Assembly: GCF_035083965.1 (NCBI RefSeq)
Contig: NC_089725.1
Coordinates: 29,211,925-29,275,924 of the forward strand
DNA from: Branchiostoma lanceolatum
Lineage: Eukaryota; Chordata; Leptocardii; Amphioxiformes; Branchiostomatidae
Reading direction: 5' to 3'
Length of the DNA: 64,000 nucleotides
Position 1 is the stretch's first letter; the number at the start of each line of letters is the position of its first letter. A model generated the notes under the pieces. That model saw only the letters and a program-made list of their open reading frames with translations, was not told the origin of the DNA and searched no databases. Shown one piece after another: positions 1-64,000 of this stretch. The position numbers were made by a program, and so were the translations under genes.

Positions 1-416
1 ATGTGAGAGGCATCCATGTGTAAACTGTGCTGTGTGGTGTAGAAATATGTCGGCTTGGAGACTGTAGGAGTTGGATAGTGGGCCTTTTCCGCTTTGTGTA
101 TAAATGCGCCATCTTGTGCAACCGCCTCACGGGGTCAGTCGGTGCAGTTCAGTGACCTCTCGCAGAGCGCTGTTTCAAAGTGGGCGTGAGGAGCCGATAC
201 GTCGACAGGATTTTTCGGTTTTTTATTTATTTGTAGGTTATACCCTAAACTCAAACATATTCGTTTTTCGTATTTCTCAAGTGCACCGCGCTATATTTTT
301 TACCGCGTCGAAGCTAGTCACCTTGGGGCCCTTAACTATATAAATCCCCATAGGCCGGAAACCGTGTTCTGCTACCTCAAGGCCAGTGTAACAGTGGGGT
401 TCAAGCGCCTCTGGTT

Positions 417-569
417 TAATCTCCAAGCAGATCTTCACGGTGCTCAAATCGTACAAGCTAGCCAGAGAAGCTCCTGTAAGCCAGGGAAGTTGTCAGGCAC
501 CGTCGCAAAAAAAAAAAATTCTGCCAGTTGGATACGGTCTTTACAACAGTTGGCTCTGCTTGGAGACTA
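417..569. mobile_element. Hairpin MITE, family M1 (copy a)
   Basis: Terminal inverted repeats TAATCTCCAAGCAGATCT (left) and the complement of TAGTCTCCAAGCAGAG (right) bound a 153-bp element. Flanking 9-mers CCTCTGGTT (408-416) and CCTCTGGTC (570-578) match at 8 of 9 positions, which reads as a target-site duplication of Mutator-like length. The two arms do not match each other beyond the tips: the left resembles copy b and the right resembles copies c and e, so it may be a recombinant. No coding capacity. Confidence 0.7.
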
Positions 570-584
570 CCTCTGGTCTAGACC

Positions 585-662
585 TTTTAGCCTAGTCGTT
601 AAGGCGTAAGGCCTGTGATCTGGCTGCCCGATGTCGGCGCGGGTTCGAATCCTGGGGGCCAG
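585..662 (+). repeat. tRNA-derived SINE head or tRNA pseudogene
   Basis: A box A-like stretch (TAGCCTAGTCG) is followed about 50 bp later by a perfect box B (GGTTCGAATCC). No good cloverleaf closes around it and the acceptor stem is not convincing. I therefore read it as a tRNA-derived SINE promoter, not a working tRNA. Confidence 0.5.
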
Positions 663-699
663 GAGACTGTACTACTCGCTCTTTGTTTCACCGTTTATG

Positions 700-900
700 C
701 TAGGGTCACTATATATTTCCGATCCGGGGCCCGGCCGGGCAGACTTTCGGAACGTAAAGTATGATATAAAAGACAACAAAAACACAAAACTTACCCAAAT
801 TTTTTTAAGAGCATAGCTAGTGCAAATTTATTGATATACATTTTGATTTTCCTTTTCCGCAACCAGCCCGGCCGGGCCCCGGTAAGGAATGTGACCCTAG
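700..900. mobile_element. GC-tipped hairpin MITE, family M3 (copy 1)
   Basis: Inverted ends begin CTAGGGTCAC and include the core CCGGGGCCCGGCCGGGC. The right arm is the complement (GCCCGGCCGGGCCCCGG ... GTGACCCTAG). An AT-rich, non-coding centre separates the arms. A second copy lies at about 60073-60279. Target duplication not clear. Confidence 0.65.
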
Positions 901-1082
901 CAATAGAGAGGACATCTGTGCAACTCCGTATCTGGTCCCACAGTAGTCTGACAGGCTCCCTGGGTTGCCTACGTGTCGTCTGACTCCTGGCAGCTTATTA
1001 AGATTATTCGGCCAATTTCTGAGGTTCTTTTCCAGCAAGTAGAGACTCCAATGTTTGAAGGCAGCTACACAATCGATCACGT

Positions 1083-1345
1083 TAAAGAACCCACCACACT
1101 TATCGAAAATAGTAGGGGTACCCTGGGTCCCGTTTTTAATTGGGGTATAACATAATCAAAGAAGGAAGACTAGACAAGACAAAACAAGACACACAAGTAC
1201 TTATTTAACTATTTTGATTTTTCCCCCAACTTTTCAACATTACTTACACTGAGACAAAGGAAGGACGATACGTCGATAGAAAAAGGATGTGTCAAGCTAC
1301 CCACGAAAGGTGATAGGTCCTTCCCGGTGTGAGTGGTTCAAACCC
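1083..1345 (+). repeat. Dispersed repeat (GTGAGTGG-TCAAACC family)
   Basis: Contains AAAGAACCCACCACACTTAT, then AGTAGGGGT, then GTGAGTGGTTCAAACC. The same ordered blocks recur at about 14045-14135, 23570-23675, 25385-25495 and 25905-26010, so this is an interspersed, probably SINE-type, family. No open frame of interest. This copy appears interrupted between the second and third blocks. Confidence 0.55.
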
Positions 1346-1689
1346 TTGCAAAGTCCTTCCGTTTGGCCGCACATGGTGCTATTCTATTGAGGTCACTAGA
1401 GCGCTGAAAGCTTCTATGACATACACCTGCGATTCAGCCCCACCAATTGTATTAGAAAAGCTCCCAACAAAAAAACTGCTGGAACGCTGCAGGACTTACC
1501 ACAGGGTGAAGACCACTACAATGAGAAGGAACTTGATTTTGACGGCGGAGATCACCTGCCGCTCTCTCTGTGTGTACCTGCCGAGCATGGGCCGCACTGT
1601 GATCTCGACTGGGAAGGGGCGGAACAACACAGGAGTCACAGATTTAATTTTATGTACAATGAACGAACATGTTATGATTACATGTGAGA

Positions 1690-2066
1690 GAGAGTGAGTG
1701 GGTGGGTGGGTGATTTAGTGAGTGATTTAGTGATTTAGCGATTTAGCGATTTAGCGAGTGAGTGAGTGAGTGAGTGAGTGAGTGAGTGAGTGAGTGAGTG
1801 AGTGAATGTGTCAGTGAGTGAGTGAGTGAGTGAGTGAGTGAGTGAGTGGGTGGGTGAGTGAGAGTGTGTGTGAGTGAGTGAGTATGATTTTAGTGAGTGA
1901 GTGAGAGTGAGTGAGTGAGTGAGTGAGTGAGTGAGTGAGTGAGTGAGTGAGTGAGTGAGTGAATGAGCGTGAGTGAGTGAACTGACTGACTGACTCATTC
2001 ATTCATTCACTCTCTCTCTCTCTCTCTCTCGCTCACTCACTCGCTCACTCACTCGCTCACTCACTG
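1690..2066. repeat. (GAGT)n / (ACTC)n inverted microsatellite
   Basis: About 300 bp of GAGT repeats with small interruptions is followed by ATTC, CT and CACT repeats. The (GAGT)n and (ACTC)n parts are complementary, so the block could extrude a hairpin. It lies within about 25 bp of the last visible GPR143-like exon, in its downstream intron. The frames rich in Ser-Leu-Thr-His that run through it are repeat artefacts. Confidence 0.9.
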
Positions 2067-2088
2067 AAGATGTACATCTTGTACTTAC

Positions 2089-5000
2089 TTAACCTGGAGG
2101 CGGTGATGTAGATGGCGGGGTTGGCCAGCATGACGGCGACGATCGGTGTGTAGGAGAAGACGTAATGTAAGACCAGGTGGAACCCCGCGGCACACTGCTG
2201 TATGCCCCCATCACCCGGTCTGGAACACAGCAAAACATAGAAACTTATCAATTATTCCCATTTACTGGTCTCCACCAAACCTACTAGCCTGATTGAATCG
2301 CGTTATAGTGGCCGACCCAACATCTTGCCCCGCCCTCTTCAAATGGCGGAGAGGAGACTCGGGAGCTGTAATAGGTTTGGATTCAAGTCTACCCTCTGCG
2401 AGGAGGGGCCATTACAGCGAAGTTTGTTAAATAGCCTAATTACAAACCAACTATGCTGGCTGAAAAATAGTAACATTTAATAGCGAAATCGAGACAATAC
2501 TTTAAATTTGCCAGGGAGTTTGGCCACTGAAGGTAACATTTGCCGGGTGAAATGTTACACATGATCACGAGAAACAACTGTGTAATAGACTGGGATGGGG
2601 CCAAGATGATAGAGGTGCAGAGATGATGAAGAAATGCACTCGTTGGATTGTGGATGTATCAGAAAATCTACTCAGGTCATGAACCATGATGAAGGGGGAT
2701 AAAACCTCGAGGGTCGTTTGGGACCGCATTCCTCACACTGCAGCAGCGGCACCTAGCTGCAGTGCGAAGTAGAACCAGTCAGTCCAGAGGAATGATACAG
2801 ACGGTCACCGAAATGTCGGCTAGGTACATTGCGTTGCGTTCAAAGAATTTTGATATCCTGATCCCTAATCTCCAAGCAGATCTATCGGTGGCAATGACAG
2901 TATCCAAAGGGCAAAAGCAGTATCATTGGCTAATAAAAATCTCTTTTCCCTTTGGATACTGTCATTGCCACCGATATGGATGGATCAGAGGAAAATCTAC
3001 TCCAGTCACCAACTGTCATGAAGGGGGATATAATGAATGAATGAATGAAGACCTTTATTGTACATTCGTGCCCCGAGGGGCTAGATACAGGTCGTTTAAC
3101 AAAAACCTAACTAACATGTAACTTGTAAGTGACATAAACAGTGAAATATATACAGTACATGGTCTAGACATACATGGTAGACCAAAGTGATAAGCTAAGC
3201 TAATCCAGGTGAGTCAACTTCTTCTCGCTTCTTTGTACATGTGTAGATGTATGAACAGATCATGTTTCTGATATAAACTCTGTCGCCTTTGAGGCCACAT
3301 TCTTCACACCGTGCAGAAGCGACACCTAGCGTTGCCCTAAGGGAGGTGGCAGACGTAGACAGTCAGTTAGGTACAAACACTTAGTTGTGTACAAAGAGCC
3401 TTGTTATCCCCATCCCTACAACAGAATTAAAGAAAACGGAGTTCTTACGCTTCGGGCACCTCGAAGAAGACGCTGAACATGCTCAACCCCACAAACACCG
3501 CCGGGGCGCTCCAGCACAGGGCATGGTACAGCGGCATAGGTCTGCAGACGGAGAAAAAAAAACAATTTGTGAATTTTCCTGAACGGCACAATTGGTCAAT
3601 CATTCAATGGTAAGTGAGTTATCTATGATATATACATACACTTGTTTCGTTTCCGTTTATTCTATGCGAAGTGTAGACATGAGTTGTGCTCTAAAGGCAA
3701 ATAAACAAGTAAGTTATGGTTTTCATCTTGTAATTCAGTTTGTTTTGTTGGTTTATGAACAATACAGTACAATTTTCGAATGAAAGCTCATCTGTGTTGG
3801 TAGAATTCATAATGTTGCAATTTGAGCTTTTAACACATAGAAAACACTCACCTGTGCAAGTTTGTTCGTACACTTAACACGTAAATTTGCTGGTAGACTT
3901 TGAAGTACACACGTGAAACTAAGGTACCCTTAAACAAATGTTCAAACAAACAAATAACTGCGCGAGGGGAGTATTCGAGACTGCTGACACTTACACGTCC
4001 ATATTTTTGAGCTGCATGGTGATGTCTAAGGCGTACACCAGTGTCCACATGTACGTGGCGCTGTAGAAGTACAAGTTGATAATCTGCGGAAGAGAGGACA
4101 GACATCATCAGTGTCGGTTGACAGGATCCTGTATATTAGCCTGGGTACCATCCTCCGTAGTTTCCGCTGCCTCAATCGTTTCGCTAGATTGCGCCAGCGG
4201 TAACTACGGAGGATGGTACCCAGGCTACCTGTATATTGTGATGCCAGGTACCGGCGATGCATATTGGTCAGGACGTCCCGAGAAATTGTGGTACACCGGT
4301 TGCTCGAGGAACTGTGCAGACATACTCGGAAACGTTACGATATTTCATCCTCGTCTTTTTTGGAGATTAGCATAACTCGTGATTCCAAAGGATCTTAAAC
4401 CTGAATAGCACACACACACAAGTGCATAGTTGAATCATAGTTAGAATCCCTCATTTGGCTTTCAAATGCCAGGGCTTGGTATGCATCACTATCGAAAGCC
4501 ACTACGAGCACCATTGTACAATCATCATCAGACAGCTAGACATTAATCATTGATACATCACTGATTCATAATTGATACATCATTAATGTGTCAATGATAC
4601 ATCACTGATAAATATAATTTATACATATAATTGATACATACCTCTATGAACTCTTAACTCAACCTCTATGAAAAGCGGCCCTGGTGGCCGAATAGAGCAA
4701 TTCAGTCGAAGGCACAAACAAAACGAACCTCTATAGTACTGCCCACATATATAGCCGTGAGTCCCTGCGCCGGCACGTAGACGCCGGGGCCGACCTCTAG
4801 CGGCGGGTCGAACACAAGGATGCCTACAGCCCGGGCTATCACACCTGTAAGGTTTAAAGTGGTGACGTTAGAACTCATGTCTATCCTACCAACTGACGAA
4901 ATTCAAATCTAATTTAGGAATAGAGTCCGGGCTCAGACTATGCGAATTGTTCGTTAGTAACGCACGGTGTGTGTTCAAAACATGAAATCGTGGAAACCAT

Positions 5001-6533
5001 GTCTAAAGCGACGAAACACTATCTGGAGAGAGTACTATCTGGAAATGATAGAGTTTAATAGGTCGCATTGGCACCTGCGGCTTGAATGGCAGTCTTTTCA
5101 GTCGTGGGCTAGTTGGTAGTCCAGATTGTTGCGGCGGGTGCTAATGCGAATCAATCTCTCTTTTCTTACTTCACTGTCCATTATACAGTCAACGGAGTCT
5201 TCTTCTCCTCGGCCAACTTTCAAGGAATGTAGGACACATTTTCGATATTCATTCTCTTTCCGACGGTGCTATAAAACATTTACTCCTTTGTGGATTCTCT
5301 CCTTGCACCTCTACTACAAAGTGTAAGATCATGTGTTTGACACAGGATTTTACTATTCACACTGGGCGTTTTGCATCTCCATGAATACTAGTAATTAAAA
5401 TGACTTTATCTGTGTCCTACCAGTTACACTAAGGAAAGGGGATCAGGATTTGCGCTCTAGGGAAACAAGACCTTTAATCTAAGTTATAATTGCATACATT
5501 TATCTTTCCATGTATGTGTCAATACATGTATATAATTTACTTCTTTAATCATTTTTTCTTGTTCGATGGCGGCGCTAACATAAGTTGACTTGAGTGCGTC
5601 GCCATCTTGTTTGTATTTGCTTATTTATGTTTCCTTAATGGAAAAAAACAGGGTTGATTAATTGTTTAATTGTTCTTCTTAAATGTATCCCAAACCCCAA
5701 AGGGCAAATCAGACGCATAAGCACCTTTACAAGTTGCCCTCCCACAATAATGAAACAAAGGCGATCTACATTTTATAATTACAGTACCGTCGGTTGTTTT
5801 ATGACCTATTTAACTATAGCTGCGGGGTTATTCTGTACCCTCACCTATGCACGCCATAAAGTCGGACAGTGCGAGGCAGAACACGATGACGGGGTTGGGG
5901 GAGGGCCTCCGCCGCTGCGCCGCGCCTCTGAGCCGGCTCCGCCACCGCACGACCTGTTTGTGTTATTCAGATCTCCATTAGTGTTACATAGAGAAACACA
6001 CATTTTACTTGTCCACTTTCATATAAATGAATTAAAATGTAAATAACACAAACTTATACAATTTTTGGTAAACAGAAAATTATACAAAATAACTGAAACA
6101 TAATCTGGGTATTGTATGCAAAGATAAAAAGTAATGCTAATTGACAAGAAGATAAACAAATTAAATGAACTGAGCATGACTGTATACAGAAGAAGTGCAA
6201 TCAAAAATAATCATAATAACAAAGCATAAATACATGTACAATAACTGAAATATACTGATTATATACAAAACTGAATGGGGTCGGCAGCGACAAAATGACC
6301 CCGGACTTAATTACAAGTAGACTGGAAAAAAGTGTGACTATTGGATAATCAAATTTACAGAGAACTCAGTATCTTTACATCTTGTATACAACAAAACCAA
6401 CGACCTGCCAGCCGGCCCCGCCGAGCCCGAGCACCGCCGCCGCGATGGCCACCCCGCAGTACACCGGCCGCTCGGACAGAGTTAGCTTCGTCTCCGGGAT
6501 GCAGTAGAAGGACTCCTCGTGTAGGGAGGCCAT
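2089..6533 (-). CDS. GPR143: GPR143/OA1-like receptor, 5' six exons (3' end outside window)
   Basis: A G-protein-coupled receptor of the ocular albinism type 1 family, which in vertebrates acts on melanosome and endolysosome membranes. Six exons in transcript order: 6533-6405 (ATG), 5953-5845, 4844-4729, 4083-3995, 3541-3449, 2219-2089. All phases agree across introns. The start MASLHEESFYC resembles human MASPRLGTFCC. Other family matches by eye are LSDFMACIGVIARAVG (TM2), NLYFYSATYMWTLVYALD (TM3), PLYHALCWSAP (TM4) and HYVFSYTPIVAVMLANP (TM5). The donor after the third exon is GTTCGT, a weak but legal site. TM6, TM7 and the C-tail are not found in 1-2088, so they probably lie beyond the left edge. 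The start exon is partly duplicated upstream (see 6490-6888). Confidence is high for family, moderate for orthology. Confidence 0.85.
2866..2982. mobile_element. M1 hairpin MITE, right tip lost
   Basis: The left terminus TAATCTCCAAGCAGATCT is intact. The arm ATCGGTGGCAATGACAGTAT is matched by its complement at about 2955-2978, but the right TIR is missing. It lies in the GPR143-like intron between 2219 and 3449. Confidence 0.6.
3032..3240 (-). repeat. Retroelement 3'-tail repeat with (ATTC)n end
   Basis: TGAATGAATGAAGACCTTTA followed by TTGTACAT and a conserved 150-bp body. Related copies are at 12419-12530 (opposite strand, ending AATAAAGGTCTTCATTCATT) and 20165-20330. A short ATTC microsatellite tail is usual for CR1/L2-type LINE or SINE 3' ends. 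No reverse transcriptase frame is present. Confidence 0.5.
4139..4225. mobile_element. Short TA-flanked hairpin, family M4
   Basis: GCCTGGGTACCATCCTCCG and its complement close an 87-bp hairpin directly flanked by TA on both sides, the target preference of Tc1/mariner-type elements. Lies in a GPR143-like intron. Relatives with GCCTGG tips are at 37028-37091, 46275-46373 and 48080-48391. Confidence 0.65.
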
Positions 6534-6888
6534 GTTCGCAACTAGTGTTCTCGCTCTGGACGTTCTTTGTTCTTGGCTTTTTATTTTCTATTTTTCATAA
6601 ACAGAAACATAAACAGAGGTTATAGATAAACGAATCCTCCTTTAACACCGTCAGCTTCGTCTCCGGGATGCAGCAGAAGGACTCCTCGTGCAGGGAGGCC
6701 ATGTTCGCAGCTAGTGTCCTCGCTCTGAACGTTCTTTGTTCTTGACTTTTTATTTTCTATTTTTCATAAACAGAAATATAAACAGAGGTTATAGATAAAT
6801 GAATCCTCCTTTAACACCGTCAGCTTCGTCTCCGGGATGCAGTAGAAGGACTTCTCGTGTAGGGAGGCCATGGTCGCAGCTAGTAGGC
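6490..6888 (-). repeat. 169-bp tandem repeat over GPR143 start exon
   Basis: The start codon complement CAT recurs at 6531, 6700 and 6869, exactly 169 bp apart, each preceded by nearly the same coding segment (MASLHEESFYCIPETK in copies 1 and 2) and followed by the same 5' flank. A further piece of flank reappears at about 7155-7260, as if copy 3 were split by about 270 bp. Only the copy at 6533 reads on into the rest of exon 1 and its donor. Confidence 0.85.
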
Positions 6889-8604
6889 CTAATCTAATGG
6901 TTTAATACGGACCGGCTGCACAAACGACCCAGTCCAAAAAGAAGTCATCAGCAAACAGTGTAATAGTATTAGTGTCAGTAGTTAAATTAAGACTAGAGTA
7001 GTCATATGTTACATTGTTCATCATTATCTGTTCGTCCACTCTGTGTTACATGTACATGTACATGTACATGTACTTGCAATTAGCCTACGGGCAGGAATTT
7101 GCAATTAACTTTCTATTAAAAGCCAAAAAAATGGCCCAGAGAGCCTGCTATGGAGGCTAGCTAGCGTTCTCGCTCAGAACGTTCTTTCGTCTTGGCTTTT
7201 TATTTTCTTTTTTCAATAACAAAAATATAAACAGAGATTGATAAATAAATCCCCCCTCAGTTGAAGTTTGTTCCTTTGAATTGCCCACAGCTAAACAGGA
7301 AATAGATAAATACTGACATCATACATAACAATTAGTCGTGCCTTACGCCTTAGATAAAGTTCCCCACTAACCTCGATGCCTTTATTGTTTCTTTTCGGGC
7401 GTAGATTAACTAGAATTTTGAAGGTTTCGCCGGCGTTGTCTGCAGGCTCTTCGAGTCGTGGCTGTGAAGACCGATTATCCCATATTTTTACAACAACTTG
7501 CAGTTTCCTGATAATGTCGAGGTTCTGATTGTCTACCCGAGGTCTGATAGCTAGGTAGCAGCCACTCTATTGTTAAAAGGCACTTATGTTGCAGCGTTAC
7601 ATAGATCGCTGCTGACATGCGGACTCAAAACGTCGATACGACGATAGGACAACCCTACATGCAGCCGTATCGTTTTCGCGCCTTGACTCTACAACAAACT
7701 GTAAAAACACGTACAACTGATCAGTGCATGATGCACCGTGATAAACACGCACCAGAGCTGTTCAATGTAACCTAGTATTTCCAAAACACATACAGGTGTG
7801 AAAAGGCAGACAAGACTCTTGTACAAGAACGCTCTAAAGACGCTGGTTTCAATAATGTCCCCCGCAGAAGAACTTTTTTTACCTACAACTGTAGAACAGA
7901 CAACTTAATAAGACTCGCAATTACAGCTAGACAGATATCCAAATGTGAAGTCAGTCTTCTATGTCTTACAAAGTGTATACTGCCAGTGCCCTGCCTCTAG
8001 AGACAGGTGCTATGATTATTGCATAACGAATATAGATAAGATTCCACATGTAACTCAAAGTACCTTTCAATTCAGATGTGCTTCTGTGTACAACGCTGTC
8101 CTGGCTGTGTGAAGACTGGTGTAGACTTTAAAGATTCCGTGTCGGGAATCCTTATGCAACTCGAGAGTACATTTTAGCCTCTCAGTTTCGCAGTGCTTCT
8201 ATCAATTTACGTACCACGAGTCCCGTGTTGCCGCTTGGATCCTTTTTGACTCCGCCATGCTGTAGAATTCCTTTAGAGACACTTAACAGAAACAGCAGTG
8301 AAATAAGTTCGATATCATCAAGTAAAAGGTCAGTGAGTGACAGCAATATATCATCCAGGCGACTAGGCAGAGTAGGTAACAAACTAGGGAAAGAGCATCA
8401 TGTGATGCAGGCATCAGCTGACTGAACCAGGAGCACATGACTCAAACCCGCAGGCTAAAATCTACCCACTCCCCATAGGCGTGACGTGCGGCTCAATTAT
8501 ATGCTTTTGTTATGTAACGTGTTTGGCATGGACGAACGATTAAGCAGTTACCTGCTTTTCCAGTTACAACCGCATGGCGTCGTGGTACGTCCACGAATTT
8601 GTTG
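6889..8604. other. Mostly unannotated intergenic stretch
   Basis: Holds a short (TGTACA)n run near 7050-7075, the displaced 169-bp-repeat fragment near 7155-7260, and a weak candidate first exon on the minus strand (8258-8215, see findings). I see no other gene. The overlapping frames at 8182-8425 have no recognisable domain. Confidence 0.4.
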
Positions 8605-9135
8605 AAGTACTGCAAATGCAGAAATGTTGGCGGTGGTTTAATGTTTAGCGGTTTTGAAGTACTGTAAATGCAGAAATGTTCGCGGTGGTTTAATATTCGC
8701 GGTTTTGCAGTACTGTAAATTCAGAAATGTTCGCGGTGGTTTAATTTGAAGTACTGCAAATGCAGAAATGTTCCCGGTGGTTTGATGTTCGCGGTTTTGA
8801 AGTACTGTAAATGCAGAAATGTTCGCGGTGGTTTAATATTCGCGGTTTTGAAGTACTGTAAATTCAGAAATGTTCTCGGTGGTTTAATGTTTGCGGTTTT
8901 GAAGTACTGTAAATGCAGAAACGTTGGCGGTGGTTTAATGTTCGTGGTTTTGAAGTACTGTTAATGCAGAAATGTTCCCGGTGGTTTAATGGTCGCGGTT
9001 TTGAAGTACTGTTCATGCAGAAATGTTCGCGGTGGTTAAATGTTCGCGGTTTTGAAGTACTGTAAATACAGAATTGTTCGCGGTGGTTTAATGGTCGCGG
9101 TTTTGAAGTACTGTAAATGCAGAAATGTTCGCTCA
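8605..9135 (+). repeat. 51-bp minisatellite derived from M2 MITE end
   Basis: Eleven units, each starting GAAGTACTGTAAATGCAGAA and continuing ATGTTCGCGGTGGTTTAAT. The unit is the terminal segment of the dispersed CGCGGTGGTTTT element (family M2). The opposite end of the same element follows at about 9165-9260 (AACCACCGCGAACACTCC). The array therefore looks like one M2 copy whose left end has expanded in tandem. Frames through it on both strands are artefacts. Confidence 0.85.
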
Positions 9136-9260
9136 CTTTTTTGACCTCCTAACCCCTGTCTACTTTTGTCCCAAACGCGAACTTAAAAACCACCGCGAAC
9201 ACTCCATTTTCTCCGTACCGCGAAAGTAAAACCACGCGAACCTAAAATACATTTGTTACA
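9136..9260. mobile_element. Right end of M2 element
   Basis: Complementary M2 motifs (CGCGAACTTAAAAACCACCG, then CTCCATTTTCTCCGTACCGC) without a matching single left arm. The left arm is the expanded array just upstream. Confidence 0.6.
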
Positions 9261-9545
9261 TGCGATATTCCACTATTATCAACGAAGTTTATGAGTATTC
9301 GCGAGGTGTCACAACCGGAAGTTCTGCTGCAGTGCCATGGAAATCCTCCAGGGGACCCATACTCTGATTCATTTCTTCATCTTGCCAACGCACACCAATA
9401 TACTTAATGATCATGAACAACTTCCGCAACTTCTCGAGTTATGCAGTTCACAAACAAACAGACTGACAAACAAACAAACAAACAAATCGACACACTGACA
9501 CAACGTAGCCTTCTCGGACGGTACTTAGTAATGAAGATCACTTGA

Positions 9546-10452
9546 ATGTATGCATGTTTCACATTTCAGACCCATGGTCTTATGCTACATGCTTTCAGAA
9601 TATATACAATATATTACTTTATTCTATTGATTCTGGCATTCCACGTCCGCCTGTTTCTTGCTTGTCTAGCTAATTGTTCAAAAGGTAAGTGTTCACTTGA
9701 AAGTTCATCTGTGTTGATAGAAGTCATTCTGAATCAAGGTTGAACTGTAATTGCCAACACAAAAATTGGACCTACCGAAATTTTCGACTCACCAACTCCA
9801 GTCCTTCTCAAGAAATGAGCAATCCACTGTCTCTGTGACGTCACGTTATGCAAGGGTAGTAATAAAGACAAGTTTCTGCATACATTATGCAGATGAGGTC
9901 CTCATTAGCATAATTTATGGACAGGTGTATTCACCTTTCCTAAAGGTACCTACATCTCAAATATGACATCCGTAGCTTTTACGGTGAGGGAAATACAATT
10001 TTCTGCATAAATTATGCAAATGAGGAAAACATAATAATTCTATTTCACTTTCACTAACAATACAATACAATTTCAAAATGTTAAGTCTGTTGTCAACTCC
10101 CAATCATAGGCTGAATTGTGTGTCCATAGCACATAACACCTCGTTAGTAAAATCGCAATGCTGGACTTGATGCTCGGTGGGAGGGTCTTAGGCTAATGTG
10201 GTACTACAGTACTGCATTACCTCATGCAGGGGTGTGTTGATAAGGTCGTCACATCACTTCTTATCCCTTTTATTTAACCGTTACCAATGTTTCTCGTCTG
10301 CTACAGGCGACACTTTCGAAAAGAAAGCGGCAAGTCTCCAGGAGGCTGCAGTTGAGCTGGAGGAGAAGGTGGAGGAAGTGGAGGAAGATGCCGCCTTGGG
10401 TCTGCTGGAGGAGGGCCACCAGAAAGAGAATTGGGCATATATATATATATAA
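9546..10452 (+). CDS. Possible small secreted/coiled-coil protein (94 aa)
   Basis: Two-exon model: 9546-9684 (donor GTAAGT) and 10307-10452 (acceptor CTACAG), phase 1 on both sides. Exon 1 encodes a strongly hydrophobic stretch (YFILLILAFHVRLFLACLA) that could be a signal peptide or membrane anchor. Exon 2 is Glu-rich and heptad-like (LEEKVEEVEEDAALGLLEE) and ends in an AT-repeat stop. I do not recognise a family. The splice sites and frame are good, but the short length and repeat-rich setting leave it doubtful. An ATG at 9583 is an alternative start. Confidence 0.3.
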
Positions 10453-11524
10453 ATATATCGATAAGAACATCACAATCTTCCCCAACAACCTCTGCTTGGA
10501 GAGCCTGCTAAGGAGGCTATAACACCCCCTTCCCTTTCCACGTGGTTCAAAATCAAACATGCGTCGAATTTATAGTCTCACTGATTATCACTCATGCATT
10601 TCTTCGAGTGGGTATATGAATGAGTCCGGCCTTAAAATCAAATGGCTGCAAAAAAAAATGAATATGATTATCGGTAAGCAGGTCACAATCTTCCCCCACC
10701 AACCTCTGCTTGGAGAGTATGTGGTATGACGAAACCCGTTCCTATGTCAATGTCGACCGAACCTTCACCGCACCTTCACCGATCCTAGAGGAAGAATCTC
10801 GCTCGACCAGCCAGCTCTTTGTTCTGTTAGAGGTGACATCACCTTAGAACATTCTCGTGACAACACTGAAAATTGTCGCCTGTACAAAATCTCCGCACCA
10901 AGTTGGACTCTCCGCATAGATCCATACGTCTGAAGCTGACCATCGCTGTTTCAAGGTAAGGGTCGCTAAAATGTGCTCATCAGTCAATAGGTACGGGAAG
11001 GGGTAAGGTAAACAACGCATAGGTATGTCCACCTGGATAGCGACCCACGGTACGGTATAAATCGTCCGGTTAGAGATCGCAACGTGCAACATTCTACTCC
11101 AAGTATTTCAGTTTAATGTTTGGACCACCATACAAAATCACGAGCGGTCAAAACAACTGTAAGCCCTTCCCTTTTCTGGTTCTTGTACGTGTCACTTCAA
11201 AGTTCAACAACCCCGTAAAGTGACAGTGAGCTTAGCTAGCGTAGATAATTCCTAAGGTCCTTTATACTAGTATTCCATTTCTGAAAAACTAGGCACTGTG
11301 ATAAACATCAGAACGATTTCCTGAAAAGTCGAAAACGGCTTTGTTGTGGAACGTGCTTCGGACTGACCAAATGCGCATGTTTACTACGGTCTGAATGTTT
11401 CATTTGTAAATAAACTAGTGTTGTTAACTTGTCATCTACTGGTGCGGGCATCCTGTTTTGTGTCCTGGTCGTCTGACGTATTTTATCAAACCTGCCTTTA
11501 CCGCCTGAATGCTAATGCTGCTAA

Positions 11525-11697
11525 CTAGGGAAAATGTTCGCGGGAATTCAATTGTGTATTCGCGGCGGTTTTAAGTTCGCGTTTGAAGCTGCCGTGCGGG
11601 GTTTTACTGTTAAAAAGGGAAATATTCGCGGTGGTTTTAAGTTCGCGGTGAAAAACGCGAACATAAAACGACCGCGAACATTACCTTTTTTACAGTA
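11525..11697. mobile_element. M2 element, degenerate
   Basis: ATGTTCGCGGGAATTC and CGCGGCGGTTTTAAGTTCGC face CGCGAACATAAAACGACCGC on the other arm. It sits just upstream of the peroxidase gene. The frames it creates on both strands are not genes. Confidence 0.6.
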
Positions 11698-11829
11698 TCC
11701 TGTTTTGTGTCCTGGTAGTCGGGGATTCGCTCGCCAAACCTGCCTTTCCAATTTGATTGGTTGTGTCGATGTGATAAGTAGGCTGTTATATACTGTATGT
11801 AACATTCTGGGCACACACTACCCGCAGGC

Positions 11830-14800
11830 ATGAGGCTTGTGTGCAGCCTGGTCGCGGCGCTTCTCTGCTGGGGCGCCGTGTCGCCCGAAAAATCCATCTA
11901 CCCCAAGCAGCGAGCGGACTGTAGCTGCGCTACCGAGCACGGCTCCTTCCACGACCACCACGCGGTGCTCCTGGACGGGTCCCGTAACGTCAGCCTAGCC
12001 GAGTACCGCGGCACGACCCTCCTGGTGGTGGTGGTGGCCTCCTTCTGAGGGTTCACCCACCAGTATCCCGCCATGAACGCACTTAAAGAGAGGATGGTCG
12101 ACCAGCTGGGATTCGATTTCGACATCCTGGCTTTTCCGACCAACAAGTTTGGCCTACAGGAGCCCGGGAGAAACGACGAGATTCTCAACGTTCTGAAGTA
12201 AGTTTAACACCGCCGATAAACAACAACCTGTTACACCAGTTCTGTCACACCTATTCTTCTCCATACTGCAACCTGTTACCCTAGTTCTACCACAGCTGTT
12301 CTTTTATCTATACTGCAGACTGCGTTCGTGTTCCAAATAGACACGAGTGTATGGTTTGAACGTGAGCCTCTTAGCGTTTGAATTTCATAGTTTAGTAGTT
12401 GACATGGCATCACAGGGGCTACAGCCAAACAGTTTTTAACGCCCCCTTGTAATTATGTTGATTAGTGACCTGTATATAACCCAGTGGGTATATGTGTACA
12501 ATAAAGGTCTTCATTCATTCATTCATTATTCCGTCCCTCGCCCCGTGTAGGTATGTGAGGCCGGGCGGTGGCTACGTGCCATCCTTCCCCCTTTTTCAAA
12601 AGGGAGACTGCAACGGAGAGAAGGAACAGTCGCTCTTCACTTATCTGAAGGTAAGGAACGTTTTAAGAGTTGTCTCACGCTCATCACACACATGAGTAGT
12701 TTCATTCAGGTTGTTAAATCACTGGATAACCAAGGTCTTTACACACAGCCATTACATAACCATCGGTTGACGTTTCGGTGACCGTCTGTCAACTGCCTCA
12801 GGGCGAAACTAACTGTGTTTTTTTATAATTTTTATTCCTATATGTTTACTGAGTATTAGGCAGAGAGCGATTGCTTATTTGAAGCCTTCTACTCAACACA
12901 TACAACAAAGAGACATAATGACATGCATAGATACAAAATGGATAAAAGGAAAATAACAGTAGACAGTACAAGCTGGTATCTATCATTAAATGAATCTGCC
13001 TGTACAATGGATGTAAGCATGAACTACTAGTATATCGAGCATGTTACAGTTTTGTAAGTATGAGAGTGACGTGGAACCTCGTAACAGAAGAGAACATAAT
13101 GAACCGTCGTTAAGTAGTTGAAGGTCAGTTATGTTGGAAAGGGATATTAACATGGTACTTCTTTGCGTGGTATAAAGTTTACAGTGTAAGCGGTTAAGTT
13201 TACAGTGTAAGAACTAACAACTGGTTCGACCTCGGGATCGCACTGCAGCTAGGTGTCGCTGCTGTAGTGTGAAAAATGTGGTCCCAAACGGGGCTAATGT
13301 GAAAGACAGAGAGGATGCACTCGTAAATCTACTCCATGGCCAGTCATGAACCGTGATGTGGGGGATATATAAACTCAGTCATGTTTGGGACACACTGCAT
13401 CTATATCTACTTGGGAATCATTAGACCTTTCTTTGCTTTTACTGTGTCCGTGTCGAGCATACCATTGCCACGGGATGATGGTTAGACAGGCATGCATGTT
13501 GTGTTCTTGTACAGTTTATCTAGACAGATTGCGCTGTGAATATTCATCACGAATAGCGAATGATTGGCCTCATGGCAAGCAGCCGCGCACTGGACGTGCA
13601 CAATGTATGAAGTGACTGAACTCTTAAAATACAAATCGGCAGAGCCAGAGGTAGCTGTTATTTGTAGAAAAAAAAAAGCGATTAATGACAATGACAATGA
13701 ACTTTATTGCATATACATTAATGACGAAACAATATACACAGCTCGAATTACATCTCAACATCATTACCCCTGGTGAAGTAAATAACTGATCTGAGACTGT
13801 TTGATTGTGTGTGCCCGTGCAGAGCTGCTGTCCCCCCGCCAGCGACATGATAATCTACAACCCGTCCAGCCTGTACTGGAAGCCGCTGCGGGCCGGAGAT
13901 GTCCGCTGGAACTTCGAGAAGTTTCTGGTGGATCCGGAGGGGAAGGCTGTGATGAGGTGAGGGCAAAAATCCTAGCTAGCCTGGAAACTATACCATCGTG
14001 AGCTCGCAGCTATTTCTACGGTAATTTGAGTGCTGCCACATTTCGGCTACTTTAAAGAACCCACCACACGTATTGATAAAAGTATAGGACCATCCCAGTG
14101 TGAATGGATCAAACCCTACAGTCAGGTCTCTGGCTGGACATCTTGCCGAAGTGTGATGTTTACCTGTCATACCAATCCTTCCAGAAAGGTGGAAATTCTC
14201 CATAGATACATTTAGAAAATGTCGTAAAAGATTTTACGTGTTTACAAAATATTGCAACAGGATTTTCGGCAGGATGAAAAAATCAATCTATTTCAAGGTG
14301 ATCCAATCCTCAAGGTTGCTGATTAACTGCATGGTTTGATCATCGACTGATTAGGAACTGTTTATTCAGCTTGTAAGTTAACGTAAAAACTGGTATGCTG
14401 TAGGTTATGCGAACAAACACATTTGTAGATACACACTATCTAGCTATAGCTTTCCGGAAGTGGCATGACTGGCGCAATGGTGTGTGAGTGCTCGCCTTGC
14501 ATCCGGGAGGCCGCAGACTCAAAACCCAGTGCGGCCGGGTCATACCGAAGACTTTAGAAATGGTATTGCTTTCTCTGTTCAGCACTCAGTACTAGAAGCT
14601 TATGAGAAAGAGTATTGTAGTTAACACACAACACTACTAGTAGATTGCCCCATGCCGTATTGCTTGCACAAATATAATAATGGTTCATTCATCAAATGTG
14701 TGGCCCAAGGGCTGCAGAAATGAAAATTGGCATCACCCCTATGCATCTGATCGAGACGCCCGTGTGACTTTAACCTCATCTCCAAGCAGATCTAACGGTG

Positions 14801-15112
14801 GCAAAGGCCATATACAACTGGCAAAAAGAGTTTTTATACCCACCTTGGTAGCCACGATGTCGACCACCATGGGTGGGTATAAAAACTCATTTTGCCAGTT
14901 GGATACGGCCTTTGCCACCGTTAGATCTGCTTGGAGATTAAGCGTTTAACCTGATTCACCTCCCCGTGTATCCATGCAGGTTCACCGCCCCTGTCGAGCC
15001 TGTGGAGATGGAGCGCGTTATCGAAGAGTTCCTCCGGACGTGGAAGGCCAAAGAACAGAGAGAAATTAGCGACATCGAATCCCTTCTATCAGTTCTGAGG
15101 ACAGAGCAGTAA
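11830..15112 (+). CDS. Secreted selenoprotein glutathione peroxidase (GPX3-like)
   Basis: Reduces peroxides with glutathione or thioredoxin-type donors; the signal-like start [18 protein letters not shown] suggests secretion, as for plasma GPX3. Exons: 11830-12197, 12551-12650, 13823-13956, 14980-15112; phases agree and give 244 residues. An in-frame TGA at 12046-12048 (residue 73) sits exactly where the family has selenocysteine ([20 protein letters not shown]). The rest of the catalytic set is present: Gln in FGLQEP and Trp-Asn in [28 protein letters not shown] closely matches GPX3. It is slightly longer than human GPX3 (226 aa), mainly at both ends. A C-terminal low-complexity acidic/basic tail follows RFTAPVEP. 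A candidate SECIS lies in the 3'UTR (15660-15725) and a poly(A) signal at about 15788. A plain frame scan would cut this gene at the TGA. Confidence 0.93.
12419..12530 (+). repeat. Retroelement 3' tail with (ATTC)n
   Basis: ACCTGTATATAACCCAGTGG then AATAAAGGTCTTCATTCATT, complementary to the repeats at 3032-3240 and 20165-20330. Lies in peroxidase intron 1 immediately before exon 2. Confidence 0.5.
14045..14135 (+). repeat. Dispersed repeat (GTGAGTGG-TCAAACC family)
   Basis: AAAGAACCCACCACACGTAT, then AGTATAGGACCATCCCAGTG and TGAATGGATCAAACCCTACA. Same family as at 1083-1345 and 23570-23675; in peroxidase intron 3. Confidence 0.55.
14464..14560 (+). repeat. tRNA-derived SINE-like sequence
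   Basis: TGGCGCAATGGTGTGTGAGT resembles box A of tRNA-derived SINEs, and CGCAGACTCAAAACCC is a degenerate box B about 45 bp later. No cloverleaf. Intronic in the peroxidase gene. Confidence 0.45.
14778..14940. mobile_element. Near-perfect hairpin MITE, family M1 (copy e)
   Basis: ATCTCCAAGCAGATCT and its exact complement close a stem that pairs for about 70 bp per arm (ACGGTGGCAAAGGCCATAT opposite GGCCTTTGCCACCGT), with the tip ACCCACC-TTGG. It lies about 40 bp upstream of the last peroxidase exon. Flanks share TTTAACC, so a 9-bp duplication may be partly eroded. Confidence 0.75.
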
Positions 15113-15140
15113 CCATTGAAATTCGCGAGGTGGACTAAAT

Positions 15141-15352
15141 TACTCTGTAAATGTATTTAAGTTCGCGGGGATTTAACTTCACGGTATGGAGAATATATTT
15201 GGGAGTATTCGCGGTGTTTTTTTAGTTAGCGATTGGTAACAACGTAGAAGGAGTGGGCAGAAGATTTTCGCGGTAGTTTTAAGTTCGCGTCGAAGAGGTT
15301 ACAGTGAAAACCGCGAACATTAAACCACCACGAACTCAAATGCATTTACAGT
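15141..15352. mobile_element. M2 element in peroxidase 3'UTR
   Basis: Left TTACTCTGTAAATG and right CATTTACAGTAA are inverted ends. Inside are GTTCGCGGGGATTTAAC and TTCGCGGTAGTTTTAAGTTC, facing AACCACCACGAACTC. It would be transcribed between the peroxidase stop codon and the candidate SECIS. Confidence 0.7.
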
Positions 15353-15659
15353 AATCAAACTAACCATCCACTCACATAGAGATGTGCCAATTAGCGATAT
15401 CGACCACTTCTTTTTCTGTAGTATGAAAACAGTGCCATATAATTACATGTACATGTGTTGTGAAATCTATACAAACACCTTGCAGTGGCAACGGGTATCG
15501 CGATTTCTGGACAATGTCTCTGGAGTAATATTGAATATTTCTTAGTATGATAAGTAATCGTTATTTATGTGTAATGTATCCGGAAAATCCTCGACAAAAC
15601 GTATCGATAAAAGACGTACATAAGAACTGAATGAACCAGCTTGTTATTGTACGAACCGG

Positions 15660-15725
15660 ACGACTACATGACGCGGGAGCCACAAAGCGCCGTTCGGTGG
15701 CGGGCCCCTGCCGACGGGGATGGAG
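15660..15725 (+). promoter_or_regulatory. Candidate SECIS element
   Basis: About 556 nt after the peroxidase stop and about 65 nt before the poly(A) signal. ATGA at 15668-15671 is followed 12 nt later by AAA (15684-15686), a GCCAC/GTGGC stem, a GGG/CCC pairing and a GA at 15713-15714. This fits the ATGA-AA-GA plan of a eukaryotic SECIS. Pairing has mismatches and the exact form is unsure; it was not folded by software. Confidence 0.45.
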
Positions 15726-15787
15726 CCTTCCTCGGTCTCCGTGCGTTCGGCCGAGGGGGGCGACACCCGGCGTTGTTTGGGTTCAGA

Positions 15788-15793
15788 CAATAA
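15788..15793 (+). terminator. Poly(A) signal of peroxidase gene
   Basis: AATAAAG follows CAGACAAT downstream of the candidate SECIS. Confidence 0.5.
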
Positions 15794-16106
15794 TAAAGCT
15801 GACATGGCTAACATATTCCGGCTGTCGTTGTCTTTCTTCGAAGAACATTCATATGTTATGTGTCATACTTTAGATGGCATAATTGTGAGTGCGTGCTAGC
15901 CATGTTAATAGCTTCTCTGAATGGCTGTCTTAATCACCTTCCCTTTGCTGGGCCCGATCGGGAGCAGGCTGGATAGAAAGGCGGTCGTCCCTCGGCTACA
16001 TAACTCCCTTGCCAGCGAAACTCCCTTGCCGGCATTAGAGAACCATGGCCCGTGTTAGAACTCGCGTCAGTGGGGTTTGTCTTTTCCGGTTCTGAAAAAA
16101 ATAGCA

Positions 16107-16690
16107 ATTCAGCACCAAGGACAGCATGGTAAGCGTGGGTGGAAAAGGGGCCATCCGTAATGACATGTTTACAGTACTGACCTCTCGTTAATGTTTATTT
16201 GTTTTCTAACGGCCCCTGAAAAGGGGAGTTTATGTTACACAGACTAGTAATTCAGACCCAAGGACAGCATGGGCGCGGGTGGAAAAGGGGCCATCCTTAA
16301 TGACATTTTACAGCACTGGCCTCTTGTTGATGTTCATTTCTTTTATTCTTTTATAACTGCTCTAAAATGAGAGTTTGTGCTACACAGAATAGTAATTCAG
16401 CACCAAGGACAGTATGGTAAGCTTGAGCGTGAAAGGACCCATCCTTAATGACATTTATATACCACTGGCCTCTCGTTGATGTTTATTTGTTTTCTAACGG
16501 CCCCAAAAAAGGGGAGTTTGTGTTCCACAGACCAAGTCCTTGCACAGACTAGTGATTCAGCACCAAGGACACCATGGGCGCGGGTGGAAAAGGGGCCATC
16601 CTTAATGACATGTTTATAGTACTGGCCTCTCGTTAATGTTTATTTGTGTTCTAACGGGCCCCAAAAAGCAGATCAACGAATACATAAACT
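16107..16690 (+). repeat. Tandem satellite, about 143-160 bp unit, four copies
   Basis: ATTCAGCACCAAGGACAG-type starts occur at 16107, 16250, 16395 and 16555, each followed by TGGAAAAGGGGCCATCC, CCTCTCGTTAATGTTTATTT and CTAACGGCCCC. A lone partial start recurs at about 16844 (ATTCAGCACCAGGGACTG). No conserved frame runs through all copies. Confidence 0.8.
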
Positions 16691-17719
16691 TCAATCAAAT
16701 CTGAATACACCGTGTTTAGCATTGCTAAGAAACACACAGGCTCGTTTTTTCTCAGCTGTGAGATATTGTACCGTGTTCAGGTTTTATGTATTGTATTCTT
16801 TGTATGAATAAAGTTATAAGAATAACATGAAAAAAAGCTATTCAGCACCAGGGACTGCATGTAAGGCCTAAGAAAAGATTTTGTGTTTCTGGTTACATGA
16901 CTCACCGAAGCAAAAACTTGCCTTATTCTTTGGTCGGCCGCTGGCAAGGAACATGAAATCTGCCATCTAAGTGAAGAAATTTAAAACAGAATTCCTGTAT
17001 TTCACACACGAGGGCTTTGAACAGCTGATGTCAGAATGTGTAGTAAACATTGTACTTCTTTGTTCAGTTTATCGCTATACTTGTGCATGTACAATGTCTA
17101 TCTGTATACTTTCAATATGATGTTGAAAATACCATCCTATGTGCCTGATACATTCCACTTTTACATCAGTAAAATGTAACGTTACCACTTCGGCTGAAAT
17201 CCAAGAAAAAAGAGAATCCCTACCTACGGACCCTAATTTCTTTTCAGGGCTGTAATCAGAAATACACCATTTTTTCCAAGGCCTAAGCGTGGTTGGGGAG
17301 GGAACTCTCCTTGATAACAGTCTTACATCACTATGCTGCATATCGCCTGATCTGGGGATGAAATAACACGGCGTCTTTATCATTGATTATGGCTGTAGCA
17401 AGCATGGCTGTATTTTTTTTATATACACAATGTTTACGACTTCAATCTGTTTTGATCTAGCAGCATTGTTTCATGTTCGTTTGAATAAGGCAATGGAAAC
17501 ACTAGACTGATTATCGACAGGACTGTTTTTGCGTGAATGTTTCGCATTAGCCCAGTGGAAGGCATGCAATACTGCACACAGTACCAGCCACAGTACGGGG
17601 ACATTTCCTCTCCCGTTGGCGTGGCTCGTTTCATTGAATTTTCTTCTTCTTTCGGTTCTGGCAGCCGCCTACAACATGATCTCATAGACCATTTTAGTTG
17701 TCTACCCTTTGGCTATCTT

Positions 17720-17985
17720 TATTCTGCGTCGAAGTTACCGTATCATCCGTCTGGGATACACTCTCTGTATTTTTTTGACGTGATTGTCTGAATCCGCGTC
17801 GAACATAAGCAATAGAGCCTGGACACTGCACAGTAGCGACGTACGTTTCCTCTCCTGTTGCTCGGTCCATAAGTTGCCTGCCGTTTGGCTACCTTTACTC
17901 TGCGTCGAAGTCGCGGTAACATCCGTTTGGGATACACTCTTTATTTTTGTGGCATGATTGTCTGAATCCGCGTCGAACATAAGCT
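17720..17985 (+). repeat. Two-copy tandem repeat, about 174 bp
   Basis: CTGCGTCGAAGT, GGGATACACTCT and GAATCCGCGTCGAACATAAG occur twice, offset by about 174 bp. It lies about 250 bp upstream of the LRR gene start. No function evident. Confidence 0.65.
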
Positions 17986-18230
17986 GGTCCCCGGGCTCTT
18001 TCAGGGCTGCAGGCTGGCGTTGCTTGGCAACGGTATGCTTCTAAGTTCTACTCCGTCTGGCCGACTGAACCCACCCGGTAATTGTTTTTTCTGCTTGAAG
18101 CATATCACCAGACATTTTTCAAGAGTAGGTAGGGGAAAATTTCCTTGCGCCGTGTTGGCCCTGGTGCCGAAAAGCCGACCTGTGACCGTGTAGGCCCTGG
18201 AAACAGTCGGGATTTTAGATTACGTTCAAC

Positions 18231-20882
18231 ATGGCCTTTCACAGCTTCGTACTACTAGTAATGATTGTACAGACTTGCTGGCTGCAAAACGCCGCCTGCT
18301 CGGAGTTCAGCGGGTGTGAAAGTACCACGTCTAACCTGAACTGTATGGGACTCAACCTTACAAACCGAGACCTCGACAGTTTAGAAATATTCCAAAACAT
18401 CTCTCAGGTAAAGAAGGATAGCATTTCAATCGTCCTCTTTAGTAGGAACCGACTCACGGAGGTACCTTGGACCGGGCTGTTGACAATTCCTAGCCTCTAC
18501 ATGCTGAACTTGGACCACAACCGAATCGAGTCATTTTCCCCCGGAACGGCACTGCGTAATCTGCCCAAGATCAGCTACATCGACCTGTCTTGCAACAGGT
18601 AGGCTACATTTTTGCACAAGAAATAGAATTGTCACATTTCGTGTTCTAGTTTGTTTGTTTTATTGTAACATTGTTCTAGTGTAGTTGTATCTACATTAAA
18701 TGAAGGCAAGTTTTTTTCGAGAACTTTTTTTTCGCACGCTCGCATCGGTTTTAGGGTTCCCAGAGGATGTTTATCCATATAATCGTAGCAACGTGGCCTA
18801 ACTGTTATCTTGCTAATACTTTTTACACTCAGGATCAAGACTCTGGCTGAAGACGAGTTCCGCAGGCCGTCGCGGAACAGGCCGCTGCTCCGAGTGTACC
18901 TGGATGAGAACCCCATTCACTGTGACGAGCGGATGGTCTGGCTGGCGAATATCTCACTCCATGAATGGAAATGCAGGTATGGACATTCTACATCATTTTC
19001 AATTTAGAAGAGCCGAAGAAGACCACCCATGGGACCGATAGAATCTGGTCTATGTGGACTGTTGGTCACTACAGTTATCAATTGATGAGAAAATCTGAAG
19101 GACCACCAAAAAGTGGTCATTGTACAGGTTTGATTCCATGCTATATGTAGGTTCGACTGCGTGCTTTTTTTCATAGGTGGACATGTGAATTTGATCTGCT
19201 TTTACTGTACCATAGATTTAGATGGATAATGGGGTATATTTACTGTCTTTATCATATTTCAATTGGATTTCTGCTAGTCTTCGCATATTCATATTACTGA
19301 TGAGCTCTATGGACTGCAGGCAGAATAGCGGTTCTTTATGTGACACTAATGGAGATCTAAATAAAACAAACAAACAAACAAACAAACAAACAAACTGATT
19401 TGTGTTCGCCCCCAGGGCCCCTTGAAACAGCATTTTGGGCGATAACGACGTCTACCCTGATGGAATATGGAATGAATAATAAAGGCAAACTAATAGTTGA
19501 AGAAGTCTTAGCCTTTGCTTATTTTTCGTTAATATAAAATGGGGAGTACATGAAATTGTCATTCATTACATGATTGCTTTGCACTATGATATCGTTCATT
19601 TGGCTAAAAAGAACTAACAACGATCTTAGATTTCTCCAAGTTCAAAAGCCTCTGCCCACACTTGACGATGCAATTGATGTAACTGGAAACTTTTTTAATT
19701 CATTTCTCGACAGGTGTTTCAAAGAGTGCTACGACGACTTCAAGTGTATGCAGCAATGCCAGGAGAACTGCACCGTGAATGCGCTAAACGTGCACTTCAA
19801 CAGCGACCCCTCCAGCAGGATAACCTGCGCCTCGCCCGCGTACATGAGGGGAAAACGGATCCACGACATGCTCACCTCCGGAAGCACACCTATGACTGAT
19901 GACGTAACCGAAACAGCAACAAGGTTCAACATGACAGCTGACGCCACTGTCCCCCAACCGGTCACAGAAGCACTTGCTCCGAATGGCGGCGTTCGGTCCA
20001 TCTTACCCAATCACAACCAGAATGGACGATCCCAACTCATCATTTCCATTTCCATTTCGGTTGTCATGGGAACCGTGGCCATCGTCCTCTTCGTGTTCAT
20101 ATGCAGGTGTGCGAATGACAAGCTTGCACAACGTCGCCAGGTTAATAATTTCCCTTTTGTTTTGTTTTAGAATGAAGACCTTTGTTGTACATATGTATCC
20201 ACTGGGTTAAGTGTAGGTCACAACAAAAGAATAGTTTACAGATACATGTAACGTTATACATTGTCATGCTAGCACAAGAATTATAATCTACTTAGCGAAT
20301 GTGACTTCTCCTCGCTTCTTGGTGATGGTGCAAATTAAGACAGATTTTTGCTTGTTTGAACACTTGTTTATTTACGAGAATCTCAAATCGCAGGCCGCTT
20401 TTATATGTTTCATAATCAGCACATGGGCCCCCCACCCCCCAGTAGTTACATACAATAACTAAGGCGGCCACTGCACTTTTTTTTCATCTATATTATATTA
20501 TTCATGTTTATTACTGTAAGTTTAGTTTAAATACTGCCCTTTTTTTGTGGAGCACCACCACCACCGGCCGCCTTAGGTGTGCACCCTGGGCGCGACACCC
20601 ACACCGTGTCTTGCCCAGTACTGTATAAAGATAGATAGATAGATAGAAAGCTTTGCCTACACTGAATTTGTCTGTATTACTTAGGTACCCAGAGCACGCG
20701 GACCGGAAGCCATGGACAGGCACCTGACCTGTTCCCGCGAGCATGCGTACGAGACGGCGCGAAGAGTGGACTCTGAGCTCGTGGAGGAAGAGCAGGACGG
20801 GGACGAGACGACGCCGTACGGCATCGCGAAACAGAACCCGATCTACGTCACTGCGGACGAGCAGGAAGAAGATGAGCAGTGA
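18231..20882 (+). CDS. LRR single-pass transmembrane protein (378 aa)
   Basis: Likely cell-surface receptor or adhesion molecule of unknown partner. Exons: 18231-18598, 18833-18976, 19714-20140, 20685-20882; phases agree. Signal peptide MAFHSFVLLVMIVQTC and a Cys-bearing cap (CESTTSNLNCMGLNLT) come first. Two to three leucine-rich repeats follow (LTEVPWTGLLTIPSLYMLNL, LPKISYIDLSCNR). A C-terminal cap begins ENPIHCDERMVWLANISLHE, unusual in being followed by a dense cysteine cluster (CFKECYDDFKCMQQCQENC). Then a Thr-rich stalk, one membrane helix (LIISISISVVMGTVAIVLFV) and an acidic cytoplasmic tail containing NPIYVTAD, a possible NPxY sorting or PTB-binding site. I know no exact orthologue; small LRR receptors are greatly expanded in amphioxus. 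The third exon could instead end at 20106, but the chosen donor keeps the frame into exon 4. Confidence 0.8.
20165..20330 (-). repeat. Retroelement 3'-tail repeat
   Basis: AATGAAGACCTTTGTTGTAC and CCACTGGGTTAAGTGTAGGT match the repeat at 3032-3240 and the complement of 12419-12530. In the last intron of the LRR gene. Confidence 0.45.
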
Positions 20883-20898
20883 TCATTGGGCAACAAGG

Positions 20899-21085
20899 TA
20901 CTCTCCAAGCAGAGGAGGGGTTCCGGTTGATTTTTGACGTGTTTTTGTCGGGCTTTCTACTTTGCCTTTTTTAGGGGTCTCTTCAAACCCCAGTTTGAAG
21001 GGAAAAAAAGTAGAAAGTCCGACAAAAACATATAAAAACACGTCAAAAACCAGCCGGAACCCCTCCTCGATCTGCCTGGAGAGTA
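20899..21085. mobile_element. M1 hairpin MITE in LRR gene 3'UTR
   Basis: TACTCTCCAAGCAG and the complement of TACTCTCCAGGCAGATC close 187 bp. Arms pair for about 80 nt (GGGGTTCCGGTTGATTTTTG opposite AAAACCAGCCGGAACCCC). It starts 16 bp after the LRR stop codon, so the mRNA would carry a long hairpin. The stem sequence is unlike other M1 copies. Confidence 0.75.
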
Positions 21086-21778
21086 GGCCAATGGACGCCG
21101 TCTAAGTGGAAATAGCTCAACAGGCTAGGATTCTAAGCCTTCATAGCTGGCTCTCCTGTGTACTGTATTTTGTTTTTGTCGTTCCTTTTCTGATTACGTA
21201 CTGTTTTTTTATTGCTGTCGTGTTCTGATGAGTAGAACAGTGATCACTGGGCAAGTTGCTTGGGAACAAGGACACCATGGTACCAACACACAACAGATCT
21301 AGAGTCATGATGTTGGTGAACAACGGTCAAATTGAAGTAGAAACAATACTAGTATATCATTTTACATTTACTGTACATTGCAGTTCTTTCCAATTTCAGG
21401 CTTTTGTAAGCATGTGTTGATACTTATGCAATTCATTGTACATAAAAGACCACTTTGTAGACATTGGATGAAATGGATTCGACCAGTAGGATGGTGACTT
21501 CAAGACTTGGATCACATGAGAGGTTGATCTTCAAAGACATTGAAGCCCTTTTGTAAATATGATTCTTCACAAAAATGATTGAAATTTGTGAATGTATATT
21601 TTTTACCAGACTTCATTTGAAAACGTTTACTGTTTTTGATAATGCAGAATGAATATTTAGCCTTACAAGGAAAATAGTCTGCAACAAGTTTTTTGTTGTC
21701 TATGATGAAAAAGCACAATGAGCATATCACCTTTTGCATTCATATACCTTATAAAAGTCACTGTACTTTTGTTGTGTC

Positions 21779-21784
21779 AATAAA
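21779..21784 (+). terminator. Poly(A) signal of LRR gene
   Basis: AATAAAG in GTTGTGTCAATAAAGATTTC, about 900 nt after the stop. Confidence 0.5.
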
Positions 21785-22154
21785 GATTTCTGTATACTCA
21801 CTTGGGCTAAATGACTATTTTTGTCTACTAGCAGAGTTTTGTCAGCGTCTGATGAAACTACCTACAGTGAAAGAGAGAGATGTGCAAAGGACCAAGGGAC
21901 AGAATATCAAATGTGCAACATACAAGAGTAAATAAAGGAGACATACGTAGCATTCTGTAAAAAAAAAAAACTTGATCTCAAAGTTTCAAAGCTCAACATT
22001 TTAAATGTGGACTTTTATTATCATAAAAACTAGGACTTTTATCATCATAAAAACTAGGTGACAGCTGTCTTCTTTGAAACCACCATACAAGGTAAAATTC
22101 TACTACACTTATTGTAATGTCCATAGTTTTAATATGTCTTTTCTATTATTGTTT

Positions 22155-22225
22155 GAACCTTTGTTTATTTATGAGAAGATCAAATCAGCCTGCAGGCCGC
22201 TTTTCATTGAGGTCATGATTGAGGA
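22155..22225 (+). repeat. Short dispersed repeat
   Basis: TTTGAACCTTTGTTTATTTA and GCAGGCCGCTTTTCATTGAG. Similar blocks occur at about 20355-20405 and 30690-30760. Family unknown. Confidence 0.4.
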
Positions 22226-22339
22226 GGTAAGAGTCTGGCGAGATACAGATTATAAAGAGTGCAGTTCTTGCACATACATGTACATGTACATGTATCACAA
22301 AAATACATAAAGCAAAAGTTTGCATATAATCCGTGTCTC

Positions 22340-22345
22340 TTTATT
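22340..22345 (-). terminator. Poly(A) signal of TRMT2B
   Basis: Complement reads AATAAA, 126 nt past the TRMT2B stop. Confidence 0.5.
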
Positions 22346-22470
22346 CTGGTCATTTCTGGTATTGTAAGAGTCTCTTAAAGGAGTTAGGGCTGTTCGTGTG
22401 TCTATTGGTAGGCTGTTCCATGCTGTTCCAGAGGTTACTAATGTGTTTAAGAAAATATTGCAGCTGATTT

Positions 22471-25400
22471 TCATACTGAATGATCTTGTTGTCTCTCAAA
22501 CAACACAACGAGTTCTATATGCCTGGTGTGAGGGAACATGTCTATGGGAACAGCTCGCACTGGTACAAACGGAGCTCCCTGCACTTTGTCTGTGGTTGGA
22601 CCGCATAGCCTGGAAATGTAACAAAAGAAATCAATATAAACATGAAATTGAAGATGTAATACCTTATTGAAATATTGTGAATTTCTGGCTAATTCTGTCT
22701 ATTTCTTTTCCTACATATGCAATATTGGATCTCGGCCATACCAACCTTCTCATCCTAGGGGACCAACTTTGAACCCAGGCAAAGCTAAATATCCCATCTT
22801 GCCAATCTCTGGTTACACCATCTTCTACCTCACATCCTCTCACTGTACAATATTCAAATAACTGCAAACACACAGACCAAAAAATACCTCCATTTTTACT
22901 GAAACTGGAAGGGTTGAACATCATCTACCTTTTCATTTCTGTCTTCTCAAACAAGGATGGTTCACTAAGTGTGAAAGTGCTTTCCAGTGAAGCCATGTTG
23001 ATTATAGTGTGAACATGACACAGATAACCTAAGATTAAGTTAAAAGACCTTCCCACAACATGTGCTGTATAGGGTAGCACACAAATACATCTCCATTTCT
23101 ACAGCCCTTGGGCCACACAGTTGTGCAATCACTACAGCAGGGGGCTAGTGCACTTGTAGTGGTCTGTGTTCAACTACCATACTCTTTCCCAAAGCTAAGT
23201 GTTGAACTGGGGATCAAACCTGTGACATACTGCATGCTAGGCATACACTCTACCAACAAGGCCATTACAGAAGTACAGATGAGTTCATTTTACTTTACTT
23301 ACTCTATAAAGTTCCTCATGGTTTCTCCGCGAGGTTTGCAGGACACGTACACCAGTCTGTTCAGGGAGGGGCAGTTCCTTATTGCACCGGTTACTTTGGG
23401 GTCTACATGGTCGGGAGACAAATGTACATTAAAAAACTACATATGATATGTAGACATGTAATTCAGTCCCGATAAGGACTGCAACTTTGTTTGAACAATC
23501 AAAAATGATAAGAAACTCAAGTACCTAGCTTTGGTTAGGGAAGTCCTTTCGGATGGGATATGAACCCGTTTTTGAGGAGCCACACCTTAAGCATGAACCC
23601 TCTACATTTATCGATAAAAGTAGGGGTCCTTCCCAGTGTGAGTGGATCAAACCTTACAGTCTGGTCTTATGCAGCTTGTATGTACTGTACAAAAACTAGA
23701 GTATTACACCTTAAAGGCAGTTTGCTGGTTTTGAAAAACAAACTAACAAACAAATAAACAAACAGAGACTTACTGAGGCCCTTCCTGGCCGGGTCCACCA
23801 CAGCCACCACCTCGGGGGTGTTCTGGAGCTCTGGCACCAGGCGGGGCAGGACGGTCTCCGCCTTTCCACAGAGGAACTCTGCATTATCTACAGCTGAAGG
23901 GGACAGAAAAAACAACCAGGTACTTTAATCATCATCATCATCTGTCAATCAAAGTGTAGAATTTTAACCCACATACTTTTAACACAACATACTCCAGCAA
24001 TGACTATCTCTGCCTTTCCACAGATGTACTCTGCATTATCTAAATCTGAGGGGGACAGAAACAACATTCTGAGACTTTCATCATCATCATCTGTTGACCA
24101 AAGTCCGGACTGAGTGCAGATTTCATACCACATACTGTCAGCACAACATACTTCTGCAGTGTCCACAGGAAAGTGTGAATGCTAAACAATCAAGAAACAG
24201 AATTATGAGTTTGTATTTAATGTTATCACTTTACCTCACTAACTGATTTCCTCTCAATGTATATACAAACAGAAACGCAGGAGTTTTGAAGATAGTTTAC
24301 AGTATGAAAAGATGACTATAGGATGCTCTCTTTGCTTGAGACTTTATGAACTTTACAATTGAAGTCACCTACCATTTAATACAGCATTAACATTAGCATC
24401 CTCCACTGCCTGAGAGGCTACCTCAACTCCTATCACCTTTTTTACAGAGTTGGCCAGGACTATTCCTATTGTACCTGAAGGGAAGAACATACATGTACAT
24501 TTGTAGAAGTGTATGTATACAGCAATGAAAAAACAGGCTGAAACTTTCTAATGCTGTCAGTTGCAGGTATGTAAGAGAGATTTGTCTTCATATGACTGAT
24601 CACAGCTGTATCTTTGAACCAGTCCAAGGGGCTTTAAGTTTTGCATAGCTAGTGAACTGCCCTTTGATAAAACACATCAGATTTCTACAGCAAGTACAAG
24701 CTGCATGAGGTTTGATACACTCACACTAAGATGGGCTCCCTACTCTAATTAATTAGTGTGGTTAGTTCTTTAAGTTTAATGTACTCGTCTCAAATACGGA
24801 ACCTCCGGCTTTAATTCTCATCCAAGAAGATGTCTCTAACCAGAACTAGGTACACATTTTCAAATGAGTGAAGTGAGGAAATAAGTTTTAAGTGCCTTTC
24901 CCAATGGCATTGCATTGGGGTCTGCTTGGGATTGTCAAAATTAAGTCCCTGCAAAAATAACTGAATTTACATCATCACCTGTCCCGCAGCATATATCCAG
25001 CAGCGTTGCGTCTGCCGTGACCCCGCTGGTGTCTGCTATAGTCTGGTACAGCACCTCGGCGCCCAGGGTGTTCGTCTGGAAGAACGCCTCAGGGGAGATC
25101 CTGAACTGCCGCCCCAGGCACGTCTCGTAGATGTATGGCTCGCCGTGGAGCAGCTGGAAGGGAGCCTCAAGGTGGCTGGACCTCGTCTTCTCACTGGACA
25201 CATATAATAGGGTGAATGTCATGACTACACCACTAGCAACTGCAGGACAGAGTTAGGTGGAGGAGGATGGTGGATAGGTTATCCATGGTGCCCTAATGAT
25301 GCACAAAGAGGTCAAGGAATAGGTGAGGCGAGGTGAGCAACTGCTATCAAATATCTTTAGTACCAAAGGTTCTTTTCTTTTCTGGAGGCCCCATCTTTGA

Positions 25401-28400
25401 GAAGGGCCACACTTGGAGCACGTTTAGGGTCACAACACATTCAAAAGAGCTGGGGTCCATCCTAGTGTGAGTGGATCAAACCTTACAGTCCTTTCTTACA
25501 AAACTGCAAAACTGATGTGTAATGCCTAAAGGAAGTTTAACGACAAACATACCTTGCTTGGAAGTACAGTGAGGTGATGTTGCAGACCTTCCCGGGTCCG
25601 TGGATGAAGAACTCCACAAGTTTGCTCTTCTCAACATCCATGTCTTCCTGCAGGAAATGACAGACAGTTCTTCATGTCAACTGCTGTTGCATAATTATGC
25701 AGCACCAGTATTTGACAATATTGGTCTGGCGGATATGCTGATAGCCTATATGATACATAGTATATCTAATTCTTTGATTCTCTGACATTTTCAACAAGGA
25801 ATTTATCGAGGGGACAACACAAAAACAAAGGTCTGGGAGAAAAACCTGAATCTGATAATAGCCTCCTTTGCAGACTTTCAATGCTAGGTTGTTCAGTGAC
25901 AATCCCATGTTTGAGGAGAGCCACACCTCGAGCACATTCAAGAACCCACCACACTTATGGAAAAGAGTAGGGGTCCATGCCTGTGCCAGTGGATCAAACC
26001 TTACAGTCCTAACACAACTTTATATTTAGCACAAAAAACTGGTGTTACACTGGTGGCAGTTTACCAGTTATATAAAACAAACAAACGAGCAAACAAGCAA
26101 ACAGACAAACAAACAAACATATCTTGTTCCTCACCTGTGAGAGCTGACCAGGGAAGAACGTGATGATGACCATCTTGTCCCCGGCCATGTTGGTCCTGAT
26201 GGTGATCTCCCTCCAGTGTCCTCCCTCATGGAACAGGATGCAGGCGGGCAGGGGGGAGGACCGGATGTACTGCTGATACAGCTGGGACATAGGAACAGAG
26301 GACACTCACTCACTATCTGGCTTATCTGCTCTTGTTCCCTGTTACAGGATTAGACTTTTAGGAAAGGATGCTTTGTGACCCTTCCAATCCCGGAGACAAA
26401 AATCAGTACGAAAGATCAAATGTATGGCTATGCTGATTTATTCATTTAGGGGATTGCAGAAACAAACACAGACAGACAGATAGACAGACAGACAGACACA
26501 CACACACACAAACACAGAGACATGCCCAAAGCAGTCTACATTATCTCAGTCTGTTTAAGATTCATCCAAAAAAAAGAAGAGAAAAGAAACAGTTGTAGGC
26601 CTTACAAGCAAACAGAGCTAGCTATTCTCTTTGGGATAGATCTACTCATCAATTATAAATAGTTTGATTAAAGTCATACAGAAAAAATTCTGTCCTTTAC
26701 ACTTCTTATCACCATGATCACTACTTTGCTCTGAAATATGACAGCCGTTTAGTTTTTGTGTCTGTTATATAAGAATATTACTACTTGTTACTTACCCTGG
26801 CCACCTGTAGATGTGCCTCAGGCATGTTGATGCACCTGTCTGCCGGGACACAGATGATGTTATATCCTGGGGGACGGGAAGGTTGGAGCAAGTTAGACAG
26901 CATAGTTTCTACAGGACAAACTGATTGTAATGTCTTTAATAGTTTTAGACTGACAGATACTTTCAGTGGGTACAAAAGCTAGGGGGGAGGGGCTGCAAGG
27001 GTGGTCCCGACAAATTCAGCAGAATAACCTACAAATTACAAACTGAAGCAGCAAGGAATCTTGCAGCCCTGTGTGCAACTAGGCACTACAAGGGTCTGAA
27101 CGATATTTCATACATACGTCTCCCTCTGCCTGCAAACAGCCCCACAGTCTTCTCATTCCCGTCCAGACCCTTGTTAATGGAGAAGCTGGACTTGTTTCTG
27201 TAACCTTCTGTGATGGGCTGAACCAGGAAACATTCACAGGATATAAAAGTCATTAGACTTAAAAAAATTTCCAAATGGAAACTATGCTGTCCCAGTGTGC
27301 TCAACAAAGGATGATTGCAATGGTTACAGCTCACATAGATGAAGTCAAAACTGCTTAAGAAGACCATTCAGGGGACCGATTGACAGGTGGTCACAATGGA
27401 AATAATCATCAAAGGGACTACCAAAAAGAAGTCACAAGGTAGTCCTCATGTAGAGGTGGCCACTTGTAAAAGTTTGACACCATTGACAGACTCACAGAAG
27501 GTTTGGTAGCCTCCAGTGGGCAGCACATGCCGCCGTTCCGCTCAGCTTGCCTCAGGACGGGTGAATCTGGAGGACAGACTGCCGACAGCTTCCTGGCCAA
27601 GATCTTCAGCGCATGGGCTGCTTCATGATACTTCCACTGGGATGTCACAAATACAATAATTTCAGAACTTAAAAATGGGGTAGCCATAGTATGTTATAAA
27701 TTCCACACACTTACAAGTTACAACCCAATAAATGGGAATCATGCAGCTGCAGATTTCTTACTGAGGGATGACTGCAGTGAGAAAGATGTCGGTTAGCTGA
27801 GAAATGAATCTTCTCTTCTTCATACTGCATACCGGTAAGCCAGTTACTGACACCTGTATCATGATAGCCTGATCTCTACGGTCTCTACGATTCGGCTTAG
27901 GGGTGTTTTACCTACTCTCCAAGCAGATCTACACGGTGCACCGAAAATCGTATATGCTAGCCAGAGAAGCCAGATAAGCTCCAGTCTGCACCATAGGCTT
28001 ATCTGGCTGACTGGAGCTTCTCTGGCTAGCATATACGATTTTCGGTGCACCGTGTAGATCTGCTTGGAGATTATGTTTTACTGGGCCCAGTCTCCTTTAT
28101 TGAGCAGTTTCTGTCAGCCTGTCTACTTAGCTGCCATATAGAGTTTTGCTACCACTGTAGCGGCTAATTAAGCCAAGGCCGTAAACTACTAGTAACCCCC
28201 AAGCAGGCTAATCTGTCTGGGTGGGCAGGAACCACTCCCAGCGCCTTAGAGATACCGGGTAGCTCCCGACGGTATGGTTTCCAGGCTAATATCATGACAG
28301 ATAATCTTTTCAACATATGTAGTTGGTGAATGGAACTCCCTGCCTGTTGAAACTCCCACAGGTTAAGCTGTTTAGAGTAAGACAGGGAGCCAGCCATACC

Positions 28401-29469
28401 CCCTCCCAGTGATGCCCCAATAGGGTGGTTGGGAGTAACACATTGAGATTGGGAATATGGGCATGCGTAGATGGATCCATGAAAGGGCTTATATTGATAA
28501 TGTTGAAACAAAGTAAACATGTACCTTTAATTGTGACTCATATGGCATTCTTGATCGCCACAGTGGTATGACTTGCTTGAGTAATCTGGGAGTTCAGACA
28601 AGAAAAATAAAATCTCAATCCTCAATCTTAAAAAAGAGTTTCTATCCTGGCCAAATCTTCAAAAAGCATGAATCATCTGACAATAGTGACATAACAAAGA
28701 AAACTAATATTACCTGTCTTGACTGCTTTCTTCATCTTCCCAATAATTTTTCGCAACATTCCGTGGCTCTCTGGAATTCAAAGAGCTTTCTAGCTTCCTG
28801 AAACTATAGCAAAGGTAGGGAATCAATATCAAAATGTAATGTATAATTCAACCTCCTTGATTAAACTTCATTAACTTATACATGAACTCTTTGTGGTTGT
28901 GGCTAGTAGTGGCTGTAGTAGTAGTTAGTAGTAGTAGTGGCAATTGACTAATGTGTACATAAAAAAGTCAAAACTGCCCAAGAAGACCACCAGAGAAAAT
29001 CTGGTCTATGTGGACAGGTGGTCAATAAAGACAAGATTTATGCTTGTGTCAATGGAGAAAATCTGTTGAGGGACCACCAAAAAGTCGTCACTTAGGCCAG
29101 GTGGTCCATATGCAGAGGTTTCTACTGGTTTGACTGTGCCCTCTTCTGAATGACCTGTAACAAACACATGCCAGGACAAGATGTTTTCAAGGCTTAAAAT
29201 TAAACTTGCAAGCCAGCAAAAGCCATCTGACTCTAAATATCTATTTTGCAGAAGCACATACCCCCCTCCCCCAACAACAGATGTCAGGCAGTGCTGCTAA
29301 GTGCACAGTACCTTGCAATAGACCGGGCATTCACAAATCTTGCTGTTAAACGTATTCTTAGCGTTGAATGCTGGAAGAAGAGACATTTTCCTACTGGCCA
29401 GTTTAAGCCAGATAAGTCGGTCGTAACTCGTGAAGCACAGGCGAAAAATTTTCTACAGGGGGCCGCCAT
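22471..29469 (-). CDS. TRMT2B: tRNA (uracil-5)-methyltransferase, TRMT2B-like (508 aa)
   Basis: Predicted S-adenosylmethionine-dependent enzyme making 5-methyluridine at tRNA position 54 (and rRNA) in mitochondria. Thirteen exons in transcript order: 29469-29312, 28797-28714, 28585-28525, 27636-27496, 27217-27118, 26866-26796, 26281-26135, 25647-25553, 25193-24979, 24474-24373, 23887-23774, 23402-23303, 22609-22471. Every phase agrees; 508 aa against about 504 in human TRMT2B. The Arg-rich, acid-poor start (MAAPCRKFFACASR) suits mitochondrial import. Family blocks: QVIPLWRSRMPYESQLK, ITEGYRNKSSFSINKG, FHEGGHWREITIRTN, FRISPEAFFQTNTLGAEVLY, SAM motif LLDICCGTGTIG, DPARKGL, catalytic-Cys block LVYVSCKPRGET, and PVRAVPIDMFPHTRHIEL. 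These fit TRMT2B better than TRMT2A. Exon 11 has a partial tandem duplicate (23990-24060). Introns carry an M1 hairpin and several SINE-like repeats. Confidence 0.93.
23215..23275 (-). repeat. tRNA-derived SINE-like sequence
   Basis: Complement contains TGTTGGTAGAGTG (box A-like) and CAGGTTTGATCCCC (box B-like), 40 bp apart. No convincing cloverleaf. In the last TRMT2B intron. Confidence 0.5.
23570..23675 (+). repeat. Dispersed repeat (GTGAGTGG-TCAAACC family)
   Basis: GAGGAGCCACACCTTAAGCA, ATCGATAAAAGTAGGGGTCC and GTGTGAGTGGATCAAACC in order, as at 25385-25495 and 25905-26010. Intronic in TRMT2B. Confidence 0.6.
23990..24060 (-). pseudogene. Partial duplicate of TRMT2B exon 11
   Basis: The complement repeats the first part of exon 11 (ATAATGCAGAGTACATCTGT, versus ATAATGCAGAGTTCCTCTGT), including its AG acceptor context and about 100 bp of upstream intron. 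Offset is about 144 bp, and a fainter third trace lies near 24130-24170. The coding similarity stops after about 16 codons with no donor, so it looks like a decayed tandem copy. Confidence 0.65.
25385..25495 (+). repeat. Dispersed repeat (GTGAGTGG-TCAAACC family)
   Basis: GGGCCACACTTGGAGCACGT then TGGGGTCCATCCTAGTGTGA and GTGGATCAAACCTTACAGTC. TRMT2B intron. Confidence 0.6.
25905..26120 (+). repeat. Dispersed repeat (GTGAGTGG-TCAAACC family) with (CAAA)n tail
   Basis: Fullest copy: GAGGAGAGCCACACCTCGAG, AAGAACCCACCACACTTATG, AGTAGGGGTCCATGCC, GTGGATCAAACCTTACAGTC, then an A-rich CAAA repeat. The order and A-rich tail suggest a SINE in plus orientation inside TRMT2B. Confidence 0.6.
27913..28073. 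mobile_element. M1 hairpin MITE (copy b) with 9-bp duplication
   Basis: TACTCTCCAAGCAGATCT and the complement of TAATCTCCAAGCAGATCT. Flanks TGTTTTACC (27904-27912) and TGTTTTACT (28074-28082) match at 8 of 9. Arms pair almost throughout (ACACGGTGCACCGAAAATCG opposite its complement). In TRMT2B intron 3. Confidence 0.8.
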
Positions 29470-30141
29470 CTTTGTTGTTGTGGAATATCCCATTCGAATA
29501 TGGGGGTGTTACAATCTAACTTCGTCCAAGGAGGTTGAACCTCCTGGGCTGTACAAAGGACTGTACTGCTACCACTTTTTAAAATGCCAAAGAATGGAAA
29601 CAGTAACATTATCCGGTTTGATAAATTTTTCTCTGGCATAAATCATGACATTCCATACACCATTGATGTAGAAAAATTGCTGGCAAGTGGTTCCAAAGTT
29701 GCCAACTTTACAATAGAAAGCTTTCCATGACAGCAGTACAAATTTGGTTTCTAATAATCGCCATGATACAACAGAAAAAAAAGAAAGATATAGTACTAAT
29801 ATTTTGTCTGAACTGCGGTGTGAGCTTTTGTTTTCTGCAATGACTGATAATCATCATCTATATACTGGCTTTGCATGGCAGCTGAAACCAACTCACTAGA
29901 TATCGTTGCTACATGTACTGTGTTGTTAAGAAACATCACAGGCAAACAGACAAGAACAGGCAGCTGGGGTAGATTCCCTCATCTGCGCAGTCTGAATACC
30001 TCACCAGGTCTTTCAGCCAATCAAATCACAGTGCCGACCTTTGATTTATCAACTTGTCATCTCTTGTAACTTCGTTTTCATTCATTCGTTGATAGGTAGG
30101 CAAGGTTTTTGATGAGTTGATGAGTGCATCTGGACAATCAA

Positions 30142-30276
30142 TCAATCGTTTGCAGGCATCAGTGTCTGATGCATGGCGGCTGCAGACAGGCATAGGGCTG
30201 GCCAGGCTGGTCTGCTCTCGGCATAGACCCTCCAGTCGATTCTGGTGATCCCCAGCCCCTGGAGCGTGTTGAAGAT
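30142..30276 (-). other. Open exon-like segment, unknown
   Basis: Complement has an acceptor (CTTACCAG) followed by 44 open codons (starting IFNTLQGLGITRIDWRVYAE, ending MHQTLMPAND) and a stop. It is GC-richer than its surroundings. On the plus strand the same block is bounded by TTTGCAG and GTAAGC. It could be a last exon, an exon of a gene on either strand, or a structured RNA. No family recognised. Confidence 0.25.
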
Positions 30277-31107
30277 CTGGTAAGCTTTAGTATATTAGGC
30301 TCTCTTGTCCTTTGTGTGGTAAAACATAGTCAACAAAATTCAGGAAAGTAGAAAGTTTTATTTAGTAGTCTGTAGCTCACTTAGTGACTTTGTGCAAAAA
30401 GATAATACAGTTGTTAATCATGTGCCTGCCCTAAGGAATCTGACAGGAACCATACCCTCTACTCTATGAAAATAATTCCATGTCTATTTTTGAGAATATA
30501 TAAAATGAACTAAGTTTTTGTGTAACATTAGACATAAGATATATGTACAAGTGAAGACTCTCACTGCCTATATACATGCAGTTGTATGAAACTTGAAATC
30601 TGACCTTGACGGTAGATTAAAAAATACATAGGATCTATTTTACCTAGATCTATGATGAATAAAGTTCCAAGTGAGATCCTGGAAACGACTTTGAACCTTT
30701 GTTTATTCATGATAAGCTCAAATCGGCACGCAGGCCACTTTTCATTGAGGTCATGAGGGAAGATACAATATAACAGAGATACACATTCATTTGAGTCTAA
30801 TAACTTTGAGTGCCTTTGTGGATGCAGTCCTGAAATCTGACTACCGGTAGTCTGATTTTATGATTAACATGGATGAGGAAATTTTATATAATCAGGAGAA
30901 TTGGTATTTCCTCAGTTTGTTTCTCTGTTTCAGACAAGGAAAATAAAATCTCAATCTTCAGTCTTTAAAAATTCCGATCATCTCAACTATGAAAACACCA
31001 CTGGTATCAAATAGTAATACATGTAAATGCTTCTTTGGGACCAAAAAAATTACAAGTGCCTTTCTACAGTCTTTGCTGGGCAGTCCATTGTACATTCAGC
31101 AATTACT

Positions 31108-32802
31108 TCAGTTCAGTATGGTAACACAGGCATGGGCATACAGACCTGTGGCCATGGATCCCACACAACTGAGTGACTGGGTTTTGGGATCAAGGCACAA
31201 GACTTCTTTGTTTACCTTGTCTTTGTCACAGCCTCCAAAGATATAAACCTTCCCACCAAACACAGTCATTCCACAAAAGCGTGGAATACCAGTTGCTACC
31301 ACGCTCCAGAGACCGTCATCTTTGCTAGGTGTAAAACAGAAAATCCGTGAACGTAGCCTAGCATAAATGCTGCCATTGAAAACTGAAGCTGTCACAAAAG
31401 CTGCTGTTATGGGCATGTCTTGTAGTGAGTGCCACTGGGTGTCTCCTGGGCTGAAGGAGTACACTGTTGATGTTGACTTGTCTTCAGCATTGCGTCCGCC
31501 CATCACATATATCCTGCTGTCCAACACTGCGACAGCATGCTCGTACCTTGGCTGTGGAAGAGGTACACCAGCGGTCCACTTGTTCTGGCTTCCGTCATAG
31601 ACCTCAACAGAAGAAAGTGCAGATCCATTGATCAGCCCACCGATTGCATACACTTTTCCATGTAGCACTGCCAGCTTGTTATAGTGCCGCTCTGAGTTCA
31701 TCGAAGCAAGAGTGGAGCAAGAGAGCAGTTTTGGTTTGTACAAGAACACGTCTTTGCCAATAGACATGATGATCTCACTGGTACCTAGAACAGCTGCTGG
31801 AAATACTGTCTGAGCAAGCTGGTCCATCCTGGACAAGTAAATCCAACTTGTACTTGTCGGCTCAGGCTCGGCACAGTAGGTCATTTGGATGAATTGGGAG
31901 AAATCATCAGGATTAACTGTACTGCCTTGTCTCTTTATCCCTCCCATAACCACGACTGCCTCCCTCAGACCACTGACACGGCGGGGACGGGTGCGGGGTG
32001 ACCTGACCTCTCCTGGAAACAGCTGGTGCTTAAGAGTTTCTTTCACAATATCCTGGCCAGATGTGCAGAATGATCTATTGCTTAGTACATTCTCCACGAA
32101 GTACACCTTGTCCATGAAGGGGAACCTGACCAGTTCCATCAGCTCTCTCATCTCCTCCTTCCTCTGCTCGTTGTCATGGTCAATCCAAGCCATCACCGCT
32201 GAGTACACAGTTTCTTCAGAGGCATTGAGATCGTCTGATGAGATGAGTGTGATGAGCTGGTCCTTAGTCAAGGAGAGGAACTCAGGTGTTTTGCTGACTG
32301 CTGCAAACTCCTTCAAGGCACACAATCTTGCTTTCTTCTCCAGGTCTGGGCAGGACAGCATGTTGCCCACCTGCATCATCTGCAGACAGTCTTTAGCACT
32401 CAGGTTGTTGGATATGAAGGTCACGCATGCATCATACACAGGTAGGATCTGGAAGAAGTTGGCCCCTTCCAGCAGTTCTACAGCATTGCTTTCTGTGATG
32501 GTGACTTTTGACGTGTAGGCGTAGTCAACAAGAAGCTGCAATGTGTCAGGGCTGACTCCATGGATGTCTACTTTTTGCTGCCTGCTCTCGAGATGCCCAG
32601 AACAGAACATTGCATGAAAGTATTCACTGCAAACAGCCAAAATGTTTCTATGGCATGGGATCTCTTTTCCCGAGATGCAAAGGGTAACATCAACCAGTAG
32701 CTTGTTGGAACGCAGTTCCTGCAAGCCCTGCAAGAGGGAGCCTAGATGTGGATTGTGGCAGAAGTTGAATGATGGCTGTGATCTCTGTACTGCAGCCATC
32801 AT
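31108..32802 (-). CDS. BTB-BACK-Kelch protein, KLHL-like (564 aa)
   Basis: Likely substrate adaptor of a Cullin-3 ubiquitin ligase. The coding region is one uninterrupted exon. BTB domain about residues 22-125 (LLVDVTLCISGKEIPCHRNI, then HAMFCSGHLES). BACK domain about 130-235 (LSAKDCLQMMQVGNMLSCPD, SEETVYSAVMAWIDHD). Kelch repeats about 275-560 with Gly-Gly pairs (AIGGLINGS, VMGGRNAEDKS, IFGGCDKDK). An AG acceptor (TTGTTTTGCAG) ends 9 bp before the start codon, so a 5'UTR intron is likely; it holds an M1 MITE. The start has two consecutive ATG codons; the upstream one is used here. Which KLHL subfamily is not decided. Confidence 0.9.
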   Translation of the reverse strand: MMAAVQRSQPSFNFCHNPHLGSLLQGLQELRSNKLLVDVTLCISGKEIPCHRNILAVCSEYFHAMFCSGHLESRQQKVDIHGVSPDTLQLLVDYAYTSKVTITESNAVELLEGANFFQILPVYDACVTFISNNLSAKDCLQMMQVGNMLSCPDLEKKARLCALKEFAAVSKTPEFLSLTKDQLITLISSDDLNASEETVYSAVMAWIDHDNEQRKEEMRELMELVRFPFMDKVYFVENVLSNRSFCTSGQDIVKETLKHQLFPGEVRSPRTRPRRVSGLREAVVVMGGIKRQGSTVNPDDFSQFIQMTYCAEPEPTSTSWIYLSRMDQLAQTVFPAAVLGTSEIIMSIGKDVFLYKPKLLSCSTLASMNSERHYNKLAVLHGKVYAIGGLINGSALSSVEVYDGSQNKWTAGVPLPQPRYEHAVAVLDSRIYVMGGRNAEDKSTSTVYSFSPGDTQWHSLQDMPITAAFVTASVFNGSIYARLRSRIFCFTPSKDDGLWSVVATGIPRFCGMTVFGGKVYIFGGCDKDKVNKEVLCLDPKTQSLSCVGSMATGLYAHACVTILN

Positions 32803-32842
32803 GCGCTAATCCTGCAAAACAACAAACAGGGTAGTGAGTACC

Positions 32843-32973
32843 TAGTCTCCAACCAGACCCAATGGATTGCAAAGACCGTATCCAACTGGAAGAAGGAGCT
32901 TGTAATGCAAAACGTACTTCCTCTGCCAGTTTGATACGGTCTTTATGCAACCTATAGATCTGCTTGGAGATTA
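32843..32973. mobile_element. M1 hairpin MITE (copy c), perfect 9-bp duplication
   Basis: TAGTCTCCAACCAGA and the complement of TAATCTCCAAGCAGATCT, flanked on both sides by GTGAGTACC (32834-32842 and 32974-32982). Arm GACCGTATCCAACTGG is matched by CCAGTTTGATACGGTC. Lies 40 bp upstream of the KLHL-like start codon, inside the presumed 5'UTR intron. Confidence 0.85.
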
Positions 32974-33281
32974 GTGAGTACCCACAACAAGGAATTATTA
33001 ATAAATTATGTCTCAGGACACTATTGACATCTTCTCTAGGATAGAATCACAGGATATAAACACCTGTGTCTTAAAAAACACGTAAGTACTTACTAAGTTA
33101 CTAGTACTTTGATATCCTCTTCATCACTAGGCCATTTATTTTATGCTTTAAAAACATTTTTAACCTCTTTGCTATAATTAGTGTAAAGAGCAAATAGGCT
33201 TACCGAGAATGCTTAAAGATAAAATCATTGGTAGGGCTGTAGTGAAATAATTGGTATGACACACCAGAAATAGTTGGCGGA

Positions 33282-33676
33282 TAGAGCTGTGTTCCGGTAG
33301 TGTACCTATACAGCTGGACCGGTACTGGACCGGTACTAATCAGGTCAAGCCTGACTCAGGGAATGGTCACTTTGACAGATAAAATTACTATGAAATTACC
33401 GTGGCAATGCACTAAAGCCACATCTATACTATACTCCAGCACATGAAATACATTTGCTAGGCTGGAGCCAAGTTTTCATCTATGTTATCATAAAAATAAT
33501 ACCTAGCACAATTAGATATTATGTTGTTACCAGTTCAAACATGCTTTTGTCCCTATTGAAAATCTAACATTTTCTGAACAAGTAGTTTAGGTACAGGTTC
33601 AGGTCCGGACCTGTACCTAAGCCTGTGTACCTGTACCTTTACCTGTACCTAAGATTTGTTTAGGTACACAGCTCTA
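33282..33676. mobile_element. Non-autonomous hAT-type element
   Basis: 395 bp with tips TAGAGCTGTG and complement, and an exact 8-bp duplication TTGGCGGA at 33274-33281 and 33677-33684. The 8-bp duplication and a tip fitting YARNG are hAT hallmarks. Next to the ends are clusters of GTACCTGTACC-like words (CTGGACCGGTACTGGACCGG on the left, CCTGTACCTTTACCTGTACC on the right), which could be subterminal transposase sites. No transposase frame. Confidence 0.85.
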
Positions 33677-35452
33677 TTGGCGGATCATATTGCCTAGTTC
33701 ATCAATGGAATTGGTATGACATCTTTTAAGGTTTGTGTTGTGCACGTAAAAATGTTCTGTTGCAAGTAATTTTTTGCCATGAGTATCAGTAACGTTACAA
33801 GAAATCTGAAAAATATATTTTTGAGTCCGTGGCAATTTCTTCTAAAAAACTGATAAAGATCTTCCACTCGCCTCTTTTTTGGGAACAATCCATTGTTGTC
33901 AATGTGGTCATATTAATTTGTTTGAACTTTTGAAACTATCCTTCAAGTGTTTTCTCAATGGAACCTTCAGATATATGCTGGGATAGTTACCTGAGTAACG
34001 TTATCTGATGACACGACATTCAGCACAGATTGGGAGAGAAACTTTGGAGGCCATAATTTCAAACCTCCTTGGGCAAACCAAGGACATTATATAATGTCCT
34101 TGGGCAAACCAAGGAAATAAACTCTTTGAGGTACAGCGTCATATAAAATTTCCTGAGAAACAGCACGCTAGAAAAACACAGGAATTTTCTCCTTTTCAGT
34201 TCCTTAATATATATATCAGGTGTATTTGCATCCAACAAAATATTGTGTGCGCGAGTGCACAGTTTGGCATGATAACCTCACAAGTACTAATCTGTGTTTT
34301 TCTTACCTCACCAGTGACGAAGTTTGGGGAAATTAAACTAAACCGCCAGCTCTGCCCTCCTCCTGGATCCTCCTGCAGTCTGGGCGAAAATTATGCACAC
34401 ACAATCAATGTAAAAGTCCCTGAAAGTTCAAAGGTTATTTCTTCAATAGTCCAAATCATGTGAGGGGGTAGTAACAGCTAAGCACATTTCTAGAATAAGA
34501 GAAGGTCATTAATTAAAACGAACTAAACCAAGTAAAATTTGTTCTGACTTTTCCTATGTTGACTTTGTTTGTGATTTTGTTCTAATTTAAGAACTATACC
34601 CAGCTGATATATGTTACATACCACCCTCACATGATTTAGACTCTTTCAAAAATAACCTTTGAACTTCCAGTACTATTCCCGCCCTTTTTCGCATTTCCAT
34701 TTCCAGTGTCCGTTCGCCCAGGCTGCTGGACGGAAGAGCAGTGATCACGAAAGGCCACGTCTGGGTCGAAAAGCGATAAAACATATAAAGGTATGTATTC
34801 CATCTACACCTGATTTCCAATCAAGGAGGGGAAAACGATCACGAGAAGCTTAGTCAACAGAGAAACCGAACGCTTATGCGGTCGCCATATTTTTGTTTCT
34901 AGTTCGGTGAAGGTTGAAGCCGTGTGGGATATAAATACACAAATTATGTTGACTGGGTTCCCTTGATAGAAATATTACAGTGAAGAAGAGGTGAAAATGT
35001 TGTTGTTTCTGTAATGCTCGCCTAATGATATAGAAAGCACACAAGAAAAGGAAAGAGTCTACCAGCTCACCTAACAACAGAAGAGAACAAATAGACTGAA
35101 TATAGCACATGAGAGAGAAAAGAATACAACTAGTTGTACGTTGTAGTAGAAGCACATGGAAATGTGAGGTGGAAGATTCTCCTTTCCTTATGAGTTATGT
35201 GGTTCTATACATTCATATTTACATATATAACGTAACACTTGAAAAAATGATGCTTGATAGGGCAATGTGGAGTCAAAATACTATGTGCTTCTTCTTCTTT
35301 GGTTCCAGCAGATTCTGGCGAAAGAAAAGCAACAAAGGCAGAAGCGAGGGCTGAAAGACCCGAAGAACGCAGAAGAAAAACATCGCTGGACAACAGCAAG
35401 AGCCTGCAGGAAAACGATGCTGCACCGTGTGCAAAAGATTGAATTTTAGGTG

Positions 35453-36446
35453 TGGGAAATTATGGCTGACTGTCCTAAAGAAAGTAAAAAGCCACAGAAT
35501 GCTGAAACACAGACAGAGGAGTTCAAGTTTGCTGTGCCAACTACTCACGTCCCGAACAAAGACTTCTTTAAGTCAGATGATGAAGTTAGATATTATACCG
35601 GTCTGCCTTCTTATAAAGTCCTTATGATTGTTTTTGACCACGTTGCGCCATTTGTTACACGCACAAGTCAGAGTCTGGATAAATTCCAGGAATGTATGCT
35701 AGTTCTTATGAAACTGACAAAACATGCCGTTTCTGTATCTGGCTTACTGGTTTGATGTCTCCCCTTCCATTGTTTCACAGATATTCGACACGTGGATAGT
35801 AGCATTGGACATCAGACTGTCTTGTTTTGTTTTCTGGCCAAACAGAGAGGATTTGTTGAGGACTATGCAGATGTGCTTTAAGTACACATTTGGTCAGAAA
35901 GTGACTGCCATCATTGACTGTTTGGAAGTGTCCATTGACAAACCTGCAAATCTCTCGGCCCGTGAACAAACATTCTCGTCACACATGCAACGTCATACCC
36001 TCAAAGTTCTAATTGGTATTACTCCTCTGGGGACAATGTCTTTTGTGTCCAAGGCTTGGGGTGGATGTGCCTCAAACATGTTCCTAGCAGAGACCTCTGG
36101 TTTCTTGGACAACCTGCTACCAGGGGACACAGTTCTTGTGGGAGGTAAGAATTGTGATAGCAATGGGCTGGAACAAGGAGAGTTTGTAATGGGTGCTTTC
36201 ACAAAGGGGGAGGCACAGCTAGAGCTGACTGATGTGGAAGGGTTCAGGGGTATTGCCAGTGTAAGAACACATGTTGAGAAACTTATCGGCCTTTTGAGCA
36301 GGAAGTACAAGTTCTTAGAAGCAACTGTTCCCATAGATCACTTAGTCTGTGATGATTCCCAAGTACCGCCTATCGACCGAATCATCAGAATATGCTCAGC
36401 GCTTGTGAATCTCGGTCCTCCAGTTGAATCATCAGGATCTGATTAG
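35453..36446 (+). pseudogene. ISL2EU/Harbinger-type DDE transposase, decayed
   Basis: Related to DDE_Tnp_4 nucleases (HARBI1/ISL2EU group). Frame one (to about 35755) has ETQTEEFKFAVPTTHVPN, VRYYTGLPSYKVL and ECMLVLMKLTK. A one-step frame change near 35725 leads to frame two with YLAYWFDVSPSIVSQIFDTW, IIDCLEVSIDKPANLSAREQ, TLKVLIGITPLGTMSFVSKA, WGG, SGFLDNLLPGD and RTHVEKLIGLLSRKY. The first catalytic Asp (IIDC) and the last Glu (HVEKLIG) are visible. The second Asp, usually in VLADRGF, is replaced by VLVGGKNC. With that loss and the frame break it is unlikely to be active. The N-terminal THAP zinc finger expected in this group was not found. Terminal repeats were not located. Confidence 0.75.
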
Positions 36447-37027
36447 TTTCCTTATCGTTTTGAGCAGAAAGCAAGGCATGAAGTATGCTGTAACTATATT
36501 TGCATGTATAGTTTGTATAGCAGCCTTTATTGTATAGTGTGTAGTGATTGCATGCATAGGGTGTACAGCAGTCATAAGTACCTGCTTGGTGAAAGTTGGT
36601 AAGAAAAATCTTGTTGCAAGATTAACATCTATTTTAAGGCAAGAAAAAAATTAATTTCAATGTGTCTATATAACCTCCTTGTAGGTACTTAACAAACTAA
36701 TGAAAGTTGAGTTTTGCTAGCAAGAAAACACAGCAAACACTTGTCCTCTTGTAGCTCAATTTTACTTTAATTTGACACTTAATCAAAATGTTAAAAGCGT
36801 ACTACTGTTACAATGTGAACGTTTCACTACTGCATATTTACATATGGCTCTTTCAGGTCAGTTTTTAGAACACACAACAGGAATTCTTTAGATCAACTGT
36901 TTCAAAATAAATATGAAATTCAACAAGTAACCTGAATTAGCAGGCGTGTGATTCTTTGTTAATTTCTTTGAACACTTGTGCTGATTATGTCTATGGATGA
37001 TTGATTGACCAGTGCTGTGCCAATGTA

Positions 37028-37091
37028 GCCTGGAATCCAGACCTATTATAGCTCCCGAGTCTCTCTCCACAAATAGGTCTGGATTCCAGGC
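37028..37091. mobile_element. Short TA-flanked hairpin, family M4
   Basis: GCCTGGAATCCAGACCTAT and ATAGGTCTGGATTCCAGGC close 64 bp with TA on each side. It starts 28 bp past the COA8 stop, so it lies in the COA8 3'UTR. Confidence 0.7.
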
Positions 37092-37118
37092 TAGTGCCAA
37101 TGATACAGATTTTGTTTG

Positions 37119-39877
37119 CTATCTTCTCATCAACGCCATTGACACCAGTCTGGACATCTTCACTCTAAATGATAGATAGATGATATAGAGATTCCTCTTG
37201 TACCACTCTCTGCAAAAAAGAAGAAGAATGAAACATTATTTGATCTATTATTTTCCTAAAGTTTAAAGCTTTGTACATGTACAATACTATCTGTCTAGAC
37301 AAGAATTAGCTTCTACCAGGCTCCGTCCTATTGTTGGGAAAATAGTAGAAATCAGCCAAGGTACTCCGCTATACAGGGTAGTTCGCTATACAGTGAAGCT
37401 CCATTATCGATGGACGCTATACAGGGTAGTCCGCTATACAGTGAAGCTCCACCATCGATAATGGAGCTTCACTGTATAGCGGACTACCCTGTATAGCGGA
37501 GTACCTCGGCTGATTTCTACTATTTTCCCAACGATAGGACGGAGCCTGGTATAGGCTAGCCAAGAATGTCATAAAGTCGTATATGCTAGCCTAGCGACTT
37601 GATGCCACCATTGACATTATGATATGTTTCCCTTTGTCTGACTTACCGCTGATACTGCAGTTGGCTGGGCTGATGCTCAGTCAGGAATGTCCTGTAAAAC
37701 TCGGACATGTCTTCAGCTGGAGGCATTCTCTTACTTCCTGTAGGGAGAAAACAAAGATTTTACAATTACTGCAGATGTCCCTGTGAAGCTCAAGTTAGTT
37801 AAAAGCAATGTCCTCGAAGCAGAGTCCACAGGCTTTATTCATTCTATTGATGGCTTTTAGATCTATAGACAGTGTCCAAAAATTGGGAAGGGGGGAACAG
37901 ACTTACCCAACAGGCTCTATGGATTTAAAAATACAAGTACCTTTGCATGTCAATCAATGGTATGAGGAAAATACAACAGTCTCAGTGTGTGTGGGGACAC
38001 ATGTACATATGTATGTAATCACCAGGGAAACGGTGTCCCCTGTAAAAGGAGAGCGTCTAATTCCTGTGGGTTTTATCGTGCGCAGGGTATCCAAAACACA
38101 CTCTGACACCCTGCTAGCTAATAGTATGACAGTGACATGTACAGGACGTGGACGTCAAAAATGAGGACTTTTTAAATCCTTAGAAATTACCTCAGTGAAT
38201 ACTCACCATCAGTGCGGACTGAGTTGAAATCCTCTTTTTCCAGCCAGGTCCTGATAAAGTCTGCCTTCTCCTGTATGCCATGATGACATTGACAATCAGA
38301 AAAAAATTATTTGAATTCAAACCATTAATATTGATCCAAAACAAATAAATTTTTCTCTGTCATGAATTTGTCAGCCTTTTGGCTACCTTCTTTGCAGGGC
38401 TTGATAAAATGAAGAAATATTCTGAAGCAAAAAGGATGCAGTCAAATTTCTAGTACATATTTATTAATCAACTTGATTAACCTTCTCCCTGTTGCCTAAC
38501 TCTGTGACCAATGGCAATAGGGAATTGGGTGCCAAATGGCTACTTCAGAGTGCTATATAAAAGGTTAAACTACTCATGGAAGGAGTCAGACACCTTATTA
38601 AACTGCTGATTGTGGTCAGACCAGAAGGCCTGGTTCCACTTCTGTGTCTCTGCCCTCAGTTGTCGGAGTCTCTCCTCTGCCGCCGACTCTCCTGGGGGTA
38701 CCCTGAACTTGATGGGTCTGAGGTTCGAGCTGGGGTCTGCTGGGCCGATCCAGTCATGGACCATCTGGGACTGGGGTGGGGGCTGGGCGGCTAGACCAGG
38801 AACACTGGCCTGGGAAGCAATCAATAAAAATAAGGTAAAGGTAAAGCAGGCGTCTTCAATTGAGATGAAACATTAATGTCCAAGCAGATCTGCTCGTGGC
38901 AAGACAGTATCCATGGGCTGAAACAGTACTGTAGAAGCAGAAATGTTCGCGGGGATTCGATTTCGGGGTAGGGAGAAAATGGAGTGTTTGCGGTGGTTTG
39001 CGTTCACGTTGGAAACAATAGTAGTACTAGTACCATACTCTATAGTCACACAATGCAACGGCTTTTCGTGGTGGTTTTAAGTTCGCGGTAAAGTGTTCAC
39101 TGTGAAAACTATGAACATAAAACCACTGCAAACATTTCTGCATTTACAGTGCTGTATCTGGTGGCCGGTCCAATACTGTTTTGGCCCATGGATACTAGTA
39201 CTGTATTGCCACCGGTAGATCTGTTTGAAGATCAGTGAAACATGCCAGTAGTGAAATGCATCTTCCCTGTGTCTTGCGTTTTCAGCCAAGCGCACAAGTT
39301 TACCCTTTCTCTTCTTGATAAGTGTGTTGGGTTCTTTTATGAACAAATGCCTGAAGCTCCCACATACTAGTACACAGAGCCTAATTTCCTTAGTTCTAAC
39401 TTCTAAATGCATTTTGTGCGTGAGCATTCTTTAATTTTCCAACTACTATACGTATAAGGTCATCCATGCATTGAATTTGAAAACTGTACAGAAGCAGGGA
39501 AAATATTGATTAACAAGGCCTTCCATTGGCACCTAAACACACTGATGAGCACACTTTAGATCACTTAGAGCACACCTTGACCAAGGAGGTTGCCCCAACA
39601 TTTATGTTGATTACTTGACATTACATAAAGATACGCATTTGCAGGGTTGACCCTGTCACTAGCATTTGTTAACGTTACACAAAGGGTTTTATCTTTAATT
39701 TTGTACCATCTACATCTTAAACTTTACTGGGCAAACCCCTCCTGGGGCAGCCTAAATATCACCACGATCCTATAGCTACGACGTTACCTTCGCTTTGACT
39801 TTTCTCCTGCCAGCTGGGCGGGCTTTCATGGCGGCAGCATACGCGTTCCTTCCCGTACAGAAGGTTCGAATCATCAT
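37119..39877 (-). CDS. COA8: Cytochrome c oxidase assembly factor 8 (183 aa)
   Basis: Mitochondrial matrix/inner-membrane protein (also called APOPT1) needed for stable complex IV assembly. Exons in transcript order: 39877-39788, 38809-38594, 38270-38207, 37737-37647, 37209-37119; phases agree. N-terminus MMIRTFCTGRNAYAAAMKAR is basic, as in an import signal. Family blocks: VHDWIGPADPSSNLRPIKFR, ERLRQLRAETQKWNQAFWSD, EKADFIRTWLEKE, AEDMSEFYRTFLTEHQ and REWYKRNLYIIYLSF. Length is close to human (193-206 aa). Intron 1 holds an M1 MITE with an M2 element inside it. The start codon lies 369 bp from that of the divergent SR-like gene, suggesting a shared promoter. Confidence 0.93.
37316..37549. 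mobile_element. TA-flanked long hairpin element
   Basis: CCAGGCTCCGTCCTATTGTT and complement begin arms of about 100-130 bp, with TA on both outer sides (37314-37315 and 37550-37551). The left arm holds two head-to-tail copies of CGCTATACAGGGTAGT plus CGCTATACAGTGAAGCTCCA, of which the right arm matches one. It lies in the last COA8 intron. Confidence 0.8.
38874..39234. mobile_element. M1 MITE (copy d) hosting an M2 insertion
   Basis: TAATGTCCAAGCAGATCT and the complement of TGATCTTCAAACAGATCT. Flanks ATGAAACAT (38865-38873) and GTGAAACAT (39235-39243) match at 8 of 9. Arms GGCAAGACAGTATCCATGGG and CCCATGGATAC...GTATTGCC pair, but are held apart by the M2 element at 38927-39155. In COA8 intron 1. 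Confidence 0.85.
38927..39155. mobile_element. M2 element nested in M1
   Basis: Ends GTACTGTAGAAGCAGAAATG and CATTTCTGCATTTACAGTGC are inverted. Inside, GTTCGCGGGGATTCG and TTTCGTGGTGGTTTTAAGTT lie opposite complementary motifs. It splits an older M1 hairpin, which gives the order of insertion. Confidence 0.75.
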
Positions 39878-40246
39878 GGTGGTCTACCCTGACTTCTCAG
39901 GAAGCCTACAATCGCAAAATTTGAGGATTTTGGTCGAACACTCACATTTTAGCAAACTATATCTGAGAAGATGTCTCTTCCACAAAATACAACGTCCAAG
40001 GATTTTTGGTCAGAGGTTGTTTGACTAGTCCACTGTTTCATAGGGGCTTTTTAAATTTCTAAAAATATACATTTGCATTTTGAAACACCAATAGATTCTA
40101 ATCATACTTAAAACATAAATATCTTATAAGTTTTTGATATAATATAATACACATATATTTTGTAAAATTGTTATACTGAGAGGTATCCTAAATATTAATT
40201 TTATCATCTTCCCCTCTTCAAAAGTGATCACCTCCATACTTCCAAC

Positions 40247-43200
40247 ATGGCTGCCAGAGAGGCCGGTATGTGGAGTTCTGCTCCTTTTTTCCCAGGTTTT
40301 AGGCTCGTTGTCCACATTTACAGACGGACAAGCCTATCAGAAGTTGCTGTAGTTTTACCTAAATCCAACTAGAGTCAGATTATTCGATCATTTACAGTAA
40401 ACGCGCTGTTTTGGGGATAAATCATGATGGTGGGGAGGGGGGTGGGGAAAATTATGGTTGGAAGAATTTGATGTACTAAAAATAATGACTCGAAGAGGTA
40501 ATGCTTATAAAGTTATAAAAATTCTTTGGTACTTAAGGTTGAGCATCACATCTTTCCCAGTTAAAGTATAAAGGAGGTTCTGTTAAATAGAACCTCCTTG
40601 CATATATTGAAAGCATTTCTGCTTGATGTGGTCAATGAGGATTTTTCAACCTCCTTGATGTGCTGTTTAGAATCTCTAAGTTTTGATTTTGAATACTTGT
40701 TTCCATGTTTGTTTTTTTTCTGTTTGAATTCCAGATCTAGAGAGAATGGGCAGAAAGAGAAGCACCAGCCAGCATAGAGAGGATGGGAGTAAGTACTAGT
40801 AACGAATTAACTGATTAAGCAGTGAACTTACTTTTGCAAATGAGGAAGAAGAAGTAACACATGTAAACTTTGCAAAGTTCTTATTGCATTTCACTTAACT
40901 TTGAATTCAATTGAGTGTTAAACTTTAGAAAAAAAATGAAATTATTTTGCCTCAGTATGAATATAAAGATGACATGGCTTTTGTATGTTAAAGCAGGACA
41001 AAGCATGATGCTTTTCAGTAGCTGATAGAGCAATGTACGACTCACGGCTTTGCTACGACTCACGTTTTAGCCAAGCACAATTGGTCACCCGTAGTGTGTC
41101 AAGGATTATTATTCTAGCAGCTCCGCAATACACATGACTGGCAGCTTTACATCACCATTCAAAATGACATACATTTGTACAGGTGTATGATTTGGTGTCA
41201 TATAGATGACTTTCTTGTGTGTAGGACATGTGAAAAAGAAGAGGAGACATGGCAGAGACAGCAGCAGTAGCAGATCAGACAGCAGTCTCTCCAGTTCCAG
41301 CAGTGAAGGTATACTAGTAATCTGTTGGCCATCCATTCTATTGTAGCTTTGGTTTGCACCTCTGTAGATATTAAGATAGTCTGGCATCCGTCTCCATTTG
41401 CGTCACTGTATCAAGTCTTTCTTAGAAGCAGTGAAACTTCTAAAATCTAAATTCCTATTGACTTGACACTTGTATCTTAAGAGGTGACAGACTATTTGTC
41501 AAAGAAGCGATCAAAGGAGCAAAAGGAGCTAGAATAGGATGTCTACCAGCCTTAACTTCGTATATCTGTCTTCTCCAATAAAAGTGGTACATGTATATGT
41601 GGAATTCTAGATTGCAAATGTCTTTCTTTTAGTTTAACCATTTGTAACGCCAAGAGGTAGACAATGATGGTCAGAGGGAAGTGAATGAAATGCTGTAAAT
41701 GTACCGTCTTCCTGTTTTTTTTTTCAGAAGACAGACGTAGGAAGCACAGGAAGGACCGTAGGTCTCGATCAAGCAGCACATCATCATCATCATCGTCCAG
41801 TTCTTCATATAGCTCAAGCTCAGGTATGATAGTTGCATTCAGTACAGGCTGTCAGAAAACCATCCCAGTACCTGTGACCACCCTTGCATTAAGTCCTCTT
41901 TTTGGTGGCCCCTTAGATTATTTCCTATATTGATCCAAGCATTAAGAATCCTGACTATAGTGACCACATGTATACTGTGAAGTCCATTGAGTGGTCACCA
42001 CAGGCAGGATTGACTGTACAATCCAATTGATTTGTCTTTGTTGTGTCAACATCAGATGTAAAACTTAATACTGCCACAGTGAAAATTGTAGTAGTGGTCA
42101 CCTCTGCATTACAGTCACTGCAGCCACATTTCTATGACTCCTAAAATTTCCCCACTTTACATAAACATTTAAAACATTGTCAGTAGCCTGTTACAGATTG
42201 ATTGATTCTTTCAATGTAGATCAATGAAACTGTGTTTATTGTTGTTGTGTTCATTTTACAGATGATGAAAAGAAGAAGAGAAAGAAGGATAAACATAAGA
42301 AGGTGAGTTGGGAACAGTAACATTGCTACATACTATAACTTATAAGAAAAGAGAGAAGAGTCTATGTGACAGGTTTGAATGAATAACTTTTATTATAAGT
42401 TTAAAATGCATGATGAACAGCAACCTCTTTACAAAATAACATAACTAATAACATTTAAAAAAAAGGAGGAATGCAATGTACGTAATTTAATTTATTTTTT
42501 TATTAGTTCACACATTACAAAAATGCAGTGGTGTTACGCTCTAGCTACATGACTGATTGACCAGTGGTACCAGTGAAGAAGAAATAGACTCAGAAACGGA
42601 ACAGTCCAAGTTAAGCAACCAAAACCATGCCATTTCATAGCAGTTGCTTTGATCATTGCTATGGTAAGCACAGGTACTCTGCTTTAGCATTTGTAAGTCT
42701 GAATTCCCTGTTAAACAATACAATGGCATGTGGCACCCACAGAGTGTTAGACGTTAAACTCATTCTAATGATGTTTATTTTTGTATGATCTTTCCTGAGT
42801 CTCCTTCTCCTCCTCCTGACCACATACATGCCTGCTGTCATGTGAGCTGTCCGTAGACTGGGAAGAAGAAGAAGAAACATGGAAGCAAGAAGAAATCCAA
42901 GAAATCTGCCGAATCTAGCCGTCCTGAAGGGGCAAAGGGCCAGAGTAAAAGCAGCCGTCCTGTGCAGCTTTCAAAGGTGATGCATCCCTAGAACTATTGC
43001 CACCAAGTACTGTAGGGGCACCCTCATACTCATACTGTACATAGATAGCTTTCAACAATATGTGCAGCTTGATGTGTAAAGGTTAGGGGTGAAGGGCCAA
43101 AGTAAAAGCAGCCGTCCAGTGTAGTTGTCAAAGGTGACGCATCCAACAAAAGTCATGTTTTTATTCATAATAATTCTTTTTCTTTTTTGTCTACCTTGTG

Positions 43201-43757
43201 TCGTTAATTTTCATGAGTTTTAATTAAAATGTTCCACTTTTCTCATTGATCCAAATGCAGTACATGAAGGACAAGGAGAAGGAAGAGCAGAGAAGTGTCA
43301 TATCTGGCCAGAAGATCAAACTCAAGGTCAAGAAGTCCAAGAAGGACAAGGAGGTAAGTGTTGTAGCTTTCTACAATATGTTTTTAGTCCTGTTCCATTT
43401 CAGAACATTGAAACCATTATTATCAATGATTAGCCTGTTACTCTGGTGTGACTTTGTTTGATATACAGTGTGCAAATTGGTCAATATATTAGAGAATGTT
43501 TAGATGTTGCAAATAAGTGTGAATGGTAGTTGTCATATTGATATACCTTGTTATTGATAATGTCATTAAAAGTTGTTGTACCTACCTTTGAGTATGTATA
43601 ATTGAAGAAGACTTTACAAAACTCCCTAAACTTTTGTTGTGTTGATAAAGTTTATTCATATAAAATAAGAAGCATGTAAAGGTTTTGTTTTTCTACTTTG
43701 TTGTTCCAGCGAGACAAGAACAGAGCTGACTTGTTGACCTTCCTCAACTCCCAGTGA
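40247..43757 (+). CDS. Lys/Ser-rich nuclear-type protein (184 aa)
   Basis: Eight exons: 40247-40265, 40735-40788, 41225-41308, 41728-41823, 42262-42302, 42857-42976, 43261-43353, 43710-43757; phases agree. The protein starts MAAREADLERMGRKRSTSQH, has basic Ser tracts (RHGRDSSSSRSDSSLSSSSS, RSSSTSSSSSSSSSYSSSSD) and Lys-rich runs (KKTGKKKKKHGSKKKSKKS), then ends in a more ordinary segment, RSVISGQKIKLKVKKSKKDK and RDKNRADLLTFLNSQ. This composition suggests a nuclear or nucleolar factor linked to RNA processing. I do not recognise the family with certainty; the C-terminal block is the part to search. A shorter form could start at the ATG at 40746. It shares a 369-bp divergent interval with COA8. 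The end of exon 6 is duplicated in the next intron (43085-43140). Confidence 0.8.
43085..43140 (+). pseudogene. Duplicated end of SR-like exon 6
   Basis: GGGCCAAAGTAAAAGCAGCC, GTCCAGTG and TCAAAGGTGACGCATCCA repeat the end of exon 6 and its donor (42940-42990) about 150 bp downstream. The copy contains an in-frame stop (TAG) relative to the original and has no clear acceptor, so it is probably silent. Confidence 0.6.
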
Positions 43758-43988
43758 GACGGAGGATCTGGTCAGGCTTGGTGAACTTTGGAGATGCTTA
43801 ATGTAGCATACAGATGAAAGTTACATGACACATGGCTAATGGTGTGCAGGGTTCAAAGTGCATAATCACTTTGTGCCCTCAGATTGACTGTGGGTGCGCT
43901 GGTGCACCTAGATATTGGTGCAGGGATAACGTTACATATGTAAAGGTACTAAATGTACACTAGTCAACATTTAAGTGTTAGAAGAAGT

Positions 43989-43994
43989 AATAAA
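43989..43994 (+). terminator. Poly(A) signal of SR-like gene
   Basis: AATAAA in TAATAAAGCCTTTATTG; the word is palindromic and could serve either strand. Confidence 0.45.
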
Positions 43995-44664
43995 GCCTTT
44001 ATTGTATTACTTGTTTGAACATTTTTAAGTTAGCTATAGAATTCCAGATTAAAACTGATGAGAGGCAGTCAGGTTTATAATTATGCTTTATTTTGTGTTG
44101 TTCACCCAGTTTTGTTTCCAGTGCAACCGTTCCTAAAAAATGAATTTCAAACCCTGCACAGATTTCTCTCACTTGATACCTAGTATATGGTAAAACTGTG
44201 CAGGGTCACCTACTCTAAATCAAATGTGTAGGAAATGAAATGTGCTACCGTTGGGGGGCTCCATGCTCAAAGTGTGATGTGCCTTTTGTGATATTGTTGG
44301 ACATGACATTCCAAAATGTGTCAATGTCTGCCATGGAGTGTTCTGCAGGAAAAAGTACTGGAGCGATGTTGCTTTAGGGGCCCTATGGTTACTGCTATCA
44401 TGGAAGGGAGAGTTAAGTAGCATAATACTGTCTGTCAGTCTATACAGACTAGGACACATACTGTGTAGACAAAAAATTATATTTCATACAGAAAGTGCAT
44501 TAAAAAAACTAACTATTCAAACAATCGAACGTCAAAAGTTGAAGAAACAGTTCAGAGTTCATTTTCAGGAGTTTGTTTAGTTGAGTCTGCTGTGCAAGTA
44601 GCACAATACAATGTACAAAAATGTATATTGAAGTATTCATAGCTATAGTAGCATCAAAAGGTCA

Positions 44665-44800
44665 GGTTTGCAGACGTGAGATCGAGAGGCCTGGGTTTGA
44701 TTGCTGGCTAGACGTTGTGTCCTTGGGAAAAGAATTTCCCCACTCCACCCAGGTGTAAAAATGGGTACCTGACTTTGTTTTGGGGAGGTAAATCGTGCCC
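44665..44800 (+). repeat. tRNA-derived SINE
   Basis: GGGTTTGATTGCTGG is a degenerate box B. It is followed by TTTCCCCACTCCACCCAGGT and AAAATGGGTACCTGACTTTG, a conserved-looking SINE body. No cloverleaf. Confidence 0.5.
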
Positions 44801-44889
44801 TAGACACAGTGGATAACAACCCACTGCAATTACGGACTCAAAAAGGCTATGGTACCTTTACCTTACCACAGCTATAGACAGGGTAACTT

Positions 44890-46130
44890 TGTAAGATATC
44901 GATTTATCAATGGCATACATGTACATGTCTGGAATGTTGGCACGGCTGTGCAGGGTTAAGATAAGGTGCAGAGGTTGGACAGGATGTACCGGTTTCCTTG
45001 GAATAAAACTGCTGTAATGGTAGTTGTAGTCTCTCTGTGGCTGAACGTGAAGCGTAATGCTTTTTCAGTGGCTGATAGTGCAATGCAGCTTTCACTATAG
45101 CTTGTTTACAATACACAGCAAAACACACTGGGTCCAACACTGTTTCATTGTTCTTCAAATCATACTCCTACATAGTTGATTATTTTCAATTCATAAAGTC
45201 AAACAAGGTCATACAAATCCATTTTTGTTTGCTAGATGGTCTCCATCAGATCTAATTGAAAGATGTGGTGTAAGAAAGACAGCATTCCTTAATTGTGTTA
45301 GGCATTTTATTTGTCATCAGAACATGCTATGTACATTAAAAAACCCAGAATGATGTGGTCTTGGGTGGCACAGAATAAAGCTGATAGCAAGGTAAACATG
45401 TTCACATAGTTTTGTCTAAAAATACCATGGTTGAAAATAACATTCTTGATTCCTAATCTCCAAACAAAGAGTTTAATAATCTAATTCTTAGACTTTGAAC
45501 ATACAGCTTCTCCTGCCTTTCTTTTTTAGTAAGATTTGCTTAAAAACAGACAGAAGGGACAGTATGTTAACACAATACAAACTCCTTTTTCCCCTCCACA
45601 TAAAAACTACAACAATCTAATTGCCAGCAATGTATATACATGTACAGGTGAAAAGAAAGTAATGGAAGTCATTTGTGAAACTATAAACATATATACCAGT
45701 ACCATGACCAACGTGCTTTTGTTTCATATACTTGGGAAGTTGGGTGCCAGTTCAGTAACGATGTTACTCTCCAATATAATGGATAAACTACGATGGACAA
45801 ACCTAGCCCAAAAAAGTGATGGACACAAGTCAGAAATACATAAACATTAACATCTGAGAGAAAGTTACACCACATGCAGATCAAAAGAAAGGGTGAAACA
45901 CACAAGAGCTCACAGAACACAACATATATATTCAATGAATTATTAAGGCATGACGACTTTATACACATTAGGAAATACAGTATGTAACATCAGAAAGATA
46001 CCGGTACTGTATTACAGCACTACAAGTTAATAATCATGGTTTTACACTGATGCAGACAGCAGACAGGTTGCTGAAATGTCTGTACAGAACAAAATAAAGT
46101 TGTGTTCCTAAGAAAGTACATGTATTATTA
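44890..46130. other. Gene-free stretch
   Basis: Between the SR-like and NSL1-like genes. I see no coding exon, only short ORFs without domain features and a block at about 45040-45110 that resembles 41000-41050. Confidence 0.4.
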
Positions 46131-46220
46131 ACAAGGCTAAACTTAACGTCCAACACTGTAAGGGGTAAGTCCCAATTTTTTGTCCAAGTGTTGGACGTAA
46201 AGTTTAGTCTTGTTAATGAT
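46131..46220. mobile_element. Short hairpin element
   Basis: TAACAAGGCTAAACTTAACG and CGTAAAGTTTAGTCTTGTTA close about 90 bp, with CCAACACT/AGTGTTGG continuing the stem. Family not known. Confidence 0.6.
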
Positions 46221-46274
46221 GAATTCTACCAACACAGATGAACTTTCATGCAAAGTACATGTATGTTGAGAATA

Positions 46275-46373
46275 GCCTGGTATGCAAACCTATTATAGCT
46301 CCTGTGTGTCTCCTCTCATGTATTTGCATGGAGGACAAGAGACTCGGGAGCCATTATAGGTTTGGATACCAGT
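46275..46373. mobile_element. M4 hairpin element
   Basis: GCCTGGTATGCAAACCTATT and ATAGGTTTGGATACCAG with CTCCTGTGTGTCTCC opposite GAGACTCGGGAG. TA precedes the left tip. Confidence 0.6.
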
Positions 46374-46506
46374 AGCCTGAACGCAATCAAGCTCCTATAA
46401 CGGCTTGCCGCCCCGGAGAGAAACCCCCGGACAGCTGGAGTTTGTGTTACTAGTATACAGACTAGGATACCAAGCTATGTCGAGAAGCTGTGATCATTTT
46501 GAAGGC

Positions 46507-49110
46507 CTAGTTTTTCTGCCTCAGAACGTAGCCAGGGGCCGTGTTTGTCCTGAGGGACTTGGTGGCGACCTTGTCCTCCAGCTGGAGTTTTCTGTTGGGG
46601 CGCGGCGAGGGCGTGGGGGCGGGGCTCCAATCCAGCTGGTTCCGCAGCGGTGTGAGAGAGGCTGCCATCTGTCAGAGAACAAGGAAGCACCGTACTGTAA
46701 ATTTGTAGCTTGTACCACTAGATTCAGTAACAACACAGTACTGTCACTGAATGAAACAAAATGACATTGTCGATCAGTTGTCTATGTCATGATTAAGGTT
46801 ATATTGAAGAATTCTATATTTACCATCTTAAAAGCAACAATCTTTAAATGTAAGTGTTAATGAATTTGAAATTATTTCTGGAGACGAACATAATAAACAT
46901 CGATAAGAAGAAAAAAAATTCATATAAGTACAAACCTTTGCTTCATCCTTGTGTGGTCTGAAGAGAACCCTGTCTGTCTTGGTGATAGCAGCAGGCTGCT
47001 CCATAAGTACTTCCTTAGTTCTCTTTGCCTTCTCAAGAACTGCTGGGATGGTCTGGAGAAAGATAATCACAATAGATGTCAACGATGCTAGCCTGATTCT
47101 AGGGCCAACATGCCAAAGAAATTTTACAATAGAAAGAGGGTCAAAGTAAGACCGTCTAACTCAGGGGTAGCTGCTATAAGATTTCCTTGAGGACATAACC
47201 GGTACTAGCCCTAGAGCTAAGAAACTGACCTGTGTAGGCAAGTCTGACATCCAGGCTACAAAGGTACTAGTACTATTATCAAATTCTATGTTGACCATTC
47301 AGTAGGTCACCATGCTATTGTATCCCTTTCCTCTGGAACAAAAATCTCTGCACTACTCAATACTCAATGTGCTAAGTACAACCCTGCAGAACTTCTGTTG
47401 GGATTGAAGAAAATAACAGCTTAAAACTTTGCAAGCTACAAATACAGACTTCGACTTATGCATTACATGGCAGAAAACAGAAATAAATTGTTTTCAGCCC
47501 TATCTGATATACATTGTGATAGTGTACAATACTGAAACACACCTTGATCTGCTGTCCTAAGGTGTGCATGGAGTCCCTCATTCTGTCCAGAAGACTCTGA
47601 TCATCTGGGTCAAATGTGAGGAAAAACATTACTATCACAATAGTATACGTAAAACATTTGCATCACATGATTGGATGGTTTGCACAAGAAAACCGTTCTC
47701 CTGTGCAGAGCCTCGCCCACGGTCTATACAATATACCTTGGGAAGGCTCTACTAAACCGGGCTGAGGTTTCCACTTTTGTGGGTGTGGCATCTAAAATTA
47801 AACCAGATATCAGCTAATCAGAGAACTGGCTTTACCTAAAGAAAACATTTAGGCAATTTTCTGATTGGCTGACAGCTGGTTAGCAGCTAGCCTGGTTTCA
47901 ACCAAGCCCCGTGTCCGCTCGCCGCCTGTAACGGCTATCCACCCACGGGGAGGGGAGAGAAACCCCCGGACAGCTGGAGTTTGCGTTATACAGACTAGTT
48001 AGCAGCCATGCCCACAAAAGTGGAAACCTCAGCTTGGTTCAGCAGAGCCTTCTCTTCATATATTGTATTAGCTAATTTAGCTTGGTATCCAAACCTATCA
48101 TAGTCATAGCTCCCGAGTCTCCTCTCAACAAATACATGTAGTTGTGTAGAGGAGACTGGGGAGCTATAATAAATGCAGAAATGTCTGCGGTGGTTTATGT
48201 TTGCGGTTTTCGCGGTGACCTCTTTACCGCAAACTTAAAACCATCGCAAAAAGCTGTTCCATCGTGTGACTGTAGCGCTACTATTGCTTCAAACGTGAAC
48301 TCAAAACCACCGTGAACACTCTATTTTCTCCCCACCACGAAATTAAATCCCTGCAAACATAATGCATTTACAGTAGGTTTGGATACCAGGCTAATATTGT
48401 ATGGGCCGTGGACGAGGCTCAGCGAATGAAGGAAACTGGACTACTGGTAAATGACTGGTGAGAACATGAAGACATATACCTGCTGGATCGCAGTCTTCAG
48501 GTATGACCAAGGAACTTTCCACCTTTGGGACATAGTGATCCTGTAAATACATATATATGTACGAGTTAACAAGATTATGAATGATCTTTACTGCAAAATA
48601 CAAAATCTATTCTTTATAGATATATAGCTTACGATCCTTTGAGGCTGTAGGGGGAGGTATTCAAGTAACTAGAGTAGACAAACCAGTGCGGTCGTCTGGG
48701 CCTTCAGTTTCTTGGAGAGTTGTTGGGTTATCTTCTGCGGACAGATCTTCCTCTTCCTTGTGGTGGTGCAGATCAGGTTGTCTAGCTCCTGCTCCGCTGT
48801 CGTCTCCTGCTGCTCGTCGTTCTGCTTGTCATTCTTGCCCGTTTGCGGATCTGTGGGAAGGACGAAACCCGTTCTAAACTTAATAATGTTGTTGTCGCCG
48901 AGACCCACCCACCGACTACAAGAACACCAAAATTCAAGTATACAGGCGAATTTTCGATGCTGTAAACGCCTGTATCTTTACCAACGATATCTCTAGATTT
49001 TCAGAACATCTACGTGGCCATAAACGTTCTGCAACTGATCGAAAACCGTCCAGATAACATTACAAAAACTCGGTTTTCCTACCTGACGCTTCAGGATGAC
49101 TTTCCGCCAT
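46507..49110 (-). CDS. NSL1: NSL1-like MIS12 kinetochore complex subunit (198 aa)
   Basis: NSL1 with MIS12, DSN1 and PMF1 links the centromere to the NDC80 complex. Exons in transcript order: 49110-49083, 48850-48684, 48540-48480, 47604-47543, 47052-46936, 46668-46507; phases agree. Best match is to the middle of the human protein: EQELDNLICTTTRKRKICPQ and KLKAQ align with the EDQFDEIIVDIATKRKQYPR region, and LVIPEDCDPA with LKYDPDPAP. The tail (RNQLDWSPAPTPSPRPN, ending GYVLRQKN) is Pro-rich. It lacks the long N-terminal part of the human protein (281 aa): either it is truly short or an upstream exon is unseen. The head-to-head neighbour TATDN3, as I recall from human 1q32, supports the call. 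Introns contain nested hairpin elements. Confidence 0.82.
47703..48424. mobile_element. Nest of hairpin elements in NSL1 intron 3
   Basis: Outer arms GAGCCTCGCCCACGGTCTAT and ATGGGCCGTGGACGAGGCTC enclose a second hairpin at about 47738-48062 (GAAGGCTCTACTAAACCGGG opposite its complement). That in turn holds a GCCTGG-type block at about 47889-47999. An M4 element at about 48080-48391 is also enclosed and is split by an M2 element at about 48173-48375. Confidence 0.65.
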
Positions 49111-49346
49111 CTTGAAATTTTCCCGCTTACAAACGACGCACGCGCAGTAGTTATTTAGTTAAGGTTAAAGGTGAAGCTAAGGTTAGAGGTCAAACACGTT
49201 TCTAGTGAAAGCCTGTAGTGCAGGATGGGCGTTTTGAAGATAAGTTGGTTTTAATTTCGGGTTTTAGAGATGGTGTCCTAACTTTTGAGTTACATTTGGA
49301 GTTTGCAGATGTAGTCAGTTAAAAGGAAAGAGGACTGGATAAGAAA
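49111..49346. promoter_or_regulatory. Likely bidirectional promoter NSL1/TATDN3
   Basis: Only 236 bp separate the two divergent start codons, so both 5'UTRs and core promoters must lie here. No TATA box is evident. Confidence 0.6.
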
Positions 49347-52300
49347 ATGGAAGGATACATCGACTGCCACTGTCACATTTCCGCGGAGGAGTTTGACAAG
49401 GTAGGGAAGAACAGATCTCACTCTGAGATGATCTTCAAGTTCCCTCATCACTTGTACTGTGTTGTCCAGATCCATCTTGTTCTAGGTCCATTCCACTCCT
49501 CTGATCTCTTGCCTGTCGAAATGGAGATAGAATGGGACGGATACCAGGCTACACTTGCCTTGCATCCTGTCCAGATTTTTGGTTTATACTTTATATACGC
49601 CAAAAATAATTACTCAAGCAACTGGATAAGATTTTGAAACAGTCAGACGTTTCAGACAGTATCCACTGTCTTTCGTCAGTGACTAACGATAGGACTGAGA
49701 ACACCAGCTTTATACGAAAACTCTGAATGGATATGTTAATGAGGTAAAGACAATTTAGGATGTCTTGAAGTAGTCTTCAAAAGGAAGATTAATTCAAGAC
49801 AAAGTTATGCCAATAGTTCAATTAGCTACTGTTGTTCTAGTACAGTAACTAAATGTTGCTTGTCCGGGGGTGGGGGGTGGTGGGCAGTGCATTATCCCAG
49901 GTGCCTTTCCTGTTGAGGGCGGGGTTGTACATCCTCTCAGGGTTTGCGGAAAAAGCTGGCCCTGTCTACCTGGCCTGTCTACCCTGGCTATCTACCCTTT
50001 TTGGACCCCAAGGGCATGCATGGGGGCTTTGCATCTGATTGAAATTTCTTGAGGAAAACCTGGGTCAGTGGCAATCCCAGCTGTGGGTGGGCTGGATCAT
50101 ACTGTTGGAGGATAGGGACAGTTATGAGCAACTCCACCAACACTGGAAGAAAATCTATTATTGATTAACAAACATCTAAGTATACAATAAAATGTACTAG
50201 GATTGTTACACTAGATAGAAGAAGAGGTGTGATGGGGTACAGGATAAACAAAGAAAACTGATAGGATGGTTTGCCAGAGCAGCAGCTGCTAAAGATTTCG
50301 TCAGTATCTGAGCTACAGTAACTCCCAGGAATGTCATACATCTGTTGTGGATTTAGCTGTTGTGACAAACAAAGGTCCTATTGTTGTCTGGCCCATCCCA
50401 CCAGTTTTCTTTGCTTCCTTGTATTACTTTCTACTTCAATTTTGTTTAACATTTCAAGAACATTTTATTGTATGCATGTACTTGGAACTTTTTTTCCTGT
50501 CTTGGTGGAATTGCTTTACCAGCTTCACCCACACCCCCGCCCCAACACAATAGGCATTGTCTTCCATCCAGCTCACACACGTCTGGAATTGCATTGACCC
50601 AGTTTTCCTGCAGGAAATTCCATTAAAGCCCAAACCCCCATGCATACCCTTGGGGCCCAAAAAAGGTAGACTGCCAGTGTAGACAGGCCAGGTAGACAGG
50701 GCCAGCTTTTTCCGCAATCCCCATCCTCTCATATATTGCTTCTCTAATTCCCCGTTCGAACCAGCGTTCTTCACGATCTAGGATGTCCGTGGATTCGAAA
50801 TTGAATGAGTGTCCCTGGTTGTGTTTTAGATGGTGGTAAATGGCAGAGGAGTAGCGGTTAGCGCTCTTTCTGCAATGTTCCTTGTACCTTTCTTTTAGTG
50901 GTCGACTTGTCTCCCCAATGTACATGTTATTGCAGTTCGGTTCCTCACATTTCAGTTTGTAGATGACATTGGCTTTGATGCCTTTTTCAGGCCTGTCTTT
51001 TGGATGGACTAGTTTCTGCCTGAGAGTTGAGTGAGGTTTGAAGTTAGTGGCAATGTTGAAGTTTTGGAAAATACGTCTGAGTTTTTCCGATACTCCTTGG
51101 ACGTAGGGAATGGTAATGTTGACCTTGTTTCTGTTGGTCAATGGTCTGCACTTGAGTGTTTTCTTAGACTGGTCAGAAGGTTTGAGGGCCTTGTTGAAGG
51201 TCCAATTTTGGTAGCCACACTTGGCTAGAGCCACACGGAGATGTCTTTGTTCTTCTGTTTTTGCTTCGTCTGAGGTAATGACATTGTCTGCTCGATGGAA
51301 GAGAGTTTTAATCACTGCTAGTTTGTGTTCCAAAGGGTGATGGGAATCAAAGGCCAGATATTGATCAGTGTGGGTCGGTTTCCTGTACACTTCGAACTGA
51401 AGGTTGCCATCCTTCTCTATGATGGTTTTGGTGTCTAAGAAGGGGAGCATGTTGTTTTGACACGACTCCTGTGTGAACTTGATGTTGTCATCTACCTGGT
51501 TAATATGGTCAAAGAAGTCATCAGCTACTCTCTTCTTTAGCCTACACCAAGTGTCGTCTACATAGCGAAACCAGTTTGCTGGGGGAGGGCCATTGAAAGT
51601 ACTGAGGGCTTTGTTCTCAAACTTCTCCATATACAGGTTCACAACAATGGGCGATACCGGTGACCCCATAGCACAGCCGTGCACTTGCTGGAAAAACTGT
51701 TGTTTGTAAGTGAAATAAGTGCACCCTAGGCAGAGGTCTAGCAGTTCACATATGTGGTCCACGGAGAGTTTGGTTCTGTCTGCAAGTGTGTCGTCGGCCT
51801 CCAAGGCTTCCCTAACTACCGATACTGCCTCCTTAGGGGGTATGCAAGTGAAAAGCGAGCACACATCATATGAAGTGATGATTTCATCTTCCGCTACAGT
51901 GATGTCTTTGATTTTTTGGACGAAGTCTGCACTATTCTGTACATGGTGTTGAGACTTTCCCACCAACGGTCCCAAGATCTTAGCCAGATAACCTGCTAGG
52001 TTATAAGTGACAGATCCTATACCGGATACTATGGGTCGTAGAGGGACACCGGGTTTGTGGATTTTGGGAAGGCCGTAGAATGCTGGGGGTTGTTCTGTAT
52101 TGGGATTGAGCTTGAAATAGGTGGCCTGGTCCAGAAACTTGTTACTGTACTACTACTTACATTTAGTTACTGTACTAGAACGACAGTAGCTAATTGAACT
52201 ATTGGCATAACTTTGTCTTGAATTAATCTTCCTTTTGAAGACTACTTCAAGACATCCTAAATTGTCTTTACCTCATTAACATATCCATTCAGAGTTTTCG

Positions 52301-55300
52301 TATAAAGCTGGTGTTCTCAGTCCTATCGTTAGTCACTGACGAAAGACAGTGGATACTGTCTGAAACGTCTGACTGTTTCAAAATCTTATCCAGTTGCTTG
52401 AGTAATTATTTTTGGCGTATCTTATTACCTGTATGTCTAACCTTCATCAACGTATACTTTATATACATATTTTAAGTGCATGCACATTGAATTTGATGTC
52501 AACACATGTGTATATAAAACGTTCGACAGTGTACACGCACTATACACACGTATCTATATAAACTTGTATAATTAACAACATAAAGAAATTATTGAATCAG
52601 TATGGTAGATGAATAGATGAAGATCAAAGGTTAAAAATTAAAGTTTCATATCACAGAATGCATATTAACATTTTAGCAATAGTTTCATTGCCCATCATGT
52701 TCTTTGTCTTGTCAGGATCTGGATGAAGTTATAACTAGAGGAAAAGAGGTGAGTTAAGACATTGTAATGTTCATGTTGATTTGTGTTAGCAGTATATGAG
52801 AACTGACAATAATTGACCTACAAGTACTAGTAACACAGCATGGCTAAGTCCATATATATAAATGTTTGAGATTTATGATTGAAGTTCTGTTATCAGTTGT
52901 GTTATCATTTCTCTCAGGCTGGCATCAGTGTAATTGTTGCTGTTGCAGAGTTTCCTTGGGAAGCTCCCAAGATTCTTAGTCTATCTCAAAAGTGAGTAAA
53001 GAACTGAAGAAGTCTGCATACATGTTTTCATTTGTTTTTTTTTTATTTGAGATTCTTTGACTGTAGGTATACATCAAACAACTGTCAAACTATTGTATGT
53101 TACTATGATAATGGTCCTCTTCACTACTAGTATGTGAGAGAATTTCTGCTACACATGTATACTTTTAAATCTTATTTCACAGATATAAAGACTTCATTTT
53201 CCCATGCCTTGGGGTACATCCTGTCCAGGTAGGGGCTCTTTTAACATGTAGATAGCACCAGTATTCTAGTATGTGTAACAAGTCCATTATCCTTAATTTG
53301 TATATTTGACTATTCCTGGATGGTGCATAATGTATTTAAAACAGAATTGTTATGAACACATTTTTTTTTCTTTCATACAGGCTGAACCACCAGATTCTCA
53401 AAGGAGTGTGACTTTGGAGGTAAAGTTTTAAAAAACATATTGACCAGAGGTTACTAGTAGATGATGATGATGATGTTCGTCCATTTTAGTCAATGATGAC
53501 CTTGACTAGTAGATTCTACATGCATATCTGTAACAGTTCATGTAATAAGTTATGTAACATTATTGTTTTGTGAACTTTATCTATGTATCTGACTCATGTG
53601 GTGGATGGTGTATAATTTCCAGGACCTTGGGCAAGTGGAGCCTGTGATCGACGATAATGTGGAAAAATTAGTTGGTATTGGAGAGGTATGTTTTAGCTCG
53701 TAATGTCTTTAGATTCTATTGCTTTCCCAGATGTAATTTCTCTTCTGTGTAAATGTCAAATGTTGCAGTTAAATATTAGCTTGGAATCAAGCCTTGTTAG
53801 CTTTAGTCCACTTCCAGTTGTTAGTCCAATTGTCACCTTCAGTCCACTTCCCTCAGTAGTAACCATTGTAAGCTGACTCAGAGCTAACAACTAGACTGGA
53901 TTCCATGCTAGTCCAGGTTATGCTTACCGTAATGTTCAACATTTGCTCTTCTTGTGCAGGTTGGTCTAGACTTCACACCATACAACGTAAAGGGTGAAAA
54001 TGACAAAGATGTACAGAGACAGGTGTTCGCAAGGCAGGTGAGATTCACATATGCTTAAATTACCTTTATCTTTGGGAGGTAGAGTTGAACAACAAAGATG
54101 ACTGGCTTTCCGTAAGTTATTGCTAAGACTCAAGTACTTATATACATGTACCAGTATGTAGGAGGAATGTCGGAGGGCAGCCATTGAGTGCACTTAGTAT
54201 AGGATATGAGGGAAAGGGGATCAATAGTGGTTTGCTACTGTACAGATGAGGAAGTTCTGCAGAAAGGAGTTCTAGTTTCCTCAAGTTTTCTCTGCACATG
54301 TCACCTTGGAAAAGGGACTCAAACATGTTTCTTTACAATACTACTAAAATGACAGACTCAAAAACTGGATCCAAGGCTATGTCCAGTCAGCTTTATGTTG
54401 GCCACAGGTATTTTTGCATGTCAGCCCTTTTGTTATCATGTTGTGAACATCCATGATTGTATATTTGCTCAGCAGTGATTCTTGTTGATGTTTCAGATTC
54501 ATCTGGAATGCTTTTATTGATTTGCACTTTCAGATTGACTTGGCCAAGAAGTTTGATTTACCAGTGTAAGTTCAAATTTCTGTTTATTTTTTTGATATAG
54601 TGAGATTAGTCAGTTTCACAGCTACAAGACTGACAGTATCATACTTAAATATACCAGTGTATTTTTTTAGACAATTTTTGTGCTACCTATTGCATGTATT
54701 TTAAATGTTTAACAGTTACTTTGTATATATATATATATATTGCTGATATGATTATATTTTCCCATCTTGCAGGAATGTGCACTCTCGCTCGGCTGGGAGG
54801 CCAGTTATCCAGCTGCTAAAAGAGCAGGGTAATTGATTGCAAAATTTTTGCTACATATCATTTGTTGTAGAATAAGGTACTACAGCTTCCGAAAATAATT
54901 TCATCTAGTTGGTAGAATATAGGATATAGGAGATTCTTTTTACACAACCAGGTAATCTCATGAGATTACTTGGTTGTGTAAAACTGTACTACAGCTGTAG
55001 TATATTCATTTATAATTAAGGCCTACAACCTATTAAGTTAAGTTCAAACAAATACTGCATCTGTTGCTTTAGAATATACACTCTTGTAGAGAGAAACTAG
55101 ATCAAACTGTGGGTAGAAAATAGAGTTAATCACTGAAGTTTACCTTCCTTTCCCAGGAGCGACCAAAGTGCTGCTGCATGCCTTTGATGGGAAGGTATCT
55201 GTGGCTCTGCAGGGGGTCCAGAGTGGCTACTTCTTCTCCGTTCCCCCCTGCATCGTCAGGAGTGAACAGGTTTGTCAGCTTTTCCTGGTCCAGCATTGTG

Positions 55301-57010
55301 TCTTACTTCTACTTGTGCATAGTCCATATAGAATTCGAAACTGGTCTGAGTGGAAAAGACCTGACAGAAATGATGTATAACCGCGAATACTGGAAGCAGA
55401 ACTTTGTATTCGCTTCAACTCGCTGAGTATGACCATGTATGTATGTATGTATTTATGTATGTGCATAGTCCCATTTTACGTACCACCTTCTTTAGATTAT
55501 GGTGTACCTATGTTTTTCGGGATGTCCCTGTAGCTTAACTGGTAGCAGCCCCACAGTTGAGCTCCTGGTTCCAACCCTGGGAAGCTGGGGCTGCACCGAG
55601 GACATAAAATTGGGGACTTTATTTTGTTTCTCAAGCATGTTAAAGGGAAGGGCTAGCAATCATTTCCTGTAAAATGTACCCTGCTACTGAAACAGCAAGT
55701 AAGCTTGCTGACCTATTTGTCACTAGGTAGCACATTTGTTTCAGATATTCCTTACTAGAGAGGACTAATCTGTTGTATTAGATACTGAAGATCATTGACA
55801 CTTATCATATTAAAGGCATTGAGCCGCACGGTCCATCATTTCTTCCTGCTCCAGAAACAGAAGCTTGTGAAGGCTATCCCCCTGGAGAACCTGATGCTGG
55901 AGACAGATTCACCTGCACTGGGGCCTGTCAAACTGGTAACAAACTTACACACTGTTCCTGTCCCACCATCATTTGCATGGTTTTTATTTTTTATTTTTTT
56001 ATTTATTCATCTTTAGGGTAGTCCCTTCAGTTAATTCAATAACTGATTTCCAAGGGAGCCCTTGAAATTACAGATAATAAAGGTCATAACATAAAATGAT
56101 AATAAACATAGGAATAATACAGAACAAACTCAATATGGCAAACAATAGCACTGAAATCATCAAACAAAAGTAAACAAATGATGTTGAGAGGGTCAGAGGT
56201 CATAGCAGTAACATAGGAGTAATATAATCATATAATCAAAACAAACTTAATGGTTTTCAGAATGTTACATAGTGAAGTGCCCATTGGACAAAAGATAGTG
56301 GATGCTACCTGAAACGTCTGGCCATTTTTAAATCTATCCGGCTGCTTGAATAACTTTTGTATTTTAATATGTTGCATACTGAAATTCAAGTGGGAGAGAG
56401 CACTGATCTTGAATTATAGTTGAGCAGAACTGTTCACATCTTTAGTTTACAGGAGTCATATCACTGAAATTTGTGCCTGCTGCAATTTTGTTAGTGACCC
56501 TCCATTTGGACAAAGAGGTCGTGGGTTCAAATCCCAGTTGTCGGAAAACTCCACTGTTTATTTTTGCGCGAAAAGAGCTAAGGGAATTTCCCTGGTATGT
56601 ACAATAAACCTGTGAATATCGCACAATACATAGCATCTGTCTTCTCTGTCACGACCAGTAGAAGAGTAGCTTAGCTGTTCATTGAGTTGACTGAGCTAGA
56701 CTGGTTGTAGATCACTTTTACTTTTTACTTTCCGTAGTAGTTATGTCACTGATAATTTCATTGAGGTGACTGAGCTAAACTGGTTCAAGATCATCTGTAC
56801 TTTTCCCTTTCACCAGTAGTCGTCATGTCACTGATGATTTTACTGATTTTATTCCTTGTGTTGCAGGAGAGAAACGAACCAATGAACATCAAGATCTCCT
56901 GTGAGCACATCGCCAGGATCAAGGGCGTCTCCATGGAAACAGTGATGCAGGTGACCACTCAAAATGCACTCAAGCTGTTTCCCAAGATCAAACAACTTCT
57001 TGCAAAATAA
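49347..57010 (+). CDS. TATDN3: TatD-family metal-dependent hydrolase TATDN3 (270 aa)
   Basis: Putative metal-dependent deoxyribonuclease of the TatD amidohydrolase superfamily. Twelve exons: 49347-49400, 52716-52748, 52918-52991, 53183-53228, 53381-53419, 53623-53685, 53960-54037, 54534-54565, 54773-54828, 55157-55269, 55855-55935, 56867-57010. All phases agree; 270 aa against 274 in human. Metal-site motifs in order: DCHCH (residues 6-10), [47 protein letters not shown] and [10 protein letters not shown]. The C-terminal [17 protein letters not shown] is typical of TATDN3. Intron 1 (3.3 kb) contains a Penelope-like element in antisense. Poly(A) signal AATAAA at 57236-57241. Confidence 0.95.
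49599..52452 (-). mobile_element. Penelope-like retroelement with inverted terminal repeats
   Basis: A reverse transcriptase plus GIY-YIG frame lies on the minus strand (from about 52140 to 50722). Visible are [18 protein letters not shown], the RT block YVDD, and a C-terminal GIY-YIG nuclease start ([20 protein letters not shown]). Arms of 261 bp at 49595-49855 and 52160-52420 are near-perfect inverted copies, like the pLTRs of this class, with a 32-bp extension on the right. A 14-bp direct repeat TATACTTTATATAC (49585-49598 and 52453-52466) marks the insertion. The element looks incomplete at the N-terminal side and is interrupted once, near its C-terminus, by a Mutator-like MITE. It is therefore a fossil, but high arm identity suggests a fairly recent one. 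Located in TATDN3 intron 1. Confidence 0.9.
49940..50721. mobile_element. Mutator-like non-autonomous element inside the Penelope copy
   Basis: 782 bp with tips GGGTTTGCGGAAAAAGCTGG and GGGATTGCGGAAAAAGCTGG (complement), and inverted arms of about 110 bp. An exact 10-bp duplication CATCCTCTCA flanks it (49930-49939 and 50722-50731). The long arms and 9-11 bp duplication are typical of the Mutator superfamily. The centre codes for no recognisable protein. Confidence 0.88.
54936..54984. repeat. Small perfect hairpin in TATDN3 intron 9
   Basis: TTTTACACAACCAGGTAATC and GATTACTTGGTTGTGTAAAA meet at CTCATGA. Too short to assign to a family. Confidence 0.6.
55520..55620 (+). repeat. tRNA-derived SINE
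   Basis: CTGTAGCTTAACTGGTAGCA (box A-like) and GGTTCCAACCCTGGG (box B-like) about 30 bp apart, in TATDN3 intron 10. Confidence 0.5.
56490..56640 (+). repeat. tRNA-derived SINE
   Basis: GTCGTGGGTTCAAATCCCAG is a strong box B. It is followed by a non-tRNA body (GCTAAGGGAATTTCCCTGG) in TATDN3 intron 11. Confidence 0.5.
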
Positions 57011-57241
57011 AGATGAATATATAAGGACTTACTCATTGACTGGTCAATTGTACAGGAGAGATGAAAGGCAATATTGATTTATTATTCATTTTTTGAATAG
57101 ATTTTGCTTTATATACAGTTGATGTATAAATGAAAATAGAAATACAGTGGATACTACTGTAATTGTGTTGTACTGTACCTAGCAAGATTAAATACCATGC
57201 CCTGAAAACTACATGGAAAAACTCATTATGAAGACAATAAA

Positions 57242-60060
57242 GATTTATCAAAACATCTACTTGTATTTTTTTTGCATTGAAGGAAATATGAAGTTAAGAT
57301 TATGATTAAACTTTCACGAATACTACACGTACTATCTATTGCAAACATTTTGCAAAAGTTGGTCGAGTCTGCGTGGGGACTTTCGCAAATTTGGAACAGG
57401 CAGATTGGTCATTGGCTGTGCGCAAGACTTTTCCTGAAGTATGAAATATAACTGCTCTTTAACGTGTACTTAAAGCAATATTCAACAGTGCGTAGACAGC
57501 TGAAGCCCAGGGCGCCAAGGACGCTGACAGCTAATAGCAGTTTTCCGTGGTATCATCGTTTGCTTTAAGTCGCATTCTCTTACTGTTATTTCTTCTGACG
57601 CAAATGCTGCGTAAAGGGGTGAAGTATTTCTCCGGAAGGGTGTGTCCACCAGTATGGACAATACAGCTATGCAGGTCACATTCCACTGGGCTTATCATAA
57701 TTGGCTCGGCTTTAGAATGTTGGAGCCGACATCATTGTTACTATTAAACGAGACAAAATCTACGAAGCGCGCATACAAATGTAACGTTATTTATATGGAA
57801 TAGATGTTTGGCGCCAGTAGTCTCTCTATGGTCCTCTATCATTCCGACTTGCAATTTCTCTGAGGACTGTGAAAATTAGACCGTCCGAAGGCTTCTGCCA
57901 AAAAAATGGTAAAATATATGGGTAGAAATTGCACGGTTCAATGTTTCGTTTTTCTTCGGCTTTCGTTTTTTTGTGTGTTCCTGTTCCGTCGACTGCTCCA
58001 CGGTCAGTTCTATGGCCCTTGTATGACCTTGTATATGGTAAATCCAAAGGAGAAATAGAAAGCGGGGTTTGCTAGGATAAGTCAGACTTTAAAACGACTG
58101 ATATCTAAAGATTAAGTCACGCCATGTCATCCTATACAACTGGTCTTTCCAGGTAAGATACACATCTCTCTGATTAGCGTCCCGCGAGCCTTGGGCCTGT
58201 CCCACAGTCCCGGCTGCACTGACTGATATTGGCGCCCAAACCGGTCATCAGCATATGAATGAGCGGCCTCCATTGGCTGAAGGGTTAGTTTACTAAATAA
58301 AGGCAAGGGAACAACACCCACTTCCTTAAAATTCTCCGCGTGTACAGTCACACTGAACCGGCAGGGAGGTTTTTCACGATTATTTCCGTGACCTTACGGA
58401 CGGTTTGGTTTACGATCGACGTTCCGACGTGACCTGACGTGACCCCGAGACGTCCAACCAACGTGCGCACACCTGTGACAGTGACGCTGACGGTAAGTCG
58501 TCCAAGAATTTCGCCCGGAGTTGCCGACCTTTTGGGCGTGGCGGGGGCGCTATGTCGTGAGCCTGTCTTAGTCTTGAATGATTCATTTTAGAGTAAGGTG
58601 CACACGAAGGAATGTAGACGGCTGTATGTAACAGCGCAGAAGGCACGATTAGGAGTAATAGTCATTGATGTACACATGTAGGATTACGCTCTTAGGTGCG
58701 ACGTGGCGTGACTCTATGACCATGGGATCAGCCTGGGGAAACATATGTAGGGAAAACATGTGAAATGTTTCGGTATTTGCCTCGTTGTCTCGGGCTGGCG
58801 ATACTACTCCTCAACTGTCGATCGAATCAAATTCCAAGGAGGTTATAACCTCCTTGCAACTTCTAACAGCATGGCGAGGATTCTACCGGTGATGGTGCCA
58901 GTGAAAGCTAGCTACTCGGAGCCAATTTTTGATTGTCAGCGACATGTTTCCGGAATCCATGTTTTTTGGGGGGGATGTTTACTGAACACCACTTAGCGGG
59001 GATTAGAGGAAGGAGTAAATCTGATGGTTTGATGACGTCTCTTAAGTACTTAATTGACTCTTAAAAAGGTAAGGAAGATAACGTTGATTGCTATCTTCTT
59101 GTTGATTACGGAAACAAGGGGTAAAGTAAGAGTTATGTTATCTTGATTGCAGCAAAATGTTCTAGGCTTGCTCTGACCTTGCTCTGACTTCGGAGGGGAG
59201 ATTCGCAAAGCTAGCCCAGGTCTGCTTTAATAGCTTGCTTTATGAGCAATTCTTTATGCAAGGAGAATCACGTCGTCACAGCCTTCATTTTCAGCAAACA
59301 AGTTTTGTTGATCCGCCTCTCTAAACTGTTTGCATTTAAGGTAGATACAACTGCTGCAGCTCTCGCAAAGTAGACCTTCATTGCAACAGGGCTCTAGTCT
59401 AGGCAAGCAAAATTAGGATTGCTCACTAGATCTAACCACCAGGTATAAAAGTTGTGAAGATCAGTAATTGAGACGAGCCCTCCCGCCGGGAACCTGCACA
59501 AGATAGACGCGGGGGCGTGGGGTAACTGAAGTCTGGGGGAATGACGTCATGGAAGGTTTAGGGACACTCGAGTTTAAAGCTGCAAATCACCGGAAACTGG
59601 GACGTGACTTCGGCGGGCACACAGCACAGTCGAAACTGCACAAGAATCAGGGGATCGAGAAAATCAAGTCTAAATGGACAGGTGGCCACCATATACAGCG
59701 CTTTAATGCGTGTGTCCATCGGGAAAAACTATTTGTGGTACCCCAATAGTTTCCAATGACTCGATTCATTTGAGTGCATTACCTTCTTGTAAGTTTTGCT
59801 AAGGGGTTACCAATAAAAAGTGGTCACATTGGCCAAGTGGTCTTTCTGTAGATGTGGTCATGTTTGACTGTACATGAAATGTTGATGAACACAATGGAAA
59901 TGTTGCGATCTACTAAAGTTACGACTTGAGACAAAAGCCGGCCTTGGTTGGGGTAAAACGTCAACATGACACCGTACAGGTGAACAAAGAGAGACACGGG
60001 TCACTAAGCGGAGACATGATAGGCATTACACACCACACGTACGCAGGGAGCCGTCAGACA
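57242..60060. other. Intergenic stretch, no clear gene
   Basis: Between TATDN3 and the membrane microprotein. A GC-rich segment ending GACGCTGACG|GTAAGT at about 58494 might be a 5'UTR exon of the downstream plus-strand gene. A small palindrome AAGGAGGTTATAACCTCCTT sits at about 58838. Otherwise nothing supportable. Confidence 0.35.
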
Positions 60061-60072
60061 TTACCACTTATG

Positions 60073-60279
60073 CTAAGGTCACATTTCCAAACCGGGGCCC
60101 GGCCGGGCTGTTTGCGTAGATAAAAATGAAACAATTCATGTCAAATATATATAATTTTTTTATACAGATGGTGATCATGATCAATTTTTGCAACTTTCTG
60201 TGTTTTGTTGTCTTTTATATTATACTTGTCATTCACGAAAACTGCCCGACCGGGCCCCGCGTTGGGAATTGTGACCCAG
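60073..60279. mobile_element. GC-tipped hairpin MITE, family M3 (copy 2)
   Basis: CTAAGGTCACATTTCCAAAC plus CGGGGCCCGGCCGGGC faces GCCCGACCGGGCCCCG and GTGACCCAG. AT-rich centre. Same family as 700-900. Confidence 0.65.
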
Positions 60280-60889
60280 GTATAAACTCATCGTCTATTA
60301 CACCGCGGCCGGTCTCGGAAAATGGGCTAAATTTCTATCCGTTGAAGACTCCACATGCGTGCCTAGTGTAGCTTGTTCAAAGTCATCTCATCGCAATCCT
60401 TAAACTGAATGAATGAGTGTATGAATGAAATCAATGAATGAATAAAATAACGAATTAATGCATGGATTGGTAAATGGCCATTTTTTTTTTCTGCTGAGCT
60501 AAACTTTGCCTTCTCTGGTAAGCTAACTTTTCTGTCAATCTGTTTTATTTCTAGTATTATCTAGTACTAGCCCACAAAGGAGTGTAGTACATGCTTAACT
60601 GTACTACTATTCTGAAGTTCATGGCCAAGTTTCCATAGATCACTTCGTGGTTGAAAAAAGCCATTCTTTTGCCGGAGAATCTAAAGGCCATTTTCGTTTC
60701 AATAAATGTATAGACTAGAAATAAGGTTGGCTGCAAAGCCAAAAAGTTCGGACAATATTGGCCTACGAGAGCAATATACTGTCGCTCTTGTTGCATACTT
60801 GCTTTTAAAACAATTGTTGTTTTTTTTACGTTCACAGGATCTAGTTTATTTTCCCCTGACGTGCACGTGAGTGGATCCCGTTCGACGCC

Positions 60890-61792
60890 ATGGCAGCTAG
60901 TTGCGGATGGCTTTGGTCCATTATGTGGATCATCCTGCTGGTGATTATAGGCTGGCCGCTGGGGCTGCTCTGCGCCGTGCTCTACGTCTTTATATCCCCA
61001 TTCCAGGTAGGAACGCCAATTTTTCTCAGGCCTAAGAAAAAGTATACTGTAAATGCATGTTCGCGGTTTTCGCGGCGACCGTTTCACCACGAACTTAAAA
61101 CCACCGCGAACATTTTTGTCCAATGCTGTAGCAGCACATGACTAAAGCGCTGCCGCAAACTTAAAACAACCGCAAACACTCCATTTTCGCCTTAGCGCGA
61201 GATAAAAACCACGCGAATTTAAATGCATGTACAGTATTGTTTTTTTCCTTCAGTTTACCAGACCTACCCTAGCAAAAACTTACCGACCCCAGTAGAATTG
61301 TTTTACAAAGGACAGGAAATTTTCGATCTGACATCTGAATGATGTAAACGTTGTAGAATCGTTTTCCAACAGAACTGATTGTTCGTCAATCCTATAGGGA
61401 TATACCGTTAATTGTGTTGGATAAGAAGTGTTGTAGGAAGTTGGGCGTTTGTTCCAACAGACAGAAACTGTGACCGAGACGGGGGGAGATACAGGCATTC
61501 TGCGTCATTCTTCCCGATGAAGGCTGGAGTGTCACCAGCAATTTTGTCTCTGTTGGAACCAAAAAATAAGTTTCCTGTATTGTGAAACAATCGTATCTAA
61601 TTGCTTTTGCTGAGGCTCGACTCTAGAAAATAATTTGAAAAAAATCAATTTCCCATTAATCATTTCCCCTTCCCCCACCAGGCCTGTTGCTCGTGCGGAG
61701 GGTGCTCGGAGTTCATCAGTCTACTGAACAGAGGCGTGAACCTGCCGCTCACGTGCGCCAAGAACATGGTCACGCAGTCCCCGCCCTGCTAG
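60890..61792 (+). CDS. Conserved-looking membrane microprotein (75 aa)
   Basis: Two exons, 60890-61006 and 61682-61792, joined in phase 0. Residues 7-38 form one or two membrane helices (WLWSIMWIILLVIIGWPLG, LLCAVLYVFISPFQ). The C-terminal half is Cys-rich and probably soluble or membrane-apposed (ACCSCGGCSEFISLLNRGVN, LPLTCAKNMVTQSPPC). Gly-Trp-Pro inside the helix, the Cys cluster and the LTCAKNM block resemble small uncharacterised animal proteins I have seen in invertebrate sets; no function is known to me. An acceptor (TTCACAG) lies about 50 bp upstream of the ATG, implying a 5'UTR exon. The 3'UTR contains two M1 hairpins. AATAAA at 62780-62785. Confidence 0.75.
61047..61245. mobile_element. 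M2 element in microprotein intron
   Basis: TACTGTAAATGCATGTTCGC and TGCATGTACAGTA ends. Inner TTTCGCGGCGACCGTTTCAC and AACTTAAAACCACCGCGAAC, then a second inverted block AACTTAAAACAACCGC. This copy shows the full four-block order of the family. Confidence 0.75.
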
Positions 61793-61820
61793 CAACGTCA
61801 AGTCCACACTTCCAGCTCAC

Positions 61821-61962
61821 TAGTCTCCAAGCAGATGTTGGGAAAAGGATCGTAGCGCTTTCTGAACCCCTTCTGTGTTCATACACGATCTATTGCTGTC
61901 TCAGGACTTATTAGGCACAGAAACCGTTGCGATCTTTCACTCCAAGATCTGCTTGGAGATTA
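61821..61962. mobile_element. M1 hairpin MITE in microprotein 3'UTR
   Basis: TAGTCTCCAAGCAGATGTTG and complement TAATCTCCAAGCAGATCTTG. The inner arms GAAAAGGATCGTAGCG and CGTTGCGATCTTTC pair loosely. Starts 28 bp after the stop codon. No clear target duplication. Confidence 0.65.
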
Positions 61963-62458
61963 CAGTACATCATGGCCCTTGTTGAGTCGTACTGGTTAAA
62001 TTTCTGTGTAGAATATGAAGCTAACTGTGATGTACCACCCATTCTACAATTTATCGTGATGAATCCACTTTTTATTTTTATGATACAAATGAGGTTGGAA
62101 AAGTAGATAAATGCCTTTTTTCTGGCAAATACATTGAAACAGTGCTCTACATGTCTTACACGGTTCAGCAGTTGTCTGAGAGTGAATTGTTAGAAAAGTG
62201 CTCAGTTAGCTAGCTAGCTAGATCGGTCCATGCCATTTGTCAAGTCAAAGAGAGTTCCTACTATATACATGTACTAGTATTGCACACTAGATAATTGAAC
62301 AAGGTTTACATGTATGGTGCTACACATGTAGTTATGGAAATGTTGGGACCAAATCAAAGTCTACTGTGAAGATATTAATAGGTGGGAACTTTGTTTTAGC
62401 ATATCCAGCAGCTTTTCCTCTGAATCGTGTTCTTGCCTTGGGCAAGAGTATGGGGGTC

Positions 62459-62634
62459 TGATCTCCAAGAAGATGTAGGGTCCAACTCAGTGTTCTATGC
62501 GTTTTGGTGGAATTTAGTACATTCTTGTAGTGGTGTACCTCTCACTCTTTGCCTTCTACAGGGGGGGGGGGGGGGAAGAGAACAAGACCAATAACATGTG
62601 CAACTGACCTGGACCCTACATCTGCTTGGTGACA
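62459..62634. mobile_element. Second M1-like hairpin in the same 3'UTR
   Basis: ATCTCCAAGAAGATGTAGGG and GTCACCAAGCAGATGTAGGG (complement of the right end) with GTCCAACTCAG/CTGACCTGGAC beneath. It is interrupted by a 14-nt G run at about 62560-62573. Confidence 0.55.
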
Positions 62635-62779
62635 TCTACCAATATAGGAAATGTACTGTATTGAAATGTGTGCAACATGAGCCCCATATTGGAGCAATGT
62701 GTACTAAACTGGAATGATTCTCATTTTGTCATCCAAGTTTAAGTTAAAAGGCATCTTTGTCATAAATTCTAACGAACGA

Positions 62780-62785
62780 AATAAA
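62780..62785 (+). terminator. Poly(A) signal of membrane microprotein
   Basis: AATAAAG 40 nt from the oppositely oriented AATAAA (62820-62825) of the minus-strand gene, so the two transcripts converge tail to tail. Confidence 0.5.
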
Positions 62786-62819
62786 GAAAGATACTGAAGC
62801 CCATAGTGTTTTTTAGTCT

Positions 62820-62825
62820 TTATTA
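62820..62825 (-). terminator. Poly(A) signal of minus-strand gene at right edge
   Basis: Complement reads AATAAAGACT. It would give the 63616-63700 exon a 3'UTR of about 790 nt. Confidence 0.4.
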
Positions 62826-63615
62826 TAAACACTACGATATATTTACATTTCACAAAGGGAGAGACAGTATAATTGCCAAGCCCTTTGCAGGACTACGAAG
62901 TATATAAAAAAGATAGCAACAGTAAAAGGTAGGATGAGAGAAAAAGACAATTTGAAATTAAATATTATCATGTTCTAAAACTAACATCTCTGACAGAGAG
63001 ATGATAAGACAGTTGTACTATGAGCACAATAAATTGTAGATTCATTCAAAAACTAGTTTCCTTTATCCTCTAAGAAAACAAACGTTAGAAAACAGCTGCC
63101 AATAAAATGTTCTAGATTACAATTTGTACACCTACATACTAATTATAGAAATTATGATCAGAATATCCCCTTTTTCCTCTCTTCAAGGACTTTCTAGAAT
63201 TATGAAATATTTGCGTATTTCAAGTCTGAAAACTAGTAAAGCGTAGTATACCACACACTACACACATAAGTTCCAAATACCAATCATCAGTTAGTTGCTG
63301 CATAAATCCTGCAAATCTAGCAGAGTGACTTGACTTGACTAGCAGAGTATCGGCTCCTATATAATCATTGAGCCTTGTGATGAAGCAGAAGAGAAAGAAG
63401 ACGATAATCGAGAACACTATACATGATGATGCGGGACAAACAATGTTACAACAGTCATGTGCACGAGTGCATGTGATGCATGTGAAGTTTTTTGCCATAC
63501 ATGTACTTACATTGCAAAAGCTACAGGCTGAACATTATTTTCAAAATTTCTTGTTTTCCGTCAAAGCTTATCTAAAGTAAAGAGAACAAATTCTACAACT
63601 ATTGTATTTCACGTC

Positions 63616-63700
63616 TTAGCATTCAATCCCTCTTCTGGCCAGCATGCGACTGTCCTTGGCTTTTCCTCTGTTCTCCTGCATCTTCTTACGCCTGTCGTCC
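63616..63700 (-). CDS. Last coding exon of an unidentified gene
   Basis: Acceptor (TTTCCTCAG) then 28 codons: DDRRKKMQENRGKAKDSRML, ARRGIEC, stop. The tail is basic and helical, as in nucleolar or ribosome-associated proteins. The upstream exons lie beyond the right edge, and I cannot name the family. Confidence 0.55.
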
Positions 63701-64000
63701 CTGAGGAAAGGAAAGGTGTTTGTGAGACACTGTACAATGTATAATATTTTGTATAATGTATATACTAGTCTTTTATCACATTCTAGTGCAAAGGATTGTA
63801 AACTACATCACAGTACATGTGTGTTATTTACGATCCTTTGTCATGACAACTCAATAACATATAAAGACCATTCAATCGATAAAATTTTTGTATGAAGAAC
63901 ATAAGAACCACTACAATGATCCATCAAAACTGCAATCTAACAGGTCAATATTGCAGCACATCAGGTAAAACTTTAACTATACATAGTTGTGAAGATGTAT

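What the first reader, a model, noticed from the sequence alone, without database searches (positions are those of the whole stretch)
417..569. M1: a MITE family with constant tips, 9-bp target duplications and changing stems
At least nine copies share only TAxTCTCCAAGCAGATCT. Four show readable 9-bp duplications: 408/570 (8 of 9), 27904/28074 (8 of 9), 32834/32974 (9 of 9) and 38865/39235 (8 of 9). Tip plus duplication length point to the Mutator superfamily. Yet the 50-80 bp stems differ among copies (GGTGGCAAAGGCC, GTGCACCGAAAATC, GACCGTATCCAACTGG, GGGGTTCCGGTTG) while each arm still matches its own partner. Arms seem to be rewritten as pairs, for example by template switching, gene conversion or capture, instead of drifting independently.
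Basis: seen in the sequence. Interest (0 to 1): 0.75.

Follow-up and report, generated by a model that had tools for sequence, protein, structure and literature searches.

The report
Lancelet foldback MITEs with shared tips
This stretch of lancelet DNA carries about ten short, mostly hairpin-shaped jumping-gene remnants that share one end sequence and, in half of the two-ended cases, a clear 9-base scar of insertion; they are an ordinary kind of element, but one copy has two different arms, which argues against the idea that arms are always rewritten together.

Summary
The tip occurs far above chance (25 matches against 5.3 expected) at ten loci, eight with two facing tips. The four quoted 9-bp duplications are as described (33 of 36 positions; 0 of 14,833 flank re-pairings of all eight elements do as well). 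A fifth element (14776-14940) has a likely duplication with an indel (P=0.004); three have none.

The stem claim is only partly right. Two of the four quoted "different" stems (GGTGGCAAAGGCC, GACCGTATCCAACTGG) are one diverged stem, type A, found in five elements. Type B is distinct or very distant; the other loci have unrelated stems.

Best reading: non-autonomous foldback MITEs of Branchiostoma lanceolatum, moved in trans by a transposase that needs the tip; Mutator/Phantom is likely but unproven. Matching arms probably come from copying one end when a foldback line arises. New member of a known kind.

The parts
417..569 (.). E1: 153-bp element with unlike arms; left arm type B (417-484), right arm type A (510-569, read on -)
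   Evidence: BLAST spans
408..416 (+). E1 target duplication, left copy (right copy 570-578), 8 of 9
2866..2980 (.). E2: type-A foldback, left tip intact, right tip missing (right edge approximate; inverted arms reach about 2976)
10491..10719 (-). E3: two tips with alike stems in direct orientation (cores 10491-10502 and 10705-10716, both -), no facing partner found
14776..14940 (.). E4: type-A foldback, arms 96% complementary over 67 nt; probable duplication ACTTTAACC / AGCGTTTAACC (indel on one side)
20899..21085 (.). E5: foldback with a third stem (GGGGTTCCGGTTG); no target duplication detected
27913..28073 (.). E6: type-B foldback, arms 97% complementary over 61 nt; duplications 27904-27912 / 28074-28082, 8 of 9
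32843..32973 (.). E7: type-A element, stems about 79-80% alike; duplications 32834-32842 / 32974-32982, 9 of 9
38874..39234 (.). E8: type-A element holding a stretch related to another palindromic repeat; duplications 38865-38873 / 39235-39243, 8 of 9
61821..61962 (.). E9: tip pair with another stem, no target duplication detected
62459..62635 (.). E10: weaker tip pair with another stem, no target duplication detected

Best explanation
These are non-autonomous foldback MITEs of a cut-and-paste DNA transposon family in Branchiostoma lanceolatum. Shown: shared tip TA(N)TCTCCAAGCAGA(TCT), inverted arms, 9-bp duplications at four copies and probably a fifth, one common type-A stem, a type-B stem, and one element with one arm of each type. 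Inferred: a transposase made elsewhere in the genome recognises the tip, cuts the element out and inserts it with a 9-bp stagger; it tolerates unlike stems, since E1 sits inside an 8/9 duplication. Most likely (inferred) arms match within a copy because each foldback line began when one transposon end was copied in inverted orientation, for example during interrupted gap repair; arms then drift. E1 is either an internal-deletion derivative of a parent whose two ends were B and A, or a recombinant of two foldback types. The 9-bp duplication, long arms and foldback shape fit the Mutator/Phantom group best.
For: Tip excess. For E1, E6, E7, E8 the flanks match at 33/36 for length 9, and at 6/24, 10/28, 10/32, 11/40, 13/44, 15/48 for lengths 6, 7, 8, 10, 11, 12; 0 of 14,833 derangements over all eight elements. 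Type-A stems: 32 of the 36 arm pairs score at -log10 P of 2.0 or more against 5,000 random 42-mers; the four below that (1.1-1.9) all involve E8. E1 arms: diagnostic sites 19:0 for B on the left and 15:3 for A on the right; clade E1L+E6L+E6R bootstrap 1.0; E1L-E1R sisters in 0 of 300. E2 and E4 arms sisters, 0.91 and 0.98. A published Mutator/foldback family with mostly 9-bp duplications and MITE-like members, Tm1, PMC3169594 (passages, including part of the abstract).
Against: No autonomous element or transposase was found, and the genome was not available. Three of eight two-tipped elements (E5, E9, E10) show no duplication, and all three have other stems, so they may be older, or something else that shares the tip. 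Stems are short (36-42 nt), so trees are weak; the permutation test has only 24 outcomes. Results depend on the measure: E2L is closer to E8R than to its partner by pairwise identity without gaps, but not. The asymmetric-parent and recombinant readings of E1 are not separated.
Confidence: 0.72

Rival explanations
1. One reading: arms of a resident element are repeatedly rewritten as a pair, by gene conversion between arms or template switching at the hairpin, so stems change together while tips stay.
For: E2 and E4 arms are sisters although their stems share one ancestor; own-partner identity 0.80 against 0.66 across elements, best of 24 pairings; E7R and E8L are closest to their own partners.
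Against: E1 has unlike arms inside a duplication. E7L is as close to E4R as to its partner (0.80 each) and sister support for E7 is 0.15. E8R is closer to E2L (0.86) than to E8L (0.83). Two of the four quoted stems are one stem.
Confidence: 0.15
2. E1 is a late recombinant: an A/A foldback and a B/B foldback exchanged one arm, by ectopic recombination or template switching during repair, before E1 inserted.
For: Both foldback types are in the window (E4, E6); E1 arms match E4R over 60 bp and E6R over 68 bp; gap repair, template switching and exchange between copies are discussed for Galileo (PMC4168063, passages).
Against: The E1 spacer 484-512 matches nothing else in the window, and A and B show only marginal homology (P 0.01-0.06), so crossing over has little to work on.
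Confidence: 0.35
3. Not Mutator: another superfamily whose transposase makes duplications of about 9 bp (Merlin, for one), or an unclassified lancelet family.
For: No transposase linked; a MULE survey could not detect MULE transposases in B. floridae (PMC6446971, passages). That Merlin makes 8-9 bp duplications is recalled, not looked up.
Against: Long arms plus 8-11 bp duplications are given as typical of MULEs (PMC6446971, passages), and Tm1 joins a foldback shape with 9-bp duplications (PMC3169594, passages).
Confidence: 0.35
4. E5, E9, E10 and E3 belong to different transposon families that only resemble the tip.
For: No duplications at E5, E9, E10; the eight arms of E3, E5, E9, E10 do not align with type A (P 0.17-0.99 against random 36-mers, 0.23-0.94 against own shuffles).
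Against: The exact 12-nt core recurs at E3 (both tips), one end of E5 and both ends of E9; about 0.008 places are expected in 64 kb on both strands at equal base frequencies (my arithmetic, no call).
Confidence: 0.25

Closest known systems
Tm1 Mutator/Foldback family of Meloidogyne (PMC3169594; passages, including part of the abstract)
   Same: Foldback arms, MITE-like non-autonomous members, 8-10 bp (most often 9 bp) duplications in 45 of 53, arms of one element on average 93% alike, short end motifs that mark the family
   Different: Tm1 arms hold varying numbers of a ~14-bp motif and asymmetric 7-bp end motifs, and a member with a Phantom-like transposase is known; no such transposase was found here, and the motifs were not searched for
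Galileo (P superfamily, foldback-like TIRs, Drosophila; PMC4168063; passages, including part of the abstract)
   Same: Long inverted arms, two diverged TIR subfamilies, terminal 100 bp more constrained than the transposase segment, structural change ascribed to gap repair and recombination
   Different: 7-8 bp duplications with a target consensus; a transposase segment is known; one copy reaches 9 kb
LanceleTn MITEs of Branchiostoma (recalled; a mention of LanceletTn-2 was seen in PMC5802833, passages)
   Same: Short inverted-repeat elements of lancelets
   Different: Sequences not available here, so identity could not be checked

Membership tests
MITE | Short element with terminal inverted repeats | tested here: met
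   Eight two-tipped elements of 131-361 bp; the inner arms of E1 do not match each other beyond the tip
MITE | Target site duplication of constant length | tested here: met
   9 bp at four of eight, a fifth probable with an indel, three without
MITE | High copy number in the genome | not testable with these tools
   No genome held; ten loci in 64 kb
MITE | Autonomous partner with the same ends | not testable with these tools
   None recognised among 59 of 151 window ORFs scanned; genome not available
Mutator superfamily | 8-11 bp target duplications (length from PMC6446971, passages) | tested here: met
   9 bp
Mutator superfamily | MULE-type DDE transposase | not testable with these tools
   No MULE domain in 59 of 151 ORFs of 75 aa or more in the window; the other 92 and the rest of the genome unseen
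Tm1-like Mutator/Foldback | TIRs with varying numbers of a ~14-bp motif | not tested
   No dedicated search of the arms was made

The most novel reading that the evidence does not exclude
One parental transposon had a short shared tip but two unlike subterminal ends, B and A. E1 is its plain deletion derivative. The A/A foldbacks (E2, E4, E7, E8) and the B/B foldback (E6) arose separately, by inverted duplication of one end. If so, this family shows foldback MITEs being born repeatedly from single ends, and the stem sequence tells which end was copied.
Probability: 0.35. Interest if true: 0.5.

Novelty: new member of a known kind. Interest (0 to 1): 0.3.

Why it matters
How MITE arms come to be near-perfect palindromes is, to my knowledge, still argued over. 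A family in which one tip carries A/A, B/B and A/B arm combinations lets the competing answers (one-end inverted duplication, recombination, continuing conversion) be tested by counting combinations genome-wide. It also gives a tip sequence with which to look for a 9-bp-duplicating transposase in lancelets, where MULE presence was reported but a later survey could not confirm the transposase (PMC6446971, passages).

Tried and rejected
Conserved inner box AAAGAYCGTA about 25-31 bp from the element end: looked shared by eye, but outside type A no stem scores better than P=0.055 against random 42-mers; not claimed. Common origin of all stems: not supported for E3, E5, E9, E10 (P 0.17-0.99 against random 36-mers) and left open for type B (P 0.0097 against random 36-mers, 0.015-0.062 against own shuffles). 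RNA families: 0 Rfam matches at gathering scores. Literature by sequence: 13 letters of the tip in each orientation gave 0 papers; 'LanceleTn' gave 0 papers. Viral contigs: two exact stem patterns, 0 matches each. tRNA scan with the bacterial code: 0. Autonomous MULE in the window: one search listed 151 stop-to-stop ORFs of at least 75 aa that passed a composition filter; 59 distinct ones went to Pfam (60 entries, 37799-38161 given twice), none with a MULE domain; 92 were not scanned. Paper searches on arm conversion, template switching and MITE origin were read as listings, and only the two papers named (PMC3169594, PMC4168063) were opened from them.

Rows dropped before counts: six of the 25 tip matches (48, 4009, 24833, 36579, 53515, 58726), taken as chance; also 18090, 21824, 37812, 45457 and 57368. 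The arm permutation test uses only E2, E4, E7, E8; E1 and E6 were left out because they do not have two type-A arms; the start of the E2 right stem was set by hand because its tip is lost. The print was cut at 12,000 characters, within the E7 right-arm rows, so BLAST rows for later arms were not seen.

Full report
What the window is. The longest stop-to-stop ORF listed (31111-32805, minus) is a kelch-like 24 protein. Of the 120 listed of 342 hits, the named ones are Branchiostoma except P0118, Argopecten. I take the window as B. lanceolatum (inference). No genome was available to search, so everything below rests on 64 kb.

Observation. TCTCCAAGCAGATC with up to three mismatches occurs 25 times against 5.29 expected. 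Nineteen of these make ten loci: eight with facing tips (E1, E4-E10), E2 with one tip left, and E3 with two tips in direct orientation. The full 18-mer TAN-TCTCCAAGCAGATCT is exact at 7 ends at six loci, and the 12-nt core at 13 places. Nine-base flanks directly outside TAN match 8, 8, 9 and 8 of 9 at E1, E6, E7 and E8. At length 9 these four give 33 of 36, while lengths 6, 7, 8, 10, 11 and 12 give 6/24, 10/28, 10/32, 11/40, 13/44 and 15/48, which fixes the length. Over all eight two-tipped elements the total is 43 of 72; none of 14,833 derangements of right flanks reaches it. With gaps allowed, E4 also has a probable duplication (P=0.0039), while E5, E9 and E10 have none. The five elements with a clear or probable duplication carry type A or B stems; the three without carry other stems.

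Stems. Comparing the 42 bases inside the tip with 5,000 random 42-mers, the arms E1R, E2L, E2R, E4L, E4R, E7L, E7R, E8L and E8R form one group (type A; by eye CGGTGGC-AAAGRCCGTATCCAACTGGCA): 32 of 36 pairs reach -log10 P of 2.0 or more, and the four that do not all involve E8. E1L and E6 form a second group (type B). B against A is marginal (P 0.0097 against random 36-mers, 0.015-0.062 against own shuffles); the best single pair is E6R with E7R (-log10 P 3.0). E5 and E10 resemble each other weakly (1.3-2.6); E3 and E9 match other elements at 1.8 or less.

Arms and partners. In E4 and E6 the arms are 96% and 97% complementary over 67 and 61 nt. Among E2, E4, E7 and E8, own-partner identity averages 0.80 against 0.66 for other pairings, the best of 24; within that table E8 is an exception (own 0.60; E8L with E2R 0.68, E2L with E8R 0.66). 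In a distance tree of 12 arms, E2 and E4 arms are sisters (0.91, 0.98), E6 and E8 less firmly (0.68 each), E7 hardly (0.15) and E1 never (0 of 300). For E6 the lower value probably reflects E1L, which belongs to the same clade (1.0). E1 is the key case: at columns where both E4 arms differ from both E6 arms, its left arm matches E6 at 19 of 21 and E4 at 0; its right arm matches E4 at 15 of 22 and E6 at 3. Because E1 lies inside an 8/9 duplication, the mixed element probably existed before it inserted, or was altered without touching its flanks. In the first case its unlike arms show that a shared stem was not needed for insertion.

Mechanism. Shown: tip, duplication length, stem groups, mixed element. 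Inferred: trans-mobilisation by a transposase that reads the tip; origin of matched arms by inverted copying of one end when each foldback line arose; later drift. A parent with ends B and A explains A/A, B/B and A/B together, but recombination between foldbacks explains E1 about as well, and I cannot separate them. E8 is longer because it holds a stretch related (about 70-92% in pieces) to a palindromic repeat that also occurs at 48170-48375, near 61057-61242, near 15161-15352, and in the minisatellite at 8602-9132.

Comparison. Tm1 of root-knot nematodes is a Mutator/foldback family with mostly 9-bp duplications and MITE-like members, placed by its transposase in Phantom (PMC3169594, passages). 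Galileo shows two diverged TIR subfamilies, and its authors invoke gap repair, template switching and recombination (PMC4168063, passages). A MULE survey could not detect MULE transposases in B. floridae (PMC6446971, passages), so Mutator membership is left open here: the duplication length is met, the transposase is untested. No MULE domain was found in the 59 of 151 window ORFs that I scanned. Whether this tip is already in a repeat library such as Repbase could not be checked; text searches for 13 letters of the tip in both orientations found 0 papers, which says little because consensus sequences are rarely printed.

Verdict. A real, ordinary kind of element with one instructive copy. The claim of paired rewriting is not the best account.

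Noticed in passing
35718-36443 (+): ORF with a DDE_Tnp_4 match and a sub-threshold HTH_Tnp_4 match, a Harbinger-type transposase fragment by recalled family knowledge; not linked to the M1 tips.
   Followed up: partly
50626-52149 (-): ORF with a reverse transcriptase match and a sub-threshold GIY-YIG match, which suggests a Penelope-like element (name recalled); inverted arms 49940-50059 / 50602-50721 lie beside it.
   Followed up: partly
37307-37558: 107-nt inverted repeat, 95% complementary, 38-nt loop, first of the 59 inverted pairs reported.
   Followed up: no
8602-9132: 51-bp minisatellite (10.6 copies) whose unit matches the repeat nested in E8: a palindromic element and a tandem array share sequence.
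   Followed up: partly
578-664: tRNA-like stretch directly right of E1 with A-box- and B-box-like motifs by eye, possibly a SINE; ARAGORN with the bacterial code reports no tRNA and BLAST finds no second copy in the window.
   Followed up: partly
10489-10719: Two M1-like tips with alike stems (88% over 49 bp) point the same way 214 bp apart, without facing partners found: perhaps tandem ends of a larger element.
   Followed up: partly
38573-38872 (-): Stop-to-stop ORF with a COA8 (cytochrome c oxidase assembly factor 8) match over residues 39-99 of 100; the ORF, not the domain match, reaches to two bases before E8.
   Followed up: no
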